IMG/VR virus record: IMGVR_UViG_3300013094_000049
Coordinates: 1 to 62,916 of that record
Reading direction: 5' to 3' (one strand)
DNA: 62,916 nt
DNA from: a virus
A program made the position numbers and the translations under genes. A model generated the notes under the pieces. That model had not been told where the DNA came from. It was given only the letters and a program-made list of their open reading frames with translations, and did not search any database. Shown in pieces: positions 1-62,916 of the stretch. How positions within the stretch are numbered: position 1 is the first letter of the stretch; every line of letters starts with the position of its first letter.

Positions 1-1
1 G

Positions 2-439
2 ATCGCTCAACGTACACGTCGTGGTGCTGGTAACTACGCTGTTGTATCACCATTTGCATTGACAATTCTACAATCTGCTACTACTTCAGCTTTTGCTCGT
101 ACAACAGAAGGTACATTTGAAGCACCTACAAACACTAAGTTTGTTGGTACATTAAACAATGCTATGAAAGTATATGTAAACAGCTATGCTGTTGACACAA
201 CTGATATTCTTATCGGTTACAAAGGTGCTTCAGAGTCTGATGCTCCTGCTTTCTATTGCCCATACATTCCATTGATGAGCAGTGGTGTTGTTTTAGATCC
301 ATCAACATTCGAACCAGTCGTTTCATTCATGACACGTTATGGTTATGTTGAGTTGTCAAACACAGCAAGTTCTTTAGGTAATGCCGCTGACTATCTAGGT
401 CGTGTTGCTATTACTTCAGCTAACGTTAAGTTCCAGTAA
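2..439 (+). CDS. 23: Major capsid protein gp23, C-terminal part (5' end outside window)
   Basis: The reading frame is open from base 2 with no start in the window, so the gene begins upstream; about 145 codons are visible. The protein would form the hexameric capsid lattice after prohead maturation. The visible part opens with an RRGAGNY segment, then GYKGASESDAPAFYCPYIP and a MTRYGY segment. These match in order the C-terminal part of T4 gp23 (RRGAGN, VGYKGPNEMDAGIYYAPY, KTRYG). It ends with a short tail and TAA, directly followed by a strong terminator, as expected for a very highly expressed late gene. Family assignment is confident from these conserved blocks; nothing can be said about the N-terminal half or its gp21 cleavage site. 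Confidence 0.9.
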   Translation: MAQRTRRGAGNYAVVSPFALTILQSATTSAFARTTEGTFEAPTNTKFVGTLNNAMKVYVNSYAVDTTDILIGYKGASESDAPAFYCPYIPLMSSGVVLDPSTFEPVVSFMTRYGYVELSNTASSLGNAADYLGRVAITSANVKFQ

Positions 440-464
440 TTTAACCTTAGTCTTAAAGACAATG

Positions 465-489
465 AAAAGGACTCTTCGGAGTCCTTTTT
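465..489 (+). terminator. Intrinsic terminator after gp23 (UUCG tetraloop)
   Basis: A perfect 10-bp stem, AAAAGGACTC and GAGTCCTTTT, closes a TTCG tetraloop and runs into T residues. It lies 25 bases after the gp23 stop and separates gp23 from the next gene, which carries its own late motif. Confidence 0.92.
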
Positions 490-494
490 GTTTG

Positions 495-502
495 GGTAAA
501 TA
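495..502 (+). promoter_or_regulatory. Late promoter-like motif GGTAAATA, 4 nt before an ATG
   Basis: GGTAAATA differs from the T4 late consensus TATAAATA at the first two bases. It lies just after the gp23 terminator and 4 nt before the ATG at 507. A late RNA polymerase initiating at the usual distance would start at or next to the ATG, giving a leaderless mRNA. The same geometry recurs at 53379, 57236 and 58843. Confidence 0.5.
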
Positions 503-506
503 TAAT

Positions 507-1091
507 ATGACCACTACAAAGTATTTTCGTCCAACTAGTTTTTCTAATGTATCGATTTTGAATACAACTACTAATCAATACAGTATTGATTGGAATTACA
601 ATGGAGCGATATCAGAAAATAATTATGCAGTGACGCATCAGCCATTGTATACTATCAGTGGTATATGGATGGAAAGATTTTTATCAAATACCAGCCAGTT
701 GTGGTGTACAAATCTAAAAATCCCCAATAACAATCAAACAATACATGGTATAGAATTTAATCTTGTAATGGAACGCTATGCTCGTATAGAAGATTTATTA
801 ATACAGTTAACCTTAGGTGGTGAATTAATTGGTAATAATTATGCCAGTACTATAAATCCTGTGCCCGCAGACATTTACACAGGTGATGATTACGGAGTAA
901 TATTAACTCCTCCGGGTAATAATTTTACCTATGGAGGATCTAATGATTTATGGGGAACTACAAGTTTAACAAGTGCAAATTTAGCAGATCCTACATTTGG
1001 TGTAGTTGTTAGTTTTAAGAGCAATCCAGCGTTTCCGCATAGGGACTTAGCTTATTTGTATCAATTAGGCGTAAGAATCACCTACGCATAA
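507..1091 (+). CDS. Putative virion structural protein, beta-rich (194 aa)
   Basis: I do not recognise a named family. The protein begins MTTTKYFRPT and is rich in Asn, Thr, Tyr and hydrophobic residues spaced as in beta strands. It has no signal peptide, membrane segment or catalytic motif. The frame is open further upstream (to 402), but those codons run through the gp23 stop region and the terminator stem. The ATG at 507, directly after the late-like motif, is therefore the likely start. There is no good Shine-Dalgarno sequence, consistent with a leaderless message. The place between gp23 and the fibre locus suggests a small head- or fibre-associated structural protein; this is inference from position and composition. 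Confidence 0.65.
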   Translation: MTTTKYFRPTSFSNVSILNTTTNQYSIDWNYNGAISENNYAVTHQPLYTISGIWMERFLSNTSQLWCTNLKIPNNNQTIHGIEFNLVMERYARIEDLLIQLTLGGELIGNNYASTINPVPADIYTGDDYGVILTPPGNNFTYGGSNDLWGTTSLTSANLADPTFGVVVSFKSNPAFPHRDLAYLYQLGVRITYA

Positions 1092-1094
1092 ATA
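1087..1094 (+). promoter_or_regulatory. T4-type late promoter CATAAATA for the 1184 unit
   Basis: CATAAATA followed by C matches the T4 late consensus except for the first base. It overlaps the stop codon of the previous gene and lies 89 bases before the ATG at 1184, leaving a structured leader. Confidence 0.75.
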
Positions 1095-1183
1095 CATAGT
1101 ATAAACTTACATGGGGTAAGTTTTATGCGGAAATCCAACCGCGTACGGCCTAGAACGCCGTTATTCTTTAAGGAGAAATTAAA
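1095..1183 (+). promoter_or_regulatory. Structured 5' leader with upstream ORF
   Basis: Exactly 8 nt after the late motif lies a perfect hairpin, AAACTTAC-ATGGG-GTAAGTTT (1103-1123), which would sit at the 5' end of the mRNA. Two more small stems follow: GCGG/CCGC (1127-1142) and ACGGC/GCCGT around 1145-1161. An ATG at 1125 (ATGCGGAA) opens a basic upstream ORF (MRKSNRVRPRTPLFF...) that overlaps the next gene out of frame and stops at 1295. A good ribosome site (AAGGAGAAATT) precedes the main ATG at 1184. The leader at 6433-6595 has the same architecture. Confidence 0.55.
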
Positions 1184-2722
1184 ATGGGACGTCCTTTATC
1201 ATCAAAGTACTTTGGTCATAGAAACACAGGTACAGACGGCAATTTTGGTGCCGCAAACACAGCAGGCGATGCAGGCCTTGGCGGTCAATCAGTAAACGGT
1301 ATTTCAGTAGGAACAGCAGGTTCTTATAATGCTACAAACGCTGACGCATTAACATTAACATTTCCAGCACCATCATTAAGTGGCGAAGGTGCAGTTAGTG
1401 CAACAGGTACACCAAATTTTAAAACATTAACTGCTACAATTAGCGGTACACAAACTCGTGCTTACCCAGTTGCCGCTGGTGCTTTAAGCATTGGTTCTAG
1501 TTCAGCTACTTCGACTTATACAGCTACAGTTACCAGTGCCGCATTAGCTTCAGTTGCTTATGCAAGTGCTACTACAATTAGTTTCAACACAACTGGTACA
1601 GCAATGATTTCTGGTACCAGCGTTGTAATCAGCGGTGCAAGTATTACAGGTACTATGACTATTGGTGGCGTAGCTATTGCCGCAGGCCAAACATATTATG
1701 TAGGCGCACCAACAACTACAACAGCCGCAACATTGTATGCAACTTACTCTAATGCTGTTAATGCAACAAGCCCATTGACAATTAGCAACGGTACAACAAC
1801 TGGTGCTACATTTACATTTGGTACTACATACGGTACAGTTACAGCAGTAACAGTAGTATCAGGTGGTTCAATTGCCAAAGGTGCAGTAACAGCATACGCT
1901 GTAGCAACTACACCATCGACTGCTGACAGTTCAGGTTCTGGTCTACAAATTACTCCAGCAACATTTGGTCTAGTAAGTTCAACTATTACACAAGCTGGTG
2001 ATGGTTATGTAAACACTTCATTAACAAGTTATACAATTACAGCAACAACAGTTACATCAAACTTAGTTACATTAAGTTCAGTTGATGAAATTGTTCCTGG
2101 TATGCAATTTACAGCCGCAAGTACAGTTGGTGGTATTACAGGTTCAACAGTTTATTATGTTGCTACAGTAAGCGTTGCTAACAGTCAAATTACACTTGCT
2201 GACACATACGCTCACGCTATTGCTGGTACAAACATTATCAGCTTGACAACAACTACTGCTCAATCAGTTGCAACAACTATTGCTAGTAATTTGATTGTAT
2301 TAACAAGTTCAGGAGCCGCAACAGCTACAGCAACTTTGACAACAGCAGAAACAACTGGTGCTACTGGTAGCGCAACGACCGGACGTTATTCAGCCATTCT
2401 AACAACAGCATGGGTAGCAGGCGATTCTGGCGCAACTGAAGATGCAAATATTATTAAACAGTCAGCAACACGTCGTTACAAAGTTGAAACAACAAATGGT
2501 ACAAGCGGTGTTTGCACACTAGTAACTGCTACTCCAACATCAGGTCAGATGACTATTCAAGCAACTGATTCAGCTGGCGGTACATACTATGTAAGCAAAT
2601 TAACTGCTCACAAAGCAACATTGGTGCCTATCACTGGTACTCAGTTTGCCAGCGGTGCAACAGCTGGTTGGAATTTTTCAACAGCAGTAGTAAACGTTTC
2701 AGTTGTAATCGATAACGGTTAA
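1184..2722 (+). CDS. Virion structural protein, MGRPL-type with expanded Thr/Ala-rich centre (512 aa)
   Basis: The N-terminus MGRPLSSKYFGHRNTG and the C-terminal block around residues 420-450 (NIIKQSATRRYKVET, then GVCTL) look like a structural protein common in marine T4-like phages. Between them lies a long low-complexity region of Thr, Ala, Ser, Gly and Val. It contains fibre-type modules such as a VPGMQF...GSTVYYV unit near residue 305. Lys, Cys and aromatics are scarce in the middle, as in extended beta-rich fibres. No enzymatic motif is visible. It is the first gene of the large fibre operon, with its own late promoter and a clear AAGGAG site. The exact place in the virion is unknown; the central part looks accreted rather than ancestral. 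Confidence 0.75.
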   Translation: MGRPLSSKYFGHRNTGTDGNFGAANTAGDAGLGGQSVNGISVGTAGSYNATNADALTLTFPAPSLSGEGAVSATGTPNFKTLTATISGTQTRAYPVAAGALSIGSSSATSTYTATVTSAALASVAYASATTISFNTTGTAMISGTSVVISGASITGTMTIGGVAIAAGQTYYVGAPTTTTAATLYATYSNAVNATSPLTISNGTTTGATFTFGTTYGTVTAVTVVSGGSIAKGAVTAYAVATTPSTADSSGSGLQITPATFGLVSSTITQAGDGYVNTSLTSYTITATTVTSNLVTLSSVDEIVPGMQFTAASTVGGITGSTVYYVATVSVANSQITLADTYAHAIAGTNIISLTTTTAQSVATTIASNLIVLTSSGAATATATLTTAETTGATGSATTGRYSAILTTAWVAGDSGATEDANIIKQSATRRYKVETTNGTSGVCTLVTATPTSGQMTIQATDSAGGTYYVSKLTAHKATLVPITGTQFASGATAGWNFSTAVVNVSVVIDNG

Positions 2723-2736
2723 TAACTAACTTGATA

Positions 2737-2752
2737 GGGAGCGCAAGCTCCC
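2737..2752 (+). other. Intergenic hairpin GGGAGC-GCAA-GCTCCC
   Basis: A perfect 6-bp G+C-rich stem with a GCAA (GNRA) loop lies between two fibre genes. It is followed by TTGAAGGAATATA rather than a T-run, so it is a poor intrinsic terminator. It may be an mRNA stability or processing element, placed 13 bases before the next ATG. Confidence 0.55.
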
Positions 2753-2765
2753 TTGAAGGAATATA

Positions 2766-3725
2766 ATGTCAAGAGTACTTAAAGTAAGTCAAAGCAATTA
2801 TAGACTCCAGACTTTGTCTGGAGGTACTATAACTTTGGATACAGGTAATACAGTAGGGACAACGATTATCACAGGTAATTTAGATGTCAAAGGTATAACA
2901 ACTACCATTGAATCTACAAATACAACTGTAGCTGATAATATTTTTACTATTGATACCGGTGTTACCGGCAATGGTATTCCGATAGCATTTAACTATCAAT
3001 CAGGATTTCAAATTAATCGCGGCAATTTTAGTGCCGCACAGATTATGTTTAATGAAAGTATTAGTCATTACAGCGGAGTTAGTAACTCTAATGTTAATGG
3101 TACTTTTCAATTAAAAACAGCAGACAACATAATTAATGCATTACAAGTAGCCACTATCACTAATGATGGTACTACTGATTTAATTTTTGATATGCGTAAT
3201 GGAAATGGAGTATTGAGTGTAGCAAATACTACCAATTATGAATTACGTGTAACACAAGACAACGATATTACAACTAAAAAATATGTCAACACTTACGTGG
3301 CAGCGGCTAATGGTGTTGCATCAGTTGACCGTATTTTTTATCCAACAACAGCTCTCAGCGGCAGCGAACAAAGTAAAATTGAAGCATTTAGTAGCACTAT
3401 CAATTTATATGTTGGCGGTACAACAATTGCCACCGTAAGTCCTGTAGGAGTTACAATTGGTGACGTTAACATTTATCAAGATACAGTTTCAAATACCAGT
3501 GCAAACAATTTAATTTTTACTGCGGTTAATAATAACGTAGAAGTTAATGGAGTGTTTAATCTTGATGATCAAGCATTGACTCCAGGTTCTACTTCGGGCA
3601 AAACAAAGATTTATAGTCAAGCTACTTCTGGCCCAGGAAAAACTGGACTATACATCACAAATGTAAATACATCAGATGAATTGGTAAGCAAGAATCGAGC
3701 AGTATTACTAAGCATACTATTTTAA
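2766..3725 (+). CDS. Tail fibre-like structural protein (319 aa)
   Basis: This is a beta-rich, Asn/Thr-rich protein without catalytic motifs. The N-terminal TIITGNLDVKGITTTIES segment is the GNLxVxG type of phage fibre repeat. The middle carries a DNDITTKKYVNTYV segment, a tail-fibre style sequence. The C-terminus SGPGKTGLYITNVN...DELVSKNRAVLLSILF looks like a conserved end of marine T4-like fibre proteins. A GAAGGA site precedes the ATG. It sits inside the same-strand fibre operon, 11 bases before a small structural gene. Role as a fibre or baseplate-attached adhesin component is inferred from composition and context. Confidence 0.7.
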   Translation: MSRVLKVSQSNYRLQTLSGGTITLDTGNTVGTTIITGNLDVKGITTTIESTNTTVADNIFTIDTGVTGNGIPIAFNYQSGFQINRGNFSAAQIMFNESISHYSGVSNSNVNGTFQLKTADNIINALQVATITNDGTTDLIFDMRNGNGVLSVANTTNYELRVTQDNDITTKKYVNTYVAAANGVASVDRIFYPTTALSGSEQSKIEAFSSTINLYVGGTTIATVSPVGVTIGDVNIYQDTVSNTSANNLIFTAVNNNVEVNGVFNLDDQALTPGSTSGKTKIYSQATSGPGKTGLYITNVNTSDELVSKNRAVLLSILF

Positions 3726-3736
3726 TAGGAAAGATT

Positions 3737-4069
3737 ATGGCGTTAACATCGGTAGCAATCGGAACAACAAATACAACAATATATTCAAGTAGCGGCAATA
3801 ATGCCATAACTACTATAATTATTTGTAATATTAATGCGTTTAATCCTAGTAATCCAACTGCTAATACTGCAAATTTTACTTTGTATGCAGTACCAAACGG
3901 ACAATCATTAAGCACAACAAATTTAATTGTTAATGCAGTACCTATTACGGCAGGCGAAACATTAAGTTTAGATCAAGAAAAATTAGTGCTAGGCAATGGA
4001 GATGTATTAGTTGCTAAATCAGATACCGCCAGCGCACTAGTAACAACTATAAGTACATTGGCGGTATAA
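3737..4069 (+). CDS. Small beta-rich structural protein, copy 1 of 3 (110 aa)
   Basis: This ~110-aa protein of alternating hydrophobic and Thr/Asn residues has no visible enzyme motif. It shares its pattern with the proteins at 7667 (109 aa) and 25830 (106 aa): an early TxxTxxY segment, a central NxxxxxxVNxxI strand, an IPxxxxL...EKLVL turn, and an SDTAS(S/A) or SSSS segment before the C-terminal strand. The three copies sit next to different fibre genes, which suggests a small jelly-roll or sandwich partner for each. The stop overlaps the next start (TAATG at 4067-4071), so translation is probably coupled. Function unknown. Confidence 0.65.
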   Translation: MALTSVAIGTTNTTIYSSSGNNAITTIIICNINAFNPSNPTANTANFTLYAVPNGQSLSTTNLIVNAVPITAGETLSLDQEKLVLGNGDVLVAKSDTASALVTTISTLAV

Positions 4070-5088
4070 TGAGATTTTTAAGACGTCAAACACTTAATCG
4101 TCGAGCAGTATTCGACAATAGTTTGTATGTAGACACAAACAATAATATCGTTATGGGCACAACAAATACACTAGTTTTGCCCAGTGGAACTACTAACGGA
4201 ACAAGTCCTCGTCCATATGTTCCAGTAGCAGGAATGATGCGTTATAATACAACTACTAGTAACATAGAAGTGTATCAAGGCAGTAGTTGGAGAGCATTAC
4301 GTTATGCAGAGTCAGGCCCAATTGTTCAACAAAATTTAGGCGCCGGTGACGGGCAGTCTGTATATTTTGGACCTTTAAATAGTTTATATAATCCCGGAAA
4401 TGTCAGTAGCAACAACAGTAATTTTGGCGGACAAAATATGCTAGTAGTTGTGGAAAACGTTTTGCAACTAGCTGGTAATAACTATACAGTAGTACAAAAT
4501 CCTACTCTAAGTTCAGAAGTTTTTCAACCAATAGTATCTCAAGATGTAACAACTGGGCAAACATCGATACCATTAGTAACAAGTTTAACAGTAACAAGTG
4601 TAGGATCATCTGGAGGTATTGCTACTTTAATTTTTAATACATTATTAGCAAATCCATTTTATGTAGGTCAAACTATTACAGTGACAGATATTAATCCATC
4701 AGCATATAACGGCAAATTTACAGTTTCTAGTGTAACTCCAGGTAGTGTAAGTTATAGCAGTAGTGCTACTGGTAGTATGCCAGCTGGGTCTTATGGAACA
4801 GTTATGGGTGTAGGTGCCATCTATGCAGGAAATTCAATCATTGGCGCAACAGTATCTGGAACACATATTCCAAACGGTACTACAGTTGCCAGTATATTAA
4901 ACGATCCTAATACTGATGCAATTATCAATATTAGATTAAGTCAAGCAACTACTGGCGGAACAATTACTGCTGGAACACAGATCACTATAACAGAAAACAG
5001 CCAAACTGGTAGTGGTTACTATCTATTCTTTAGTAGCCCTCCTCCATACGGTAAAATTGTAACAGCATTACTGGGTTTTGACCAGTAA
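4069..5088 (+). CDS. Fibre/structural protein with mobile Ig-like module (339 aa)
   Basis: The N-terminal half has a widespread phage fibre signature: PVAGMMRYNTTTSNIEVY, then SSWRALR near residue 75, then GAGDGQSVYFGPL. The C-terminus ends YYLFFSSPPPYGKIVTALLG. Between them (about residues 175-245) is a copy of the ~70-residue module with VGQTITV...YNGKFTV that recurs in several other virion proteins here. A second insertion (IYAGNSIIGATVSG) follows. It is translated by overlap with the preceding small gene. A structural or adhesin role is inferred from composition and neighbours; no catalytic residues are evident. Confidence 0.68.
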   Translation: MRFLRRQTLNRRAVFDNSLYVDTNNNIVMGTTNTLVLPSGTTNGTSPRPYVPVAGMMRYNTTTSNIEVYQGSSWRALRYAESGPIVQQNLGAGDGQSVYFGPLNSLYNPGNVSSNNSNFGGQNMLVVVENVLQLAGNNYTVVQNPTLSSEVFQPIVSQDVTTGQTSIPLVTSLTVTSVGSSGGIATLIFNTLLANPFYVGQTITVTDINPSAYNGKFTVSSVTPGSVSYSSSATGSMPAGSYGTVMGVGAIYAGNSIIGATVSGTHIPNGTTVASILNDPNTDAIINIRLSQATTGGTITAGTQITITENSQTGSGYYLFFSSPPPYGKIVTALLGFDQ

Positions 5089-5100
5089 TAAGGAGCTATC

Positions 5101-6432
5101 ATGGGGCGCGAACTAGGTAGAATTAGTGGCCCGTTACTAGCAGATAATCTGTTACGCAACGGCAATGATCTTGCATTTGAAACAAGTTTACTCTACTTAA
5201 ATGTTTCAAATGGTTTCATTGGCGTTAATAACAATACACCAACTAGAACTTTTGACATTAGCGGGTTAACTTATGCTCCTACTGTAATTGTAGATACAGA
5301 GGCAGATCTAAGCGAATTATACTTTACAACAAATCAAGTACAAAATTTATTTGATGTAATTAATATTCAGCCAAATCAATCTAGCAATCCAAATATTGTT
5401 GTTCCTAGCCTTAGCACTGATAAAATTACTTTAAAAGGAAATACTATCACCGATTACGTTTCGGGAGATAGTATTTTTATTAATCCTACCGGACAACTAG
5501 TAATAGGTACTGCGCTAGCCAATAATAATGTATTGGTCAACGGTGATGTACATGCCACTGGAAATGTTACATTTGATGGTAATATTGTTTTAGGATCCGG
5601 CCCTACAAAAACTATTACTATACCAGCCCAAGTCGATAGTAATATCATTCCGTTAACTACTAACATTTATAATTTAGGTTCTAGTAGCTTGTATTGGAAT
5701 ACAATTTATAGCAATGCTCTACAAACTGGAGCAATTACCAATACTAATATTCTTACCGGTAGCATGACCATTGGCAATGTTACTGTCGGCAATAACAATA
5801 TTATTGATAATTTATCTGGTGATAATTTAAAGTTTTCAACAAGCGGAACTGGAGTTATTAATCTTAACAACACCATTACTATTCAGCAAGGTACTATAAA
5901 TTACAGTCCAACAGTTACACCTTTAACTTTTAATTTTGCCGCAGATTCAATTACTGGTGCTCAAAACGGATACTTGTATTTTAGCGGTTCTAACGGTTTT
6001 GTTCCTCCGGTCGGAACAACTGCACAACGTCCTGTAAATCCTCCGCTAGGTACATTACGTTTTAACACAGACTTGTCTATCTTAGAAGTCTATGCCAATG
6101 TATCAAATACAGTAACTAGTTTTAATGCAACTACCAATGCTCAATCTAATTCAGGAACAAGTATAATCTATACTACTGGAACTACCGGAATGAAAGTAGG
6201 CGATCTAGTAACCGGTATAAGTTTACCTGGAGCATTTAGTGCCAACACATTAATAACTAGCATCAATGCTGGAGTAAGTTTTAATATTAGTAGTCCACTA
6301 TTGCTTACATTACCTTCAGGAAGTACAGTAAACGCATTACAACAATGGGTACCCAGTATCGGTCTCAGCCCAGTGCTAAGTGCAGACGAGGTTACTGAAA
6401 CTATGGACATTTGGACCCTTATACTAGGGTAA
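5101..6432 (+). CDS. Tail fibre-like protein, MGRxLGRISGPLL family (443 aa), paralogue A
   Basis: The N-terminus MGRELGRISGPLLADNLLRN followed by LAFETSLLYLNV and the central GDVHATGNVTFDGNI block are shared with the 355-aa protein encoded next (6596-7663). NLGSSSLYWNTIYSNAL is a common phage fibre segment. Near the C-terminus the conserved RFNT...EVY hairpin is interrupted: about 80 residues (nt ~6097-6345) lie between EVY and the tryptophan of QQWVPS, where the paralogue has only TTGG. A GGAGCT ribosome site precedes the ATG. Likely a trimeric fibre or baseplate-attached protein; this is inferred. Confidence 0.7.
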   Translation: MGRELGRISGPLLADNLLRNGNDLAFETSLLYLNVSNGFIGVNNNTPTRTFDISGLTYAPTVIVDTEADLSELYFTTNQVQNLFDVINIQPNQSSNPNIVVPSLSTDKITLKGNTITDYVSGDSIFINPTGQLVIGTALANNNVLVNGDVHATGNVTFDGNIVLGSGPTKTITIPAQVDSNIIPLTTNIYNLGSSSLYWNTIYSNALQTGAITNTNILTGSMTIGNVTVGNNNIIDNLSGDNLKFSTSGTGVINLNNTITIQQGTINYSPTVTPLTFNFAADSITGAQNGYLYFSGSNGFVPPVGTTAQRPVNPPLGTLRFNTDLSILEVYANVSNTVTSFNATTNAQSNSGTSIIYTTGTTGMKVGDLVTGISLPGAFSANTLITSINAGVSFNISSPLLLTLPSGSTVNALQQWVPSIGLSPVLSADEVTETMDIWTLILG

Positions 6433-6595
6433 AAAATCAAAACAGCTAAATACTATTACTGTAAAAACTGACCAAGTTTTTACGATATTCAACTGTGGTA
6501 AACCGACAAAGAGCCTTTTAAAGGATGCGGAAGAAGGGTAACGCCAGACACCAAACTAGGTTAACCGTGAAACACGGGGTATACGAGGAGCGTAA
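6433..6595 (+). promoter_or_regulatory. Second structured leader: variant late motif, 5' hairpin, upstream ORF
   Basis: This 163-base gap is not empty. GCTAAATA (6445-6452) is a variant late motif. Exactly 8 nt later is a perfect 9-bp hairpin, GTAAAAACT-GACCA-AGTTTTTAC (6461-6483). Another stem, CCGTG-AAA-CACGG, lies at 6565-6577. ATGCGGAA at 6525 opens a 34-codon basic upstream ORF (MRKKGNARHQTRLTV...) that overlaps the start of the next gene out of frame and ends at 6629. GAGGAG precedes the main ATG at 6596. The order and the 8-nt spacing match the leader at 1095-1183. Confidence 0.55.
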
Positions 6596-7663
6596 ATGGC
6601 TGTTGGTCGAATTTCGGGTCCGCTCTTAAAAGATAATTTGCTTCGTAACGGGGTAAATTTAGCTTTTGAGACGAGCCTACTTTACTTGGATGTTAATAAC
6701 AGCCGTATCGGTATTAATACAACCGCGCCAACCAATGACCTACAAGTTGTAGGTACAACTCGTACTACCAATTTACAAACAACCAACAGTGCAACGATTG
6801 CTACATTTACTGTAAGCAACAATACAATTTCCAGCTCAAGTGGAACAATCAATCTAGTACCAGCAGGCGGCACTAACGGAGTTGTGTATCAAGGTAATTT
6901 AACAGTTGGTACACAATTAAACATTAATGGTAATACTATTAGTACAGTTGGTACTAATACAAATTTAAACATTACCACAACTGGTTCAGGACAAGTAACA
7001 GTTAACAGCAACGTTTTAGTTAACGGTAATTTACATGCTACTGGAATGATTACTGCTGACGGCAATATTCAATTAGGTGATAGTGGAGTCGGTGATACTA
7101 TTCAGTTCAACGGAGAAGTGGATAGTGATATTGTTCCTACTCCTACTAACTCTTGGAATTTGGGATCTAGCTTACTAACCTGGGCTACCATTTACAGTAA
7201 TAATGCAACTATTAATAATATAAATGCAACTTCAATTACTGGAACAGATTATAAAACCGCTAGTTTAGAAATAAACGGCAGTACAATTAGCACACGCTCG
7301 ACAAATACAAATATTAATTTGTTAACAACTGGTTCTGGAGCAGTAAATTTAGGTAATAATTTAAGTATTGCGGCCAATACAATTACTAATACTGTTCCTG
7401 GTAGTATAACAACTTTTGCTACTACAGGCACTGGTTATGTTGCAGTATCTGGCACAAATGGTATGGTTATTCCAAGCGGTTCAGTTGCCGCTCGACCAGC
7501 AAATGCGTATGCGGCAATTGGTATGATACGTTATAACACTGAACAATATTTGGTCGAAGTTTATACTACAGGTGGCTGGGTAAGTGTTGCTGGTAGCGCC
7601 GGCGGTGTTACTGCACAGTCGGCAGCTGATATTGGTGTAGAACAAGCATTAATTTACGGATAA
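6596..7663 (+). CDS. Tail fibre-like protein, GRISGPLL family (355 aa), paralogue B
   Basis: It starts MAVGRISGPLLKDNLLRN and continues with LAFETSLLYLDVNNSRIGI, closely parallel to the protein encoded just upstream. The middle contains NLHATGMITADGNIQLGDSG and NSWNLGSSLLTWATIYSN. The C-terminal hairpin MIRYNTEQYLVEVYTTGGWV is uninterrupted, so it probably shows the ancestral form of the insertion site in paralogue A. It ends AAD-IGVEQALIYG. It has its own leader with a putative late promoter, so it may be expressed independently of the upstream genes. Fibre or baseplate attachment is inferred. Confidence 0.7.
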   Translation: MAVGRISGPLLKDNLLRNGVNLAFETSLLYLDVNNSRIGINTTAPTNDLQVVGTTRTTNLQTTNSATIATFTVSNNTISSSSGTINLVPAGGTNGVVYQGNLTVGTQLNINGNTISTVGTNTNLNITTTGSGQVTVNSNVLVNGNLHATGMITADGNIQLGDSGVGDTIQFNGEVDSDIVPTPTNSWNLGSSLLTWATIYSNNATINNINATSITGTDYKTASLEINGSTISTRSTNTNINLLTTGSGAVNLGNNLSIAANTITNTVPGSITTFATTGTGYVAVSGTNGMVIPSGSVAARPANAYAAIGMIRYNTEQYLVEVYTTGGWVSVAGSAGGVTAQSAADIGVEQALIYG

Positions 7664-7666
7664 AAC

Positions 7667-7996
7667 ATGGCAACCTATTTTCACACTAAAGTACAAGCAA
7701 GTATAGGAACAACTCCAGTAACACCACTTACAACAGGTGCAACTAATATCTATACAATCATTGGTCTAAATTTAGCCAATACAACAGATTACGATGTTAC
7801 AGTTAATATTACTATAACAGATTCTACTCCTACAACAGGTTACTATATTAGCGGATTAATAATTCCTCCATATACCAGTGTTAAAGTAGTAACTAATAGT
7901 GAAAAAATTGTATTAGGAAACAACAGCAGTATTACACTAGTTTCGGATACTGCTAGTAGTGTTGACGCCACATTCAGCTATGCTGAAGTAGCTTAA
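7667..7996 (+). CDS. Small beta-rich structural protein, copy 2 of 3 (109 aa)
   Basis: Paralogue of the proteins encoded at 3737 and 25830. It shares the PPYTSVKV...EKIVLG turn and the SDTASS segment before the last strand. There are no cysteines, membrane segments or catalytic motifs. It starts 3 bases after the previous stop and is followed 9 bases later by another small gene, so all are probably co-translated from one late message. A small sandwich-fold accessory protein of the fibre locus is the most that can be inferred. Confidence 0.65.
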   Translation: MATYFHTKVQASIGTTPVTPLTTGATNIYTIIGLNLANTTDYDVTVNITITDSTPTTGYYISGLIIPPYTSVKVVTNSEKIVLGNNSSITLVSDTASSVDATFSYAEVA

Positions 7997-8005
7997 GGAT
8001 AGATT

Positions 8006-8383
8006 ATGAGCAATAGTAATAATTATTATTTTGGAAGAGATCAACAAGAATTGATCGGAGGTCAGCCACGATACTTCATGGGACTACGTAGAAATAGCGA
8101 TGGCGAAATAACCTTAGCCATTGTTGATCAATTAAGTAGAACTGATAGTATTCAAATTAACAATCCTGGAGATCCTAGCGGTAATTATACTGCATTTGAA
8201 CCAGGTACAGATTTTTATGACAACAGAGATATCAATCACGCTTTGGTATATGCCAATTTAAATTACGAACAATACCGCTGGGATGATCGTAGAATTTATT
8301 ATTATGTTGATAGCACGGGTGAACTAGTAGCCAGAATTAATACAAAATATGCTTACCCATCAGGGATAAGTTCAAACAATTAA
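8006..8383 (+). CDS. Conserved-looking small structural protein (125 aa)
   Basis: This protein is unlike its Thr/Ser-rich neighbours. It is rich in Tyr, Asp, Arg and Asn, begins MSNSNNYYFGRDQQELIGG and contains YRWDDRRIYYYVDSTGELVAR. The PRYFMGLRRNSDGEITLAIVD segment suggests a small beta-sheet domain. I do not recognise a named family. It lies directly upstream of the two giant adhesin genes, with an AAGGATAG ribosome site, and may be a connector or chaperone-like partner for them. That role is only positional inference. Confidence 0.6.
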   Translation: MSNSNNYYFGRDQQELIGGQPRYFMGLRRNSDGEITLAIVDQLSRTDSIQINNPGDPSGNYTAFEPGTDFYDNRDINHALVYANLNYEQYRWDDRRIYYYVDSTGELVARINTKYAYPSGISSNN

Positions 8384-8392
8384 GAGTAGATT

Positions 8393-11300
8393 ATGCCAGA
8401 TTTTAAAATAGCCAGTATACGATACACATGGAAAGGAACTTGGACTAGTTCCAATGGTTACCTTGCTGACGATGTAATATTTTACGGCGGTAAGGCTTAC
8501 GTTTGTTTGTTAGCTCACACAAGTAGCAGTAGTTTTGCCACAGACTTAGCATTATCTACACTATGGGTACAGATGTTTGATGGGTATACATGGCGCGGTG
8601 CATGGACACCGAGTGCAACTAATACATTATCAGTAATTTCATCATCTGGCAACGGAACAACTGCTACATTAGTGTTTGCAACTCAATCATCTAATCCATT
8701 TACTGTTGGACAATCTATTACTGTTGGCGGTAATAGTGTGTCTGGATATAATGTAACCGCTACAGTTACAGCAGTTACAACTAGTTCAGTTAGCTATCTA
8801 AATACTACTACAACGGCAGGAACCGGTGGTACTATTACGTCTGCTGGTGCAGTTAATTTATATAATCCCGGAGATACAGTTAGTTATGGAGGATTAGTTT
8901 ATAGATGTATTACTAGCCACACTGCCGCAATTTCAACTGCACTTGGACTTGAAGCTAATCAAAGTGCTTGGACTATTGTAAGTCAAGCCGATGCTTGGAA
9001 AACAAATTGGGCAATTAGTACACAATATAAAGTTAACGATGTAGTCGTATATGGTGGAACAATTTATCGTTGTATTACTGCTCACACTAGTTCATCTTTT
9101 GTTACTACTGGATTAGAAGCTAATCAAAGTGCTTGGCAAATTGTATATCAACAATTATCTTATAAGAGTGGTTGGGCAACTGCTACAAATTATCACGTAT
9201 TAGACGTAGTTCAGTTTGACGGAACTTTATATATTTGTAATGTAGCTCACCAATCTACTGTATTTTTAACAGATTCTCCAGTATATTGGAGTATATATTT
9301 AGACGCTTTAGAATTCCCGGGACTTAATTCGCCTATATATAGTTCAAGTCAGCAATATTATAAAGGTGATATCGTTAACTATGGTGGCTATAGCTATAGA
9401 GCACTCAGCAATAATCTTAATCAGATTCCGGACATTAACACAAGTTATTGGCAAATCGTAACAGAAAATTATTACTATAGACAAACATGGTCTTCTGCAG
9501 TTTCATATACTATTGGATCTGTAATTAGAAATGATGGTTATCTATATGTTTGTATATTAGACAACTATCAACAACAACCTCCTAATGCAACTTATTGGAC
9601 ATTGTTAGTACCAGGTCGCTTCTGGGCAGGTTTTTGGTCAACACCTACTCCTTATGTATTAGGAGATATAGTTTCATATGCAGGCTTGTCATACGAGTGT
9701 ATACTTGCTCATACTTCTTCATCAGGTACATTGCCTGCTACCGATGTTGCCGCTGGCTCATCTAGTGTTGGTACATATTGGAAAGTTTATAGTCTTGGAG
9801 ATGCCAATAATGTATTGACAACTCAAGGTGATACGCTTTGGTGGAACACTGGCGCAAAATCAAGATTACCTATTGGAAATCCTGGACAAATTTTAAAAGC
9901 AAGTTCTGGTACTTCATTAAATTGGGCAACATTTGGAGTTATTAGTAAAGTTTATTATGTTTCATCAACGGCAGGAACAGATACTCCGTTGTACGGAACT
10001 AGTTTGAATAGCCCATGGGCTACTATTGCCTACGCTTGCGCTCAATTGATTGCAAACGGTATTACAGGCGCAACAATTTTTATCAAAACTGGTACATATA
10101 CTGAAGTATGTCCGATCAGTGTTCCAGCTAATTGTAGTTTAGTAGGTGACGAGTTGCGTACAACTATTGTTCAACCAACTGCGGCTACTAGTGGTAACAA
10201 CATGTTTTATGTTCGCAACGGCACAATTATTAGAAATATGACTCTTCAAGGGTTAACTGGATCATTAGGCCTTGCAAATTCTTATGGCACAAAACGTCCA
10301 ACTGGCGGAGCGTTTGTAAGTTTAGATCCAGGTTCTGGCACAAGTGATAGTTCAGTTTGGATTACTTCAAAGAGTCCGTATGTACAAAACGTAACAACGT
10401 TTGGTACAGGATGTGTAGGATTAAAAGTAGATGGAACATTACATGCCGGCGGTTACAGAAGTATTGTATGTAACGATTTTACACAAATCTTAAGTGATGG
10501 TATTGGTGTATGGATTAATAGTTTAGGTCGTTCAGAAGCTGTATCAGTGTTTACCTATTATAATTACATAGGTTATCTATGTGAAAATGGCGGAAAATTA
10601 CGTGCAACCAACGGCAATAATAGTTATGGTGTATATGGATCTGTAGCAGAAGGAGTATACTCTGCAGAAACTCCAATTACTGCTTACGTTAATAACAGAG
10701 CTACACAAGCAAGTGTTGGTTATGTTATGACTAATACTGTAAAATTATTAGCATTTGAATATGCCAATGCTGGATTAAATTATACCAGTCCGTCATATAC
10801 TATCACTGGTAGCGGTTCAGGAGTTATATTTGAAACGTATGATATTCGCAATGCTGGCATTTATGAAATTAGAGTTACTGATCCTACTAACACTGGGTTT
10901 CCTGGTGGTACAAGTTATCTTAGCGTAACTGGATTGGCACAAAATGGTACTAGTAACGGAACTATCACACTATCAGCTAGTGATACAAACAGCGCATTAG
11001 TTTATGCAGGTATGCGAATTGTAGTTCTTTCAGGAACTGGTGCAGGACAGTCGGGTTATATTCAAGCGTACAACAGTACAAGTAAAGTAGCTACAATTTA
11101 TTCTGAAGCAACTGGCGCACAAGGATGGGATCTTGCCTATCCAGGAACCCAGCCAACAGTTTGCGACAACTCTAGTTCGTATATTATTGAACCAAGAGTT
11201 GCGATTGCAGGTCCAGGTTTTAGTACAGTAGGTGGAAGTTTAACAGCTTCAGGATATTGGGCTAGTAGCGCATACGGTAATGGATATTTTGTAACAATTG

Positions 11301-13759
11301 ACGGACAAAGTCAACTAGTTAACTATTCTACAAATGGCCTTAATTGGAATTTAGGTTCTGGTTTACCAAACTTAGGCGCAACAACTAGTATGGTTTACAG
11401 TAATGGTTTATTCATTGCTACTAATACACTTACTACAACTATTGCATATAGTTCTAACGGTACTAGTTTTACTTCAGGTGCATTACCTGTAACAACATTT
11501 GGTAATTCACCAATTATTTCTGCTCCAAGCAGTTATTATGGAAACTATGCCGCTATTGTAATGAACACCGGTTCAAGAACTAATTTGTTAACTTATAGTA
11601 ATACGTTAACAAATGCCGCTTGGACTACAAGTTTATCTTATATTGTTCCAGCATCTGTTGCGACACAAGCACCAGATGGAACATATACTGCTTATAAATT
11701 TATTGACAATACTAGCAATGCAGAACACGTAATTTATTATACTAGAACAAATGCTAGTCCAGAAACAGTTACATTTTCTATCTATGCTAAAGCCGCAGAA
11801 CGTAGCCAAATTCTAGTTGGATTTACTAATGGAACGCCAAGTACAACATTCACTGGTGCAATTATAAATTTAGCAACAGGTGGAGTTATTACTGCTCCGA
11901 CAAGTACAGGAGATTATTCAGGAACGTCGGTAAACGTAACTGGTGCAGGGAATGGTTGGTATAGAATTGCTGTAACAGCTACCCATGCAGTAGGAACAAA
12001 TACTAACAACTATCCATTTATCGATGTTATTAATAATTCTAGCGCACAGCAATATATTGGCGATGGATTGAGCGGGTTGTACTTATGGGGCGCACAATTA
12101 GAAGTTGGTACTCGTGCTAGCGCATACGTTCCGACTACTACAACCACTGCTAACGGTACATTTGAATTATTTAAAACTAACAATGCTACTACTTGGATTC
12201 CATTTGGATCTCCTACTATCGGCGGAGGCCCATTAGTCTACGGTAACGGAACTTATGTAAGTTTTGCTAGTACAGCTAGCAATCAATGCCAATATGCTAT
12301 CAACGGTATTACATGGGCAACAGCAACTTTACCATTTACTCAAACATGGACATTAGCTAGTTTTGGTAACGGAGTGTTCATTGCAGTTTCAATTGGATCA
12401 TCTAACGGTGCTTATAGTATAGACGGTATTAACTGGTATGCAATGACTTTACCAGCCGCAAGTCAGTGGCTCAGCGTAACTTTTGGTCAAGGCTTATTCA
12501 TGTTAATAGCTAGTGGATCAACTAGCAATGCACAAAGTCAAGATGGTATCAACTGGACTGCAAATTTAGTAGGAACAAGTCCTGCATGGAGTACAGTATC
12601 AGTTAGCAATCCTACATCAGGGCCTGCTGTGTTTGTAGCAATTACCTCAGGTAGTAACATCTCAAGTGTGATGACAACTGGAGCAACTGCTCGAGCAAGA
12701 GCAATTATATCGTCAGGATCGATTAAATCTTTTAGAATTCAGAATCCAGGATCTGGCTATGTAATTGGACCAACACTGACTATTACCGATCCAAATGCAA
12801 GTACAGCCGCATCTTATACAATTCGTTACGGTGATAGAGTATTAGGTCAACCAACATTTATATCTAGGGGTACTGCATACCTAACTGCTGGTGCTGTTAT
12901 TACAGATAGTGCTAGTACAGGTTATGCAGATTCTTATCAAACTGGAAGCTATCTAAACATATATGGAATGACTAGTACACCTACTCCAGGATCAAACGTA
13001 GTTATTAGCGGTAATCCTACAGTTTATAAGCTGGTAGCTATTACTAATGTATCTGGATCATTAGGTAATCAATCTGCTACATTGCAATTTGACCAATCTA
13101 TATCTGTTTATAAATCGCAAGCTAATGCAACTGCATTGTCTATTCGAATTTTATACAGTCAAATTCGTTTAACAGGACATGATTTTTTAAGTATTAATAG
13201 CGGTAACTATGTTAATACAAATTATCCAATCAATGCGTTCTTTACACCTAGCTTGGCAACTTTTCAAACAATAGAAGCTGGTGGCGGCCACGTATTTTAT
13301 ACTGCAACTGACCAAGACGGTAATTTTACAGTAGGTAATATTTTTGGTGTTGCTCAAGCAACTGGTACAGTTACACTAAGTGCTAGTTTGTTTAATCTTT
13401 CAGGATTAACACAAATTAGTTTAGGTGCGTTAGTTGTTGGTAGTTCAAGTGCAATTATTAATACTATTAGTACAGACGGTACTATGAGTGCAAACAGTGA
13501 TAATACTATTAGTACTCAACGAGCAATTAAAACATATATTGCTAGCAGATTAGGTCAAGGTGGCGGAACAAGTCAGGTAAACAGTGCCACTATGGGGCAA
13601 GTGCAAGTGGTGAATGATAATAGCGGTATAGGTAGTATCTTAACTACAACAGGTAATCAAATTAATATGGCTAACAAAGTTATGTTCCAAGGCCCAGCGG
13701 CTGGTGTTGATGGGTCGCTATTAGCAATGGCATATTTAATGCAAAGTTTCCATAATTAA
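8393..13759 (+). CDS. Large adhesin with CBM5/12-like repeats and beta-helix (1788 aa)
   Basis: Domains in order: about seven CBM5/12-like repeats at residues 1-480 (W...Y..GD-V-Y-GG..Y.C..H), the second interrupted by a mobile VGQSITV module. A joining segment (LTTQGDTLWWNTG) follows. A right-handed beta-helix-like region covers about residues 520-830, starting YYVSSTAGTD and containing CSLVGDELRTTI, VQNVTTFGTG and NGNNSYGVYGS. Next come WT-type (BNR-like) repeats interrupted by a ~200-residue module resembling a phage head-spike carbohydrate-binding domain (SRTNLLTYSN to GLYLWGAQLE). The conserved C-terminus has TDQDGNFTVGN, ANSDNTISTQRAIKTYI. Probably a host glycan-binding fibre or spike. 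It is the shorter paralogue of the next gene. Confidence 0.8.
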   Translation: MPDFKIASIRYTWKGTWTSSNGYLADDVIFYGGKAYVCLLAHTSSSSFATDLALSTLWVQMFDGYTWRGAWTPSATNTLSVISSSGNGTTATLVFATQSSNPFTVGQSITVGGNSVSGYNVTATVTAVTTSSVSYLNTTTTAGTGGTITSAGAVNLYNPGDTVSYGGLVYRCITSHTAAISTALGLEANQSAWTIVSQADAWKTNWAISTQYKVNDVVVYGGTIYRCITAHTSSSFVTTGLEANQSAWQIVYQQLSYKSGWATATNYHVLDVVQFDGTLYICNVAHQSTVFLTDSPVYWSIYLDALEFPGLNSPIYSSSQQYYKGDIVNYGGYSYRALSNNLNQIPDINTSYWQIVTENYYYRQTWSSAVSYTIGSVIRNDGYLYVCILDNYQQQPPNATYWTLLVPGRFWAGFWSTPTPYVLGDIVSYAGLSYECILAHTSSSGTLPATDVAAGSSSVGTYWKVYSLGDANNVLTTQGDTLWWNTGAKSRLPIGNPGQILKASSGTSLNWATFGVISKVYYVSSTAGTDTPLYGTSLNSPWATIAYACAQLIANGITGATIFIKTGTYTEVCPISVPANCSLVGDELRTTIVQPTAATSGNNMFYVRNGTIIRNMTLQGLTGSLGLANSYGTKRPTGGAFVSLDPGSGTSDSSVWITSKSPYVQNVTTFGTGCVGLKVDGTLHAGGYRSIVCNDFTQILSDGIGVWINSLGRSEAVSVFTYYNYIGYLCENGGKLRATNGNNSYGVYGSVAEGVYSAETPITAYVNNRATQASVGYVMTNTVKLLAFEYANAGLNYTSPSYTITGSGSGVIFETYDIRNAGIYEIRVTDPTNTGFPGGTSYLSVTGLAQNGTSNGTITLSASDTNSALVYAGMRIVVLSGTGAGQSGYIQAYNSTSKVATIYSEATGAQGWDLAYPGTQPTVCDNSSSYIIEPRVAIAGPGFSTVGGSLTASGYWASSAYGNGYFVTIDGQSQLVNYSTNGLNWNLGSGLPNLGATTSMVYSNGLFIATNTLTTTIAYSSNGTSFTSGALPVTTFGNSPIISAPSSYYGNYAAIVMNTGSRTNLLTYSNTLTNAAWTTSLSYIVPASVATQAPDGTYTAYKFIDNTSNAEHVIYYTRTNASPETVTFSIYAKAAERSQILVGFTNGTPSTTFTGAIINLATGGVITAPTSTGDYSGTSVNVTGAGNGWYRIAVTATHAVGTNTNNYPFIDVINNSSAQQYIGDGLSGLYLWGAQLEVGTRASAYVPTTTTTANGTFELFKTNNATTWIPFGSPTIGGGPLVYGNGTYVSFASTASNQCQYAINGITWATATLPFTQTWTLASFGNGVFIAVSIGSSNGAYSIDGINWYAMTLPAASQWLSVTFGQGLFMLIASGSTSNAQSQDGINWTANLVGTSPAWSTVSVSNPTSGPAVFVAITSGSNISSVMTTGATARARAIISSGSIKSFRIQNPGSGYVIGPTLTITDPNASTAASYTIRYGDRVLGQPTFISRGTAYLTAGAVITDSASTGYADSYQTGSYLNIYGMTSTPTPGSNVVISGNPTVYKLVAITNVSGSLGNQSATLQFDQSISVYKSQANATALSIRILYSQIRLTGHDFLSINSGNYVNTNYPINAFFTPSLATFQTIEAGGGHVFYTATDQDGNFTVGNIFGVAQATGTVTLSASLFNLSGLTQISLGALVVGSSSAIINTISTDGTMSANSDNTISTQRAIKTYIASRLGQGGGTSQVNSATMGQVQVVNDNSGIGSILTTTGNQINMANKVMFQGPAAGVDGSLLAMAYLMQSFHN

Positions 13760-13765
13760 AAATAA

Positions 13766-13773
13766 CATAAATA
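13766..13773 (+). promoter_or_regulatory. T4-type late promoter CATAAATA for the 12-kb gene
   Basis: CATAAATA lies in the 38-base gap before the giant gene and 24 bases upstream of its ATG, leaving room for the GGAG ribosome site in ACGGAGTATACAATG. Confidence 0.75.
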
Positions 13774-13797
13774 TAATAGACAAGTACGGAGTATACA

Positions 13798-16700
13798 ATG
13801 GCAGAATTTAAATTAGGTAGAATTAGATTTGTTTGGAAAAACACATGGGCTGGTTCTACTACCTACTACAAAGATGACGTAGTTAGATACGGCGGTAAAA
13901 CATACCTTTGCTTAACAGGGCACACTAGTAGTAGTGTATCAAACGGTTTTTATACGGATTTGTCATCAAATTACTGGCAATTATCTGCTGATGGCCAATC
14001 GTGGACCGGTACTTGGGTAGCTAGTACAGTTTACAAAATTGGTGATTTAGTAAAATACGGTGGAACTGTTTACATTTGTAATACAGGTCACGTTGCAAGT
14101 ACTACACTCGAAACGAATCAAAGTTATTGGGATCAATGGGCAACCAGTTTGAATTTTATTGGTCCTTGGATTGCCGGTACAACATACAAAGTAGCTGACA
14201 TTGTTACATACGGTGCAACGGTGTATCGTTGTAACACTGGACATACTGCGGCTGCAACTCCTGCTCTTGGATTAGAAGCAAATCAATCATCATGGGATGT
14301 ATTAAACCAGGCGTTTGCTTATGTAGGTGCATGGAGTGCACCTACTACTGTAACCGGTACTATTAGCGGAACAACATTAACAACTACAGGCGGATCTCCA
14401 GCTATTGGACAAGTGTTATCCGGTGGTAGTATTGCCGCAGGAACAGTAATTCTCAGCGGTAGCGGAACAACTTGGACATTAAGTATTTCTAATGGATCAT
14501 TGTCTAGCGCAACTTATACAGCAAGCCCACGTTACAGAATAAATGACGTGGTAAAATATGGCGCAGGTCTTTGGATTTGTACAACATATCATAGCAGTAC
14601 CAACGCTGGATTTGCCACAACTAATTTTGCAAGACTAGTAGACGGTTTAGAATTTAGTAATTCTTGGTCAGTGTCTTCAGCCTATGCGGTCGGCGATACC
14701 GTTACATACGGCGGTTATACTTATGTTGCAAAAACTAACGTAACAAATACAAGTCTTTCATTAGCTTCTTCAGTAGGAAATGGAACAAGTGTAACTTACA
14801 ATTTTGCTAGTCAAACAATTCAACCATTTGTAGCACCACAGAGTGTAACCATAACAGGTGCAACTGGTACGTTGGCATCAAATACATCAACTGGTGTTGG
14901 AGCTACAGCAGTGTTTACTGCAAGTGTAACTAGCTCAACTACATTAAGTGTATCTAGTGTTACTAGTGGAACTATCACAGTTGGATCTGTAATTTCCGGA
15001 ACTGGTGTTACTGTAGGAACAACTATTCTTGCATTATTATCAGGTAATGGTAGTTCAGGTGCAAGCACATGGCAGTTAAGTACTAGTCAGAATTTTACAT
15101 CAACTACAGTTTCAGCATCTGCTAATACTGGCGTAGCTACTTTAGTGTTCAACACAGCCCAATCGGTTGCTCCATTCCAAATTGGACAAATTATAACTGT
15201 ATCAGGGTTTACAGGTGGAGCAACAGGATATAATGGTACTCAAACTGTAGTATCTTGTACACAAACATATCTTACATTTGCTAGTTCTACTACTCCGTAT
15301 GCAACTGGTGGTACAATTACAATTACTGGATATAATGGTTCTTATGTAGTACAAAGTGCAACCAGTTCAAGTGTAACAGTTTTAAATACTAATATTATTC
15401 CAATGACTGGTGGTACTATTACCAACAGTCCTCCTACAACAAACACAGGATCATGGGGTTTATTAAGTACTGGATTTAGTTATCAAAGTACATGGACTAC
15501 ATCAACTGCATATAAAATTGGTGCTGTAGTATCATTTGGTGCGTATACATATTTGGTCACTGCTGATCATACTAGTAGCGCAACTATCATTCCTCCTAAT
15601 GCAAGTTATTATGCATTATTGAATCCAGGAATGCGTTGGACTACTTACGCTACAGGTGCAAGCTATGTAAGCCCAACAAATACAACTACAAGTGGTACAG
15701 GTTCAGGCGCAACATTTACAGTTGGTGTTAACGGTACAACTTATACAGTTACTAAAACTGGTAATGGTTCTGGATATTCAACTAATGCAGTAATTAAAAT
15801 TGCTGGTACACAAGTAGGCGGTTTAACTCCTGCTAACGATATTCTTATTACAGTACAACAAAGCGGTGGCGCAATCACAACATTTACCTTTACTGGTTTA
15901 GCAGTAACTTGGTATTCAGGCAGTTCATATGTACTTGGCGATCAAGTTACAATGGGTTATAACAGTTATATTTGCGTATTAGCTCATACTGCCGCAACAG
16001 GAAATCGTCCAGATAATGATACAACAGGTACATATTGGAACCAAGTAGCAAGTGGTGCTGAGACTAACGTATTAACAACACAAGGTGATATAGTTTATTT
16101 TGGTGGAGCAGGTGCTACACGTTTACCTATTGGTACTGATGGTCAAGTATTGAAAGTCGTTGGTACTACTCCAACATGGGCAACATTTGGACAAATTAAT
16201 AACGTTTATTATGTTGCACCAAGTGGCACAGACAACTATACTAATGGATATGGTGTTACATTAGATAAACCATTTGCCACAATTAAATATGCCGCAAGTA
16301 TTGTTGCCGCAGGTGTTAACAATCCTAATGCAGTTGCTTTATTAAAAGCAAATAAAACTTGGATGCAAAACGAAATGTGGTACTGGAGCACTTATGAGAA
16401 ATCAGTTAGTGCAAGTCCGTTTAGTCCAAGTTCAGTCTACGACCAAACTAAATCATATCGCGATTCAGGATTTATTATTGATGGTGTAATTTATGACTTA
16501 TCACGTGGTGGTAATAGTCAGACAATTTTCAATGCGTATGCATTTTTCCAACCAGGAACTAATACATTCTACGATACAACTGTGGCAGCTGAAATGCCAT
16601 ATTTCATTGCCATGTTGACTGAGTTGGCCAGTTTAATGCAAAATGCGTTAACACAAACTGCGCCAGGAACAAGTTATCAAACTGTAATGACAGCACCTAA

Positions 16701-19700
16701 TCCAGTTAGTCAAGTAACTGCTGGCTCAGCGGCTGAATCCGGAGCAACTACAGCAACAACAACTTTAATGAACTATATCATTACTGCGTTGACTACTGTA
16801 AGTACTGCGGCACTACCTTCACGTAGTAGCGGTCAAAGTGCAACAATTTTTGTTAAGACAGGAACTTACAACGAAATTCTTCCTATTAGTATTCCAGAAA
16901 ATTGTAGTTTAGTAGGTGACGAGTTGCGTACAACTATTGTTCAACCAGCAAGTACTACAGCAACTGTAACTGGATTTATCAGCAATGGTACAAATAGTTC
17001 GACCGCAGGTACAACATTATCAGTAACCGCTGTTACTAGTGGTAGCGTAACAAACGGTATGTGGTTACAATCCGCTGGTGTAATTGCATTACCAACTCAA
17101 ATTACCAGCATCAATGCTGGTACACTTAATAGTCCATCGATTGCGGCAACAACGGTTGCAAGCACAGCATCGGTTGGAAGTGTAACCGGATCAGGACCTT
17201 GGACAGCAACATTAACAGGACTATCAAATGCTAATTTGTTTACGGTTGGCGCAACAATTTCTGCAACAGCTGGTTCAAGTACTTCCCTTTCGGGTATGGC
17301 AAGCAGTGGCGGCGGCGTATTTACAATTACTACTCCATCAATTACTATAGCAGTTGGCATGACTGTAACTCTTACTAGTGCTAATACTGGTACTGCTTCT
17401 AATGTTACTGCTGGTTCATATACGATTACAGCAATAGCTAGTCAAACACAATTTACTATTGCCGCATTAGCAACAGCTACTTCAGGTACTATTGCTACAC
17501 AAACTTGGGCAATTTCCGCTGGATCATTATATAGCGGTAGTCCAACTAGTGCTGTAGTAACAAGTATTCCAAGTGCAACTAGCATTACATATACTGTTAC
17601 AGGCGGTAATTTACCAGTAGCAGGCCCAATTACAGCAGTAACACAAACACAATTAACAGCAGGAGCAAGCAGTACTGGTTTAACAGTTGGCGGCGTACTA
17701 AGCGGCGGCTCAGTAACTACTGGCACATATATTGTAGGACAAATTTACGGAGCATCTGGAACCGCAGTTGTTAATTCAGTAAGTAGTGGTACAAGTGGAA
17801 CAAACACAATTACTGTAACTTCAAATGCAAACATTGCTATTGGACAATTTGTTTCAGGTAACGGAGCTTCAATCGCTGGACTTCCAGCTAACACATACGT
17901 AACTGGGTTTACTGGTACAAGTGTAACTTTAAGCAATAATTTAACAGCAAGCATTAGTTCAACTGCTATATATTTCTTTACAGCAGGTGGTGCAGGATTG
18001 TATGGTATCAACCAACTAGCTACAGGTACTCCTACCGCGGCTACAAGTTATACTGTAACACTGAGCCAATCAACTGCAAGTGCTACAATAACATTAAACT
18101 ATACTAGTGGTAATATGTTCTATATGCGTAACGGTGCAACATTACGTAATATGACCTTGCAAGGATTGTCAGGTACATTAGGAACAGCTAACGGTTATGG
18201 AACACAACGTCCAAGCGCAGGTGCTTATGTAAGTTTAGACCCAGGAACTGGACCTAACGATACATCAGTTTGGATTTTCAATCGTTCACCGTATGTACAA
18301 AACGTAACAACATTTGGTACAGGTTGTATTGGACAAAAAGTTGATGGTGCATTACACAACGGTGGTAACCAATCAATTACATCAAACGATTTCACACAAG
18401 TTTTAAGTGATGGTATCGGCGCATGGGTTACTAACTTAGGTCGCGCAGAACTTGTTTCAGTGTTTACATATTATAATAATATTGGTTATCTAAGTGAGAA
18501 CGGTGGAAAGATTCGTGCTACTAACGGTAATAACAGTTATGGATTATACGGTAGTGTAGCAGAAGGCGTTAACGCTTTTGAAACACCAATCACAGGAACT
18601 GTAAATAACCGTGCTGGTCAAGCAAGCATTGGTGTTGTTTTAGCTAATAATAGCAACAGCATTTATCGTGTAGAATATACTAATGCTGGTAACAACTATA
18701 GTCCTGCTTATGGGATTGCCGCTCAAGCAACAACTTATACATTCAATGGTGGTAATAATAACGCTGTAGCAATTAGTGATGAAACACGAGATAATGCAGT
18801 TTTTGAAACTAGAGTGTTGTCTAGCGGTGCAGGTTACATTTATGTAACAAGTACACCACAAGCTGGAGATATTGCTACAATTACATTAGCGGCTACTGAT
18901 AATGCTATTAGTGCATCTTACCTAGGCTTAAGAGTAATAATTAATAACGGTACTGGATCTGGACAATATGGTTACATTGCTAACTATAATGCTAGCACTA
19001 AGATTGCATTGGTAGCTAAAGAATCATTCACTCCAATAGTAGTGACTAACACTACTGCGGTTACTAACGTATTAACTGTTGCAAGTACAATCACATTATA
19101 TTCTGGTATGCCAGTTGTGTTTACTGGTACTGCTTATACAGGTAGCTTATTATCAACATTAACAACATATTATATTGTTAATGGTAGTATTACAAGTACT
19201 ACGTTCCAATTAGCTACTAGTGCCGCATTGGCTGCCGGTGGTTCAGCAAACGCAATTACTTTAGGAACTACAAGTGGTTCGGCATTTATTCTAAATGCCG
19301 CTGGTTGGGACCATGTAATTCCAGGAACTGCCGCAGTGGCATCAATGGATACCACAACCACTTATCAAATTGAATCTAGAATTACTTATTCTAGTCCATC
19401 ATTTACATATAATCCAGGATCAATTACCAGCGCCGCATGGACTGCTAGTACATACGCCAATGGATATTATGTTGCTGTAGCTGGAACTGCTAGCGGTACA
19501 AACACAGCAGGTTATAGTACCAATGGTACAAGCTGGACAGTTGGCTCAACATTACCAGCTATTACTAACTGGAGTTCAGTGGCAGCAGGTACAATTGCCG
19601 GCGCTTGGTATTATGTTGCTGTAGCTAACGGTAGTGCAAGCAGTGCTTATAGTACTAACGGTACAAGTTGGACAAGTATGACTGGTTTACCAGTTGGTAA

Positions 19701-22700
19701 CTGGAATCAAGTTGCGTATGGTAACGGTTATTTTATGACTGTTAACAACGGTAATAACGGTTGCTATATTAGTACAACTGGAACAAGCTGGTCTGTAACT
19801 GGCCTTTTACCAAGTAGCTTAACATGGAGTTGTATAGCTTATGGAACTGGTGCCGCAACTTGGGTAACACTAGCAGGTGGTACTACACCAACCAGCAGTG
19901 GTGCTTATAGTATTAACAACGGAACAACATGGACCGCTATGACACTGCCTGTGGCAGCAAACTGGACTAGCGTAACATGGGGTAATAACCGTTTTGTTGC
20001 AGTAGCTCAAGGTAGCACAGCAGTTATCTATTCAACTAATGGTGTAACCTGGACACAAAGCCCAACTGGTTTAATTACTAGTTATGCATGGAATAATGTC
20101 AAATATGGCCAAGGTAGTTTCTTTGCAACTGCAACTACATTGAATCCTACAGTTAGCAATACTAGTTCTGGTAATAATTTAATTACTTTAAGTTCAACAA
20201 CTGGTTTGGCTACAGGACAAACATTAGTTCCAACAGCAGTAACACAATCAACTACTGCTAGTGCAACAACTAGTGCAACAGCAGTAACAAATAATAATAG
20301 TATTATCACTGGTACAGTATTCACACCAGGACAAGTTAACTATGGAACATTTGCTACTGGTATGACTTTAAGTGGTACCGGTGTATATACAGGTCAAGGT
20401 ATTGCTATAACATCAGTATCTCCAAGTACACCTACATCAGGTAGTACAACATATACTTTTGCTACACAAGCAACTATTCCATTCCAAGTTAATCAGGCAA
20501 TTACTGTTCAAGGTATATTACCAGTAGGTTATAACGGAACATTTACAGTAACTGGTGCAACAATTAATACCGTTGTAGTATCTAATGCAACAACAGGTAG
20601 CACAACCGCACTTGGTACAATTACAAGTACACCAACTTATATCACTGCTCAAACTAACTTTACTAGTACAAGTAGTACTATTGTTGGTACAACACTAACA
20701 GTTGGTGGTACTATTACTGGTACAGTTGCAGTAGGTCAATATTTGTCAGGTGTAACATGGTCTAACACATTCTCACAAATTATTGGTACAACATTAAGTT
20801 TGGCAGGTACTACAACAGGTACTGTTGCCGCTAACCAATACGTTGCCGGTTATCAAGCTACTAACACAAGTGCAACTAGCACTTATGTAACAAGTGGTAC
20901 ACAAATTAGTGCTGTTGTTAACCCAACATTTACTGGACAAGTAAGTGCTGGTACAGCAATAACATTTACTGGTTATACCATTGGCAACATTCTTTATGTT
21001 ACAAGTACTCCAAGCAGTACTGGTATCGTAGTAGGTATGACATTAGCCGGTACTGGTATCACTGGAGGAACGTATATTGTTAGCAATATTAACGGTGCGG
21101 CCACAACAACAGGTAGCTGGGTTATTAACTTATCTCAAACTGTTGCTAGCTCAGGTAGTCCAATTGCATTAACTGCTACACCAGTAACAATTAACGTTAC
21201 TGTAAATAGTGGTACAATTTTACCAGGTACAGTTATTAGTGGTAGTACAAGTATTCCGTCAGCACAAAACTTAGCAATTACAGGTATTACTGGTAACGGT
21301 ATTACAGTAAGTGTAACGTATGCTACTCAAAGTGCGGCACCTTTCATTGCTGGCCAAAGTATTACAATTAGTGGTGTTACCGGTTCGGGTAATGTTTACA
21401 ACGGAGTATGGACTGTAACAGGCGCCACAACAACTTTAGTACAATTCTCAAGTGCGTTATCTGTAACAAGCGGTGCGCTTGGTACAATTACTAGCGCAGG
21501 AGCATTTATTTGTGCTAACGGTACGGGTTCAGGCAATACAGGTACATACTATGTTGCATGTAGCAACCAGTTAAGTACAGCAAGTTTGAGCTTGATTGGC
21601 ACATACTACACAGTTAATAACAGTCAAACTGTATTACAGACAAGCACAATTAACGGCAATCAAACAATTGGTTATATCACATTGTTCGGTAGCGGTACAG
21701 GCGGCGCAGGTACTTATACAGTAAGTACAGCATTAGCTTTAAGTACACCACAAATTATTAATGGTGTTAATTATACAGTTAACCAAAGTCAATCAGTTTC
21801 AGCTACACAAATTACTGGTTTAAGCAACGTAGTTACTGTAGCATCAAGTGGTACTACTGGTATGGTAGTAGGCGAAACTGTTGCTCTTACTGGTGGCAGT
21901 GCCGCAGTAACTCCAAATTTAACTGCATCTACTGTAAGTACAAACGCATTAACATTAAGTAGTGGTACAGGTGTAACAGCAGGTCTAGCAATAGTTCCAA
22001 CAGCAGTTACATATACTCCTAGCATTACAAACGTAAGTCCATTAAGTAACTATGTTACATTTAGTGGAACTGGAGCTTCAAGTGTAACTCAAGGTATGAG
22101 TTTTGTACCGACAGCAGTAACACAAAGTATAACAGCTAGTGCTACTGTAAATGCTTCAACTAGTTTGACAAGTAGTACAATTAATGCTAGCGGTGTATTA
22201 ACAACTGGCGGCGGCGCACCACAAGTAGGTATGGTTATTACTGGTACTGGTGTACAAGTTGCACAAAATATTCAAATTACTGCTACTGCTGGTTCAGGCA
22301 TTACTGTAACACTGACTTACGCTACACAAGGTAGTGTACCATTCTTAACCGGACAATTAATTACTGTTCAAGGTGTAATTCCGGCAGCCTACAATGGTAC
22401 ATTTGTTGTAACTGGAACTCCAACAACAACTCAAGTACAATATTCAAGTAATGCAACTGGTAGTATGACAACTGCTGGTAACGTTATTAGTTTGCCAACA
22501 TATATTGTAAGCGGTAGTTCAAATACATGGCAGTTAAACTGGACAACTGGTGCCGCTCAAGCATCGTTGACTACATTCACTGGTACAGCTAACTTGATTA
22601 CAGTTAATAGTACAACTGGTTTAGCAATTGGTTCGCAATTTACTACACCTGGTACAGGCACATTTGGTAACTTAGTTCCAAATACTCCTTATTATATTAC

Positions 22701-25700
22701 TGCGATTGTTCCAACTACTAACCAAATTAGTGTAGCAACAACTTATCAAGGTACAAGCAACGTTACTTTAACCAGTGCGGCAGCGGCCTGGACTGCTACA
22801 GTTGGACAAAATATGGGTGGCTTAAACAGCGGAACTACATATTATATTGCAAGTTTAACTAACAACTCAGGTAACAGTAGTACAGCAGGTACCCAGTACT
22901 ATGCAACATTAAGTACAAGTCCAACACTAACACCAGTATTAACATTTGGTTGGGGTGCTGGCGCCTACACAAGCGTAGTTGGCGGCGTATTAGGTGGTAC
23001 AACTCCTGTGATTACAAGCACAGCAAGCGGTGGTAATTTACTACAGTTGAGCAATACTAATAATATTGTTCTTGGGCAAATTATTACTCCTGTGGCTGTA
23101 AGCCAATCATTAAGTGTTACAAGTACAGTTAATGCTACTGCAAGTTTAACAACTAGTACAATCAGCACAGCTGGTGTACTAACAGTCGGCGGTGGAACTC
23201 CAACTCCGGGTATGATTTTAACTGGTACTGGCGTACAAGTTGTTCAAAATATTGCTACAACAGCAATTACTGGTAACGGTACAACTGCTACAGTAACTTA
23301 TGCTACACAAGGTAGTGTACCGTTCTTTGCAGGACAGTTAATTACTATCCAAGGTGCAGTTCCAGCTAGTTATAACGGTACATGGACTGTAACTGGATCT
23401 CCAACAACGACTCAAGTACAGTTTGCTAACACAACATTGTTAACAGCCACTACACAAGGTATTGTAACAAGTCTTCCAACTTACGTTGTAAGTCAAATTA
23501 CAGCTACTACATGGCAGACTAATTTGTTCCAAGCTGCCGCAGTTGGTAGCACTACAATTACTGGTACTGCTAACTTGATTGGTGTTGGTAATGCTACTAA
23601 TATTGTTCCAGGTCAAACATTTACAACACCAGGTAGTGGTACATTTGGTAACTTAGTAGCAAGTACAACATACTATGTTAAAGCAGTTAGCCCATTAACT
23701 AATCAGATTAGTGTAAGTTCAACTTATTTTGGTGCTGATTTTGCAGTAACTGGTACAGTAGCTAGCCCAACAACTGGTAGTTTTATAGCAACTAGTAGCG
23801 CAACATACGGTAGTTTAACTAGCGGTACACCTTATTATGTAAGTAGTATTCCTGCTCCAGGATATGTAACTTTAGCAACCAATGCTACATTAGCAACTCC
23901 AGTAGCATTAAGTATGGGTAACGGAGTTTGGACTATTAGTAGCAACGGAATTATCGGCGGTATTAATAGCGGACAAGTTTACTATGTAGTCAGTGGCGGT
24001 GCTAATACTACTATTAGCCCAAGCCCAAGTTTAACTCCTGTATTACAATTAACTAGTGGAACAGCTAACTGGACAACTAGTGTAAGTAGTAGTTTTGGTG
24101 GTTTGGCATATTCATCAAGTAGTGCTAACTATTACATAACAGAAATTATTAGTAGTACACAACTAGCATTAAGTACCAGCTATTTTGGCCCTAACACCCA
24201 GTTAGCTACTGCTACTGGTGGTAGTGTAACAGTTACTACTGGCGGAACATTTGGCGGATTAACATCTGGTTCAACTTATTATGTTGCAAGTATTACTGGT
24301 AACCAAGTTACTCTAAGTACAAGTGCAACATTAACTCCAACGATAACTGTAACCAATGGTAACAGTGCTTGGACTAGTTTAATTGGTACTACATCAAGTG
24401 CTGGTGCAAGTAGCCCAGATGGAATTAACTGGACAATACGTGCATTGCCAAGTAATAGTTGGTCAGGAGTGACATTTGGTAACCCAAATAGCGTTCCTAC
24501 ATGGAGCTTGATTGGTACTAATAGTACTGTAGCATCAACTATACCAAACTTTACTACTGCGCAAGCTCGTGTAACTATTGCAAGTAACACAATCGCTAGT
24601 TTTAGAATGATTGAACCCGGTTCAGGATACACTAGTACTCCAACAATTACTATTACAGATCCAAACGTAACTAGTGCGGCTACATGGAGTATAAGAATTG
24701 GTGCTGGCGCATTAGGTCAACCTAGCTTTACTAATAGAGGAACTGGATACAGTAGCCCAACAGCCACAGTTAGCAGTTCAGTTGGTTATGCAGATAGCTA
24801 TCAAGTTGGACAATATTTCAACGTACAAAACTTACCAAGTTTGCCTGTAGCAGGTAGCAACGTAGTATTAGCAGGCAATGCTATCTATTATAAACTGGTA
24901 TTGTACAGTAGTGCTATTGGTACACAAGCAATATTCACTGGTTATATTAGTGGAACTACATTGTATGTAACCAATAACGTTGGACAGACAATTACTGCTG
25001 GTATGTACTTACAAGCATTTGGTATTACAACTCCTGTAAGCATTACAGGTTCTGCATTAACAGGTAGCGGAGTAAGCACAACAAGTAGTTGGACTATTAC
25101 TAATAATACTAACGGTAATATTGGAACAAGTAGCGCACCTGTAAGTATCACAGCTGGTACATATAGTGCTACGTTCCAAATTAATCCAGTGTTTACTGCG
25201 GCTAATGCTCCGGTTCACGGAACAGTAGTAACTTCAAGAATATTGTACAGTCAAGTACGTTTAACAGGCCATGATTTCTTGAGTATCGGTACTGGTAATA
25301 TTGTAACAACAAATTATCCAAATACTCCAACTCAGTTAGCTAATACAGCTAATCAAACTGTTCAAAACGGAGGAGGTCGCGTATTCTTTACAAGTACAGA
25401 CCAAGACGGTAACTTTAACGTTGGTAATTTGTTCAGCGTACAACAAAGTACTGGTGTAGCAACTTTAAATGCTAACGCATTTAACTTAGCTGGACTACAG
25501 ACTTTGACATTAGGTAGCGTAGCGTTAGGTAACAGTAACACTACAATTACACAATTTAGCACTGATGGTACATTCTCAGCTAATTCGGACAATATTGTTC
25601 CGACTCAAAAGGCTATTAGAACGTACATTACTAGCCAAATTGGTGGCGGAGCAAGCTCAATCAACGTAAATACACTGATTGCAGGATACGTACAAATTAC

Positions 25701-25815
25701 TGGTCAGACGATAAGTAATACTAACAACACACAAATCAACGTGCGTAATAAGATGTATTTTAAACAGGGTGTAGATGGTAGTCCCTTAGCTTTAAACTAC
25801 TTCTTATTAAAATAA
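13798..25815 (+). CDS. Giant modular adhesin (4005 aa)
   Basis: One uninterrupted 12-kb reading frame. Order: about seven CBM5/12-like W..Y..GD-V-YGG..Y.C repeats (residues 1-730), two carrying large inserts; a beta-helix segment like that of the preceding gene (about 800-1650), split by ~390 residues of repeats after CSLVGDELRTTI; STNGTSWT-type repeats (about 1880-2100); a ~1400-residue Thr/Ser/Gly/Ala region built of recurring modules (about 2115-3525); resumption at SSPDGINWT; and the conserved C-terminus TDQDGNFNVGN, ANSDNIVPTQKAIRTYI. Cysteines are rare. The ends and backbone match the 1788-aa paralogue, so the extra length is inserted material. Probably a very long virion fibre for surface binding. 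Long antisense frames inside it are codon-bias shadows. Confidence 0.8.
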   Translation: MAEFKLGRIRFVWKNTWAGSTTYYKDDVVRYGGKTYLCLTGHTSSSVSNGFYTDLSSNYWQLSADGQSWTGTWVASTVYKIGDLVKYGGTVYICNTGHVASTTLETNQSYWDQWATSLNFIGPWIAGTTYKVADIVTYGATVYRCNTGHTAAATPALGLEANQSSWDVLNQAFAYVGAWSAPTTVTGTISGTTLTTTGGSPAIGQVLSGGSIAAGTVILSGSGTTWTLSISNGSLSSATYTASPRYRINDVVKYGAGLWICTTYHSSTNAGFATTNFARLVDGLEFSNSWSVSSAYAVGDTVTYGGYTYVAKTNVTNTSLSLASSVGNGTSVTYNFASQTIQPFVAPQSVTITGATGTLASNTSTGVGATAVFTASVTSSTTLSVSSVTSGTITVGSVISGTGVTVGTTILALLSGNGSSGASTWQLSTSQNFTSTTVSASANTGVATLVFNTAQSVAPFQIGQIITVSGFTGGATGYNGTQTVVSCTQTYLTFASSTTPYATGGTITITGYNGSYVVQSATSSSVTVLNTNIIPMTGGTITNSPPTTNTGSWGLLSTGFSYQSTWTTSTAYKIGAVVSFGAYTYLVTADHTSSATIIPPNASYYALLNPGMRWTTYATGASYVSPTNTTTSGTGSGATFTVGVNGTTYTVTKTGNGSGYSTNAVIKIAGTQVGGLTPANDILITVQQSGGAITTFTFTGLAVTWYSGSSYVLGDQVTMGYNSYICVLAHTAATGNRPDNDTTGTYWNQVASGAETNVLTTQGDIVYFGGAGATRLPIGTDGQVLKVVGTTPTWATFGQINNVYYVAPSGTDNYTNGYGVTLDKPFATIKYAASIVAAGVNNPNAVALLKANKTWMQNEMWYWSTYEKSVSASPFSPSSVYDQTKSYRDSGFIIDGVIYDLSRGGNSQTIFNAYAFFQPGTNTFYDTTVAAEMPYFIAMLTELASLMQNALTQTAPGTSYQTVMTAPNPVSQVTAGSAAESGATTATTTLMNYIITALTTVSTAALPSRSSGQSATIFVKTGTYNEILPISIPENCSLVGDELRTTIVQPASTTATVTGFISNGTNSSTAGTTLSVTAVTSGSVTNGMWLQSAGVIALPTQITSINAGTLNSPSIAATTVASTASVGSVTGSGPWTATLTGLSNANLFTVGATISATAGSSTSLSGMASSGGGVFTITTPSITIAVGMTVTLTSANTGTASNVTAGSYTITAIASQTQFTIAALATATSGTIATQTWAISAGSLYSGSPTSAVVTSIPSATSITYTVTGGNLPVAGPITAVTQTQLTAGASSTGLTVGGVLSGGSVTTGTYIVGQIYGASGTAVVNSVSSGTSGTNTITVTSNANIAIGQFVSGNGASIAGLPANTYVTGFTGTSVTLSNNLTASISSTAIYFFTAGGAGLYGINQLATGTPTAATSYTVTLSQSTASATITLNYTSGNMFYMRNGATLRNMTLQGLSGTLGTANGYGTQRPSAGAYVSLDPGTGPNDTSVWIFNRSPYVQNVTTFGTGCIGQKVDGALHNGGNQSITSNDFTQVLSDGIGAWVTNLGRAELVSVFTYYNNIGYLSENGGKIRATNGNNSYGLYGSVAEGVNAFETPITGTVNNRAGQASIGVVLANNSNSIYRVEYTNAGNNYSPAYGIAAQATTYTFNGGNNNAVAISDETRDNAVFETRVLSSGAGYIYVTSTPQAGDIATITLAATDNAISASYLGLRVIINNGTGSGQYGYIANYNASTKIALVAKESFTPIVVTNTTAVTNVLTVASTITLYSGMPVVFTGTAYTGSLLSTLTTYYIVNGSITSTTFQLATSAALAAGGSANAITLGTTSGSAFILNAAGWDHVIPGTAAVASMDTTTTYQIESRITYSSPSFTYNPGSITSAAWTASTYANGYYVAVAGTASGTNTAGYSTNGTSWTVGSTLPAITNWSSVAAGTIAGAWYYVAVANGSASSAYSTNGTSWTSMTGLPVGNWNQVAYGNGYFMTVNNGNNGCYISTTGTSWSVTGLLPSSLTWSCIAYGTGAATWVTLAGGTTPTSSGAYSINNGTTWTAMTLPVAANWTSVTWGNNRFVAVAQGSTAVIYSTNGVTWTQSPTGLITSYAWNNVKYGQGSFFATATTLNPTVSNTSSGNNLITLSSTTGLATGQTLVPTAVTQSTTASATTSATAVTNNNSIITGTVFTPGQVNYGTFATGMTLSGTGVYTGQGIAITSVSPSTPTSGSTTYTFATQATIPFQVNQAITVQGILPVGYNGTFTVTGATINTVVVSNATTGSTTALGTITSTPTYITAQTNFTSTSSTIVGTTLTVGGTITGTVAVGQYLSGVTWSNTFSQIIGTTLSLAGTTTGTVAANQYVAGYQATNTSATSTYVTSGTQISAVVNPTFTGQVSAGTAITFTGYTIGNILYVTSTPSSTGIVVGMTLAGTGITGGTYIVSNINGAATTTGSWVINLSQTVASSGSPIALTATPVTINVTVNSGTILPGTVISGSTSIPSAQNLAITGITGNGITVSVTYATQSAAPFIAGQSITISGVTGSGNVYNGVWTVTGATTTLVQFSSALSVTSGALGTITSAGAFICANGTGSGNTGTYYVACSNQLSTASLSLIGTYYTVNNSQTVLQTSTINGNQTIGYITLFGSGTGGAGTYTVSTALALSTPQIINGVNYTVNQSQSVSATQITGLSNVVTVASSGTTGMVVGETVALTGGSAAVTPNLTASTVSTNALTLSSGTGVTAGLAIVPTAVTYTPSITNVSPLSNYVTFSGTGASSVTQGMSFVPTAVTQSITASATVNASTSLTSSTINASGVLTTGGGAPQVGMVITGTGVQVAQNIQITATAGSGITVTLTYATQGSVPFLTGQLITVQGVIPAAYNGTFVVTGTPTTTQVQYSSNATGSMTTAGNVISLPTYIVSGSSNTWQLNWTTGAAQASLTTFTGTANLITVNSTTGLAIGSQFTTPGTGTFGNLVPNTPYYITAIVPTTNQISVATTYQGTSNVTLTSAAAAWTATVGQNMGGLNSGTTYYIASLTNNSGNSSTAGTQYYATLSTSPTLTPVLTFGWGAGAYTSVVGGVLGGTTPVITSTASGGNLLQLSNTNNIVLGQIITPVAVSQSLSVTSTVNATASLTTSTISTAGVLTVGGGTPTPGMILTGTGVQVVQNIATTAITGNGTTATVTYATQGSVPFFAGQLITIQGAVPASYNGTWTVTGSPTTTQVQFANTTLLTATTQGIVTSLPTYVVSQITATTWQTNLFQAAAVGSTTITGTANLIGVGNATNIVPGQTFTTPGSGTFGNLVASTTYYVKAVSPLTNQISVSSTYFGADFAVTGTVASPTTGSFIATSSATYGSLTSGTPYYVSSIPAPGYVTLATNATLATPVALSMGNGVWTISSNGIIGGINSGQVYYVVSGGANTTISPSPSLTPVLQLTSGTANWTTSVSSSFGGLAYSSSSANYYITEIISSTQLALSTSYFGPNTQLATATGGSVTVTTGGTFGGLTSGSTYYVASITGNQVTLSTSATLTPTITVTNGNSAWTSLIGTTSSAGASSPDGINWTIRALPSNSWSGVTFGNPNSVPTWSLIGTNSTVASTIPNFTTAQARVTIASNTIASFRMIEPGSGYTSTPTITITDPNVTSAATWSIRIGAGALGQPSFTNRGTGYSSPTATVSSSVGYADSYQVGQYFNVQNLPSLPVAGSNVVLAGNAIYYKLVLYSSAIGTQAIFTGYISGTTLYVTNNVGQTITAGMYLQAFGITTPVSITGSALTGSGVSTTSSWTITNNTNGNIGTSSAPVSITAGTYSATFQINPVFTAANAPVHGTVVTSRILYSQVRLTGHDFLSIGTGNIVTTNYPNTPTQLANTANQTVQNGGGRVFFTSTDQDGNFNVGNLFSVQQSTGVATLNANAFNLAGLQTLTLGSVALGNSNTTITQFSTDGTFSANSDNIVPTQKAIRTYITSQIGGGASSINVNTLIAGYVQITGQTISNTNNTQINVRNKMYFKQGVDGSPLALNYFLLK
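20140..24080 (+). repeat. Degenerate internal repeats coding ~330-residue units
   Basis: Unit starts with the pattern VSNTSSGNNLITLSS..G...G..LVPTAV appear near 20146, 22020 and 23008. The last two units align over most of their length with an offset of about 981 bases (327 codons), for example at GGTAGTGTACC...GGACA near 22330 and 23311. The repeats are conserved as protein more than as DNA, so they are old or fast-diverging duplications. Confidence 0.7.
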
Positions 25816-25829
25816 TTGGAGAAACATAA

Positions 25830-26150
25830 ATGGCAACAGGAAGATTAGGTATTCAAGATTTAGCGGCAACTACAAATACAACTTTGTATACTTGCCCGGC
25901 AGGTTATTTTAGCGTAGCCAGTGTGACAATTTGTAACAGAAATGCAACATCAGTTACAGTTCGTCTAGCATTGACTAGTAGTGCTACAGTTACCGATAAC
26001 TCATATTTAGAATATGGTACAACAATTCCAGCAAACAGCGTATTAGAACGTACAGGTCTAGTATTATCTGCTGGCCAATTACTTGTAGTTTACTCAAGTA
26101 GTTCATCAGTTGACGCAGTAGCGTACGGAATTGAAACAAGTATCACTTAA
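25830..26150 (+). CDS. Small beta-rich structural protein, copy 3 of 3 (106 aa)
   Basis: It begins MATGRLGIQDLAATTNTTLY and shows the family pattern of the proteins at 3737 and 7667: two central hydrophobic strands, an IPANSVLERTGLVL turn and a Ser-rich SSSSSVDA segment before the C-terminal strand. The spacing from the giant gene is 14 bases, with a TTGGAGAAA ribosome site. It precedes the two Cys-rich proteins. As with the other copies, only an accessory structural role can be inferred. Confidence 0.65.
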   Translation: MATGRLGIQDLAATTNTTLYTCPAGYFSVASVTICNRNATSVTVRLALTSSATVTDNSYLEYGTTIPANSVLERTGLVLSAGQLLVVYSSSSSVDAVAYGIETSIT

Positions 26151-26163
26151 TTAGGGGAATAGA

Positions 26164-27819
26164 ATGGGTCGTTTTGTACCAATTAGTTTTAACACGGTCG
26201 GCTTAGAAAAACGTGCTCCAAAAGTTTCTGCGGCTGGTTCAGTAGCGGGAGCAAAGAGCTACTATGACGGCACACAATGCTGGCAATATAAAGTAGTGTA
26301 TGATCGTCCAGGATGCTATTGTTTTGTAGTTCCAACGACTGCACTTTGTGCAAGAACAGTTATTGTAGGCGGTGGTGGCAAACCAATGTGTACAAATGGT
26401 AACTGTTGCGGATTTGCTGGAGCAGGCGGAGCATATAGTGAAAAATTTCACTCAGTTACCGGCGGCACTACTTATTTTACAATCTGTGTAGGTCGCCAAC
26501 AACAAAATTCTTCAGTAGCATGTAATGGTAGTGCTGTTCATACAGCGGGTGGTGCATCATATTGCACACCAGGTACAGCAAGTGGTGGAGATTTTAACAG
26601 TAGTGGCGGCCTTGCTGGTTATAACTGTAATTATTGCGCTGGCTCGGTAAGTCATTATTGCGGAGCTTGTATCTATACTAATACAACAACATGTTGCGGT
26701 TATTGCTTAGTGTTTTCATATACAGATGCACAACATGGTGATACCAATGGTTGCTGTTTAGCTGCCTATGCTGGCGGCGGAAGTGCTGGTAGTCCTCGTG
26801 CTTGCCAAGGCGGTTGCGGAATGACTGTTTGTAATTCAGGAACCATTAACCACGGAGCTACAGCAGGCGGCGGTGGTGGTATTGGCGGATTTATTAACGG
26901 AAACACATCTACTTATGTATGGGAATTTACTTGCTGTAACTGTGTTTGCCCATGGTTTGACGGCAATGTCGGCGGCAATTGTCAGTATTGGCGTATCGAT
27001 TATCCCACAGGCGCAGGTGGTGGCGGTGGAAGTCACAGTTCCCAACCACCTAACTGTCGTAGTTGGGAAGGTGTGTGCGGAGCTATGTGGTGGGTTGGCG
27101 GATGTGGCGGACGAGGCGGCGCCAATGTTAGTCCTAAAGAAGGCGCTCCAAACGTTTATGAATTAACTTATCGTTGTCGTTATAACGATAGCTATGGTCA
27201 AAGTTGCCCACATTGGAATATGAAATTCCAACCTAAACTTAACGATCCTTGTCGTTATCCATGGTGGGATGTTTGTAATATCTCTGGTGCAGGTGCTCCA
27301 GGATTTATGAATGAAACTACATATTTCTTCTGTTGCCAGTCAACATTACTAGATGGTTTCTTTGGTCGCCCAAGTAATGCAGGTGAAGGTGGCGGTACAG
27401 GTGGTTGGGTAATGCGTTGTTGCAACATGGATCAGATGGGTGCAATGGTTCCTAAATTTCCTAATAGTCCAGCTGACGGTATTAACTGGACACTATTATG
27501 TTGTTTAGGTAGTCAAGCAGATCCTTTTAGATGTGATGCGGCTTATACACTTAAAGATAAACTATTCAGCGGCGCAATGACTTGCGCAGGTATTTTAGGA
27601 GGTTCAGGTGGCACAGGAGTTTGCTTCTATACTAGTAAAGCAGGATTCGGTGGCGGTGGTGGAACAGCAAAATGCCATATAACATGTGTATGTTGGGGCG
27701 GAAGTTATGACTGTTGCAACGGTTCAGGAGCTCCATTAGCATTTCCACCGTGTTATTTAGATAATTTAGTTAGCAATGCGGGCTCAGGCTACGCAATCGT
27801 ATATTGGAAGGAAGCATAA
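26164..27819 (+). CDS. Cysteine- and glycine-rich putative adhesin A (551 aa)
   Basis: About 49 of 551 residues are Cys, many as CC, CxC or CxxC, with long Gly runs (IVGGGGK, GGGGGIGGF, AGFGGGGGTAK). The N-terminal 130 residues carry a pattern typical of Gly-rich phage fibre domains: a strand, VGGGGK, an AGAGGAYSE loop, then TYFTICVGRQQ. The C-terminus NLVSNAGSGYAIVYWKE is a common ending of such proteins. The next gene encodes a clear paralogue. Polyglycine-rich tips of T-even adhesins (gp38 type) are a plausible structural analogy. The Cys content is extraordinary for a virion protein and contrasts with the Cys-poor giant fibres beside it. Disulphide or metal cross-linking is possible. Function is inferred. 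Confidence 0.7.
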   Translation: MGRFVPISFNTVGLEKRAPKVSAAGSVAGAKSYYDGTQCWQYKVVYDRPGCYCFVVPTTALCARTVIVGGGGKPMCTNGNCCGFAGAGGAYSEKFHSVTGGTTYFTICVGRQQQNSSVACNGSAVHTAGGASYCTPGTASGGDFNSSGGLAGYNCNYCAGSVSHYCGACIYTNTTTCCGYCLVFSYTDAQHGDTNGCCLAAYAGGGSAGSPRACQGGCGMTVCNSGTINHGATAGGGGGIGGFINGNTSTYVWEFTCCNCVCPWFDGNVGGNCQYWRIDYPTGAGGGGGSHSSQPPNCRSWEGVCGAMWWVGGCGGRGGANVSPKEGAPNVYELTYRCRYNDSYGQSCPHWNMKFQPKLNDPCRYPWWDVCNISGAGAPGFMNETTYFFCCQSTLLDGFFGRPSNAGEGGGTGGWVMRCCNMDQMGAMVPKFPNSPADGINWTLLCCLGSQADPFRCDAAYTLKDKLFSGAMTCAGILGGSGGTGVCFYTSKAGFGGGGGTAKCHITCVCWGGSYDCCNGSGAPLAFPPCYLDNLVSNAGSGYAIVYWKEA

Positions 27820-27820
27820 A

Positions 27821-29464
27821 ATGGGACGTTATATAAGTACAGGTTCTACTCAAATTGGAACAAACTGTTGTATAGCTTATACAACAACAACTTGCCAGCA
27901 GTATCCTGGATTTCAATACTCATATGATCTTAATCAATGTTTTCAAAACAGAGTAATGGTTACTAAACCAGGAAGCTATTCTTTTGTGCTACCACTAACT
28001 AGTACTGGTTGTATTCGTGCAATCGCAGTTGGTGGCGGCGGAAAAGCCTGCTGTAGTGATTTTTATTGTAATTTTGCTGGGTCGGGCGGTGGATATGCTG
28101 AAAGCGTACATTGCGTAGCACCAGGTTGTACATTTACTATCGTAGTAGGTCGTCAGCAAGCTAGTACAACAATCAGTTATACTTGCTTAGGCGGAACTGC
28201 TCAAACTGTAACAGGAGGCGGCGCAACCGGTCGCACACCTGGAGTAGGCTCAGGCGGAAATTTAATGAATAGTACTGGTGGATGCGGTGGTTGGGGACGT
28301 AACTATCAAGAAGTTAACGGTACATGCCCAAGTACTTGTATATGTTTTTGCAATACAACTTGCTGTGGATATTGTATCATTTACGGTTGTAATTGCCAAC
28401 AATCTACCTCACAAGATTATTGCGCACACTATTTTCCAGGAGGCGGCAGTGCTGGTAGCTTTATGTTCCCATGCGGTGGTTGCGGTGGTACAGTGTGTAA
28501 TAAAGGCGGTACAACAACTAACAATAACAACGGTGGCTCAATGGCCGGCGGTGGCGGCGGCATTGGATATATTAACAGATGCTGTAGTATCACTGCATTC
28601 TGCGGATGCATCTGTTCTATGTACGGTAACAGCCAACAGCCTTGCGTATGCGGCCCGACAACCGTACAAGGTGGCGGCGGAACACGTTATGCTTATTTGA
28701 ACTCAGCTTGCGAACAAACCATGTGGAACGGTTTATGTGAAGGCGGAGTTTGGCGCATGGGCGCAGGTGGATGGGGTGGTTGTGATAACCAAGAAGGCCG
28801 TCCAGACACAATGTATTGGACATGTGCGCTATGCATGTGTACAGGACGTAGTGAGTTTGATGTATGTTGCGGTATTGCTCCTAAAAAATGGCCATGGTTT
28901 GATATTATGGAAATGGCAGGTAGTGGAAGTTCTGGTAAAGGTATTGGCTATTGTCGTCAGCAGATTAACCAGGATAACTACTGGACTAGTACTAACGGTA
29001 AACAAATGGGTGGTATACCTGAAGATTCGGGCGAAGGCGCAGGAACAGGTGGAGCAATATATCCAGGATTATGTGATGCATATTATGTAAACTGGCCATG
29101 CTTGCCAAGTAGTGTTCAAACTGGCGGTATTGACTGGAATCAAGTTTGTTGTTTTGGCGTAAATAACACTTACAACGATATTTATGATTGCTGTCAATCT
29201 AGTCGTAACCTAGTAGTAGGACATATTAGCCAAGCTGGCACATTAGGCGGAAGCGGCGGTATCGGTGTACATGGATTTGCAAGTAAAGCAGGATTTGGCG
29301 GAGGCGCTGGCGCTTACAAATATTTTGTTCACTGTATTTGTTGGGGAACAGGATATGATTGCTGTGGCGGTTCAGGACCACTATTGGCATTCCCACCCTG
29401 CATATTAGATAATATTGCCAGCAATGCTGGTTCAGGTTTAGCAATAATTTATTGGAAAGATTAA
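27821..29464 (+). CDS. Cysteine- and glycine-rich putative adhesin B (547 aa)
   Basis: Paralogue of the preceding protein, with about 52 Cys. Shared blocks include AVGGGGKACC, the GSGGGYAESVH loop, TFTIVVGRQQ, TCCGYC, GGGSAGS, GGGGGIGYIN, SKAGFGGGAG and the terminal NIASNAGSGLAIIYWKD. The start ATG at 27821 lies one base after the previous stop; the frame is open 45 bases further upstream, but that part overlaps the previous gene's conserved C-terminus. There is no signal peptide or membrane segment. Between conserved blocks the two paralogues differ strongly, as expected for receptor-binding surfaces. Probably a fibre-tip or spike protein working together with copy A. Confidence 0.7.
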   Translation: MGRYISTGSTQIGTNCCIAYTTTTCQQYPGFQYSYDLNQCFQNRVMVTKPGSYSFVLPLTSTGCIRAIAVGGGGKACCSDFYCNFAGSGGGYAESVHCVAPGCTFTIVVGRQQASTTISYTCLGGTAQTVTGGGATGRTPGVGSGGNLMNSTGGCGGWGRNYQEVNGTCPSTCICFCNTTCCGYCIIYGCNCQQSTSQDYCAHYFPGGGSAGSFMFPCGGCGGTVCNKGGTTTNNNNGGSMAGGGGGIGYINRCCSITAFCGCICSMYGNSQQPCVCGPTTVQGGGGTRYAYLNSACEQTMWNGLCEGGVWRMGAGGWGGCDNQEGRPDTMYWTCALCMCTGRSEFDVCCGIAPKKWPWFDIMEMAGSGSSGKGIGYCRQQINQDNYWTSTNGKQMGGIPEDSGEGAGTGGAIYPGLCDAYYVNWPCLPSSVQTGGIDWNQVCCFGVNNTYNDIYDCCQSSRNLVVGHISQAGTLGGSGGIGVHGFASKAGFGGGAGAYKYFVHCICWGTGYDCCGGSGPLLAFPPCILDNIASNAGSGLAIIYWKD

Positions 29465-29474
29465 GGAGAATTAA

Positions 29475-30086
29475 ATGACACAATGGGCTAGAATGATTGC
29501 CGACGATAACGGCGTTTTCGAAGTAACTCAACTTCACGACGAAGATCCAACAGGGATATGGCATCCTGATGAATTAGAAAACTGGAGAGAAGTTTCTGAC
29601 ACTACTGCTATCGGTGATAAACTAGATGCAGATGGTACTTGGCACAAAGGCGGTGACTGGACTGCTAAAGTGATTGCAGAAGCATCTAAGCTAATTGATG
29701 CACCTCCTTTAAATCCAATTCGCAAGCCTCACGGCCATGTAACTAAAGTAGAATTAGTTAATCCAGGTTCAAATTATGAAACTCCGGCAGTTCGTCAACA
29801 ATACAATATTGGCGACGGCGCAGGATTAGTAGTAGAAGTAGATTTTGATCCGGTTACTGAAACAGCTACTGGCACTCCTATCATACATGATGGCGGTTGG
29901 AACTATGTAGTAGGACAAGAATTTCAAATCAAGACAGGCTTTGGACGTGATTGGGACAGAAAAAATCCAAACTATGCAACTGTAAGAATTACAGAAGTAG
30001 TTGATGATCCAGATTTTAAACAAAATCCAGGAGCTATCGGATTCGATCCGACACAACACATTCCCGGTCCTGCACCTAAAGAGTAA
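29475..30086 (+). CDS. Structural protein with GSNYxxP-type repeat (203 aa)
   Basis: The acidic N-terminal half (MTQWARMIADDNGVFEVTQL) is Trp-rich: WHPDELENWREV, then WHKGGDWTAKV. The second half holds VTKVELVNPGSNYETPAV and a GWNYVVGQEF strand, matching the GSGY..P beta segments at the end of the two giant adhesins. It ends in IPGPAPKE. An AAGGAGAAT ribosome site precedes the ATG. It is the last gene of the fibre operon and is followed by a terminator. I do not recognise a specific family; a small fibre-associated or baseplate-linked protein is likely. Confidence 0.62.
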   Translation: MTQWARMIADDNGVFEVTQLHDEDPTGIWHPDELENWREVSDTTAIGDKLDADGTWHKGGDWTAKVIAEASKLIDAPPLNPIRKPHGHVTKVELVNPGSNYETPAVRQQYNIGDGAGLVVEVDFDPVTETATGTPIIHDGGWNYVVGQEFQIKTGFGRDWDRKNPNYATVRITEVVDDPDFKQNPGAIGFDPTQHIPGPAPKE

Positions 30087-30106
30087 TCACTATTACCTTA
30101 CACAAG

Positions 30107-30142
30107 AACCTTGCTGTGCTATATAGTACAGTGAGGTTTTTT
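30107..30142 (+). terminator. Terminator closing the fibre operon, fused to the next ribosome site
   Basis: AACCTTGCTGT (30107-30117) pairs with ACAGTGAGGTT (30128-30138) through 11 pairs including two G-U, followed by TTTT. The 3' arm contains GAGG, spaced 7 nt from the ATG at 30144. The stem therefore also buries the only visible ribosome site of the next gene. Confidence 0.8.
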
Positions 30143-30143
30143 A

Positions 30144-30821
30144 ATGAGTGAACATATCGAATTTTTCCCTATCATTGCTGGTATAGAAAAAATAGAACCA
30201 ATTTTGCCTGCCGGCAAAAATCCACAACAAATTCCGTTTGAGAATGAAAGTCACAGTATGCGCGGTTGTCCGGGGATACGTGACATAATGTCTACAGGGT
30301 ATGTGGTTCGACTATGGCAGGATATTCGAATTACATACGACGGTCAAAATGGTATAAACGCTAGCGCGGCTCCGATGACAGATCACGATGGCAATCCGTT
30401 TGATATGCTACAATTTCATGATGAACGTACCTTTGCAGGATATTCATTTGGCGAAGAATATTTTAATTTTTCTATGAAATTAAGATGCCCATGGTATGTA
30501 CGTACCAAAAAAGACACATCTATACTAACTGTGCCCGTTTTTTATAACGAGTCTCCTTATTTTACTGTATCGAGCGGAGTTATTAACAGTGGTGAATATC
30601 CAATGTTATTAGCACAAGTTATATTAAGAAAATTTCAAGGCGAAATCATACTTAAAAAAGGTACGCCATTGATACAACTAATAGCAATTAAAAAACAACC
30701 TGAAATAAAGATGTATGACACTGATGCGCCAGTTAAAAAAACAGTACAAATTTTAAGAAATTGGCTAGTTAGCAAAACACATGCGGCTTCTCAATATAGA
30801 AATATAGGAAAAATATTATGA
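30144..30821 (+). CDS. Uncharacterised protein resembling the DUF6065 type (225 aa)
   Basis: Features include SMRGCPGIRDIMSTGYVVRL near residue 36 and a C-terminal FQGEIILKKGTPLIQLIAIK strand pair. These recall an uncharacterised family (DUF6065-like) often found near glycan or oxygenase genes; this is pattern memory, not a search. No catalytic triad or membrane segment is evident. It begins one base after the T-run of a terminator, whose 3' arm supplies its ribosome site, so expression is probably low or regulated. Its last bases overlap the following oxygenase gene (ATGA), implying coupled translation and a shared pathway with the accessory cassette. Confidence 0.5.
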   Translation: MSEHIEFFPIIAGIEKIEPILPAGKNPQQIPFENESHSMRGCPGIRDIMSTGYVVRLWQDIRITYDGQNGINASAAPMTDHDGNPFDMLQFHDERTFAGYSFGEEYFNFSMKLRCPWYVRTKKDTSILTVPVFYNESPYFTVSSGVINSGEYPMLLAQVILRKFQGEIILKKGTPLIQLIAIKKQPEIKMYDTDAPVKKTVQILRNWLVSKTHAASQYRNIGKIL

Positions 30822-31387
30822 TGCAAGAACAAGACTTTATAGCAGTCTGGCCTAATTTAGTTCGAAGAGAATTATGCGAAGTTTTGATAGAAGATTTTCA
30901 TCGTCAACGTCCTAGTGATTTAATTGATACAAAAAAACAAGGATTAAAAGATAGATTACCGTTGCATAGAGAAGATTTTGCATTTTTTTTAAATTATCAT
31001 AGTAAGTATGTAGGCGAAATACAAAATAAACTATGGGAAGTATTAGAAGAATACGTCAGTCATTTTCAACAATTACAAGAAGTTCCGCTGTGGACTAGCG
31101 ATATTAAAATGCAATTGACCAAGCCTGGTGGAGGATACCACTCATGGCACTATGAAAATTCTGGATATAATTGTGCTCAACGTGAACTAGTATGGATGAT
31201 TTATCTTAACGACATGCCCGAAGGCGAGGCTGAGACTGAATTTTTACATCAAAAAAGAAGAATACGTCCTACTCAAGGTACAGTGGTAGTGTGGCCAGCA
31301 GGTTTCACACATGTACATCGCGGACTTACTGCGTTAACACAAGACAAATATATTTTAACCGGTTGGTATATTAGAATTCCAAGATAA
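30818..31387 (+). CDS. 2OG-Fe(II) dioxygenase, prolyl-4-hydroxylase-like (189 aa)
   Basis: The C-terminal half has the double-stranded beta-helix pattern. YHSWHYEN supplies an H-x-E metal pair (about H111, E113). WMIYLND is the following strand. GTVVVWPAGFTHVHRG supplies the distal His (165 or 167), and YILTGWYI ends the sheet. Such enzymes use Fe(II), O2 and 2-oxoglutarate to hydroxylate proteins or small molecules. H-x-E in place of the commoner H-x-D is unusual but known in the superfamily. It overlaps the preceding gene by four bases. With the glycosyltransferase and carbamoyltransferase genes downstream, it may modify a virion or cell-surface substrate; the substrate is unknown. Confidence 0.75.
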   Translation: MMQEQDFIAVWPNLVRRELCEVLIEDFHRQRPSDLIDTKKQGLKDRLPLHREDFAFFLNYHSKYVGEIQNKLWEVLEEYVSHFQQLQEVPLWTSDIKMQLTKPGGGYHSWHYENSGYNCAQRELVWMIYLNDMPEGEAETEFLHQKRRIRPTQGTVVVWPAGFTHVHRGLTALTQDKYILTGWYIRIPR

Positions 31388-31388
31388 A

Positions 31389-31844
31389 ATGAAGACTATA
31401 TATTATTCATCTTGTGTTCCACCTGAATTGTATAACAACGATTTTATGTTATACCAAGAGCCGGATAGTTTGTATAAAGATATTTTAAAAAATAAAAACA
31501 AACAAAACGATTTTAATAATTACATGGATTGTCCAGCATTTTTAAAATCTACAAATAACACGTTCATAGTTCGTAATCCTTGGACTACAACTATAACTAT
31601 CGATTATGCCACTGGTAAATTTTTAAATCAATATGGCCAAGAAGATGCAATTTCTGAACACTTTACACCTAAACCTATATCACGTGTACAGCCATTATTT
31701 AATGTCTATCACAATTTTTTATTTTTAGTGAAGAAGATATGGAAATATCAACTTTTCCTGCGTACATGCATACTAGTGAATTTCAAACTAAATGTACGTA
31801 TATTCCGGGAACATTTAATATTGCCAAATGGTTACGCCCAGTAG
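31389..31844 (+). CDS. Upstream part of a frameshift-split gene (0 frame, 151 aa)
   Basis: It begins MKTIYYSSCVPPELYNNDFM and shows normal coding character up to NVYHNF (about residue 110). After that the 0-frame sequence turns into low-quality Lys/Leu/Phe-rich peptide to the stop at 31844. At that point a T_TTT_TTA heptamer (31715-31721) lies exactly in frame. A -1 shift continues as IFSEEDMEISTFPAYMH, joining the downstream frame to give a ~240-aa product. Either a programmed frameshift or an indel in a run of six T explains this. No family with a known function is recognised; the composition (NPWTTTITIDY) suggests a soluble globular protein. Confidence 0.6.
   Translation: MKTIYYSSCVPPELYNNDFMLYQEPDSLYKDILKNKNKQNDFNNYMDCPAFLKSTNNTFIVRNPWTTTITIDYATGKFLNQYGQEDAISEHFTPKPISRVQPLFNVYHNFLFLVKKIWKYQLFLRTCILVNFKLNVRIFREHLILPNGYAQ
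31715..31721 (+). other. Candidate -1 frameshift heptamer U_UUU_UUA
   Basis: T_TTT_TTA in the 0 frame (codons AAT TTT TTA) is the classical slippery heptamer. After slippage the next codon is ATT at 31721, entering the downstream frame, which has been open only since its stop at 31700-31702. A small hairpin GATAT-GGAA-ATATC (31736-31749) follows 14 nt later; it is weak. A homopolymer sequencing error is the alternative. Confidence 0.5.
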
Positions 31845-32110
31845 AAGGTGCATTTGAGTTGCAATCTAACACAAATAATCTACAACTTAAAACAGGAGAT
31901 CCGTTGTATTATATAAAGTTTAACACTAGTGAACCTGTTAAATTTGTTAGGTTTGATCTCACAGCGGAGTTATGGAATATGGCCCAAGGTTGTGTGTTTC
32001 ATAAAAAATATCAACCTAATAAATCATTGTCCTACTTATACAAATTATTTTTCCATTCAGGACGACAGAAACTTGTATTAAAAAAAATTAAAGAAAATAT
32101 AATAAAATGA
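31739..32110 (+). CDS. Downstream part of the frameshift-split gene (-1 frame, 123 aa from its first ATG)
   Basis: This frame is coding-like from about 31721: IFSEEDMEISTFPAYMHTSE, then PLYYIKFNTSEPVKFVRFDL and a Lys-rich C-terminal helix. It lacks a ribosome site before the ATG at 31739, so production as a -1 fusion with the upstream frame is more likely than separate initiation. Its stop overlaps the ATG of the next gene (32107), so the split protein belongs to the same tightly packed cassette. The YYIKFNT...VRFDL segment looks like a conserved phage protein of unknown role. Confidence 0.6.
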   Translation: MEISTFPAYMHTSEFQTKCTYIPGTFNIAKWLRPVEGAFELQSNTNNLQLKTGDPLYYIKFNTSEPVKFVRFDLTAELWNMAQGCVFHKKYQPNKSLSYLYKLFFHSGRQKLVLKKIKENIIK

Positions 32111-32877
32111 AAAAAATATTATACGCAATGGGCGACAGCTTTACATTTGGAATGGAGTGTCTTGGCGATTTTGATAGAACATTAGGTAATATAGAGTTGG
32201 CATTTCCCAAATATGTTAGTGATTATATGAACTGTGAAAAATATATCAATAATTCATATAACGGCGCTAGTAATGATTTTATTTTTAAAAGAACCATTTT
32301 TGATTTAATGGAATTAGAACGTCAAGGTGTTGATCCTAAAGATGTTTTTGTTATTGTTGGTTGGAGCAGTTTACATAGAATAGAAATCGACGGATCTCGA
32401 TGGTTGGAACAGATTCCAGATTTTATGGCAGGCGACTTAAAAAATGATCCGTCTTGGCCCAGAGAGTATACTGATTTTGGAGTTATATTTGCTAATCCAG
32501 GATCAGGCATTAGACTAACAGTAAAAGATACTGTTATTAGTATAGATCGAGATGTGATTCCATTTTGCACTCATTTTTTATGGACAGATGTTGTTCAAAT
32601 TGAAACCCAAGAAGCAAGAATTATTGCATTGCACGAACTATTAAAAGCCAAAGGATACGATCATGTGTTTGCCAGTATGTGCCATCCTTTTTTGAAAACC
32701 AGAAACATAGACAGCGAGAATAAAAACTTTTATAATATAACAACATCTAGTTTTTATGATTTTGCCATAGTGAATTATCCAACAGAATTACGCAAACACA
32801 ATCATTTTACAACTGTTGTACATGAAAAATATGCCGAAAAACTGTTTGAATATATTACAAAAAATTGTATTTCGTAA
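32107..32877 (+). CDS. SGNH/GDSL-type hydrolase-like protein (256 aa)
   Basis: Block I is AMGDSFTFG (G9-D10-S11, the usual nucleophile region). A GASNDF segment at residues 53-58 corresponds to the oxyanion-hole Asn block. A C-terminal KHNHFTTVVHEKYAEKL segment holds candidate catalytic His (233 or 239). VFVIVGWSSLHRIEI is the expected core strand. SGNH enzymes hydrolyse esters on acylated sugars, lipids or peptides. There is no signal peptide, so it acts in the cytoplasm or on nascent virions. It follows the split gene with a four-base overlap and precedes the glycosyltransferase, pointing to sugar or glycan (de)acylation; the substrate is inferred only. Confidence 0.72.
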   Translation: MKKILYAMGDSFTFGMECLGDFDRTLGNIELAFPKYVSDYMNCEKYINNSYNGASNDFIFKRTIFDLMELERQGVDPKDVFVIVGWSSLHRIEIDGSRWLEQIPDFMAGDLKNDPSWPREYTDFGVIFANPGSGIRLTVKDTVISIDRDVIPFCTHFLWTDVVQIETQEARIIALHELLKAKGYDHVFASMCHPFLKTRNIDSENKNFYNITTSSFYDFAIVNYPTELRKHNHFTTVVHEKYAEKLFEYITKNCIS

Positions 32878-32901
32878 TTGCAGGTTTGGTATTTTAACTA
32901 C

Positions 32902-32909
32902 TATAAATA
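32902..32909 (+). promoter_or_regulatory. Consensus late promoter TATAAATA
   Basis: A perfect T4 late consensus in the 58-base gap before the glycosyltransferase gene, 26 bases upstream of the ATG at 32936, followed by an AAAGGA ribosome site. Confidence 0.8.
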
Positions 32910-32935
32910 ATTAACTACGTATATTAAAGGATATT

Positions 32936-33859
32936 ATGAAAAAAGTTGTGTTTATTAACGGCGGAGCTGGTAGAGTTATAGCAAGTATTCCCGCCTTAGA
33001 AGAAGCAAACAAGCGAGGATTGCTTGCTGGTATTGTTTGCGAAGGCGGCTTAGAGATTTTTTTAGGGCATCCTACACTACAAAAAATAGCCTTTGATGTA
33101 AATCATAAAGGTATTTTTGAAAATCTTATTAAAGATAACGAATGTGTTTCGACAGAACCGTATAGAGATCACGAATATTATAATCAACGTAGCAGTTTGC
33201 AACAAAGTTTCTGGTGGGAAATACTAGCAGAACGTACTGATCAAAATCGTAAACCAACATTAGTCCTGAGCAAAACTGAGGAAATGAACGCTATTGGTAT
33301 TATGACACAAGTGCGTCAACAGCATCAAAAAGAAAAAACGATTGTTATCCAGCCGTTTGGTCGCAGTAGTGTTATGGGCCCAGGTGTTGTATTTGATCCT
33401 AGCAGTCGTAGTATTGAACAAACTACGTTTATTGAATTAGTAGGCGAATTAAGCAAAGACTACAATATGGTTTACATGGGCGAACATAAGCTAGATGTAA
33501 TGAATCTCCCTTTATTCCAACCTCAAGATCGTGTTGATCTACGCACATGGGCGGCTGTTATTGAAAGCGCCGATTATTTTATCGGATGCGATAGTGTGGG
33601 ACAACATATTGCTTATGCATTTGATAAACCAGGTACAGTAGTTTGTGGTAGTACTTTCCCTATCAACACAACATATCCAGAACATTTTAATATTATTGAA
33701 AAGAAAGGTGCCGAACGAGTATATAGCCCAATTAGAATCGCTGGATTTGCTAGCGAAGAAGCAGATAGACTTAACGATACAATAATGGATTTTAGCAAAG
33801 ACGAACTAAAACAAGTCATTGCTAGTATTCGAGACCATATCAAGAAGACAACCAAATAA
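32936..33859 (+). CDS. GT9-like glycosyltransferase (heptosyltransferase type, 307 aa)
   Basis: The N-terminus INGGAGRVIASIPALEEANK matches the glycine-rich start of the ADP-heptose:LPS heptosyltransferase (GT9, GT-B fold) pattern. A second-domain strand VIQPFGRSS follows at about residue 137. The C-terminal AAVIESADYFIGCDSVGQHI block corresponds to the sugar-nucleotide site of this family (DS-G..H.A), followed by KPGTVVCGSTFP. About 307 residues is close to the usual length. No signal peptide is seen. Driven by a consensus late promoter and followed 8 bases later by a carbamoyltransferase gene, it probably adds a sugar to a virion protein, DNA or host surface glycan. The acceptor cannot be read from the sequence. 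Confidence 0.72.
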   Translation: MKKVVFINGGAGRVIASIPALEEANKRGLLAGIVCEGGLEIFLGHPTLQKIAFDVNHKGIFENLIKDNECVSTEPYRDHEYYNQRSSLQQSFWWEILAERTDQNRKPTLVLSKTEEMNAIGIMTQVRQQHQKEKTIVIQPFGRSSVMGPGVVFDPSSRSIEQTTFIELVGELSKDYNMVYMGEHKLDVMNLPLFQPQDRVDLRTWAAVIESADYFIGCDSVGQHIAYAFDKPGTVVCGSTFPINTTYPEHFNIIEKKGAERVYSPIRIAGFASEEADRLNDTIMDFSKDELKQVIASIRDHIKKTTK

Positions 33860-33867
33860 GGAAAACC

Positions 33868-35577
33868 ATGTATCTTTTAGGAATTAATATCGGGCATAAT
33901 GGAAGCACAGCCCTTTTTAAAGACAGTGAATTAATATTTTACGTCGAAGAGGAACGTTTAACTAGGCAAAAATACGATGGTAATCCGTTTGCAGGAATAG
34001 ATTTAGCATTTACGCATACTGACCATATAGATTTTTTAGTTATTTGTTCTACATCGAATAATTTTCCAATTACTCCATGGAGTCAAGAAGATGTATACAC
34101 TTCTGTAGTTAGGAAAAAACAACCAGGTAGACATTTTCAAACAGTTCCAGCAGGCGACATGCATCATATGACACATGCGCTAACTGCATTTTATAATAGT
34201 GGATTTGATGATGCGGCAGCTTTGGTCATCGATGGCGCTGGCAGCGGTTGCACTGTAGATGAATTTAAAACATTAACATGGGAAGTTGAATCTATATGGG
34301 ACTTGTCTTATCCAGCAAACTGTCGAGCAGTATATAAACAATATGGTGCTAATCATTGCGATAGTTTTGCATTAGAAGAAGATGATGTGCCTATTGAGAT
34401 TTCCGACGGCCACGGACTTACTAAAGCCTACGAAGCAGTAACACAGTTTTTAGGGTTTCATCCAATCGAAGCTGGTAAGACTATGGGTCTCGCGCCTTAT
34501 GGAAAACCAAACGATTCCATTAAAATTAACGATGGTAGATTTACTAATCGTAGTTTTATTAAACCACGTTTCCCAGCAGGAAATTTCATCCGTGCCGATT
34601 TAGATGCAGAGCTAGCTCAGTTAAATGATAAAAAAGAATGGCATGAAGACGAAAGTCTAGTAGGCGAGTATAGAAAAGATCTTGCGTATGCTGTACAAAA
34701 AGCTGCCGAAGAGAGAGTATTTGGTTTGATCCGCAAGACAATCGAAATGACTGGAAAGAAAAAGATTGTTATGGCCGGAGGCTTTGGTCTAAATTGTGTG
34801 GCTAATTATGAGTATCTTAAAGAATTTCCAGATGTAGAATTTTATCACGAACCTATCAGTCATGATGGCGGAAATGCAATCGGTGTTTGCCAATACATTT
34901 ATCGTAGTGTTACAGAAGACATGGTTAAAACTCCATTGACTAGTTTGTATCTCGGACCTGTTGATCCTAAACAGTATGATGATATCGATTATACTGGGTT
35001 TGTAACTAAAGACACTACTGCAACTGAAGTGGCACAACTAATTGCCAATGGTAATATTGTTTGTTTATATCAAGGACGTAGCGAAGCTGGTCCCCGAGCA
35101 TTAGGTAATAGAAGTATTGTTTACGATCCAACTGTATTGAATGGTAAAGATATTGTTAATGAAGTAAAACGCAGAGAGTGGTTTAGACCATTTGCAGGAT
35201 CTGTACTAGCAGAACATGCTAATGATTGGTTTGATTTCCGATCTCGTAGTGATAGTCCGTTTATGATGTATGCAGTAGATGTTAAAGAAGATAAGCAAAG
35301 TATTATTCCTGCCATCACACACGTAGATGGTACTTGCCGTATTCAAACAGTAACAGCAGAACAAAACCCTAACTATTATGAATTGATTAGTGAATTTAAT
35401 AAAATTAAAAATGTTCCTATCTTGTTTAATACAAGTTTTAATCTAGCAGGAGATCCTCTAGTTGAAACCGTAAAACAAGCCTTAGAAACACTAGCTAATT
35501 CAGATTTAAAATATCTTTGGTTGCCCGAGCTAGGAAAACTAATCAGCAAAAGTGACTTTGAAGAAGTTAATCAGTAA
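33868..35577 (+). CDS. Carbamoyltransferase, NodU/CmcH family (569 aa)
   Basis: The N-terminal ASKHA-type domain begins LGINIGHNGSTALF and carries the metal-site block GDMHHMTHALTAFYNSGF (H99, H100, H103) followed by ALVIDGAGSG. The C-terminal domain has GRSEAGPRALGNRSIV and RREWFRPFAGSV, then NTSFNLAGDP. Family members use carbamoyl phosphate and ATP to place a carbamoyl group on a hydroxyl of a sugar or antibiotic. The length is normal. It has an AAGGAAAAC ribosome site and follows the GT9-like gene by 8 bases, so a carbamoylated sugar product is a reasonable inference. Homologues occur in T4-like marine phages, so this is an accessory gene with known phage relatives. Confidence 0.88.
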   Translation: MYLLGINIGHNGSTALFKDSELIFYVEEERLTRQKYDGNPFAGIDLAFTHTDHIDFLVICSTSNNFPITPWSQEDVYTSVVRKKQPGRHFQTVPAGDMHHMTHALTAFYNSGFDDAAALVIDGAGSGCTVDEFKTLTWEVESIWDLSYPANCRAVYKQYGANHCDSFALEEDDVPIEISDGHGLTKAYEAVTQFLGFHPIEAGKTMGLAPYGKPNDSIKINDGRFTNRSFIKPRFPAGNFIRADLDAELAQLNDKKEWHEDESLVGEYRKDLAYAVQKAAEERVFGLIRKTIEMTGKKKIVMAGGFGLNCVANYEYLKEFPDVEFYHEPISHDGGNAIGVCQYIYRSVTEDMVKTPLTSLYLGPVDPKQYDDIDYTGFVTKDTTATEVAQLIANGNIVCLYQGRSEAGPRALGNRSIVYDPTVLNGKDIVNEVKRREWFRPFAGSVLAEHANDWFDFRSRSDSPFMMYAVDVKEDKQSIIPAITHVDGTCRIQTVTAEQNPNYYELISEFNKIKNVPILFNTSFNLAGDPLVETVKQALETLANSDLKYLWLPELGKLISKSDFEEVNQ

Positions 35578-36145
35578 ACAAGTCGTTATTTAGATCGCCT
35601 TCGATCAAATAATTGTAATTTAGCGTAACTCTCCAATCGGATAACTCTGTTGGAGAGTTTGCTTTATGCATATAGCAAGCTGGAAATACTACGATCCTGC
35701 CAGCTTTAGGTTCGACAGAAGCCGCTATTGATCCATCTCCGTGATAAAATTCAGTGGCTCCTGTGCTGTCATATACATAATATAACATTGCCCACATATT
35801 AGGTTTAGGACTATCATTATGTAAACTTGCCACATTTCCAGTATTCATGCCGTTTACTCGAATACGTGTTAAGTCTCTGAGAACAGCAGTCGAATCGATA
35901 GTTTTAAGAACATGTTTCATAAAATACTCATTAAGAGTACGTACAAATTCAGGATTACCGTGATACCAACCACCTTGCCTGTTGTCAAATAACATTGCAC
36001 CAAACAACCATCCTAGTTCAGGTTTTGCAGTATCGCCATAGTGGAACGGATAATATCTATAGTTTGAAAAGTCTGTTTTTCCGTATTCTACTAACCATTC
36101 TTGTATATCGTCTAAAACGATAATTTTATCAAGATTAATTTTCAT
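35567..36145 (-). CDS. 2OG-Fe(II) dioxygenase, prolyl-4-hydroxylase-like (192 aa)
   Basis: Metal ligands are visible as ASLHNDSP (H109, D111) and CYMHKANSP (H160), and the 2-oxoglutarate Arg as DWRVTLNYNY (R172). The GRIVVFPACYMH strand is typical of phage P4H-like enzymes, and TEFYHGDGS lies between. It catalyses Fe(II)/2-oxoglutarate-dependent hydroxylation; the substrate is unknown. It is transcribed opposite to the carbamoyltransferase gene, with which its 3' end overlaps by 11 bases. Its start overlaps the stop of the HAD-like gene (ATGA), so the two are co-translated. The second, more canonical (H-x-D) oxygenase of the cassette; the one at 30818 has H-x-E. Confidence 0.8.
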   Translation of the reverse strand: MKINLDKIIVLDDIQEWLVEYGKTDFSNYRYYPFHYGDTAKPELGWLFGAMLFDNRQGGWYHGNPEFVRTLNEYFMKHVLKTIDSTAVLRDLTRIRVNGMNTGNVASLHNDSPKPNMWAMLYYVYDSTGATEFYHGDGSIAASVEPKAGRIVVFPACYMHKANSPTELSDWRVTLNYNYLIEGDLNNDLFTD

Positions 36146-36720
36146 AGAGATTCTGCAAATTCCAATAGACTAGAAAATTCTTGTGCTTTTACATTGTTGG
36201 TTAGTTCAAATGCTTTAGTTTTAAGAACACTTCCTGCAGGTTTAATTAGAACAGGAGTAGCTTTGACTTTTAATGCGGCTTTGACATCGTTTAAATCCGC
36301 ACCAATGTAATAGCTTTCTTCCCATACTACCATATTTTCATTTTGCGCACGTTCAAACATGCCCGGATTAGGTTTTACAAACGGGTCAGTCTTATCTGTA
36401 CTTGGTGCATAATATGCATTTTTAATTCTTGCACCTACTGAATCTGCGATTTCTTTTGTAGCACCTAAGATATTTTCAAAATCAACTATTTCTAAATTCT
36501 TAGTCTTGTTTGGTGGCTGTCCTGCAATAATTAAGAAATCATAACCCTTTCTAGTTAAAATGCCCAGGGCAGTTTCTACACCTTCAGCTATTGAAAGTTT
36601 GTTACCCGGAGTAAAAGGAGTAGTATTATTGTAAATTACTCCAAATAGCGTTAATCCTATTACTTTTCTACTGGCTTGCATTTGCCAAATTTCTTTAAAA
36701 TACTCAGTATACCGACCCAT
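36142..36720 (-). CDS. HAD-like protein with degenerate catalytic motifs (192 aa)
   Basis: The fold pattern resembles GmhB/histidinol-phosphatase-type HAD enzymes: GLTLFGVIYNN at residues 22-32 stands where LDRDGVIN is expected, FLIIAGQPPN where VTNQSG is expected, VKPNPGMFERA matches the RKPKPGM block (K116), and YIGADLNDVKAA matches VGDxxxD. Both motif I aspartates, including the nucleophile, are replaced (T, F), and the Gly-Asp pair of the last motif is Gly-Ala. The zinc-loop Cys are also absent. It may therefore bind rather than hydrolyse sugar phosphates, or have lost activity. It has a CGAGGAG ribosome site and is the first gene of a two-gene leftward unit. Confidence 0.65.
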   Translation of the reverse strand: MGRYTEYFKEIWQMQASRKVIGLTLFGVIYNNTTPFTPGNKLSIAEGVETALGILTRKGYDFLIIAGQPPNKTKNLEIVDFENILGATKEIADSVGARIKNAYYAPSTDKTDPFVKPNPGMFERAQNENMVVWEESYYIGADLNDVKAALKVKATPVLIKPAGSVLKTKAFELTNNVKAQEFSSLLEFAESL

Positions 36721-36785
36721 ACAAAACTCCTCGTGTTACAGTAATTTAGCATATTTTTCAGCCCGCGACAATAATATTGACTATG

Positions 36786-36793
36786 AATAAATA
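36786..36793 (+). promoter_or_regulatory. T4-type late promoter AATAAATA followed by CAGTACTG
   Basis: AATAAATA lies 20 bases before the ATG at 36814. The palindrome CAGTACTG follows two bases later (36796-36803). The same late-motif/palindrome pairing occurs at 55679-55694. Confidence 0.7.
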
Positions 36794-36813
36794 CACAGTA
36801 CTGATGAGACTAT

Positions 36814-37848
36814 ATGAACTTCACTGATTTCTTCACAAGAGGGTTTTCAAACACTCTTAAATTCAAAAATCAAGCAAACTTCTCCTTTAGAGGAACTGCT
36901 GTTACTGTAACCGCCAACACGGTGATCGATAGTTGGAACTTACAAGATTTTAGTAGTGCAACTTACGAAATTGTGATGGAGTACGGCACTGACGATGTAG
37001 AACACGTTAATATTATAGCTAGTGCTCGCGCAAATCAAGCAAGCGTAACGGTATTTGGAAGAACAAATTTAGGTCGAGACTTGGTGCAATTTACAGCTAC
37101 AGTAGACAACAATGTAGTTAAAATTATTGCAAATCCATTTTATGCCACTGATACTGTAACTCCATTGGCAGGAATTAAAGTTATCTACAAAGCTACATAC
37201 AGCGAACGAGTGCTAAAATTAAGCGTTCCGCAAACAGTAGGCGAAACAAGCTCTCTCGGTGGAGCTCAAGGTTTACAATTAAACTGGAATAATAGTAATT
37301 TACCTAATGGATTTTTATCGATAACAGAATCTGGGCTTATTGAAATTGGAGCAATTACAAACGTAGCAGTGCCCGGTCAAACTACGTTGTCAGCGGCTTT
37401 TATTCTCGACAGCTTGGCAATTACAAATAGTGATAATTCGATATCGCTAACAACAGATTCTATAGGGCGAATTTTATCATTTACAGCTAGCAATTATCCT
37501 AGTATAGGAGTTACTGGTGCATTTACTAGTAGCCTTTCAGGCACTACTAATACTATAGATCGAACAACTATTGGATCTATTGCTCCAACATACGGACAAT
37601 TTACTGTGTTAGGATCAACGGGTGCTACAACATTCTCAGGAAATACAATCATTAGACCAACTGGAACTGGAACAGTGACAATGTCATCAGCAACAACTGG
37701 TAGCATGGATAATGTGTTGATAGGATCAGTAACACCTGCAAGCGGAAGATTTTCAAATTTAACTCTTAATACAGAAACACAAGTTGGTAATAATCTTATT
37801 AATCTTAATGCTGTTAAAAAAATACTATTGCTAGGAGCAATTAAATGA
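36814..37848 (+). CDS. Baseplate/tail fibre-like structural protein (344 aa)
   Basis: The N-terminal 140 residues form a distinct domain: FFTRGFSNTLKFKNQANFSF, then SSATYEIVMEYGTDDVEHV, which looks like a conserved virion domain for attachment. The rest is fibre-like, with FLSITESGLIEIG and the repeat GSMDNVLIGSVTPASGRFSN near the C-terminus, of the form T-DN--IG--TPA-G-F--L. This repeat recurs in the next two proteins. No catalytic residues are visible. It has its own late promoter and overlaps the next gene by four bases (ATGA). It begins the second fibre block after the accessory cassette. A baseplate-proximal fibre subunit is the inferred role. Confidence 0.68.
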   Translation: MNFTDFFTRGFSNTLKFKNQANFSFRGTAVTVTANTVIDSWNLQDFSSATYEIVMEYGTDDVEHVNIIASARANQASVTVFGRTNLGRDLVQFTATVDNNVVKIIANPFYATDTVTPLAGIKVIYKATYSERVLKLSVPQTVGETSSLGGAQGLQLNWNNSNLPNGFLSITESGLIEIGAITNVAVPGQTTLSAAFILDSLAITNSDNSISLTTDSIGRILSFTASNYPSIGVTGAFTSSLSGTTNTIDRTTIGSIAPTYGQFTVLGSTGATTFSGNTIIRPTGTGTVTMSSATTGSMDNVLIGSVTPASGRFSNLTLNTETQVGNNLINLNAVKKILLLGAIK

Positions 37849-38369
37849 GTGCATATACATACATAGCAGTTTCAGGACAAAATACAATTGGTCTGAACGC
37901 AACAACAAACACGTTAACACTGGTTGGCGGAAACGGCATAGTTCTTACTACTAATTCTTCAACAAATACTGTTAATATTGCAGTGAGCCCAACGTTAAGT
38001 TTGTCTACTTTAAATGTTACTAATACGTTAAACATTAATCCTTCAACCGCTGGCACATTGGATAATATTACTATTGGTAGCATTACTCCTCGCCCTGCAA
38101 CATTTACCACATTAACCGCAACTGCAACTACAACTATATCTCCTGCTAATTTTCCAGTAACCATTAGTCCTACTGGTTCAGGATCAATAATTATTAATCC
38201 TGCAACTACTGGAACGTTAGACAACGTTGCTATTGGAGCAACTACTGCGGCCGCTGGAACATTTACCACTGTAAGTATAACTAGTACACAACAATTTGCC
38301 AGCAATAGTGCAGTGACTAAAAACTTTGCCACAGCACTTGCGGCAGCTTATGGCATAGCGATGGCTTAA
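37845..38369 (+). CDS. Fibre-like protein with TLDN-IG-TP repeats (174 aa)
   Basis: The N-terminus MSAYTYIAVSGQNTIGLNAT is followed by an LVGGNGIVLTTN strand, then two copies of the repeat: GTLDNITIGSITPRPATFTT and GTLDNVAIGATTAAAGTFTT. This repeat is frequent in phage tail fibres. The C-terminus is a short Ala-rich helix (ATALAAAYGIAMA). The start overlaps the preceding stop by four bases and the next ATG follows after one base, so the three proteins are co-translated and may form one complex. There is no visible enzymatic function. Confidence 0.65.
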   Translation: MSAYTYIAVSGQNTIGLNATTNTLTLVGGNGIVLTTNSSTNTVNIAVSPTLSLSTLNVTNTLNINPSTAGTLDNITIGSITPRPATFTTLTATATTTISPANFPVTISPTGSGSIIINPATTGTLDNVAIGATTAAAGTFTTVSITSTQQFASNSAVTKNFATALAAAYGIAMA

Positions 38370-38370
38370 T

Positions 38371-39141
38371 ATGAGTTCAGTAACTAAATTATTTCGTAGT
38401 CAAAATGGATTTACTAGTCCATATTTTGTAGTAGATTCTAATGGAAATTTAATTGCCAGTAGTCTTGTAGTTACTGGTAATAGGATTGAAATCAGTGCAG
38501 GTTGTTATATAAGCTATAACGGAAGACCTTTATTAACTAATACTAGTTTATCTAGTAGCGTAGTTAATATTCCGGGAACACTAACTAGTTTAACAGTAGG
38601 TGGTATAACTACTCTTACAGGGGCATTGACAGCAAGCGGTGGAGTTATTTCGGTAACAGGCACTGCCGGGAGCACATTAGATAATGTAACTATTGGTTCA
38701 GTTACTCCGGCTGCCGCAACATTTACAGCCCTAACAACTACTGGAAATACATCATTTGGCGGTACTAGTTCGTTTACAATTAATAATACTGGATCTGTTA
38801 CTATTAGTCCTACAGGAACTATAACACTAGGTACTCCTGGACAAATTAAGATCCTAGCAGGTAATATTCAGGCGATTACTCAAAATCAAACAATTAATTT
38901 CAGCCCAACTGGTACAGGAAATGTTGTAATTAACCCAACTGGATTAGGTTCCGTAGACAATATGACTATAGGTTTAACAACTCCTGCCGCTGGTCAAATG
39001 ACAACATTAACACTAACAGCTAATAACGAGTCTTACTGGAACGCTGTTAGTAACCCCACTAACCCTAGAAGTCAAGCAACTACTAAAAGATACGCAGAAC
39101 AAGCCGCATGGGCCATAGGATTCTTCACAAGATCAATCTAA
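38371..39141 (+). CDS. Fibre-like protein with TLDN-IG-TP repeats (256 aa)
   Basis: It begins MSSVTKLFRSQNGFTSPYFV and contains two repeats, STLDNVTIGSVTPAAATFTA and GSVDNMTIGLTTPAAGQMTT, as in the two preceding genes. The C-terminus (RSQATTKRYAEQAAWAIGFF) is a short helix-forming tail, as in many fibre proteins. It begins one base after the previous stop. Followed by a late promoter for the next, much larger gene. A fibre subunit role is inferred from repeats and position. Confidence 0.65.
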   Translation: MSSVTKLFRSQNGFTSPYFVVDSNGNLIASSLVVTGNRIEISAGCYISYNGRPLLTNTSLSSSVVNIPGTLTSLTVGGITTLTGALTASGGVISVTGTAGSTLDNVTIGSVTPAAATFTALTTTGNTSFGGTSSFTINNTGSVTISPTGTITLGTPGQIKILAGNIQAITQNQTINFSPTGTGNVVINPTGLGSVDNMTIGLTTPAAGQMTTLTLTANNESYWNAVSNPTNPRSQATTKRYAEQAAWAIGFFTRSI

Positions 39142-39154
39142 TGCCCAATGCAAT

Positions 39155-39162
39155 GATAAATA
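39155..39162 (+). promoter_or_regulatory. T4-type late promoter GATAAATA
   Basis: GATAAATA in the 46-base gap, 25 bases before the ATG at 39188, which has a CGGAGAG ribosome site. Confidence 0.75.
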
Positions 39163-39187
39163 ATACTAGATAATCGGAGAGCAATAA

Positions 39188-42100
39188 ATGGCCAAAAGTC
39201 AGATTAGACAATACGTTTTTACACCAGGGGCAGCCGGTGTAGGCACAATTCAGGTACCTGGAAAAGTTGACCTTCAACAACTTTTGGTAATTACCAATAC
39301 TACAAGAAACGTTATACTTTATAACTTTGCTGATGTAACCTATGCAGGTACAACAGTTGCAATAACTCGTGCAAACGATATTACTAACTGGTTTAATACA
39401 TTAGATAACACCGACGGTATTACAACTATTACCCTGCCTGTTAGCACAGTGGGTCAAAGTAGTACAGATACATTGCAAATTTTCTTCGAAAAACCAGAAC
39501 TAATTACTCGTCCATGGGATATGGGTACCGATGGCTTTGAACGTACTCGTGTAAGTCCTCCGCAAAGTATGATTGACGCTGACTTTGAGTATGGTATTCA
39601 GCCTACCAAGTGGTTAACAATCAGTCAAGAACGCGGTTATCCAAGCATTTATGAAATTCCAGGAACAGATACTACTGTAAGTGCAATTATTACAGATGCT
39701 AGTATTGGTACAGGCGGCGCCGCCACATCACAAAGTTTAATTACAGTAACTACGGTAGCCGCTCACGGATTAAGTATAGGTAATGCTATCACTTTGGCAG
39801 GATTAGATTCTAGTATTACTGGTTTTGAACGTGCCCAAGGATCATTTGTTGTTTATGCTGTGCCTAGTGCAACAAGTTTTACATTTTATGCTAAAGGCAA
39901 AGTAGGTTATAGCAACGGTGATAGTTTATACACTGTGGCTGCACAATTACGTTTAGGTGGATTTTACACAGGATCTAACATTAATGCAGTTATCAATGCT
40001 ACAGCGTTAGCCACAACTAGTTCTGGTAACTATGTAACATTAACTACCACAACTGGTATGACTGCCGGTTCAAGTATTGTTTTTAATACAATAAGAACAA
40101 ATGCAGTAGCTACTAACAGCGTTACACAAATTATTACATTAGGTACAAACATTGGTATGCAACCAGGTATGCCATTAGCATTTAGTGGTACAAGTTTTGG
40201 CGGTGTTGCAACAGGTACAACTTATTATGTGGTCAGTATCCAACCAGGTGCTACACAAGATAACGTTAGTATCACAATGAGTATTAACCCAAGTTTAACA
40301 CCAGTATTCATTCCAACAGCAACAGTAACTGGCGGTAACATGAACGTAGTTGGTGGTGCAAGTTTTGGTAACTTAGTAGCTGGCACACAATACTATATTG
40401 GTACTGTAGCTAACAGTACTCAAGTTACAGTCAGTAACAACGTTTTGTTTACAACAACAATTAACGCAACTAGTGCTGTAAACAACAGTGTAAGTTTAGG
40501 AACTACTACTAACATTACAGTAGGCGAGTTATTTACTGTTACTAGTGGATCAACAATTGGTAACTTAGCTCAGGGTACTTATTATGTTGTTAGTATTTTA
40601 GACGGTTCAAACGTAACAATTAGTAGCAGTAGTACATTATCTCCAGTGTTCACACAAACAACTGCATATGGTTCTATGACAGTGTCATTAGGACAAGTAT
40701 TAGCATTAACTACTGTAACAGCAGGTAACGGTTATTTGTCAGCGATCAGCACAGGTCAACCAACATTTACCTACAGTAATACTGCATCAAGTCCTAGTGC
40801 TAACTTTACAGCATCATTGACCAGTGGATCAACTGGTCAGCTTGTAGTTACAGCAGTGGCTAGCGGTGCATTAGCAATTGGCCAAGGTATTCAAACTACT
40901 GGACAAACAGTTCCTAGCGGTTGCGTAATTACAGCACAAGTTAGCGGTACTGCTGGACAAGCAGGTACATATACTGTAAACGTTACTAACGGAAGTGTTA
41001 GTTCAACTAACACATTTTATAGTGTATCAGTAGCTCCTACAATTACTGTAAACACCTATGTTAATCATGGATTTGTACCAGGACAAACTATTAACGTAGT
41101 TGTTACAAGTGATAATGGTACAAACAATCATACACTAGCACAAGGTCCGTACTACGTTGAAAACGTTACAAGTTTAACAACATTCACGTATACTGCTCGC
41201 GGTATTGGTACAATACAGCCAACTACAACTATTATTGGATCGTTATATGCTCGCGTTGATAGTTTTTTCCAACATAGACCATTCGATGGCGGCGTACAAC
41301 TAGGAACAGGAAACCCTGCACACGGATTGCAAGCAATTCGTATGAGTAAAAAGTATATTCGTTATCAATCTGGTAAAGGTATTAACTTTAATACTGGATT
41401 GTTAATGGCTCCAAATTACTTTGTACGTAGCGTTACTGCCAACGGTACAGCAATTGGATCAGTAATTACTATTGTAACAGACGATGTGGATCATGGTTGT
41501 CAAATTGGTGCTCGTGTAAGTTTACAAGGTGTATTGACTTTGGGTTTTAATGGAACTTATACTGTAACTGGTATTGTAGATGAACGTACACTACAAGTAA
41601 TAGCCTTTCAAACACTAGGTGCAATCAGCCCAACGACAGGTGCAAGTATCCAAGATCCTTGTTTATTAAGTTTTGTCGGTTGGACAGGCGCAACTGTTCG
41701 ATCAGGTACATATGATGAACAAAACGGTGTATTCTTTGAATTTGACGGCTCACAAGCGTATGTGGTTAAACGTGCTAGTACATTCCAATTAGCTGGTACT
41801 GTTAGCGTAGTTGCTGGTAGCGGTCAAGTTATTGGTATTAATTCACGTTTTGCTACACAATTAGTAGCAGGCGATCGCGTTGTTATGCGCGGTATGACAC
41901 ACGTTGTTACTCAAGTTGTTAGCCCTACTTTAATGTATGTTAATCCACAGTGGCGCGGCGCAACAAGTATAAACGGTATTAAAATTACAAAAACTATCGA
42001 CTATAAAATTCCTCAATCACAGTGGAATAAGGATCGATTTGACGGTACTAGCAGTCCATTTAATCCAAGTGGATATTTAATGACACCATCTAAAATGCAG

Positions 42101-43708
42101 ATGGTGGGTATGCAATGGACATGGTACGGTGCTGGATCTATTGACTGGATGATGCGTGGTGATGATGGTAACTACAAATTTGTTCATCGTTTGCGTAATA
42201 ACAACTTAAACAACGAAGGCTGGATGCGTACTGGTAACATGCCTGTTCGTTATGAAGTGCAAAACGAAGGTGCAAGAAGTTATATAGTAGGCGCTGGTAT
42301 GGGAAGCGGTGATCTTACAATGAGCCTATGGGATACTACATTTTTCCCAGTACCTGCTAGCGGATATACACAATCAGTATATGTAGATAATGAAATTATC
42401 ACTTATACTAATAAAACAAATGCGTATGCAACTGCCACTACTAGCGTTGGAAGTTTAGTTATTTTATCTAATACAACTAACATGGTTGCCAATCAGCCAA
42501 TTGTATTCAACAATTCACAAGGCCTTGGCTTAGGTAATATTGCAACCGGTACAACATATTATGTATTAGGTGCTCCAACAGTATTCACTGGTACAATCTT
42601 AGGTGTTACTTATACCAATGCTCCAGCTATTCAAATTTCTACTATAGCAGGATCAGGATTAGTAACGCAAGCAAATGCAGTAGCTACAACACAATTTAAT
42701 GGATTGCAAACTACTGGTTCATTGTTAGGTTGTAGTAGAGCACAAACTACTACATTATGGGCAACTGGTGGATATCGTACATTTGGTGCTGGTTCAGCAA
42801 CAGCTCATGCGGCTAATACTGGTGTCATCTTAGTTGCTCCTACGGCAAGTCCTGTTGTAAGCCATTGGGGTGCCGCGTTTGTACAAGACGGCGGATTTGA
42901 TACAGATCGTTCATATATTTTCAGTTATCAATCACCTAACATTACAATTACAACTAAGAAAACTTGTGCGTTTGCTGTGCGTCAAGCACCTAGCGTAAGT
43001 AATGCGCTAACAGGTGATTTAGGCTTACGCGAATTGATTAATCGTGCTAGTTTCTTATTACAAGCGCTGGATATTACAGCGGGTACTGGTGGTGCTAACG
43101 CGGCGTTGGTTATTGAAGGTGTTATTAATCCAAGTAACTATCCAACTGATTTAAGTAAGATTCCGTTCTACAGTTTAAACAGTACTACACTGCCAACAGG
43201 ACAACCGAGTTTCAGTCAAGTTGCTCCAGGTGCAGGCATTACGTTTGCTAACTCAGCTACTAATATTACTACAGTAACTAATACTGGTATTAATACTATT
43301 GGTGGCACATCATTTACTGTTTCTAATACTAATGGTATCCGTGTAGGTGATGACGTGTATTGCCCAACTGTTACTTCCGCGTTCTTTAGTTTAACTAAAG
43401 TAGCGTCTATTAACGGAACTACTATTACTTTAACAACAGGTGTTGCGGCAGCAGTGGCAAGCAGTACTGTAATTTACTTCTCACGTAATACAGCGGCTAC
43501 ACCAGGCGAAACAATTTTCTCATTCATTGGTTCTCCGGCTAACAAAGACTCGTTGGATCTTTCATTATTGAAAGAATTGACTAATACACCAATCGGTGGT
43601 CGCGGATGTTACCCAAATGGTCCAGACGTATTGTTTATTAACGTTTACATTACACAAGGTACTGTTATTGCTAACTTGGTTCTACGTTGGGGCGAAGCGC
43701 AAGCGTAA
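39188..43708 (+). CDS. Large virion structural protein, MAKSQIRQYVFTPG type (1506 aa)
   Basis: The N-terminus MAKSQIRQYVFTPGAAGVGT and the block MGTDGFERTRVSPPQSMIDA followed by YGIQPTKW look conserved among marine T4-like structural proteins. At about residues 180-680 mobile modules are inserted, for example SFGNLVAGTQYYIGTV. The core resumes at FFQHRPFDGGVQLG, RYQSGKGINFNTG, then one VSLQGV...FNGTYTV module copy near residues 755-815, and a conserved GMQWTWYGAGSIDWMMRGDD block. It ends VLRWGEAQA. It probably belongs to the baseplate or its fibres. The core appears about half the size of the present protein; the remainder is repetitive insertion. No enzymatic motif is seen. Confidence 0.72.
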   Translation: MAKSQIRQYVFTPGAAGVGTIQVPGKVDLQQLLVITNTTRNVILYNFADVTYAGTTVAITRANDITNWFNTLDNTDGITTITLPVSTVGQSSTDTLQIFFEKPELITRPWDMGTDGFERTRVSPPQSMIDADFEYGIQPTKWLTISQERGYPSIYEIPGTDTTVSAIITDASIGTGGAATSQSLITVTTVAAHGLSIGNAITLAGLDSSITGFERAQGSFVVYAVPSATSFTFYAKGKVGYSNGDSLYTVAAQLRLGGFYTGSNINAVINATALATTSSGNYVTLTTTTGMTAGSSIVFNTIRTNAVATNSVTQIITLGTNIGMQPGMPLAFSGTSFGGVATGTTYYVVSIQPGATQDNVSITMSINPSLTPVFIPTATVTGGNMNVVGGASFGNLVAGTQYYIGTVANSTQVTVSNNVLFTTTINATSAVNNSVSLGTTTNITVGELFTVTSGSTIGNLAQGTYYVVSILDGSNVTISSSSTLSPVFTQTTAYGSMTVSLGQVLALTTVTAGNGYLSAISTGQPTFTYSNTASSPSANFTASLTSGSTGQLVVTAVASGALAIGQGIQTTGQTVPSGCVITAQVSGTAGQAGTYTVNVTNGSVSSTNTFYSVSVAPTITVNTYVNHGFVPGQTINVVVTSDNGTNNHTLAQGPYYVENVTSLTTFTYTARGIGTIQPTTTIIGSLYARVDSFFQHRPFDGGVQLGTGNPAHGLQAIRMSKKYIRYQSGKGINFNTGLLMAPNYFVRSVTANGTAIGSVITIVTDDVDHGCQIGARVSLQGVLTLGFNGTYTVTGIVDERTLQVIAFQTLGAISPTTGASIQDPCLLSFVGWTGATVRSGTYDEQNGVFFEFDGSQAYVVKRASTFQLAGTVSVVAGSGQVIGINSRFATQLVAGDRVVMRGMTHVVTQVVSPTLMYVNPQWRGATSINGIKITKTIDYKIPQSQWNKDRFDGTSSPFNPSGYLMTPSKMQMVGMQWTWYGAGSIDWMMRGDDGNYKFVHRLRNNNLNNEGWMRTGNMPVRYEVQNEGARSYIVGAGMGSGDLTMSLWDTTFFPVPASGYTQSVYVDNEIITYTNKTNAYATATTSVGSLVILSNTTNMVANQPIVFNNSQGLGLGNIATGTTYYVLGAPTVFTGTILGVTYTNAPAIQISTIAGSGLVTQANAVATTQFNGLQTTGSLLGCSRAQTTTLWATGGYRTFGAGSATAHAANTGVILVAPTASPVVSHWGAAFVQDGGFDTDRSYIFSYQSPNITITTKKTCAFAVRQAPSVSNALTGDLGLRELINRASFLLQALDITAGTGGANAALVIEGVINPSNYPTDLSKIPFYSLNSTTLPTGQPSFSQVAPGAGITFANSATNITTVTNTGINTIGGTSFTVSNTNGIRVGDDVYCPTVTSAFFSLTKVASINGTTITLTTGVAAAVASSTVIYFSRNTAATPGETIFSFIGSPANKDSLDLSLLKELTNTPIGGRGCYPNGPDVLFINVYITQGTVIANLVLRWGEAQA

Positions 43709-43728
43709 AAATTGTTCGTTGCAGTAAT

Positions 43729-43757
43729 AAAAAAGCCGCTAAATGCGGCTTTTTTTA
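43729..43757. terminator. Bidirectional terminator between convergent genes
   Basis: AAAAAAGCCGC-TAAAT-GCGGCTTTTTT is a perfect 11-bp stem with an A-run on one side and a T-run on the other, so it works on both strands. The leftward NUDIX gene's stop codon (43755-43757) touches its right arm. Confidence 0.93.
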
Positions 43758-44204
43758 TAAGTTATCTACTATATCTATAATAGTTTGTATTTTAGTCTGT
43801 ATTACTCGATTCCGAAGACTAAGATCTAATCCTTTGTGTATAGGTTTAGGAAAACGTGACAAAGTAAACCATCCCCATGCACTATGCTCGTCGCTTAATA
43901 TAGGAACAAATTCATCTTCTACTACACAAAAATAAGTATGAAAATTAAAAACAGCGTCGTTGCTGGTAAATTTTTCTAAAGGCAAGGCTTTTTTTATAAC
44001 GGGTAATGATCCTAATTCTTCTTCAATTTCACGTTGTAGTCCTTGCCATGGATTTTCGTGAGCCAGATTAGTGCCGCCTACCAGTCCCCAAGTATCAGCA
44101 TGTTTACCATGATTTTTTTGTAACAGTAAAAATCGTCGTGTAGATTTGGCACATATTAACGCACCGCTACAAATAATTTTATCTGTTATAGTTCTAGTCT
44201 CCAT
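43755..44204 (-). CDS. NUDIX hydrolase (149 aa)
   Basis: A complete Nudix box is visible from G44 to G65: GTNLAHE, seven residues, then REIEEELG. The residue spacing fits G-x5-E-x7-RE-x-x-EE-x-G. The preceding TWGLVGG strand and a C-terminal WFTLSRFPKPIHK segment also fit. NUDIX enzymes hydrolyse nucleoside diphosphates linked to another group (for example oxidised dNTPs, ADP-sugars or capped RNA); the substrate cannot be told here. Its start overlaps the end of gp15 by 19 bases, so it is translated with the neck/tail genes. Phage NUDIX genes are common, but one appended to gp14-gp15 is noteworthy. An ADP-sugar activity would fit the glycan cassette; this is speculation. Confidence 0.88.
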   Translation of the reverse strand: METRTITDKIICSGALICAKSTRRFLLLQKNHGKHADTWGLVGGTNLAHENPWQGLQREIEEELGSLPVIKKALPLEKFTSNDAVFNFHTYFCVVEDEFVPILSDEHSAWGWFTLSRFPKPIHKGLDLSLRNRVIQTKIQTIIDIVDNL

Positions 44205-45655
44205 TGCCCGGCCCTATATTCACCTTCAAAGCTCTTAACCCACGAAACGCCGTTCCATAAGTATTGAACTCCAGTGTATATATTCGTTTGCCAGATCATA
44301 GTAGTAGTTTCTTGAGCACTATGAAATATTACATTCCACTGTGTACCAGTGTATTCGATAATATCATTAGCTACTGCTACTAATGGTCCCCAAGCACTAG
44401 CATATTTTCCATCAGCAATACTTGCGGCATCTCCAATATCTTCGATAATAAGATATCTTGTTCCTGCGATTGCCGAACTAGGATTATACGTCAATGGATT
44501 AACAATAGCATCAAATGTACCTGGACTGTTTGGTCTGTACCCTGAAGCCGGATTGTAATGAGTAACATCTGTATCTAAAAATCCGTTACTATCGATTCCG
44601 GTATTTGTTACTAGAGTATCAAGGTCCCAGTTAATCATTAATACTGTAGTATCTACAGGATTCAATGCAACAGTTCCTGCAATTTCAGTCCCAGTTTCTT
44701 GTATTAAATAAATTCTACTACTACCAGCAACATATTGTCCAGGATATTGTGAAAACACTTCTGCCCAATCGATTAATGGACCTTGTTTTACACTAATATC
44801 TAAACTAGGTTCTCTTGGAATAACACTTTCGCTTTCTCCTAGTATTCTAGCTTGACCATTATATACTTGGATTCCAAAACTACTTATAGTTGTTACTTGT
44901 TGAGTTAATAAGTTAGTTAAAATTATATTGCCTTCTTGCTCTGGATCGGATCCGAGACCTTCAATATAGCCATACCCGTCTTGAGTCATAGCACCATCAT
45001 TATAAAAACTAGTAATAATCTTCTTAATAATTCCAAGATGTTTTACCTTAGCTGGAGGACTGATCCATATCGGTGTTTCTACAGTAATAGTAGCTATGTC
45101 GATTGGAGTGTCTGTTCCAACTGGCACACTTCTACTACTCCAATTAATATCATTTAAATTTAATACGGTAAGACTAGTCCAATCTATATAGTTGTCAGTT
45201 GTTTGTAATTCTAAACTAGGATTAAACAATACTAGTATTTGTTCAAGTATTTGCAATTTTTGATCTGTATTTGCTGACCAAATATCTATTTTCATTTGCA
45301 ATTCGAATGGAGTAGGCATTATACGTTCAACTGTATAGTTTCTGCCTTGGTTATTTGTGTAAGCTCCACTAGCTACATCGCGCTCGCGAATATGTACCTT
45401 GCCTACATAAGTTGCATCAGCTAGTCTATTACGATCTAGTTTAAGTTCTTTAACGTATACTGCAATTCTAGGAACGCTGTTGATTTTATTTTCGCTGTTA
45501 TTTTTTATAATATTAGCAACTTGACGATCAACATCTCCATACATTACCGGAACTTGATGTAAGGTTCCATCGCCATATTTGACTACGAAATTACTAAGTA
45601 CTCTTATTGTCTGCGTTATATAACGTCTTATTTGGCCATCGTAAAAATGTTGCAT
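44186..45655 (-). CDS. 15: Tail completion/sheath stabiliser gp15-like, C-terminally extended (489 aa)
   Basis: The first ~270 residues follow the T4 gp15 layout: MQHFYDGQIRRYITQTIRVL corresponds to MFGYFYNSSFRRYATLMGDL, a VPVMYGD strand follows, then PRIAVYVKEL, RIMPTPFELQMKIDIWSANT and EQILVLFNPSL. T4 gp15 caps the tail terminus and binds the neck. T4 gp15 has 272 residues; the extra ~215 here contain beta-rich repeats ending QYLWNGVSWVKSFEGEYRAG, a module used by other phage structural proteins. Its start overlaps the gp14-like stop by one base (TAATG). It is leftward, opposite to gp13. Confidence 0.8.
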   Translation of the reverse strand: MQHFYDGQIRRYITQTIRVLSNFVVKYGDGTLHQVPVMYGDVDRQVANIIKNNSENKINSVPRIAVYVKELKLDRNRLADATYVGKVHIRERDVASGAYTNNQGRNYTVERIMPTPFELQMKIDIWSANTDQKLQILEQILVLFNPSLELQTTDNYIDWTSLTVLNLNDINWSSRSVPVGTDTPIDIATITVETPIWISPPAKVKHLGIIKKIITSFYNDGAMTQDGYGYIEGLGSDPEQEGNIILTNLLTQQVTTISSFGIQVYNGQARILGESESVIPREPSLDISVKQGPLIDWAEVFSQYPGQYVAGSSRIYLIQETGTEIAGTVALNPVDTTVLMINWDLDTLVTNTGIDSNGFLDTDVTHYNPASGYRPNSPGTFDAIVNPLTYNPSSAIAGTRYLIIEDIGDAASIADGKYASAWGPLVAVANDIIEYTGTQWNVIFHSAQETTTMIWQTNIYTGVQYLWNGVSWVKSFEGEYRAGQWRLEL

Positions 45656-47100
45656 TATAAATCTGCCCTAGGTTTAAGTGCTTGCGATAAACTTTGACGT
45701 TGGTCATCTCTGGTGTTATACATAGTAACTACCCAAGTGCCTGCAAATGAAATTGTTTGTTGAGTATTGTTAATTAACGGTAATGTAATTCGAACATTAT
45801 TACTAGCTATTCCAGTAACCGGATTAACATATCGATACGAACTTATCATATTAGGATATTCTGCAATGGAGTATTCCATTGTGTAAGTATCTAACTTTAG
45901 TACAATATAATTGCTAGTTGTGTATGCTATTCTAGTATTAACTACACTATCACCAACTGCTAAAATTACCTGGTCGCTGGCTATAGCATTGTTGTAAGTA
46001 TAGTTATTGTTATTAATAAATCCAGTTTTGAGTGTAGATCTTGTATCGTTGTTAGTCATGGTCATTCTGACAGAATCTTCCATCTTAACCCATCGCACTC
46101 CGTCAAATTTAAAAAGTCTATTAGGCATAAAATCAGTTCTTAAAAAGAAATCATCAGTAGCAGGAGAGCTAGGAAATTGTATACCAAAGCCAAATTCGTA
46201 ACCATTAACCGGAAATCCATCGCCTAGTAGATAACCACTATAGCCAGTTCTTTGTGGAATAGCATTAACACTTGATGAATTAGTGTTTGCATTAATATTG
46301 TCAGCGGTAAGATCTGTTTCGTCTGCATTTCTTAATAATGGTTTACCTGTGTCGGGATCTACTGCTAGTGTATAAAATTGTCTAGTTTCATAACCACTTA
46401 ACGGAGCATCTGCTTCTGCTTGTGCAACAACTTGGGCATTTATTGCTAGCTCTTGTGTTCGTGTACTTAACAAATCTCGGAGACTAGTATTTGCTACCGG
46501 ATCGCCGTTAGCATCAACTGCTGGTTGATTTAATATGTCTGCAAACTGTTGACTGTCTACTACTTTCTTACATTTTAGTCTGTACAAATGTGGATACCAC
46601 GTTACGCTAAATCCTTCGGTTGCACGTCCTACATCTTCGATAACATAATACCTGGGTAATGTAAAATCAAAATCATTAAGCGCAAAATCATCTCGCAAAT
46701 GTGGCAATTCAAACACATCTCCGCTCATAGGTTTGCGACCAATAGTATTAATAATATCATTAATGTGTACAGTCATATAAATTGTATCACTATCAATGAA
46801 TAATCCAAATTGACTCAAATTAAAATCAATATTTGCCACGTTATAATGACCGCGTAATCTGTAAATTTCAGTATCGTATTTTCTATCCCGATTTTCTAAG
46901 AATAATAAATCTTGGATATTTGTAGGATTCAAAGCACCGTAAACTGGCTGATCCGCAGTTCCTGAAGTTTTTAGTGCTGGACCCATGTATTTGTGCAAAT
47001 ACACATCAGTGCCTCCAACTTGGAACATTTCGCTGGCTTGACGATCTATAAACTTATAGTCGTTACCCTTTTCTGGTTTGTATAAAGATAAACGTGGCAT
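45655..47100 (-). CDS. 14: Neck protein gp14-like, C-terminally extended (481 aa)
   Basis: The region from about residue 10 to 190 follows T4 gp14: QASEMFQVGGTDVYLHKYMG (compare ESIQMRGVECYYVPREYV), then PMSGDVFELPHLRDDFALND and RYYVIEDVGRATEGF. The chosen start, MPRLSLYKPEKGNDYKF (ATG at 47098-47100), lies 6 bases after a leftward late promoter. The longer open frame would run across that promoter and the divergent one. T4 gp14 is 256 residues; the extension contains an FPSSPATDDFFLRTDF segment and FKFDGVRWVKMED near residue 333. gp14 with gp13 forms the collar that seals the filled head and joins the tail. Confidence 0.75.
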   Translation of the reverse strand: MPRLSLYKPEKGNDYKFIDRQASEMFQVGGTDVYLHKYMGPALKTSGTADQPVYGALNPTNIQDLLFLENRDRKYDTEIYRLRGHYNVANIDFNLSQFGLFIDSDTIYMTVHINDIINTIGRKPMSGDVFELPHLRDDFALNDFDFTLPRYYVIEDVGRATEGFSVTWYPHLYRLKCKKVVDSQQFADILNQPAVDANGDPVANTSLRDLLSTRTQELAINAQVVAQAEADAPLSGYETRQFYTLAVDPDTGKPLLRNADETDLTADNINANTNSSSVNAIPQRTGYSGYLLGDGFPVNGYEFGFGIQFPSSPATDDFFLRTDFMPNRLFKFDGVRWVKMEDSVRMTMTNNDTRSTLKTGFINNNNYTYNNAIASDQVILAVGDSVVNTRIAYTTSNYIVLKLDTYTMEYSIAEYPNMISSYRYVNPVTGIASNNVRITLPLINNTQQTISFAGTWVVTMYNTRDDQRQSLSQALKPRADL

Positions 47101-47105
47101 AGTGA

Positions 47106-47113
47106 TATTTATC
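47106..47113 (-). promoter_or_regulatory. Leftward late promoter GATAAATA
   Basis: The + strand reads TATTTATC, which is GATAAATA on the - strand. It lies 5 bases before the gp14-like ATG (47100), again leaving almost no leader. It forms a divergent pair with the motif at 47118. Confidence 0.75.
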
Positions 47114-47117
47114 GTAT

Positions 47118-47125
47118 GATAAATA
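47118..47125 (+). promoter_or_regulatory. Rightward late promoter GATAAATA
   Basis: GATAAATA lies 16 bases before the gp13-like ATG, with GGAGA between. It is only 4 bases from the equal but opposite motif, so two late polymerases would diverge from a 20-base element. Confidence 0.78.
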
Positions 47126-47141
47126 TGTATGGAGAACTTAT

Positions 47142-47927
47142 ATGGACGATCTACCATCATCAACGCAATCTGATTCCACAATCGAACGAAATAAAGTGTT
47201 TAGCTATGTAAAACAGATGCTAGGCGACGGTATGATTGAAGTAGAATTAGACCCAGTACATTACGAAACTGCCCTTGACCGTGCATTAAACCGTTATCGT
47301 CAAAAAAGTCCTAATGCTGTTGAAGAAAGTTATAGTTTTCTTGAACTTATTCAGGATCAAAATGAGTACAGATTACCAGATGAAATTATTACAGTACGTC
47401 AAGTATTTCGCCGTGCGATTGGTAGCCGCACCGGCATGGGCGCTGGTGGTACTTTGTTTGAACCCTTTAACTTGGCATATACAAATACATATTTGATGTC
47501 AGGAAGTATGATGGGCGGTTTAGCTACATACGAACTATTCAGCGGATATCAAAAACTTGTAGGCCGTATGTTTGGTAGTTATATAGAATTTCTCTGGAAA
47601 CCTACCACGCATATATTAAATATTTTACAACGCCCATTTAGTCAAGGCGAACAAATTTTAATTCAAAGTTATAATTTTAGACCAGATTGGGTATTGTTAC
47701 AAGATATCTATGCCAAACAATGGCTTAAAGATTATACTCTAGCAGTTTGTAAACAAATGTTAGGCGAAGCACGTAGCAAGTTTGGAGCCATTGCAGGCCC
47801 AGGCTCTCCAATTACTTTAAATGGTACTGCATTGTTAGGAGCCGCTAAAGAAGAATTAGTTGCTTTAGATAAAGAATTGGACACATACGTAGCTGGCGGA
47901 TCTGGCTATTACTTTGTATTAGGTTAA
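47142..47927 (+). CDS. 13: Neck protein gp13-like (261 aa)
   Basis: The N-terminal helix NKVFSYVKQMLGDGMIEVEL and the following LDPVHYETALDRALNRYRQK and NEYRLPDEIITVRQVFRR blocks are typical of gp13-type head-completion proteins of T4-like phages. The C-terminal YAKQWLKDYTLAVCKQMLGE and the PGSPITLNG segment also fit. T4 gp13 is 309 residues. It works with gp14 to close the DNA-filled head. The gene lies on the opposite strand to gp14 and gp15, whereas T4 has 13-14-15 in line; this break of order is notable. Confidence 0.82.
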   Translation: MDDLPSSTQSDSTIERNKVFSYVKQMLGDGMIEVELDPVHYETALDRALNRYRQKSPNAVEESYSFLELIQDQNEYRLPDEIITVRQVFRRAIGSRTGMGAGGTLFEPFNLAYTNTYLMSGSMMGGLATYELFSGYQKLVGRMFGSYIEFLWKPTTHILNILQRPFSQGEQILIQSYNFRPDWVLLQDIYAKQWLKDYTLAVCKQMLGEARSKFGAIAGPGSPITLNGTALLGAAKEELVALDKELDTYVAGGSGYYFVLG

Positions 47928-47935
47928 GAAATTTC

Positions 47936-47964
47936 TTGACCTTGTAATAAAACTGTTATATACT
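47936..47964 (+). promoter_or_regulatory. Host sigma70-type promoter TTGACC-17-TATACT
   Basis: TTGACC (47936-47941) and TATACT (47959-47964) are separated by exactly 17 bases, close to the bacterial consensus. It lies just after the gp13 stop and before the dNMP kinase gene, so that gene can be read early by host polymerase although it sits in a late block. Confidence 0.8.
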
Positions 47965-47985
47965 AGAGCTAACTTAGGGGGCTCT

Positions 47986-48621
47986 ATGATTATAGGTGTG
48001 TGCGGTTTTATTGGTTCAGGCAAAGATACTATTGCAGATTATCTTACTAACTTTCACGGTTTTCGTCGAGAATCGTTTGCAAATAGTCTTAAAGATGCAG
48101 TAGCACAAGTGTTTGGTTGGGACCGAACTATGCTAGAAGGACGCACAAAACAAGCCCGTGAATGGCGCGAACAAGTAGATCCTTGGTGGGCAGAACGTTT
48201 AAATATGCCCGATCTAACACCTCGATGGGTATTACAATACTGGGGCACTGAAGTTTGTCGTAAGGCTTTCCATGACGATATTTGGATTGCTAGTTTGGAA
48301 AATAAACTACGCAACAGCAAAGATGACATTGTTATTAGTGACTGCCGTTTTCCTAATGAAATTAAATCAATCAAAGATGCTGGAGGAATAGTTATTCGTG
48401 TTGTACGTGGCCCAGAACCCGACTGGTATCGAGATGCCGCAGATATGAATGCTGGTGATAAATGCATGAATTATATGCTGGCTAAAACTCGTATGCAAAA
48501 ATTAGGTATTCATGCTAGCGAAACAGCATGGGTAGGAACAAAATTTGATTATGTGTTTGCCAACAATGGCAGTATAGATGATTTATATGATCAAGTAAAA
48601 CAACTTATAAGTCCGGAATAA
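47986..48621 (+). CDS. 1: Deoxynucleoside monophosphate kinase, gp1-like (211 aa)
   Basis: The P-loop GFIGSGKDT lies at residues 7-15, followed by an FANSLKDAVAQVFGWDR segment and WVLQYWGTEVCRKAFHDDIW, typical of T4 gp1-type dNMP kinases. DIVISDCRFPNEIK is the Walker B-like strand. The enzyme phosphorylates dNMPs to dNDPs for phage DNA synthesis. The length is close to T4 gp1 (241 aa). AGGGGG precedes the ATG. A sigma70-type promoter stands immediately upstream, so expression is probably early, unlike all its neighbours. The last 17 bases overlap the opposing HNH gene. Confidence 0.88.
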   Translation: MIIGVCGFIGSGKDTIADYLTNFHGFRRESFANSLKDAVAQVFGWDRTMLEGRTKQAREWREQVDPWWAERLNMPDLTPRWVLQYWGTEVCRKAFHDDIWIASLENKLRNSKDDIVISDCRFPNEIKSIKDAGGIVIRVVRGPEPDWYRDAADMNAGDKCMNYMLAKTRMQKLGIHASETAWVGTKFDYVFANNGSIDDLYDQVKQLISPE

Positions 48622-48931
48622 GATCCCCCTGTTTCCATCTAATTCCTTCTTTATGCAATACCCTGGCACAATTAGCGCATACTGTTTTTAAATTTGCCGG
48701 TCGACAATTATTAAGATCTCCATCTACATGAAATGGAGCAAATATTTCTTTATGCGGACTCTTGTATCCGCATTTATCGCATGTATTTTTAACAACATAA
48801 CCGGCACGTTTCCACCTAGGTTCTTTAACTCCTCGGGAACATAGCCCGCACTGACTTCTATAAAAAGCCTGTCCGTTTTTATAATAGTTAATCGATAACG
48901 GTGCTCTACCGCAAGAACATAGTGGTCTCAT
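48605..48931 (-). CDS. Small HNH/zinc-ribbon protein (108 aa)
   Basis: Four Cys pairs are visible (CSC near residue 5, CGLC, CDKC, CANC), and the core PFHVDGDLNN...NLKTVCANC has the His-Asp and Asn spacing of an HNH betabetaalpha-metal fold. It could be a minimal HNH nuclease, perhaps a free-standing homing type, or a structural zinc protein. The N-terminal MRPLCSCGRAPLSI part binds a separate zinc in the likely model. It is leftward, overlapping the dNMP kinase tail by 17 bases, and inserted between gp13 and gp18. A CTTAAATA motif stands 4 bases before its ATG. Confidence 0.72.
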   Translation of the reverse strand: MRPLCSCGRAPLSINYYKNGQAFYRSQCGLCSRGVKEPRWKRAGYVVKNTCDKCGYKSPHKEIFAPFHVDGDLNNCRPANLKTVCANCARVLHKEGIRWKQGDLIPDL

Positions 48932-48935
48932 ATTC

Positions 48936-48943
48936 TATTTAAG
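48936..48943 (-). promoter_or_regulatory. Weak late-like motif CTTAAATA, 4 nt before an ATG
   Basis: On the - strand CTTAAATA-GAAT-ATG leads into the HNH gene. It has two mismatches to TATAAATA but the same 4-base spacing as the leaderless late starts elsewhere in the window. Confidence 0.35.
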
Positions 48944-48994
48944 CCTTTTTACGACCTTTTCATAGCTTATAACTGAGCCAAAAAAGCAAAATGC

Positions 48995-49002
48995 CATAAA
49001 TA
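48995..49002 (+). promoter_or_regulatory. T4-type late promoter CATAAATA for the sheath gene
   Basis: CATAAATA followed by C, 33 bases before the gp18 ATG, with ATGGAGATC as ribosome site. Confidence 0.78.
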
Positions 49003-49035
49003 CATTAACAACATGTATTCATGGAGATCATATAA

Positions 49036-52000
49036 ATGGCAACATTAAATTCACCAGGCGTAAGCGTAACAGTAGTAGATGAATCATTCTACACCCCAGC
49101 GGCAGCTGGCACTGTACCGTTATTCATTGTAGCGTCTGAACAAGATAAACAAAACGGTGCTGGAACAGGAATTGCACCTGGAACCCAACAAGCAAACGCT
49201 GGAACAGTATATTTACTAACTAGCCAAAAAGATTTATCGGATACATTTGGTATTCCGACATTTAAAACAGATGCACAAAACAATCCTATTCACGCTGGTG
49301 AGCAAAATGAATATGGTTTGGAAGCCGCATACAGTTTTTTAGGTGTAAGCAATCGTGCGTATGTAGTACGTGCTGATGTAGATTTAGATAGCCTAACAGG
49401 CACAACAACTGCACCATACGGCGAGCCATCCGATGGAACATATTGGTTTGATACAACAGATACTAAATTCGGTGTTTTTCAATGGAATGCCGCTCCAGCT
49501 ACAACAACTGGTGGTCAAACATTTACTGAACAACAAAGTTTGAATAATTTGGCTGTAATTACAGACACTACTAAAGTAGATACAGCAGGCTCACTTGGAC
49601 TTGCCGGAGCTCCATTACCAAGTATTGGACAGTTAGGCGATTACGTAATCGTTGCAACAACTACATTAAACAAATTATGGTTTAAAAAATATGCAAACTC
49701 AACACCTGGCGGTACATGGGTTGAAGTAGGATCTCCAGCATGGGCCGCAAGTTGGCCTGCGGCAACTGGTACGATTGCTACTGGTTCTATTACTTTACTA
49801 ACTGGCGATGCGTTAGTAATCAATGGTACTAGTATTACTAGTGTAACAACATTAACTGCTTTAATTACTGCAATTAATTCTAATAGTACATTAACTGCGG
49901 CGGGAATTACAGCTTCAAACATTAATGGCTATTTAAATTTATTTACTAACGGTACAAACACAAATAATGCTTCTTATACTGGTGCTATTACACTTAGCGG
50001 ATCTACAGTAGCTAAAGTTGGATTAAACTCAACAATTTATTTGGCTCCTCAATTACAATTAAGTCCACATACTAGTGTTCCGTTATTTAAAATTACTGAT
50101 AACCAATCAACTAATAACGGTGCTCCAACTGGTTCAGTTTGGATCAAGACTACTAGTGCAGATTACGGTGCAGATTGGATTATCAAAAAATATTCTGCTA
50201 GTACAAACACATGGTCTAGCCTAACTACTCAACTAGCCTTAAGTGGAAGCCATGCAATTTATGCCTACGACCCAACAGGTGGTGGAATTAATTTAGCTAT
50301 TGGTCAAGTTTACGTAAAATACAACGATGACGAAGGCGTTCCAGCATTAGGTCATTTTAAAATTTATATTCGTAGCGCAACTGGTCCAAATACTATTACA
50401 AGTAGTTCTATATCATCAAGTACATTTACTGCTGGTGTAAACACATTTTCAGTTAGAGAAAGTGTTGTAGGCCAAGCGGCATTAGCTACACCTTATATAG
50501 TTACACCAACTGCGGCAAGCGGTACAGGTACAGTTGCTACACTAACTGTACCCACTATGTCTACAGCATACCTTGTAGGGCAGTATATTACAGTAAGTGG
50601 CATGGTTCCAGCTGGATATAATGGTACTTATGTAGTAACAGCATCTACTACAACTAGTGTTAGCTATGCGAACACTACTACAGGTTCATTAACAACTATT
50701 GGACAAATTAATAGCGGAGTGCTTGTTTCATTCACAGCAACTGGCGCAACTACTGATGCGGCATTAATGTCGGCTGCTTTTAACGCCGCAATGCCAGCAG
50801 GTACAAATTTAATTGCTAGTGTTTCTAATTCAAATCAACTAGTAATTACACACGGATTAGGAGGTGAGATTAGATTCAATGATGGTGCTAATACACCAAT
50901 TGGAAAAATCTTTACTCCACTAAGTAATGGTGTAGGCACAACTAATTTCTATGCTAATCCAAATGCTAATTTAACAACACAGTATGTTGCTAGTTTATGG
51001 AGTCCAGTGAACAGTGCAGGTACAGCAGTAGCTCCTGCTAGTGCAAGTGCTCCTACAACAACTCCAGTTAATGGTACAATATGGTACAATAATTACATCG
51101 ATGATGTAGATGTTTTAGTTAATAATGGATCAAGTTGGGTAGGTTATTTAACAGTTGCTGGTAAAGCAGTAAATCAATTGTATGGTTCAAGCACAACAGA
51201 TCCAAACGGCCCAATTGTTAGTGCCAGTCAGCCAACAGTACAAAGCGACGGCACTCCATTAGCCCACGGTGATTTGTGGATTGATACAAGTGATTTAGAA
51301 AATTATCCATTAATTTACAAGTATAACTACTTGACTAAGAAATGGTTATTGATTAGTAATGCAGATCATACTAGTGAAAATGGTGTTATATTTGCAGATG
51401 CTCGTTGGAGTACAGATGGCGGTGTTGCTAATGGCAATACACCTAGTGCTATCGTAGATTTGTTAAACAGCAGTTTTGTAGATTTTGACGCACCAGATCC
51501 TACACTATATCCAAAAGGAATGTTATTGTGGAATCTACGTCGTAGCGGATTTAATGTATTAGAATATGTAACAAATTATGTAGATGTTAATGCACGTAAT
51601 CCACGTCAGTCTAATTCTCCAATGACTACTTATTATCCAAATCGTTGGGTAACACATGCCGCTAATCAAGTTAACGGTTCCGGAGCATTTGGTCGCAAAG
51701 CAGTTCGCGAAGTAGTATTGGCTGCGTTGAACGCAACAATCCAAGGTAATCAACAAATTCGTGACGAAGAATCACGTGTGTTTAACTTGATTGCTTGCCC
51801 TGGTTATCCAGAAACAATTAGCGAACTAGTAGGATTAAATGCAGACCGTGGTTATACAGCATTTGTAGTCGGCGATAGCCCTGCACGTTTAACACCAGAT
51901 GCTACAAGTTTAAGCAACTGGGGTAACAACGTAAACAATGCAGTAGTAGATGGCGACCAAGGTTTAATTACAACAGATCCGTATCTTGGTGTATTTTATC

Positions 52001-52644
52001 CATGGGGTTACACTACAGACTTGTTAGGCAACAATATTGTTGTTCCACCCAGTCACATGATTTTACGTACTATTGCATTAAGCGATAACGTAAGCTATCC
52101 TTGGTTTGCTCCAGCAGGAACACGTCGTGGCGGAATTACAAATGCTAGCTCAGTAGGCTATGTTGATTCAGCAACTGGCGAGTTCGTAGCAACAGCATTA
52201 AACACTGGACAACGTGATACACTTGCTAGTATTCATGTAAACCCAATCACATACTTAACAGGTATTGGATTAGTAAATTATGGTCAGTACACACGTCAAT
52301 TGACTGCAAGTAGTTTAGATAGAATTAACGTAGCACGTTTAGTTGTTTATCTACGCCGTCAGTTCTCACAATTAGCAAAACCATATATATTTGAACCAAA
52401 CGACACAATTACACGTAATCAAATTAAACAAGCGGCTGAACAGCTATTGTTAGAATTAGTTGGACAACGTGCATTGTACGATTATCTAGTAGTGTGCGAT
52501 ACAAGTAATAACACACCTGCAAGAATCGATAGAAGCGAATTGTATTTAGATGTTGCTATTGAGCCAGTGAAAGCTGTTGAATTCATCTACATTCCATTAC
52601 GTTTAAAAAATACCGGTGGCATTAAAGCTACTGGTGGTGTATAA
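49036..52644 (+). CDS. 18: Tail sheath protein gp18, enlarged by inserts (1202 aa)
   Basis: The N-terminus LNSPGVSVTVVDESFY, followed by AAYSFLGVSNRAYVVRADVD, is typical of T4-type contractile sheaths. So is the C-terminal part, TASSLDRINVARLVVYLRRQ, AEQLLLELVGQRALYDYLVV and VEFIYIPLRL. T4 gp18 has 659 residues; here about 500 more lie in the middle, the surface-exposed part of sheath subunits. They include an ~70-residue YLVGQYITV...YNGTYVV module (nt ~50512-50712) set inside another inserted domain, and GTYWFDTTDTKFGVFQWN-like segments. The sheath contracts to drive the tube into the host. Start supported by the late promoter and GGAG site. Confidence 0.9.
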   Translation: MATLNSPGVSVTVVDESFYTPAAAGTVPLFIVASEQDKQNGAGTGIAPGTQQANAGTVYLLTSQKDLSDTFGIPTFKTDAQNNPIHAGEQNEYGLEAAYSFLGVSNRAYVVRADVDLDSLTGTTTAPYGEPSDGTYWFDTTDTKFGVFQWNAAPATTTGGQTFTEQQSLNNLAVITDTTKVDTAGSLGLAGAPLPSIGQLGDYVIVATTTLNKLWFKKYANSTPGGTWVEVGSPAWAASWPAATGTIATGSITLLTGDALVINGTSITSVTTLTALITAINSNSTLTAAGITASNINGYLNLFTNGTNTNNASYTGAITLSGSTVAKVGLNSTIYLAPQLQLSPHTSVPLFKITDNQSTNNGAPTGSVWIKTTSADYGADWIIKKYSASTNTWSSLTTQLALSGSHAIYAYDPTGGGINLAIGQVYVKYNDDEGVPALGHFKIYIRSATGPNTITSSSISSSTFTAGVNTFSVRESVVGQAALATPYIVTPTAASGTGTVATLTVPTMSTAYLVGQYITVSGMVPAGYNGTYVVTASTTTSVSYANTTTGSLTTIGQINSGVLVSFTATGATTDAALMSAAFNAAMPAGTNLIASVSNSNQLVITHGLGGEIRFNDGANTPIGKIFTPLSNGVGTTNFYANPNANLTTQYVASLWSPVNSAGTAVAPASASAPTTTPVNGTIWYNNYIDDVDVLVNNGSSWVGYLTVAGKAVNQLYGSSTTDPNGPIVSASQPTVQSDGTPLAHGDLWIDTSDLENYPLIYKYNYLTKKWLLISNADHTSENGVIFADARWSTDGGVANGNTPSAIVDLLNSSFVDFDAPDPTLYPKGMLLWNLRRSGFNVLEYVTNYVDVNARNPRQSNSPMTTYYPNRWVTHAANQVNGSGAFGRKAVREVVLAALNATIQGNQQIRDEESRVFNLIACPGYPETISELVGLNADRGYTAFVVGDSPARLTPDATSLSNWGNNVNNAVVDGDQGLITTDPYLGVFYPWGYTTDLLGNNIVVPPSHMILRTIALSDNVSYPWFAPAGTRRGGITNASSVGYVDSATGEFVATALNTGQRDTLASIHVNPITYLTGIGLVNYGQYTRQLTASSLDRINVARLVVYLRRQFSQLAKPYIFEPNDTITRNQIKQAAEQLLLELVGQRALYDYLVVCDTSNNTPARIDRSELYLDVAIEPVKAVEFIYIPLRLKNTGGIKATGGV

Positions 52645-52659
52645 TTAGGAGAACATCAA

Positions 52660-53316
52660 ATGTCAGTCGCATCATTATCAAGATTTACAGTACCATTAGC
52701 TTCGGACCAAAGTTCAGCAACTCAGGGCATGTTAATGCCCAAGTTGAAATATCGTTTTAGAATTAGTTTTGAAAACTTTGGAACAGACAATGCTACTACA
52801 GAATTAACAAAACAAGTAGCAGAAGCCGCTCGTCCACAAGTTTCATTCGAAGACAAAACTATCGAAGTTTATAATAGTAAAATTCACTATGCTGGTAAAC
52901 CAACATGGCAGAAGATGACTATCAAACTACGTGACGATGTTACAAATGCGGTTACTAAACTAGTTGGTCAACAAGTTCAAAAACAGTTTGATTTCTTTGA
53001 ACAATCTAGCGCAACAAGCGCAGGTGATTACAAGTTCACTATGCGTATCGAAATGTTAGACGGATCAAACGGTGCAGACGGAGATCCTACTAAGTCTTTA
53101 GAAACTTGGGTTCTATACGGTTGCTATGTTCAAGAAACTAATTTTGAAACATTGGCATATAACAGTTCAGATCCAATGATGATTACATTGGGCATACAAT
53201 ACGACAATGCACAACAAACTGCTCCAGCAGGATTGGCGTTTGGTGCTCAAGGATTTACACAAGGTCGCGGTACAGCGGCTACAGGTGGTGGCGCACAAGC
53301 TAGTACATCGTTCTAA
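52660..53316 (+). CDS. 19: Tail tube protein gp19 (218 aa)
   Basis: It begins MSVASLSRFTVPLASDQSSA. The segment PKLKYRFRISFENFGTDNAT followed by TKQVAEAARPQVSFEDKTIE matches the T4-type tail tube pattern (MMFAR..RV.FxNFG..). It stacks in hexameric rings inside the sheath and forms the DNA channel. T4 gp19 has 163 residues; the extra length includes a C-terminal Gly/Ala-rich tail (RGTAATGGGAQA). The ATG lies 15 bases after the gp18 stop, with an AGGAGAA site, and a terminator follows directly, so gp18 and gp19 form one unit as in T4. Confidence 0.88.
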   Translation: MSVASLSRFTVPLASDQSSATQGMLMPKLKYRFRISFENFGTDNATTELTKQVAEAARPQVSFEDKTIEVYNSKIHYAGKPTWQKMTIKLRDDVTNAVTKLVGQQVQKQFDFFEQSSATSAGDYKFTMRIEMLDGSNGADGDPTKSLETWVLYGCYVQETNFETLAYNSSDPMMITLGIQYDNAQQTAPAGLAFGAQGFTQGRGTAATGGGAQASTSF

Positions 53317-53317
53317 T

Positions 53318-53342
53318 AAAAGCCCGCTTAGGCGGGTTTTTT
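53318..53342 (+). terminator. Intrinsic terminator after gp19
   Basis: CCCGC-TTAG-GCGGG (53323-53336), extended by A/T pairs and ending in TTTTTT. It immediately follows the gp19 stop. Confidence 0.92.
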
Positions 53343-53378
53343 ATTGAATAGCCATTAACTACCCATATTAAGATCACG

Positions 53379-53386
53379 TATAAATA
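53379..53386 (+). promoter_or_regulatory. Consensus late promoter TATAAATA, 5 nt before an ATG
   Basis: A perfect consensus late element lies between the gp19 terminator and the ATG at 53392, with only ATAGT between. Initiation at the usual distance would fall on the ATG itself. No Shine-Dalgarno sequence fits in the gap. Confidence 0.78.
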
Positions 53387-53391
53387 ATAGT

Positions 53392-54378
53392 ATGGCATTT
53401 ACACCCTCAAATCAATTAGTTGCAGATTCGTTCGTTAATCTACGAGACTGGGAACACGCGGCTCGACTATTCGTAGATGATCAGTTTAGACTGGCACCTA
53501 AATGGAATTTTGGATTTCATGTAGCTTTTAATATTAACCCTGCATGTTGTAAAAATACTTCATTATTACAAGCATTTGGTCAAGAAGTAAACATGCTAGT
53601 TAAAAGTATAGATTTACCTAAGTTTACGGTAACTGTTGACCAAGTTAATCAATACAACAGAAAAAAACAAATACAAACACATCATAAATTTAATGATGTT
53701 GTGGTTAAATTCCATGATGATAATATGAGTTTAATCAATCAAATATGGCAAAATTATTATAGTTACTATTATGCAGATAGTACCAGTGCTCAACAAACCG
53801 GAGCCTACAATAGAAACGCAACTAGAAGTAGTGATTTTATTACTACTCCTTACGGGTTTGATAATGGCTCTACTGTACCATTCTTTAACTATATAAAGAT
53901 TTATCAGATGGCTCGTCACGAGTGGATTAGCTATACTTTAGTAAACCCTATAATTAAATCTTGGGATCATCAAAATCTTGCTTATGCTGGTAATACTCCT
54001 CATGATTTTGCAATGACATTATCATTTGAAGCAGTAACTTATGACATGGGGTTAGTTACCGATGGAACTGTTGAAGGATTTGCGCAAACACATTACGATC
54101 TTACTCCGAGCCCGTTACAAGGTCAATCTACAGGAACTAGTGTAAGCCCGTCCTTTGTTCAAACAACTACACCATTAGATCCAACATCGGTATTAGCTAA
54201 TAATGCCAACACTGTAAATAACTATCAAAATCCATTAATGCCGGCTTTGCCAACAGTAAATGCAACAATTCCTTTTGCCGGTAGTCCTTCAAACCCAAGC
54301 GGATTACAAGGCGTAGCATTTCCGACTAGTAACACAGCAACTAATACAACTGTAGCAACTCCAGTTAATTTAGTCTAA
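53392..54378 (+). CDS. Tail tube-fold protein, possible tube initiator (gp54-like, 328 aa)
   Basis: The first ~230 residues have the tail tube-type pattern: KWNFGFHVAFNIN, EVNMLVKSIDLPKFTVTVDQ, then NRKKQIQTHHKFNDVVVKFH and DFAMTLSFEAVTYDMGLVTD. The order strand-helix-strand resembles gp19, with a larger insertion and a Pro/Thr/Asn-rich C-terminal tail (~90 residues). In T4, gp54 and gp48 are tube-like proteins that start the tube on the baseplate, and this protein may play that role. It lies downstream of gp19 but in a separate unit with a perfect late promoter. Which of gp48 or gp54 it replaces cannot be decided from the sequence. Confidence 0.62.
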   Translation: MAFTPSNQLVADSFVNLRDWEHAARLFVDDQFRLAPKWNFGFHVAFNINPACCKNTSLLQAFGQEVNMLVKSIDLPKFTVTVDQVNQYNRKKQIQTHHKFNDVVVKFHDDNMSLINQIWQNYYSYYYADSTSAQQTGAYNRNATRSSDFITTPYGFDNGSTVPFFNYIKIYQMARHEWISYTLVNPIIKSWDHQNLAYAGNTPHDFAMTLSFEAVTYDMGLVTDGTVEGFAQTHYDLTPSPLQGQSTGTSVSPSFVQTTTPLDPTSVLANNANTVNNYQNPLMPALPTVNATIPFAGSPSNPSGLQGVAFPTSNTATNTTVATPVNLV

Positions 54379-54394
54379 CTAATAGAGAAACAAG

Positions 54395-54754
54395 ATGCCA
54401 GGAAATTTACCTACTATAATAGATAACACTGATACTAAATCTTTTTTTGATAAATTTTTTGTTAATCAAATAAGTTTTCCAGCCAACGAAATTGATATTA
54501 CAGTGGCATTTTTTACCAAACGAGGATTTGATATAGAAAGCGCACGTAGTACAGCTATAGTGGTGTTAAATCAAGCAAAAGCAGATAATGTAAATGTCTT
54601 TGATTTGTTAAACAGTTTAAAATCATTAACAGATGTGCAGTTAAGTCAAATAGTTGCACAAATTCTAAATACGTATAGAGAAAAAGTAAGTTTACTAGGT
54701 TATAGAGTAGCCCCAATTGTAAACACTTACGAAAGTAGAAATATTTTAATCTAA
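54395..54754 (+). CDS. Small helical virion protein (119 aa)
   Basis: It starts MPGNLPTIIDNTDTKSFFDK and is predicted helical: FTKRGFDIESARSTAIVVLN and VNVFDLLNSLKSLTDVQLSQ, then IVAQILNTYREKVSLLGYRV. The end APIVNTYESRNILI is short and likely extended. The pattern is like a small structural protein kept between the tube genes and gp4 in marine T4-like phages. No metal site, membrane segment or signal peptide is visible. It is co-transcribed with the tube-like gene (16 bases upstream) and with gp4 (one base downstream). A tail or baseplate role is inferred only from position. Confidence 0.6.
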   Translation: MPGNLPTIIDNTDTKSFFDKFFVNQISFPANEIDITVAFFTKRGFDIESARSTAIVVLNQAKADNVNVFDLLNSLKSLTDVQLSQIVAQILNTYREKVSLLGYRVAPIVNTYESRNILI

Positions 54755-54755
54755 A

Positions 54756-55184
54756 ATGGCTAACAAGTTTGCAAAGGGCAAATTTGTAATGGCCCATCCA
54801 GAAAAATATGTAGGAACAAAGATTCCGTTTTATCGTAGTAGTTGGGAATGGACATTTATGCGATTCTGCGACAACAATGATAATGTACACAAGTGGGCTA
54901 GCGAAGCTGTACAAATTCCCTACAGAGATCCATTAACTGGCAAACAAACTGTTTATGTTCCTGATTTTTTTATACAGTATGTAGATGCTAAAAATCGAAT
55001 ATTGGTAGAATTAATAGAAATTAAACCTGCTAGTCAGACTATATTAGAACGTGTAGGAAAAAACAAATATAATCAAGCACAGTATGTAAAAAATCAAGCC
55101 AAATGGGCTGCCGCTAATTTATGGTGCAAACAGCAAGGAATCAGGTTTAGAATTCTAAATGAAAATGATTTGTTCCAAATGTAA
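54756..55184 (+). CDS. 4: Head completion protein gp4-like, PD-(D/E)xK fold (142 aa)
   Basis: The N-terminal KFAKGKFVMAHPEKYVGTK, then YRSSWEWTFMRFCDNND and VQIPYRDPLTGKQTVYVPD, match T4 gp4 (head completion, 150 aa). PD at residues 69-70 and EIK at 88-90 give the nuclease-like pattern, with KYNQAQYVKNQAKWAAANLW as the following helix. T4 gp4 is needed to finish heads at the portal vertex before tail joining. The gene begins one base after the preceding stop. The order gp19, two genes, gp4, gp16 is not the T4 order. Confidence 0.85.
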   Translation: MANKFAKGKFVMAHPEKYVGTKIPFYRSSWEWTFMRFCDNNDNVHKWASEAVQIPYRDPLTGKQTVYVPDFFIQYVDAKNRILVELIEIKPASQTILERVGKNKYNQAQYVKNQAKWAAANLWCKQQGIRFRILNENDLFQM

Positions 55185-55200
55185 AGCTGATAAGTAATGT

Positions 55201-55683
55201 ATGACTAAAAAATTAGAAGAAATTTTAAATTTACCTACAAGCAAAAAAATTGTTAAGCAGGAAGAAAAAGAAGCTAAGAAAGCTGAAATCGCTCAGCCAT
55301 TTATTCGCGACATGAGTGAATTTGATAAAATATCAGCCGCACTACCCCAAGTTAAAGGCTTGGGTGATATTGCCGACGGTGAGCTAGATGATTTAGCTTT
55401 GAAAGCTACAAATGCCTACGAAGACATTATGGATTTAGGCATGAACGTTGAAGCCAGATATAGTGCTAGATTGTTTGAAGTAGCCGCCGGTATGCTAGGG
55501 CATGCAATATCCGCTAAAAGTGCTAAACTAGATAAAAAACTTAAAATGATAGATCTTCAGTTGAAAAAGCAAAAATTAGACAATGACGCCAACGGAGTCG
55601 ACGATAGTGTTACTATTCAAGGCGATGGCGTTATTATTTCAGATCGCAATAGTTTGTTAGAAAAACTAAAGCAAATGAAATAA
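55201..55683 (+). CDS. 16: Small terminase subunit gp16-like (160 aa)
   Basis: Length (T4 gp16: 164 aa) and layout fit: an acidic/basic N-terminus MTKKLEEILNLPTSKK, a central coiled-coil pair (AYEDIMDLGMNVEARYSARL, then AAGMLGHAISAKSAKLDKKL), and a C-terminal GVIISDRNSLLEKLKQMK, where T4-type proteins have their DRNxLL-like end. The subunit forms rings that recognise or regulate DNA for packaging by gp17. There is only a weak ribosome site. Two genes separate it from gp17, whereas in T4 the two are adjacent. Confidence 0.78.
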   Translation: MTKKLEEILNLPTSKKIVKQEEKEAKKAEIAQPFIRDMSEFDKISAALPQVKGLGDIADGELDDLALKATNAYEDIMDLGMNVEARYSARLFEVAAGMLGHAISAKSAKLDKKLKMIDLQLKKQKLDNDANGVDDSVTIQGDGVIISDRNSLLEKLKQMK

Positions 55684-55686
55684 ATA
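55679..55686 (+). promoter_or_regulatory. T4-type late promoter AATAAATA followed by CAGTACTG
   Basis: AATAAATA overlaps the gp16 stop codon; the palindrome CAGTACTG follows immediately (55687-55694). The next ATG is at 55704. The pairing with the palindrome matches 36786-36803. Confidence 0.65.
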
Positions 55687-55703
55687 CAGTACTGGGACCT
55701 AAT

Positions 55704-56360
55704 ATGAAATCATTTAAAGAATACTTAACAGAAAGCAAAAAAGTTTACGAATTTAAGATCAAAATTGCGGGCGATTGCCCTAAGGATTCTGTTGCTAAAA
55801 TTAAAGAAGCATTAGCTTGCTATAAAGTTGAATCTTGTTCGGCTGGAAAAAGTACTCCTATTACAGAAAAACAAGTTGATTTTCCAAAATTAGAAAATGT
55901 TGGAGCGACAGTTTTTGACATAGTTGTCGGTTATCCAACAACTAACGCACAGATCCGTGAAGCAGTTGCTAAAAAATTAAAAATTGCAATGGCAGAAATT
56001 CGTGTACGTAGTAGCTATGAAGAGGAAGAACTTGCACTTAATCATCAATATGATGAAAAATCAGGTAAAGCATATTTAGGCACAGATTATGAAGCAAGCG
56101 ACCATCAAGATTTAGTAGGCGAGCAACATAAGTTAAGTTTCCTAAAAGATATTCATTCAATGAGTCGAGAATTAGAAGAAGTAACTGGCACTAATGATCA
56201 ATTATTTCCTAAGCCTGCAAAAGGAAAAACACAAGATATGCAATCTGTTGTAACTGAGAAATCAGGAATGACTAGCATAATTGGAACCAAACAAAATAAA
56301 TTAACACCTTATGCCAATAGTGTTAAAAACAGCCTAAACGTAGCGGCTAAAGGAAAATAA
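55704..56360 (+). CDS. Probable capsid-targeted internal protein (218 aa)
   Basis: The N-terminus MKSFKEYLTES closely resembles the capsid-targeting sequence of T4 internal proteins and Alt (MKTYQEFIAE). LTE followed by Ser fits the gp21 prohead protease rule, [L/I]-x-E then a small residue. Next is a KKVYEFKIKIAGDCPKDSVA domain with a ferredoxin-like beta-alpha-beta pattern (two halves, second VFDIVVGYPTTNAQIREAVA). The C-terminal third is charged and probably flexible. If correct, the protein is packed in the prohead, cut by gp21 after residue 10, and possibly ejected with the DNA. The family of the globular domain is not recognised. Confidence 0.65.
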   Translation: MKSFKEYLTESKKVYEFKIKIAGDCPKDSVAKIKEALACYKVESCSAGKSTPITEKQVDFPKLENVGATVFDIVVGYPTTNAQIREAVAKKLKIAMAEIRVRSSYEEEELALNHQYDEKSGKAYLGTDYEASDHQDLVGEQHKLSFLKDIHSMSRELEEVTGTNDQLFPKPAKGKTQDMQSVVTEKSGMTSIIGTKQNKLTPYANSVKNSLNVAAKGK

Positions 56361-56361
56361 A

Positions 56362-57192
56362 ATGGATATCAAAGATATTTACAAACGTGTCAGAGCAATC
56401 GACGAAAATCAATCAGTAGAAGAGTGCGGCGACATGATGCCTCTTCCAGCAATAGCTCATGCTCCTAGCCAATCAGATTCAGTCACTATGAATGTTAGTA
56501 TGAACGGCAGTGGCCCTGGCGGCATCCGTGATTTAATGGGTATCTTACGTAATATCGAGCACGGCGAAAATCCAGCAAATGATGCCGGCGGACACGATGA
56601 ATTAGATGCATTATTTGGTGAACCAGAAACTCATGGAGCAGACGAATTGTTAGGTGCTAGTTCTGCAATGGGAGAAGAATACGGAAACAGTATGCAAGGC
56701 GCTAGTGGGGAAATTAAATACAATGCGTCTACAGTTACTAATTTAGGTTCAAATGACGGTCGTGCTGGAACTAAAGCACGTAAAGTCAACGGCGGTGAAA
56801 ATCCAATGCACGAATCATTAGTTAATCGTCTAGATGAATTATATCAAGAAGTTAAAAGTAGAGAAGTAGACGAGTCCGCAAAATGGCGTGATCCTAAGCA
56901 TAAAGATAAGTTATATACACAGGAACCTCGAGATCCTGATGATTATTATCAAAGCGATGACGATTATTACAATCCAAAACCAGATGACTATCCTGGCGCT
57001 AAAAATCTCAAAGGCGGCGGCGAGTATGACCATAACGATCCGTTGAGACAAGGATATGGACGCTATGGTGTAGGTTCTTTGAATACACACGGCAAGCGTA
57101 AAGGCATGCCCAGCAGAGATCATATCCGTAGCTTAAAAGGTAGTATCAAAGACGCTCACGGAACTCATCCTACTCCAAAACTTCCAAAGTAA
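56362..57192 (+). CDS. Acidic, low-complexity protein next to terminase (276 aa)
   Basis: It begins MDIKDIYKRVRAIDENQSV and has long Gly/Asn/Asp/Glu-rich stretches. An MHESLVNRLDELYQEVKSRE helix lies near residue 155; before it GGHDELDALFGEPE, after it a DDYY-type repeat region (DPDDYYQSDDDYYNPKPDDY). There are no catalytic motifs or membrane segments. It follows the capsid-targeted protein by one base, so both are probably translated together. A scaffold-like or head-internal role is suggested by the acidic composition and the neighbours. A terminator follows before gp17. Confidence 0.55.
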   Translation: MDIKDIYKRVRAIDENQSVEECGDMMPLPAIAHAPSQSDSVTMNVSMNGSGPGGIRDLMGILRNIEHGENPANDAGGHDELDALFGEPETHGADELLGASSAMGEEYGNSMQGASGEIKYNASTVTNLGSNDGRAGTKARKVNGGENPMHESLVNRLDELYQEVKSREVDESAKWRDPKHKDKLYTQEPRDPDDYYQSDDDYYNPKPDDYPGAKNLKGGGEYDHNDPLRQGYGRYGVGSLNTHGKRKGMPSRDHIRSLKGSIKDAHGTHPTPKLPK

Positions 57193-57206
57193 ATCTTTAC
57201 TTTGCC

Positions 57207-57234
57207 AAATAGGCTCTTCGGAGCCTATTTTTTT
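57207..57234 (+). terminator. Intrinsic terminator before gp17 (UUCG tetraloop)
   Basis: AAATAGGCTC-TTCG-GAGCCTATTT followed by TTTT is a perfect 10-bp stem. It uses the same UUCG design as the terminator behind gp23. Confidence 0.93.
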
Positions 57235-57235
57235 C

Positions 57236-57243
57236 AGTAAATA
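57236..57243 (+). promoter_or_regulatory. Late promoter-like motif AGTAAATA, 5 nt before the gp17 ATG
   Basis: AGTAAATA (two mismatches) follows the terminator directly and precedes the gp17 ATG by ACAAT. As at 53379, there is no space for a ribosome site in the message expected from it. Confidence 0.5.
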
Positions 57244-57248
57244 ACAAT

Positions 57249-58844
57249 ATGGCAAAATCATTAGACGGCGTCTTAACAAAGAAAGCCCATACCAAGGAAA
57301 CGTTTACAGAAGAACAAGTTCAACACTTGTTAAAGTGTGCCGATCCGGTAGAGGGTTATATGCACTTTGTCAAAAACTTCTTTCACATACAACATCCTGT
57401 CAAAGGTAAGATGAAGTTTGAACCATACGATTATCAAATAAGGTTGCTACATAGTTATCATGATTATCGTTTCAATATTAACATGATGCCGCGGCAAAGT
57501 GGTAAAACAACATGTGCCGCTGGATATCTATTATGGTACGCAATGTTCCATCCTGATCAAACAATTCTAGTTGCCGCACACAAATACACAGGCTCACAGG
57601 AAATTATGCAACGTATTCGTTATGGATACGAATTGTGCCCCGACTTTATTCGTGCGGGTGTTGTAAACTACAACAAAGGTTCAATGGAGTTTGAAAATGG
57701 TTCAAGAATTGTATCAGCTACTACTACCGGCAATACTGGTCGTGGTATGTCAATATCCTTATTATACTGTGACGAGTTTGCGTTCGTTCAGCCTAATATC
57801 GCAGAAGAGTTTTGGACTTCAATCAGTCCGACACTAGCAACTGGTGGTAAAGCAATTATCACATCAACGCCTAATAGTGATGAAGATACTTTTGCTACTA
57901 TCTGGAAAGAGTCACAAGATTTATTTGACGAGTTTGGAAATGAAAGATTGGATCACATGGGTCGAAATGGGTTCCATGGATTCCGTGCCGAGTGGCATGA
58001 ACATCCAGACCGTGACGATGAATGGAAACGTGTTGAATTAGGACGCATCGGTGAAGAACGTTTCCGCCGAGAATACGGATGCGAATTCTTGATTTATGAT
58101 GAAACTTTAGTTAGCAGTCTTAAGTTAACTGATATGCTAGGTCGTGATCCATTGTTTAGAATGGGGCAAGTCCGATGGTACAAAAAACCGACTCCAGGAA
58201 ATACATATCTAGTAGGTTTAGATCCTAGTTTAGGTACAGGCGGCGACTACGCAGGTATACAAGTTTTTGAATTGCCCAGCATGACCCAATGTGCAGAATG
58301 GCAACATAATTTAACGATTGTACAAGACCAGGTTAAAATATTTAGGGATGTTATACGATACATACAAACAGAAATTGGCGAAGATTTCCGTAATAGCATC
58401 TACTGGAGTGTGGAGAATAACACGTTAGGAGAAGCGGCTTTAATTGTTATTTCTAACTTAGGAGAAGATACATTTCCAGGATTATTCCTAAGTGAACCAG
58501 TACGTAAAGGACATATTCGCAAATTCCGTAAAGGATTTAATACTACACACGGTAGCAAAATATCTGCTTGTAGTAGATTAAAGTATTTTGTAGAAGAAGA
58601 TGTAATGACAATTTACAGTAAAACTCTTATAAGTGAACTTAAAACATTTATTGCCGCTGGAGTTACTTTTAAAGCTAAAGAGGGTCAGCATGATGACTTA
58701 GTAGCGGCTTTGCTGTTAATTGTACGTATGATTGCTGTACTAGCGGAATGGGATCCAGCAGTATTTGAACGATTAAGTTTAGAAGCTGGACTAGAAGACG
58801 ACTGGGTAGAACCATTGCCCATATACATATCCTCAAACATCTGA
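57249..58844 (+). CDS. 17: Large terminase subunit gp17 (531 aa)
   Basis: The ATPase domain shows Walker A PRQSGKTT (residues 81-88) and Walker B LLYCDEFAF with catalytic Glu (171-179), then SATTTGNTGRGMS before it and ITSTPNSDED as the coupling motif. The RNase H-like nuclease domain has GLDPSLGTGGDYAG (D325), WSVENNTLGEAAL and QHDDLVAAL. These are in the order and spacing of T4 gp17, which translocates and cuts DNA during packaging. The length is somewhat below T4 (610). A terminator and a late-like motif precede it, so it is transcribed separately from gp16, perhaps as a leaderless mRNA. Confidence 0.95.
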   Translation: MAKSLDGVLTKKAHTKETFTEEQVQHLLKCADPVEGYMHFVKNFFHIQHPVKGKMKFEPYDYQIRLLHSYHDYRFNINMMPRQSGKTTCAAGYLLWYAMFHPDQTILVAAHKYTGSQEIMQRIRYGYELCPDFIRAGVVNYNKGSMEFENGSRIVSATTTGNTGRGMSISLLYCDEFAFVQPNIAEEFWTSISPTLATGGKAIITSTPNSDEDTFATIWKESQDLFDEFGNERLDHMGRNGFHGFRAEWHEHPDRDDEWKRVELGRIGEERFRREYGCEFLIYDETLVSSLKLTDMLGRDPLFRMGQVRWYKKPTPGNTYLVGLDPSLGTGGDYAGIQVFELPSMTQCAEWQHNLTIVQDQVKIFRDVIRYIQTEIGEDFRNSIYWSVENNTLGEAALIVISNLGEDTFPGLFLSEPVRKGHIRKFRKGFNTTHGSKISACSRLKYFVEEDVMTIYSKTLISELKTFIAAGVTFKAKEGQHDDLVAALLLIVRMIAVLAEWDPAVFERLSLEAGLEDDWVEPLPIYISSNI

Positions 58845-58850
58845 TAAATA
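58843..58850 (+). promoter_or_regulatory. Late promoter GATAAATA, 4 nt before an ATG
   Basis: GATAAATA overlaps the gp17 stop codon and precedes the ATG at 58855 by TAAC. It predicts a leaderless late mRNA for the 959-aa gene. Confidence 0.72.
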
Positions 58851-58854
58851 TAAC

Positions 58855-61734
58855 ATGGAATCAAATTTAGATAAAATCGCATTAGATTTGTATGATAAAA
58901 TACAAACAAAGTTTCCCGATGTAGAAATTGGGGACGAGCAAGCCAATGTTTTAAGCAAAAAAGAAGACATTCCTAAGGCTAGATTTTTTGAGTTTGAATA
59001 CAAAGAAAACGATAAAGTACTAGGTACTATTGCAATTACATTAGATGCAGAAGATGGTGTAATTGTACAAATCAGTAGAGAAATTGTCGATAGTAAACAT
59101 CACGGGGCATACAAATTTATACGTGGCTTCAGGCGTTTTGCTAAAGATAGATTATTAAATTTTGACATAAAAAATATTGGAAAAAGCAATCTAGACAAAA
59201 GAGATTATGCTTTCCAATCCAAAGCTAAGGAAGAACCGATGAACCCTATTATGGAAAACAAAATGTTTGGTACCTCTCGTATGAGTTATCAAGATTTAGG
59301 AGAAGCAAGACTAGTTGTAAAACATAGTCAAGCAATTAATCCAGATCTTCCAGCAGGTCGTACAATGCATATTGAAAATATTTACATTGAAAATGCAAGT
59401 GGGGAACGTTTCCGTTATCCGCACAAACATTTAAATGGTGCTCGTGCATTAGCAGAACATATCAAAGCCGGCGGAAATCCATATGACGGTATTGGCAAAC
59501 ACATTACTGGTCTAAGTGAAGAACTAGCACAGTTGCGTAAGTTCAAAGGTTATGTTGGTCGTAACGCAAATTTAGCAGAAGCAATGGGCGGCATTACTGA
59601 CATTGTATTTGAACGTATTGAAACTATTAAAAAAGAAGTTGCCATGTTGCAACGCCCTGCATATTATTCACAATTTGCAGAATCATTTGAAGCATATGAA
59701 GAAGAAATGATTCCTGAAGAAATTGTTAGCGACCTAGTTGATCGTTTGACAATTCGTACATTTAATGAAGATCTTAAATCGGCTTTTCCTTATATTTTCC
59801 GTTTGGTAGATGAAAGCAGTATTCCAGTTAAAGAACTTGAACCAGAAGATTTATTAACCGACGCTTATAATCCAAATTCAGTGGCCGCACAACACGCACG
59901 TGATTTAAAAGCACATCACAGAGCAGAACTTAAAAAGAAAGCAGATGCAGGTGACGAACGTGCAAAGGCAATGTTGAAACATGCCGAAGAACGAGACGAA
60001 GATCAGCGTCGAGAGTTTGACGCTCGTATGGAACGTGAAAGTTATACTCCAGAAGATCAGTTTGAAAGTTTCATGAATAACATTTATAATGAAAACATGA
60101 ACGCAGACGATCACGTTGGAATTTTTAGTAGCGACAGTGATATTAGAGATCAAGCAATAAAAGATTTAAATGAGTTGTTATCAAGTGATAAATTTAAAGG
60201 TGGTGCGGCTGGAAATGCTAACGTTGCAATGGATCTAAAAGATTTAGTGCCAAATGCAATTATAGGTAAATTGGCCACCTTAGATCCAACTTTAGATGTT
60301 CATAGCGCATTACAAATGGCATTACAAGACGAAGCCGAACACAATATTGATTTGCAAGATACCTTAGATCAAATTGATTTTACTACCGGTGGAGATCAAA
60401 CAGATGGTCAAGATGTTTCGGCGGCCGGGCCTGCTCCTGATGCAAGTGCTCCTCTAGCACCCGCTCCTGATGCAAGTGCTCCTCCAGCACCCGCTCCTGA
60501 TGCAAGTGCTCCTCCAGCACCAGAAGAAGCACCTCCAGCACCTGCTCCTATAGCAGAAGATGAAGAGCCACCGTTTGACGGCCCGTACACAAAAGCTCGT
60601 GGCGATATTACAGACAAGAGTGGTGCAACACATACTGGACACAGTCATGCTAAACATTTGGCCAAGCAAGGACTGATCAAAGCAATACATGCGGCAAAGA
60701 AAGCTGGTGCTGATCTAGATACTGAACTGGATTTTGGTCACAGCAAAAAAACCTTGCATGACACTATAAAAGAATGTGGTATGAAACCTCAGGATTTTGG
60801 ATTTGAACCCCAACAGCATGGTATCGAAGAAATTATGCAAAGCATCAGTGGTTTTTGGAATCGTGATGCAGAAAGCCAAGGACTGCACGAAGGTAATTTT
60901 ACCAAAGGCGGTACATGGGTTAAGAGTCATGTTATCAGCAATTTTAAAAATGGCGCATACGAACATGCCTCTCCTGATGATGTACGACACGTGTGTAAAT
61001 TGATTGATCAAATAGATCCTCCTAGCAGTACCAATCATGAGCAAGCGCACATTTTGAAATTGGCAGGTGTACCGCACACAGCACATGAAGTAGATGAAGA
61101 TAATCCAGGCATGGGAGATTATGGCGATTCATGGAGTTCCGATGACGATAGTAGTTCTGATTCGGATAATCCCGATTCTGCCGCAGACTATCGAAACGGC
61201 ATGGATATAGCTAGCGATCAATTTCCTAAAGATAATAGTGAATTAGATCATCACGAAAAACAACAAGTACAACAAGCGATACAACAAAATGCTCCAATGT
61301 CAAATATTGCAAAAATGATGCAAGACTTTGGAATTCAAATGCCCCACTTACCAGGTTTGAACGGCGAGGAAGGCGAAGAACTAAGATTCGATGATATGGG
61401 CCCGCAGATACAAAAATGGGTTCAAAACATGACCAAAAGTATGCCTAATGCAACTAGCACCGACACATCTTCTGGAATGGTCAATGGACAACCTGCAAGT
61501 TTCAACGATGCCAGGTCACAGTTTGATAGAATGATGGGAGCAATGGGCGGCCAGGGCACACAAGGTATGGATTTTAAACCAGCTGATCAAGCTAATCTAT
61601 TACAAGTAGATAATCCAGAATATGTTGCACGTCGTGCGGCAGCCTTACAAAAACCAGGTGCAGTAGTTGGACACACTACTGTAAGCGAAAACTCAGAATT
61701 GACAGCAATGTTGAAGATTGCTGGACTAAGATAA
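58855..61734 (+). CDS. Large acidic multi-domain protein, function unknown (959 aa)
   Basis: N-terminal ~125 residues: a beta-alpha domain (ARFFEFEYKENDKVLGTIAI). Residues 135-330: a conserved-looking domain with ARLVVKHSQAINPDLPAGRT, then HIENIYIENASGERFRYPHK and AQLRKFKGYVGRNANLAEAM. It continues through acidic helices, a Pro/Ala/Asp repeat linker (three 10-residue repeats, about 526-556) and a second domain near KGGTWVKSHVISNFKNGAYE. No enzyme motif is recognised. Similar proteins lie next to gp17 in marine T4-like phages as far as I recall. A head-internal or ejected role is possible but unproven. Its message would be leaderless. The LysM gene follows after 9 bases. Confidence 0.6.
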   Translation: MESNLDKIALDLYDKIQTKFPDVEIGDEQANVLSKKEDIPKARFFEFEYKENDKVLGTIAITLDAEDGVIVQISREIVDSKHHGAYKFIRGFRRFAKDRLLNFDIKNIGKSNLDKRDYAFQSKAKEEPMNPIMENKMFGTSRMSYQDLGEARLVVKHSQAINPDLPAGRTMHIENIYIENASGERFRYPHKHLNGARALAEHIKAGGNPYDGIGKHITGLSEELAQLRKFKGYVGRNANLAEAMGGITDIVFERIETIKKEVAMLQRPAYYSQFAESFEAYEEEMIPEEIVSDLVDRLTIRTFNEDLKSAFPYIFRLVDESSIPVKELEPEDLLTDAYNPNSVAAQHARDLKAHHRAELKKKADAGDERAKAMLKHAEERDEDQRREFDARMERESYTPEDQFESFMNNIYNENMNADDHVGIFSSDSDIRDQAIKDLNELLSSDKFKGGAAGNANVAMDLKDLVPNAIIGKLATLDPTLDVHSALQMALQDEAEHNIDLQDTLDQIDFTTGGDQTDGQDVSAAGPAPDASAPLAPAPDASAPPAPAPDASAPPAPEEAPPAPAPIAEDEEPPFDGPYTKARGDITDKSGATHTGHSHAKHLAKQGLIKAIHAAKKAGADLDTELDFGHSKKTLHDTIKECGMKPQDFGFEPQQHGIEEIMQSISGFWNRDAESQGLHEGNFTKGGTWVKSHVISNFKNGAYEHASPDDVRHVCKLIDQIDPPSSTNHEQAHILKLAGVPHTAHEVDEDNPGMGDYGDSWSSDDDSSSDSDNPDSAADYRNGMDIASDQFPKDNSELDHHEKQQVQQAIQQNAPMSNIAKMMQDFGIQMPHLPGLNGEEGEELRFDDMGPQIQKWVQNMTKSMPNATSTDTSSGMVNGQPASFNDARSQFDRMMGAMGGQGTQGMDFKPADQANLLQVDNPEYVARRAAALQKPGAVVGHTTVSENSELTAMLKIAGLR
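60431..60520 (+). repeat. Three tandem 30-bp repeats coding APAPDASAPP
   Basis: Three consecutive 30-base units (CTGCTCCTGATGCAAGTGCT... type) differ at two positions between the first and the other two, which are identical. They code a Pro/Ala/Asp linker in the 959-aa protein. Such an exact array can expand or contract by slippage. Confidence 0.9.
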
Positions 61735-61743
61735 GGAATTGAT

Positions 61744-62523
61744 ATGACACGTATTACAGAACAACAGTTACGCGAGAATGCTCAAAGTTTACAAGAAAAA
61801 CTTGTTACAGAGTATGGCTGGAATCCCAGTTCATGGTTCAACGGCCGTCCTATGGGCGATGCTACTTCACGTGATGATGTACGCACTCAGGATGCACAAA
61901 AGAATAGTCAAGGCGGTGCAAGCTCTGCACTAGTTCAAAATCGCGAACAACTTGCACCCGGAACTACTGCATCTGAAACAGGTAGTGACGGCATTGTATA
62001 CGGTGTAGATGATAAAGGTCAACGTACATATCAATTAGATCCAGCACAACAAAAATGGGTCAAGATGGCTACTCCTGCTCCAGCAGAAAATCCAGAGTTA
62101 CAAGGACAACCGGCAGCTCCAGAAGCACCGCCGGCAGCTCCAGAAGCACCAGCGGCAGTAACTCCAGCGGCAGCCCCTGCTAGTCCATATGTTGTTAAGA
62201 AAGGCGATAATTTAACTAATATTGCCAAAGGTATGGGAACTACCCTACAAGATTTATTGAAAGCAAATCCGCAATTCCAAAAAAATCCCAATCTAATTTA
62301 TCCCGGACAGAAAGTTAATCCGCCGGGCGCATCAGCTCCTGCGGCACCAACAGCGCCTGCGGCTGGACAAAAAGAAGCCCCGCAAGGCTTTACCAAACCA
62401 ACTCCTCCAGGCACAGTGCCTACACCACCTGCTACACAAGGTCAGTATATTAAAGTCGAGTCAACTGTATACAAAGAAGATCAAAGTTTGGCAAGAATTA
62501 TTAGTTTAGCTCGCGGACGTTAA
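61744..62523 (+). CDS. LysM-domain protein (259 aa)
   Basis: A single LysM domain lies at about residues 148-194: SPYVVKKGDNLTNIAKGMG, then LQDLLKANPQ and NLIYPGQKVNPPG. It binds peptidoglycan or related N-acetylglucosamine polymers. It is flanked by Pro/Ala-rich linkers. The N-terminal MTRITEQQLRENAQSLQEKL and the C-terminal YKEDQSLARIISLARG are helical, charged ends. No signal peptide or lytic domain is visible, so it is unlikely to be a lysin itself. Located after the 959-aa gene in the same unit. A virion protein that touches the cell wall during injection is one reading. Confidence 0.78.
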   Translation: MTRITEQQLRENAQSLQEKLVTEYGWNPSSWFNGRPMGDATSRDDVRTQDAQKNSQGGASSALVQNREQLAPGTTASETGSDGIVYGVDDKGQRTYQLDPAQQKWVKMATPAPAENPELQGQPAAPEAPPAAPEAPAAVTPAAAPASPYVVKKGDNLTNIAKGMGTTLQDLLKANPQFQKNPNLIYPGQKVNPPGASAPAAPTAPAAGQKEAPQGFTKPTPPGTVPTPPATQGQYIKVESTVYKEDQSLARIISLARGR

Positions 62524-62566
62524 TCGAGTAAAATACTCACATTTAGGGCAAGATTTCTCTTGCAAA

Positions 62567-62574
62567 CATAAATA
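62567..62574 (+). promoter_or_regulatory. Late-like motif CATAAATA at the foot of a terminator
   Basis: CATAAATA matches the late pattern but directly abuts the terminator stem that starts at 62574. A transcript from here would begin inside the hairpin. It is listed with low confidence and may be chance. Confidence 0.3.
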
Positions 62575-62606
62575 AAAGCGTATACAATAACATGTATGCG
62601 CTTTTT
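62574..62606 (+). terminator. Intrinsic terminator after the LysM gene
   Basis: AAAAGCGTATAC (62574-62585) pairs with GTATGCGCTTTT (62594-62605), 12 pairs with one G-U, loop AATAACAT, then T. It closes the late block before gp32. Confidence 0.88.
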
Positions 62607-62626
62607 GTTTAGTAGGTTCTAAACAA
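62605..62626 (+). other. Hairpin in the gp32 leader, possible autoregulatory site
   Basis: TTGTTTAG-TAGGTT-CTAAACAA is a perfect 8-bp stem. It is followed by an A-rich, mostly unpaired stretch to the AATAGGAGAAAC ribosome site. In T4, gp32 represses its own translation by binding a structured and A/U-rich leader, so the layout suits that role. This is inference from layout; no clear pseudoknot partner is seen. Confidence 0.4.
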
Positions 62627-62685
62627 ATATAGGCAAATAAAATCGCAGAAATGCAAAACAAAGGCTATTAATAGGAGAAACAATT

Positions 62686-62916
62686 ATGGCATCTTTAGCA
62701 GAAATCAGAGCAAAACTTAAGGCAGCAGAATCGAAAGGTTCAGACAACAATCGTTCAGGTGGAGATAAATCAATTTATCCATTCTGGAATCTCAAAGAAG
62801 GTGGCGAATCTACACTTAGATTTTTACCAGATGGTAACACCGACAACACTTTTTTCTGGGTAGAACGTGCAATGATCAAATTGCCATTCGCTGGAATCAA
62901 AGGTGAATCAGAAAGC
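62686..62916 (+). CDS. 32: Single-stranded DNA-binding protein gp32, N-terminal part (3' end outside window)
   Basis: Only the first 77 codons are present. MASLAEIRAKLKAAESKG is the basic N-terminal helix (compare the T4 gp32 N-terminus, needed for cooperative binding), followed by IYPFWNLKEGGESTLRFLPD and NTFFWVERAMIKLPFAG. These match the start of the T4-type OB-fold core, with the FLP block. The protein coats ssDNA during replication, recombination and repair. A terminator and hairpin stand upstream, so it is a separate unit. The zinc motif and C-terminal acidic tail lie outside the window. Confidence 0.9.
   Translation, partial: MASLAEIRAKLKAAESKGSDNNRSGGDKSIYPFWNLKEGGESTLRFLPDGNTDNTFFWVERAMIKLPFAGIKGESES

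Follow-up and report, generated by a model that had tools for sequence, protein, structure and literature searches.

The DNA analysed here, a virus record of 62.9 kb called the window throughout, belongs to a large aquatic T4-like phage; it has matches to tail-fibre, tail sheath stabilizer, neck, and dNMP kinase proteins and carries T4-type late promoters. A nucleotide search of isolates for close kin gave nothing beyond a 45-base match. Tightly packed enzyme genes occupy positions 30144–36720. They are flanked on one side by genes for Gly/Cys-rich adhesins (26164–29464) and on the other by fibre-like genes (from 36814 onward). A preliminary description of the locus had proposed that enzyme genes interrupt two virion-structural blocks, and this was borne out, with the adhesin block on one side and fibre and neck genes on the other. 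The overlapping starts and stops described at that stage were reproduced when frames, strands, and 4-nt overlaps were checked; the cassette consists of six units on the + strand, and its last two genes are on the − strand. Nine reading frames had been counted. The packed frames are there, but two of them (31389–31844 and 31739–32110) are parts of one frame-broken gene. The family assignments made from motifs also fared unevenly: the H-x-E and H-x-D oxygenases and the NodU/CmcH-type enzyme were confirmed and the GT9 assignment was recovered by fold, while the SGNH protein gave a weak profile match and the HAD-like protein lacks catalytic residues. The features of the locus are as follows.

26164–27819, + strand: Gly/Cys-rich adhesin 1, 551 aa, 18% Gly and 9% Cys, a candidate acceptor.
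27776–29464, + strand: Gly/Cys-rich adhesin 2, 562 aa, a tandem paralogue 40% identical to adhesin 1, which its first codons overlap.
29475–30086, + strand: conserved 203-aa protein, function not assigned, between the adhesins and the cassette; homologues occupy the same place in the clade.
30104–30143, + strand: hairpin and T run resembling an intrinsic terminator (MFE −21.6 kcal/mol, z −7.1).
30144–30821, + strand: phrog_7084 protein, function not assigned (PHROG E 1e-28), with relatives in syn9 (gp43) and S-RIM44.
30818–31387, + strand: predicted 2OG-Fe(II) oxygenase, P4H-like, with H-x-E...H...K (PF13640 2e-9, phrog_61 2e-44).
31389–32110, + strand: phrog_17480 gene, broken by a frameshift; its two frames match successive parts of the protein in a relative (L012).
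32107–32877, + strand: SGNH-like protein with a G-D-S-F block and a weak profile match, possibly an O-acyl transferase or esterase.
32902–32909, + strand: T4-type late promoter TATAAATA, lying 26 nt before the start codon of the GT9 gene.
32936–33859, + strand: GT9-fold (heptosyltransferase-like) glycosyltransferase, phrog_8954 (PHROG 9e-98; AlphaFold pLDDT 93.7).
33868–35577, + strand: NodU/TobZ-type O-carbamoyltransferase (PF16861 9e-62, PF02543), with PDB relatives 7xb6, TobZ, and GdmN.
35567–36145, − strand: second predicted 2OG-Fe(II) oxygenase, with H-x-D...H...R (PF13640 3e-6, phrog_274 5e-25, and a weak FlmC-family match).
36142–36720, − strand: GmhB-derived HAD pseudo-phosphatase (PRK08942 2.5e-12), with the nucleophile and acid/base Asp lost.
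36814–39141, + strand: three fibre-like virion proteins forming a conserved right border and served by a separate late promoter at 36787.

The carbamoyltransferase contains a Kae1-like N-terminal domain (PF02543) and a YrdC-like C-terminal domain (PF16861), both scoring above cut-off, and retains the active-site motifs HHxxHA, DGAG, GGxxLN, GPRALG, and NTSFN. NodU, NolO, TobZ, and CmcH share both Pfam domains and the active-site motifs with the window enzyme but, unlike them, the latter belongs to a phage lineage linked to GT9. Comparable loci were retrieved from IMG/VR, first for proteins closely related to the GT9 and HAD products and then, by profile, for distant GT9 relatives (the best 80 of more than 580, with some near-duplicates between samples); the comparison covered about 100 viral loci. 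The preliminary description had held that its reading would be contradicted if related phages carried these genes singly, at a distance from fibre loci, and with no co-occurring Cys/Gly-rich genes. Instead, the loci revealed a pair lying among fibre and neck genes: in 91 of 94 loci with usable downstream sequence (close relatives plus the best 80 of more than 580), the carbamoyltransferase gene follows the GT9 gene on the same strand, and in 69 loci the gap is 200 bp or less. The pair is located between tail-fibre and neck genes in the isolates S-CAM1, P-SSM2, S-SSM7, S-CAM3, and Sf-FS3. In the N4-like Vibrio phage SBP1, a GT9 homologue with 25% identity again has a tail-fibre gene on one side and a tail gene on the other. 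At least one chosen virion marker was present in 67 of the 84 GT9 loci of 10 kb or more (among the loci retrieved, with the best 80 of more than 580), and this fraction is a lower bound because the markers were drawn from the window and S-CAM1 only. The conserved core is a GT9-fold transferase and an O-carbamoyltransferase within a variable shell. The earlier suggestion that all nine genes act together did not hold; only the transferase/carbamoyltransferase pair was kept as a unit, and the remainder is a shuffled shell.

Related islands are found in cyanophages, where a Nol-like carbamoyltransferase (T4-GC 302/303) has already been listed in genome papers (PMC3037559). The islands of P-SSM2, S-SSM7, S-CAM1, and S-CAM3 contain homologous phrog_8954 and carbamoyltransferase genes in the same order as the window and, like the window, place the pair between tail-fibre and neck genes and include 2OG oxygenases. 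In contrast to the window, they have HldE/HldD inside the island and no homologue of the Gly/Cys-rich adhesins. The cyanophage pair is annotated merely as a hypothetical protein and a carbamoyltransferase, and no pathway was proposed in the papers found. For the 2OG enzymes of marine phages, a role in manipulating the nitrogen signalling or the DNA repair of the host has been suggested (PMC3037559). The open-access literature describes the component families, but our searches of it returned no prior description of a phage heptosyltransferase and carbamoyltransferase system or of a P4H associated with a tail fibre, so the putative fibre-linked heptose/carbamoyl system appears not to have been described there.

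The shell differs from locus to locus. Across the window's clade, the positions preceding the GT9 gene and following the carbamoyltransferase gene change occupants from phage to phage, with various 2OG oxygenases and SGNH proteins as well as a tryptophan halogenase, a methyltransferase, and unassigned genes among them, and the window's first four shell genes are common, as a set, only to its nearest relatives L012, L013, and L030. Relatives of the phrog_7084 protein are found in cyanophage islands next to tryptophan halogenases and 2OG oxygenases. Both oxygenases of the window have the metal triad and the C-terminal basic residue that binds 2OG, and the H-x-E of the first is retained in L012 and L030. 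The same two relatives carry an intact phrog_17480 gene (239 aa); its frameshift in the window is either a real mutation or an assembly error. In the SGNH-like protein, G-D-S-F and His233 are invariant in 15 relatives, and the Asp of block V (D-x-x-H) is absent from the window's subfamily. P-loop motifs had raised the suspicion that shell families of the relatives were sulfotransferases; this identity was unsupported by Pfam, by PHROGs, and, for one family, by PDB profiles.

Structural modelling assigned the transferase to the GT9 fold. The 30 best PDB matches of the model were all GT9 (E 2e-9 to 3e-7, TM 0.50–0.66); TibC ranked first, and the best matches, which are ADP-heptose transferases, also included a Veillonella GT9, WaaF, and WaaC. 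The fold search alone succeeded, as sequence searches against the PDB gave no match. Sequence profiles scored below cut-off (PF01075, 19.3 bits against 22; TIGR02201, 23 bits against 170), and the matches cover the C-terminal donor half only. An ungapped comparison of the N terminus with WaaC revealed that the catalytic Asp (D13 in WaaC; D110 in TibC) is replaced by an invariant Arg13 in 49 phage sequences. Because of this replacement, the protein is described as GT9-like in fold rather than as a proven heptosyltransferase; its activity or linkage may differ, or it may be a non-classical transferase. The resemblance to the TibC/AAH autotransporter heptosyltransferases lies in the fold. TibC and AAH use ADP-heptose and adjoin an adhesin gene; TibC heptosylates the adhesins TibA and AIDA-I, and genes of its family often precede their autotransporter (PMC4358343). 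In contrast, the phage protein is approximately 12% identical, has the Asp-to-Arg change, contains no Cys-x-x-Cys pairs and hence no four-Cys iron finger, and begins directly with the GT-B N-lobe rather than with the N-terminal β-barrel typical of BAHT enzymes.

A BAHT-like position next to adhesin genes is seen in the window's clade, where tandem adhesins are found upstream of the GT9 gene. They precede the cassette in every clade locus with upstream sequence examined, including L053. The AlphaFold model of adhesin 1 is partly confident (pLDDT 65). Among PDB entries, the cyanophage Pam3 fibre 7ypx matched it best (E 1e-3) and the ALK glycine-rich domain came next, and a search of a viral library returned glycine-rich phage proteins, including syn9 gp38. 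Since the Gly/Cys-rich adhesins are absent from the cyanophages carrying the pair, they cannot be the sole acceptor. The terminator-like hairpin parts the adhesin genes from the cassette, which counts against decoration of the adhesins. It is shared with L030, and L012 has it by sequence.

The preliminary description had inferred action during assembly from the late promoter at 32902. The promoter is real and late expression is supported: it is kept 19–31 nt 5′ of the transferase gene in all 17 clade loci (17/17). Within the window, ATAAATA is rarer than shuffles predict, yet 9 of its 11 + strand copies have a start codon no more than 60 nt away. The reading as first written was not sustained for the HAD and oxygenase genes, whose operon lacks a late promoter.

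The GT9 gene is accompanied by genes for heptose synthesis. Of the 23 phage records that carry this GT9, all but a 4-kb fragment (22 of 23) also encode the heptose-7-phosphate kinase, and heptose genes were found inside the fetched stretch in 37 of the 94 loci (close relatives plus the best 80 of more than 580). In cyanophage islands, the pair is accompanied by both domains of HldE (kinase and adenylyltransferase), by HldD, and by genes for a cupin and a HAD phosphatase; isolates with the pair carry a nearly complete ADP-heptose pathway. A "phosphoheptose isomerase" annotated in cyanophages was considered as GmhA and rejected, because it is an EcbF/BcbF-like HAD phosphatase; the phage pathway would thus lack the isomerase step. 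No GmhA was seen. In the window's nearest relative, a 356-kb contig with an 86% identical GT9, no intact GmhB was found, but HldE-K and HldE-A form a cluster with a cupin and two HldD-like genes far from the cassette. The window contains no HldE or HldD, though it is a fragment; these gaps count against the favoured explanation. Loss of the heptose pathway from the window's clade was rejected, as HldE/HldD genes are present away from the cassette in four relatives (G001, G011, G003, and G005). Transfer of heptose from ADP-heptose by the GT9 protein is suggested by this linkage to heptose genes. The LPS of marine Synechococcus WH8102 and CC9311 contains no heptose (PMC4515613), and Sf-FS3, whose host is WH8102, carries the pair plus HldE/HldD; phage heptose is therefore unlikely to serve the host LPS core.

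The HAD protein matches the HAD-IIIA profile, as does the heptose-bisphosphate phosphatase GmhB, but differs from the latter in an additional conserved N terminus and in the loss of two catalytic Asp residues. Motif I reads G-L-T-L-F-G in place of DxD, motif IV reads IGADLND, and the protein lacks the motifs of a functional GmhB. The DxD is kept in all 15 GmhB homologues that adjoin HldE/HldD, and both Asp residues are lost in all HADs of the window's clade. The inactive HADs form one clade (support 100/99, with long branches noted) and are under purifying selection, with dN/dS of about 0.01–0.2 in close pairs. Two relatives (G003 and G005) each encode an intact GmhB together with the inactive HAD, which points to a repurposed paralogue and not to decay. 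The HAD is thus predicted to be a conserved pseudo-phosphatase derived from GmhB and retained for another role; an accessory or scaffold function would be a guess. The explanation that its activity died because the clade lost the heptose pathway was ruled out by the HldE/HldD genes located elsewhere in the four relatives named above.

Collectively, the near-invariance of the pair, its fibre/neck location, the adhesin linkage, and late expression favour virion decoration over host takeover. Our best explanation, to which we assign a probability of about 0.5, is that the T4-like phage decorates its tail fibres through this locus, with its own enzymes heptosylating and carbamoylating a virion adhesin or fibre at a late stage. 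Late in infection, the GT9-fold transferase would transfer a sugar to an adhesin or fibre; heptose donated by ADP-heptose is the most likely sugar, and the adjoining tandem Gly/Cys-rich adhesins are the best candidate acceptors. The carbamoyltransferase would cap a hydroxyl of the transferred sugar. The 2OG oxygenases, the SGNH protein, and other shell gene products may add phage-specific group changes (hydroxylation, perhaps acylation). ADP-heptose could be supplied by phage HldE/HldD encoded elsewhere in the genome, by the host, or by both, and the GmhB-like HAD would serve as a phosphatase no more and be kept for its other role. Gene content, conservation of the core, its place among fibre genes, the late promoter, the GT9 fold, the carbamoyltransferase motifs, and the loss of HAD catalytic residues under purifying selection are shown here. 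We infer that the sugar is heptose, that the acceptor is a protein, that the steps occur in this order, and that the phage benefits through receptor tuning or through shielding from proteases or other host defences. A more ambitious version is tentative and, on balance, doubtful: a widespread and hitherto overlooked protein glycosylation system encoded by aquatic T4-like phages, which would make their own ADP-heptose, and in which an Asp-less GT9 heptosylates receptor-binding fibres, a carbamoyl cap is combined with swappable hydroxylation, halogenation, and acylation, and the GmhB pseudo-phosphatase is an accessory subunit. Inventories of marine phage genes have long counted carbamoyltransferases, 2OG oxygenases, and heptose genes as host-like metabolic genes; in the present comparison they come together at a single locus that is linked to fibres, expressed late, built on a conserved transferase/carbamoyltransferase core, and supplied with heptose. 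An old loose end becomes a question for mass spectrometry on phages already cultured. Virion decoration, if true, would add to phage host recognition a chemical layer that is invisible in fibre sequences.

Alternatively, the enzymes could alter the host LPS or another surface glycan during infection, with possible effects such as blocked superinfection or release of progeny from receptors. The classical targets of GT9- and NodU-type enzymes are LPS core and lipo-oligosaccharides, LPS is known to contain heptose, and O-carbamoyl-heptose occurs in the Pseudomonas LPS core; the fold matches of the transferase include WaaC and WaaF. We nevertheless consider this explanation unlikely, given the late promoter, the position within fibre genes, the recurrence of a virion gene neighbour even in an N4-like phage, and the lack of heptose in the LPS of Synechococcus although its phages make heptose. 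Such remodelling of host LPS, like DNA carbamoylation, is less likely than virion decoration.

It is quite unlikely that the cassette has no common pathway and reflects accretion of unrelated host-derived genes at a hypervariable fibre locus, where only the GT9 protein and carbamoyltransferase matter, acting on a small molecule or metabolite. Accretion would fit the rapid turnover of shell genes between close relatives and the presence in the window of one frame-broken gene and one pseudoenzyme. However, P4H-type oxygenases, SGNH proteins, halogenase, and methyltransferase recur in independent cyanophage and clade islands, as would be expected of swapped modifying enzymes. Modification of DNA or nucleotides, in which the oxygenases prepare a base and the carbamoyltransferase acts on its hydroxymethylated form, is highly improbable: 2OG oxygenases can oxidise bases and a known phage-type carbamoyltransferase makes 5-carbamoyloxymethylcytosine (PMC8670742), but the window enzyme is distant in the tree from the 5-hydroxymethylcytosine carbamoyltransferase (25% identity), ten relatives, the 356-kb contig among them, lack the hallmark partner of that enzyme, thymidylate synthase/dCMP hydroxymethylase (PF00303), although these records may be fragments, the oxygenases match the P4H-type PF13640 and not TET/JBP, and carbamoyltransferase genes on unmodified contigs are reported to be flanked by, for example, glycosyltransferase genes (PMC8670742).

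Relatives of the cassette locus were found on jumbo-sized T4-like contigs (L012, 356 kb; L053, 280 kb; L071, 372 kb), none of which carries psbA, and the clade to which the window belongs is therefore probably not cyanobacterial. In the isolated cyanophages viewed, all neck genes share one strand, whereas in the window sheath-stabilizer-like and virion genes on the minus strand (43755-47181) adjoin the plus-strand gp13:

Window 44186-45655, minus strand, sheath-stabilizer-like gene
Window 45655-47181, minus strand, virion gene

The HAD gene, a GmhB-derived pseudo-phosphatase, is preceded in several relatives by a conserved AT-rich block in place of a late promoter. In the window the block lies here:

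Window 36721-36813, minus strand, AT-rich block (GCTAAATTACTATAA-like) upstream of the HAD gene

This block could serve as a promoter of the early or middle class.

The annotation of two sets of phage enzymes was rejected. The label "phosphoheptose isomerase" is carried by cyanophage homologues and by one gene in viral locus L002:

L002:17903-18247, EcbF/BcbF-like HAD phosphatase by profile match

By this profile, the gene and its homologues are not GmhA. Similarly, "DNA endonuclease V" is wrong for several PHROG members (phrog_274 and phrog_2297), which are 2OG oxygenases.

The frame break in the phrog_17480 gene (window 31389-32110) lies close to a run rich in T and may therefore reflect an error of sequencing or assembly.

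In S-RIM44, a carbamoyltransferase split over two frames overlaps the gene for the thymidylate synthase ThyX (L048:4361-6616), away from fibre genes; the carbamoyltransferase is a candidate enzyme for carbamoylating bases in a cyanophage.
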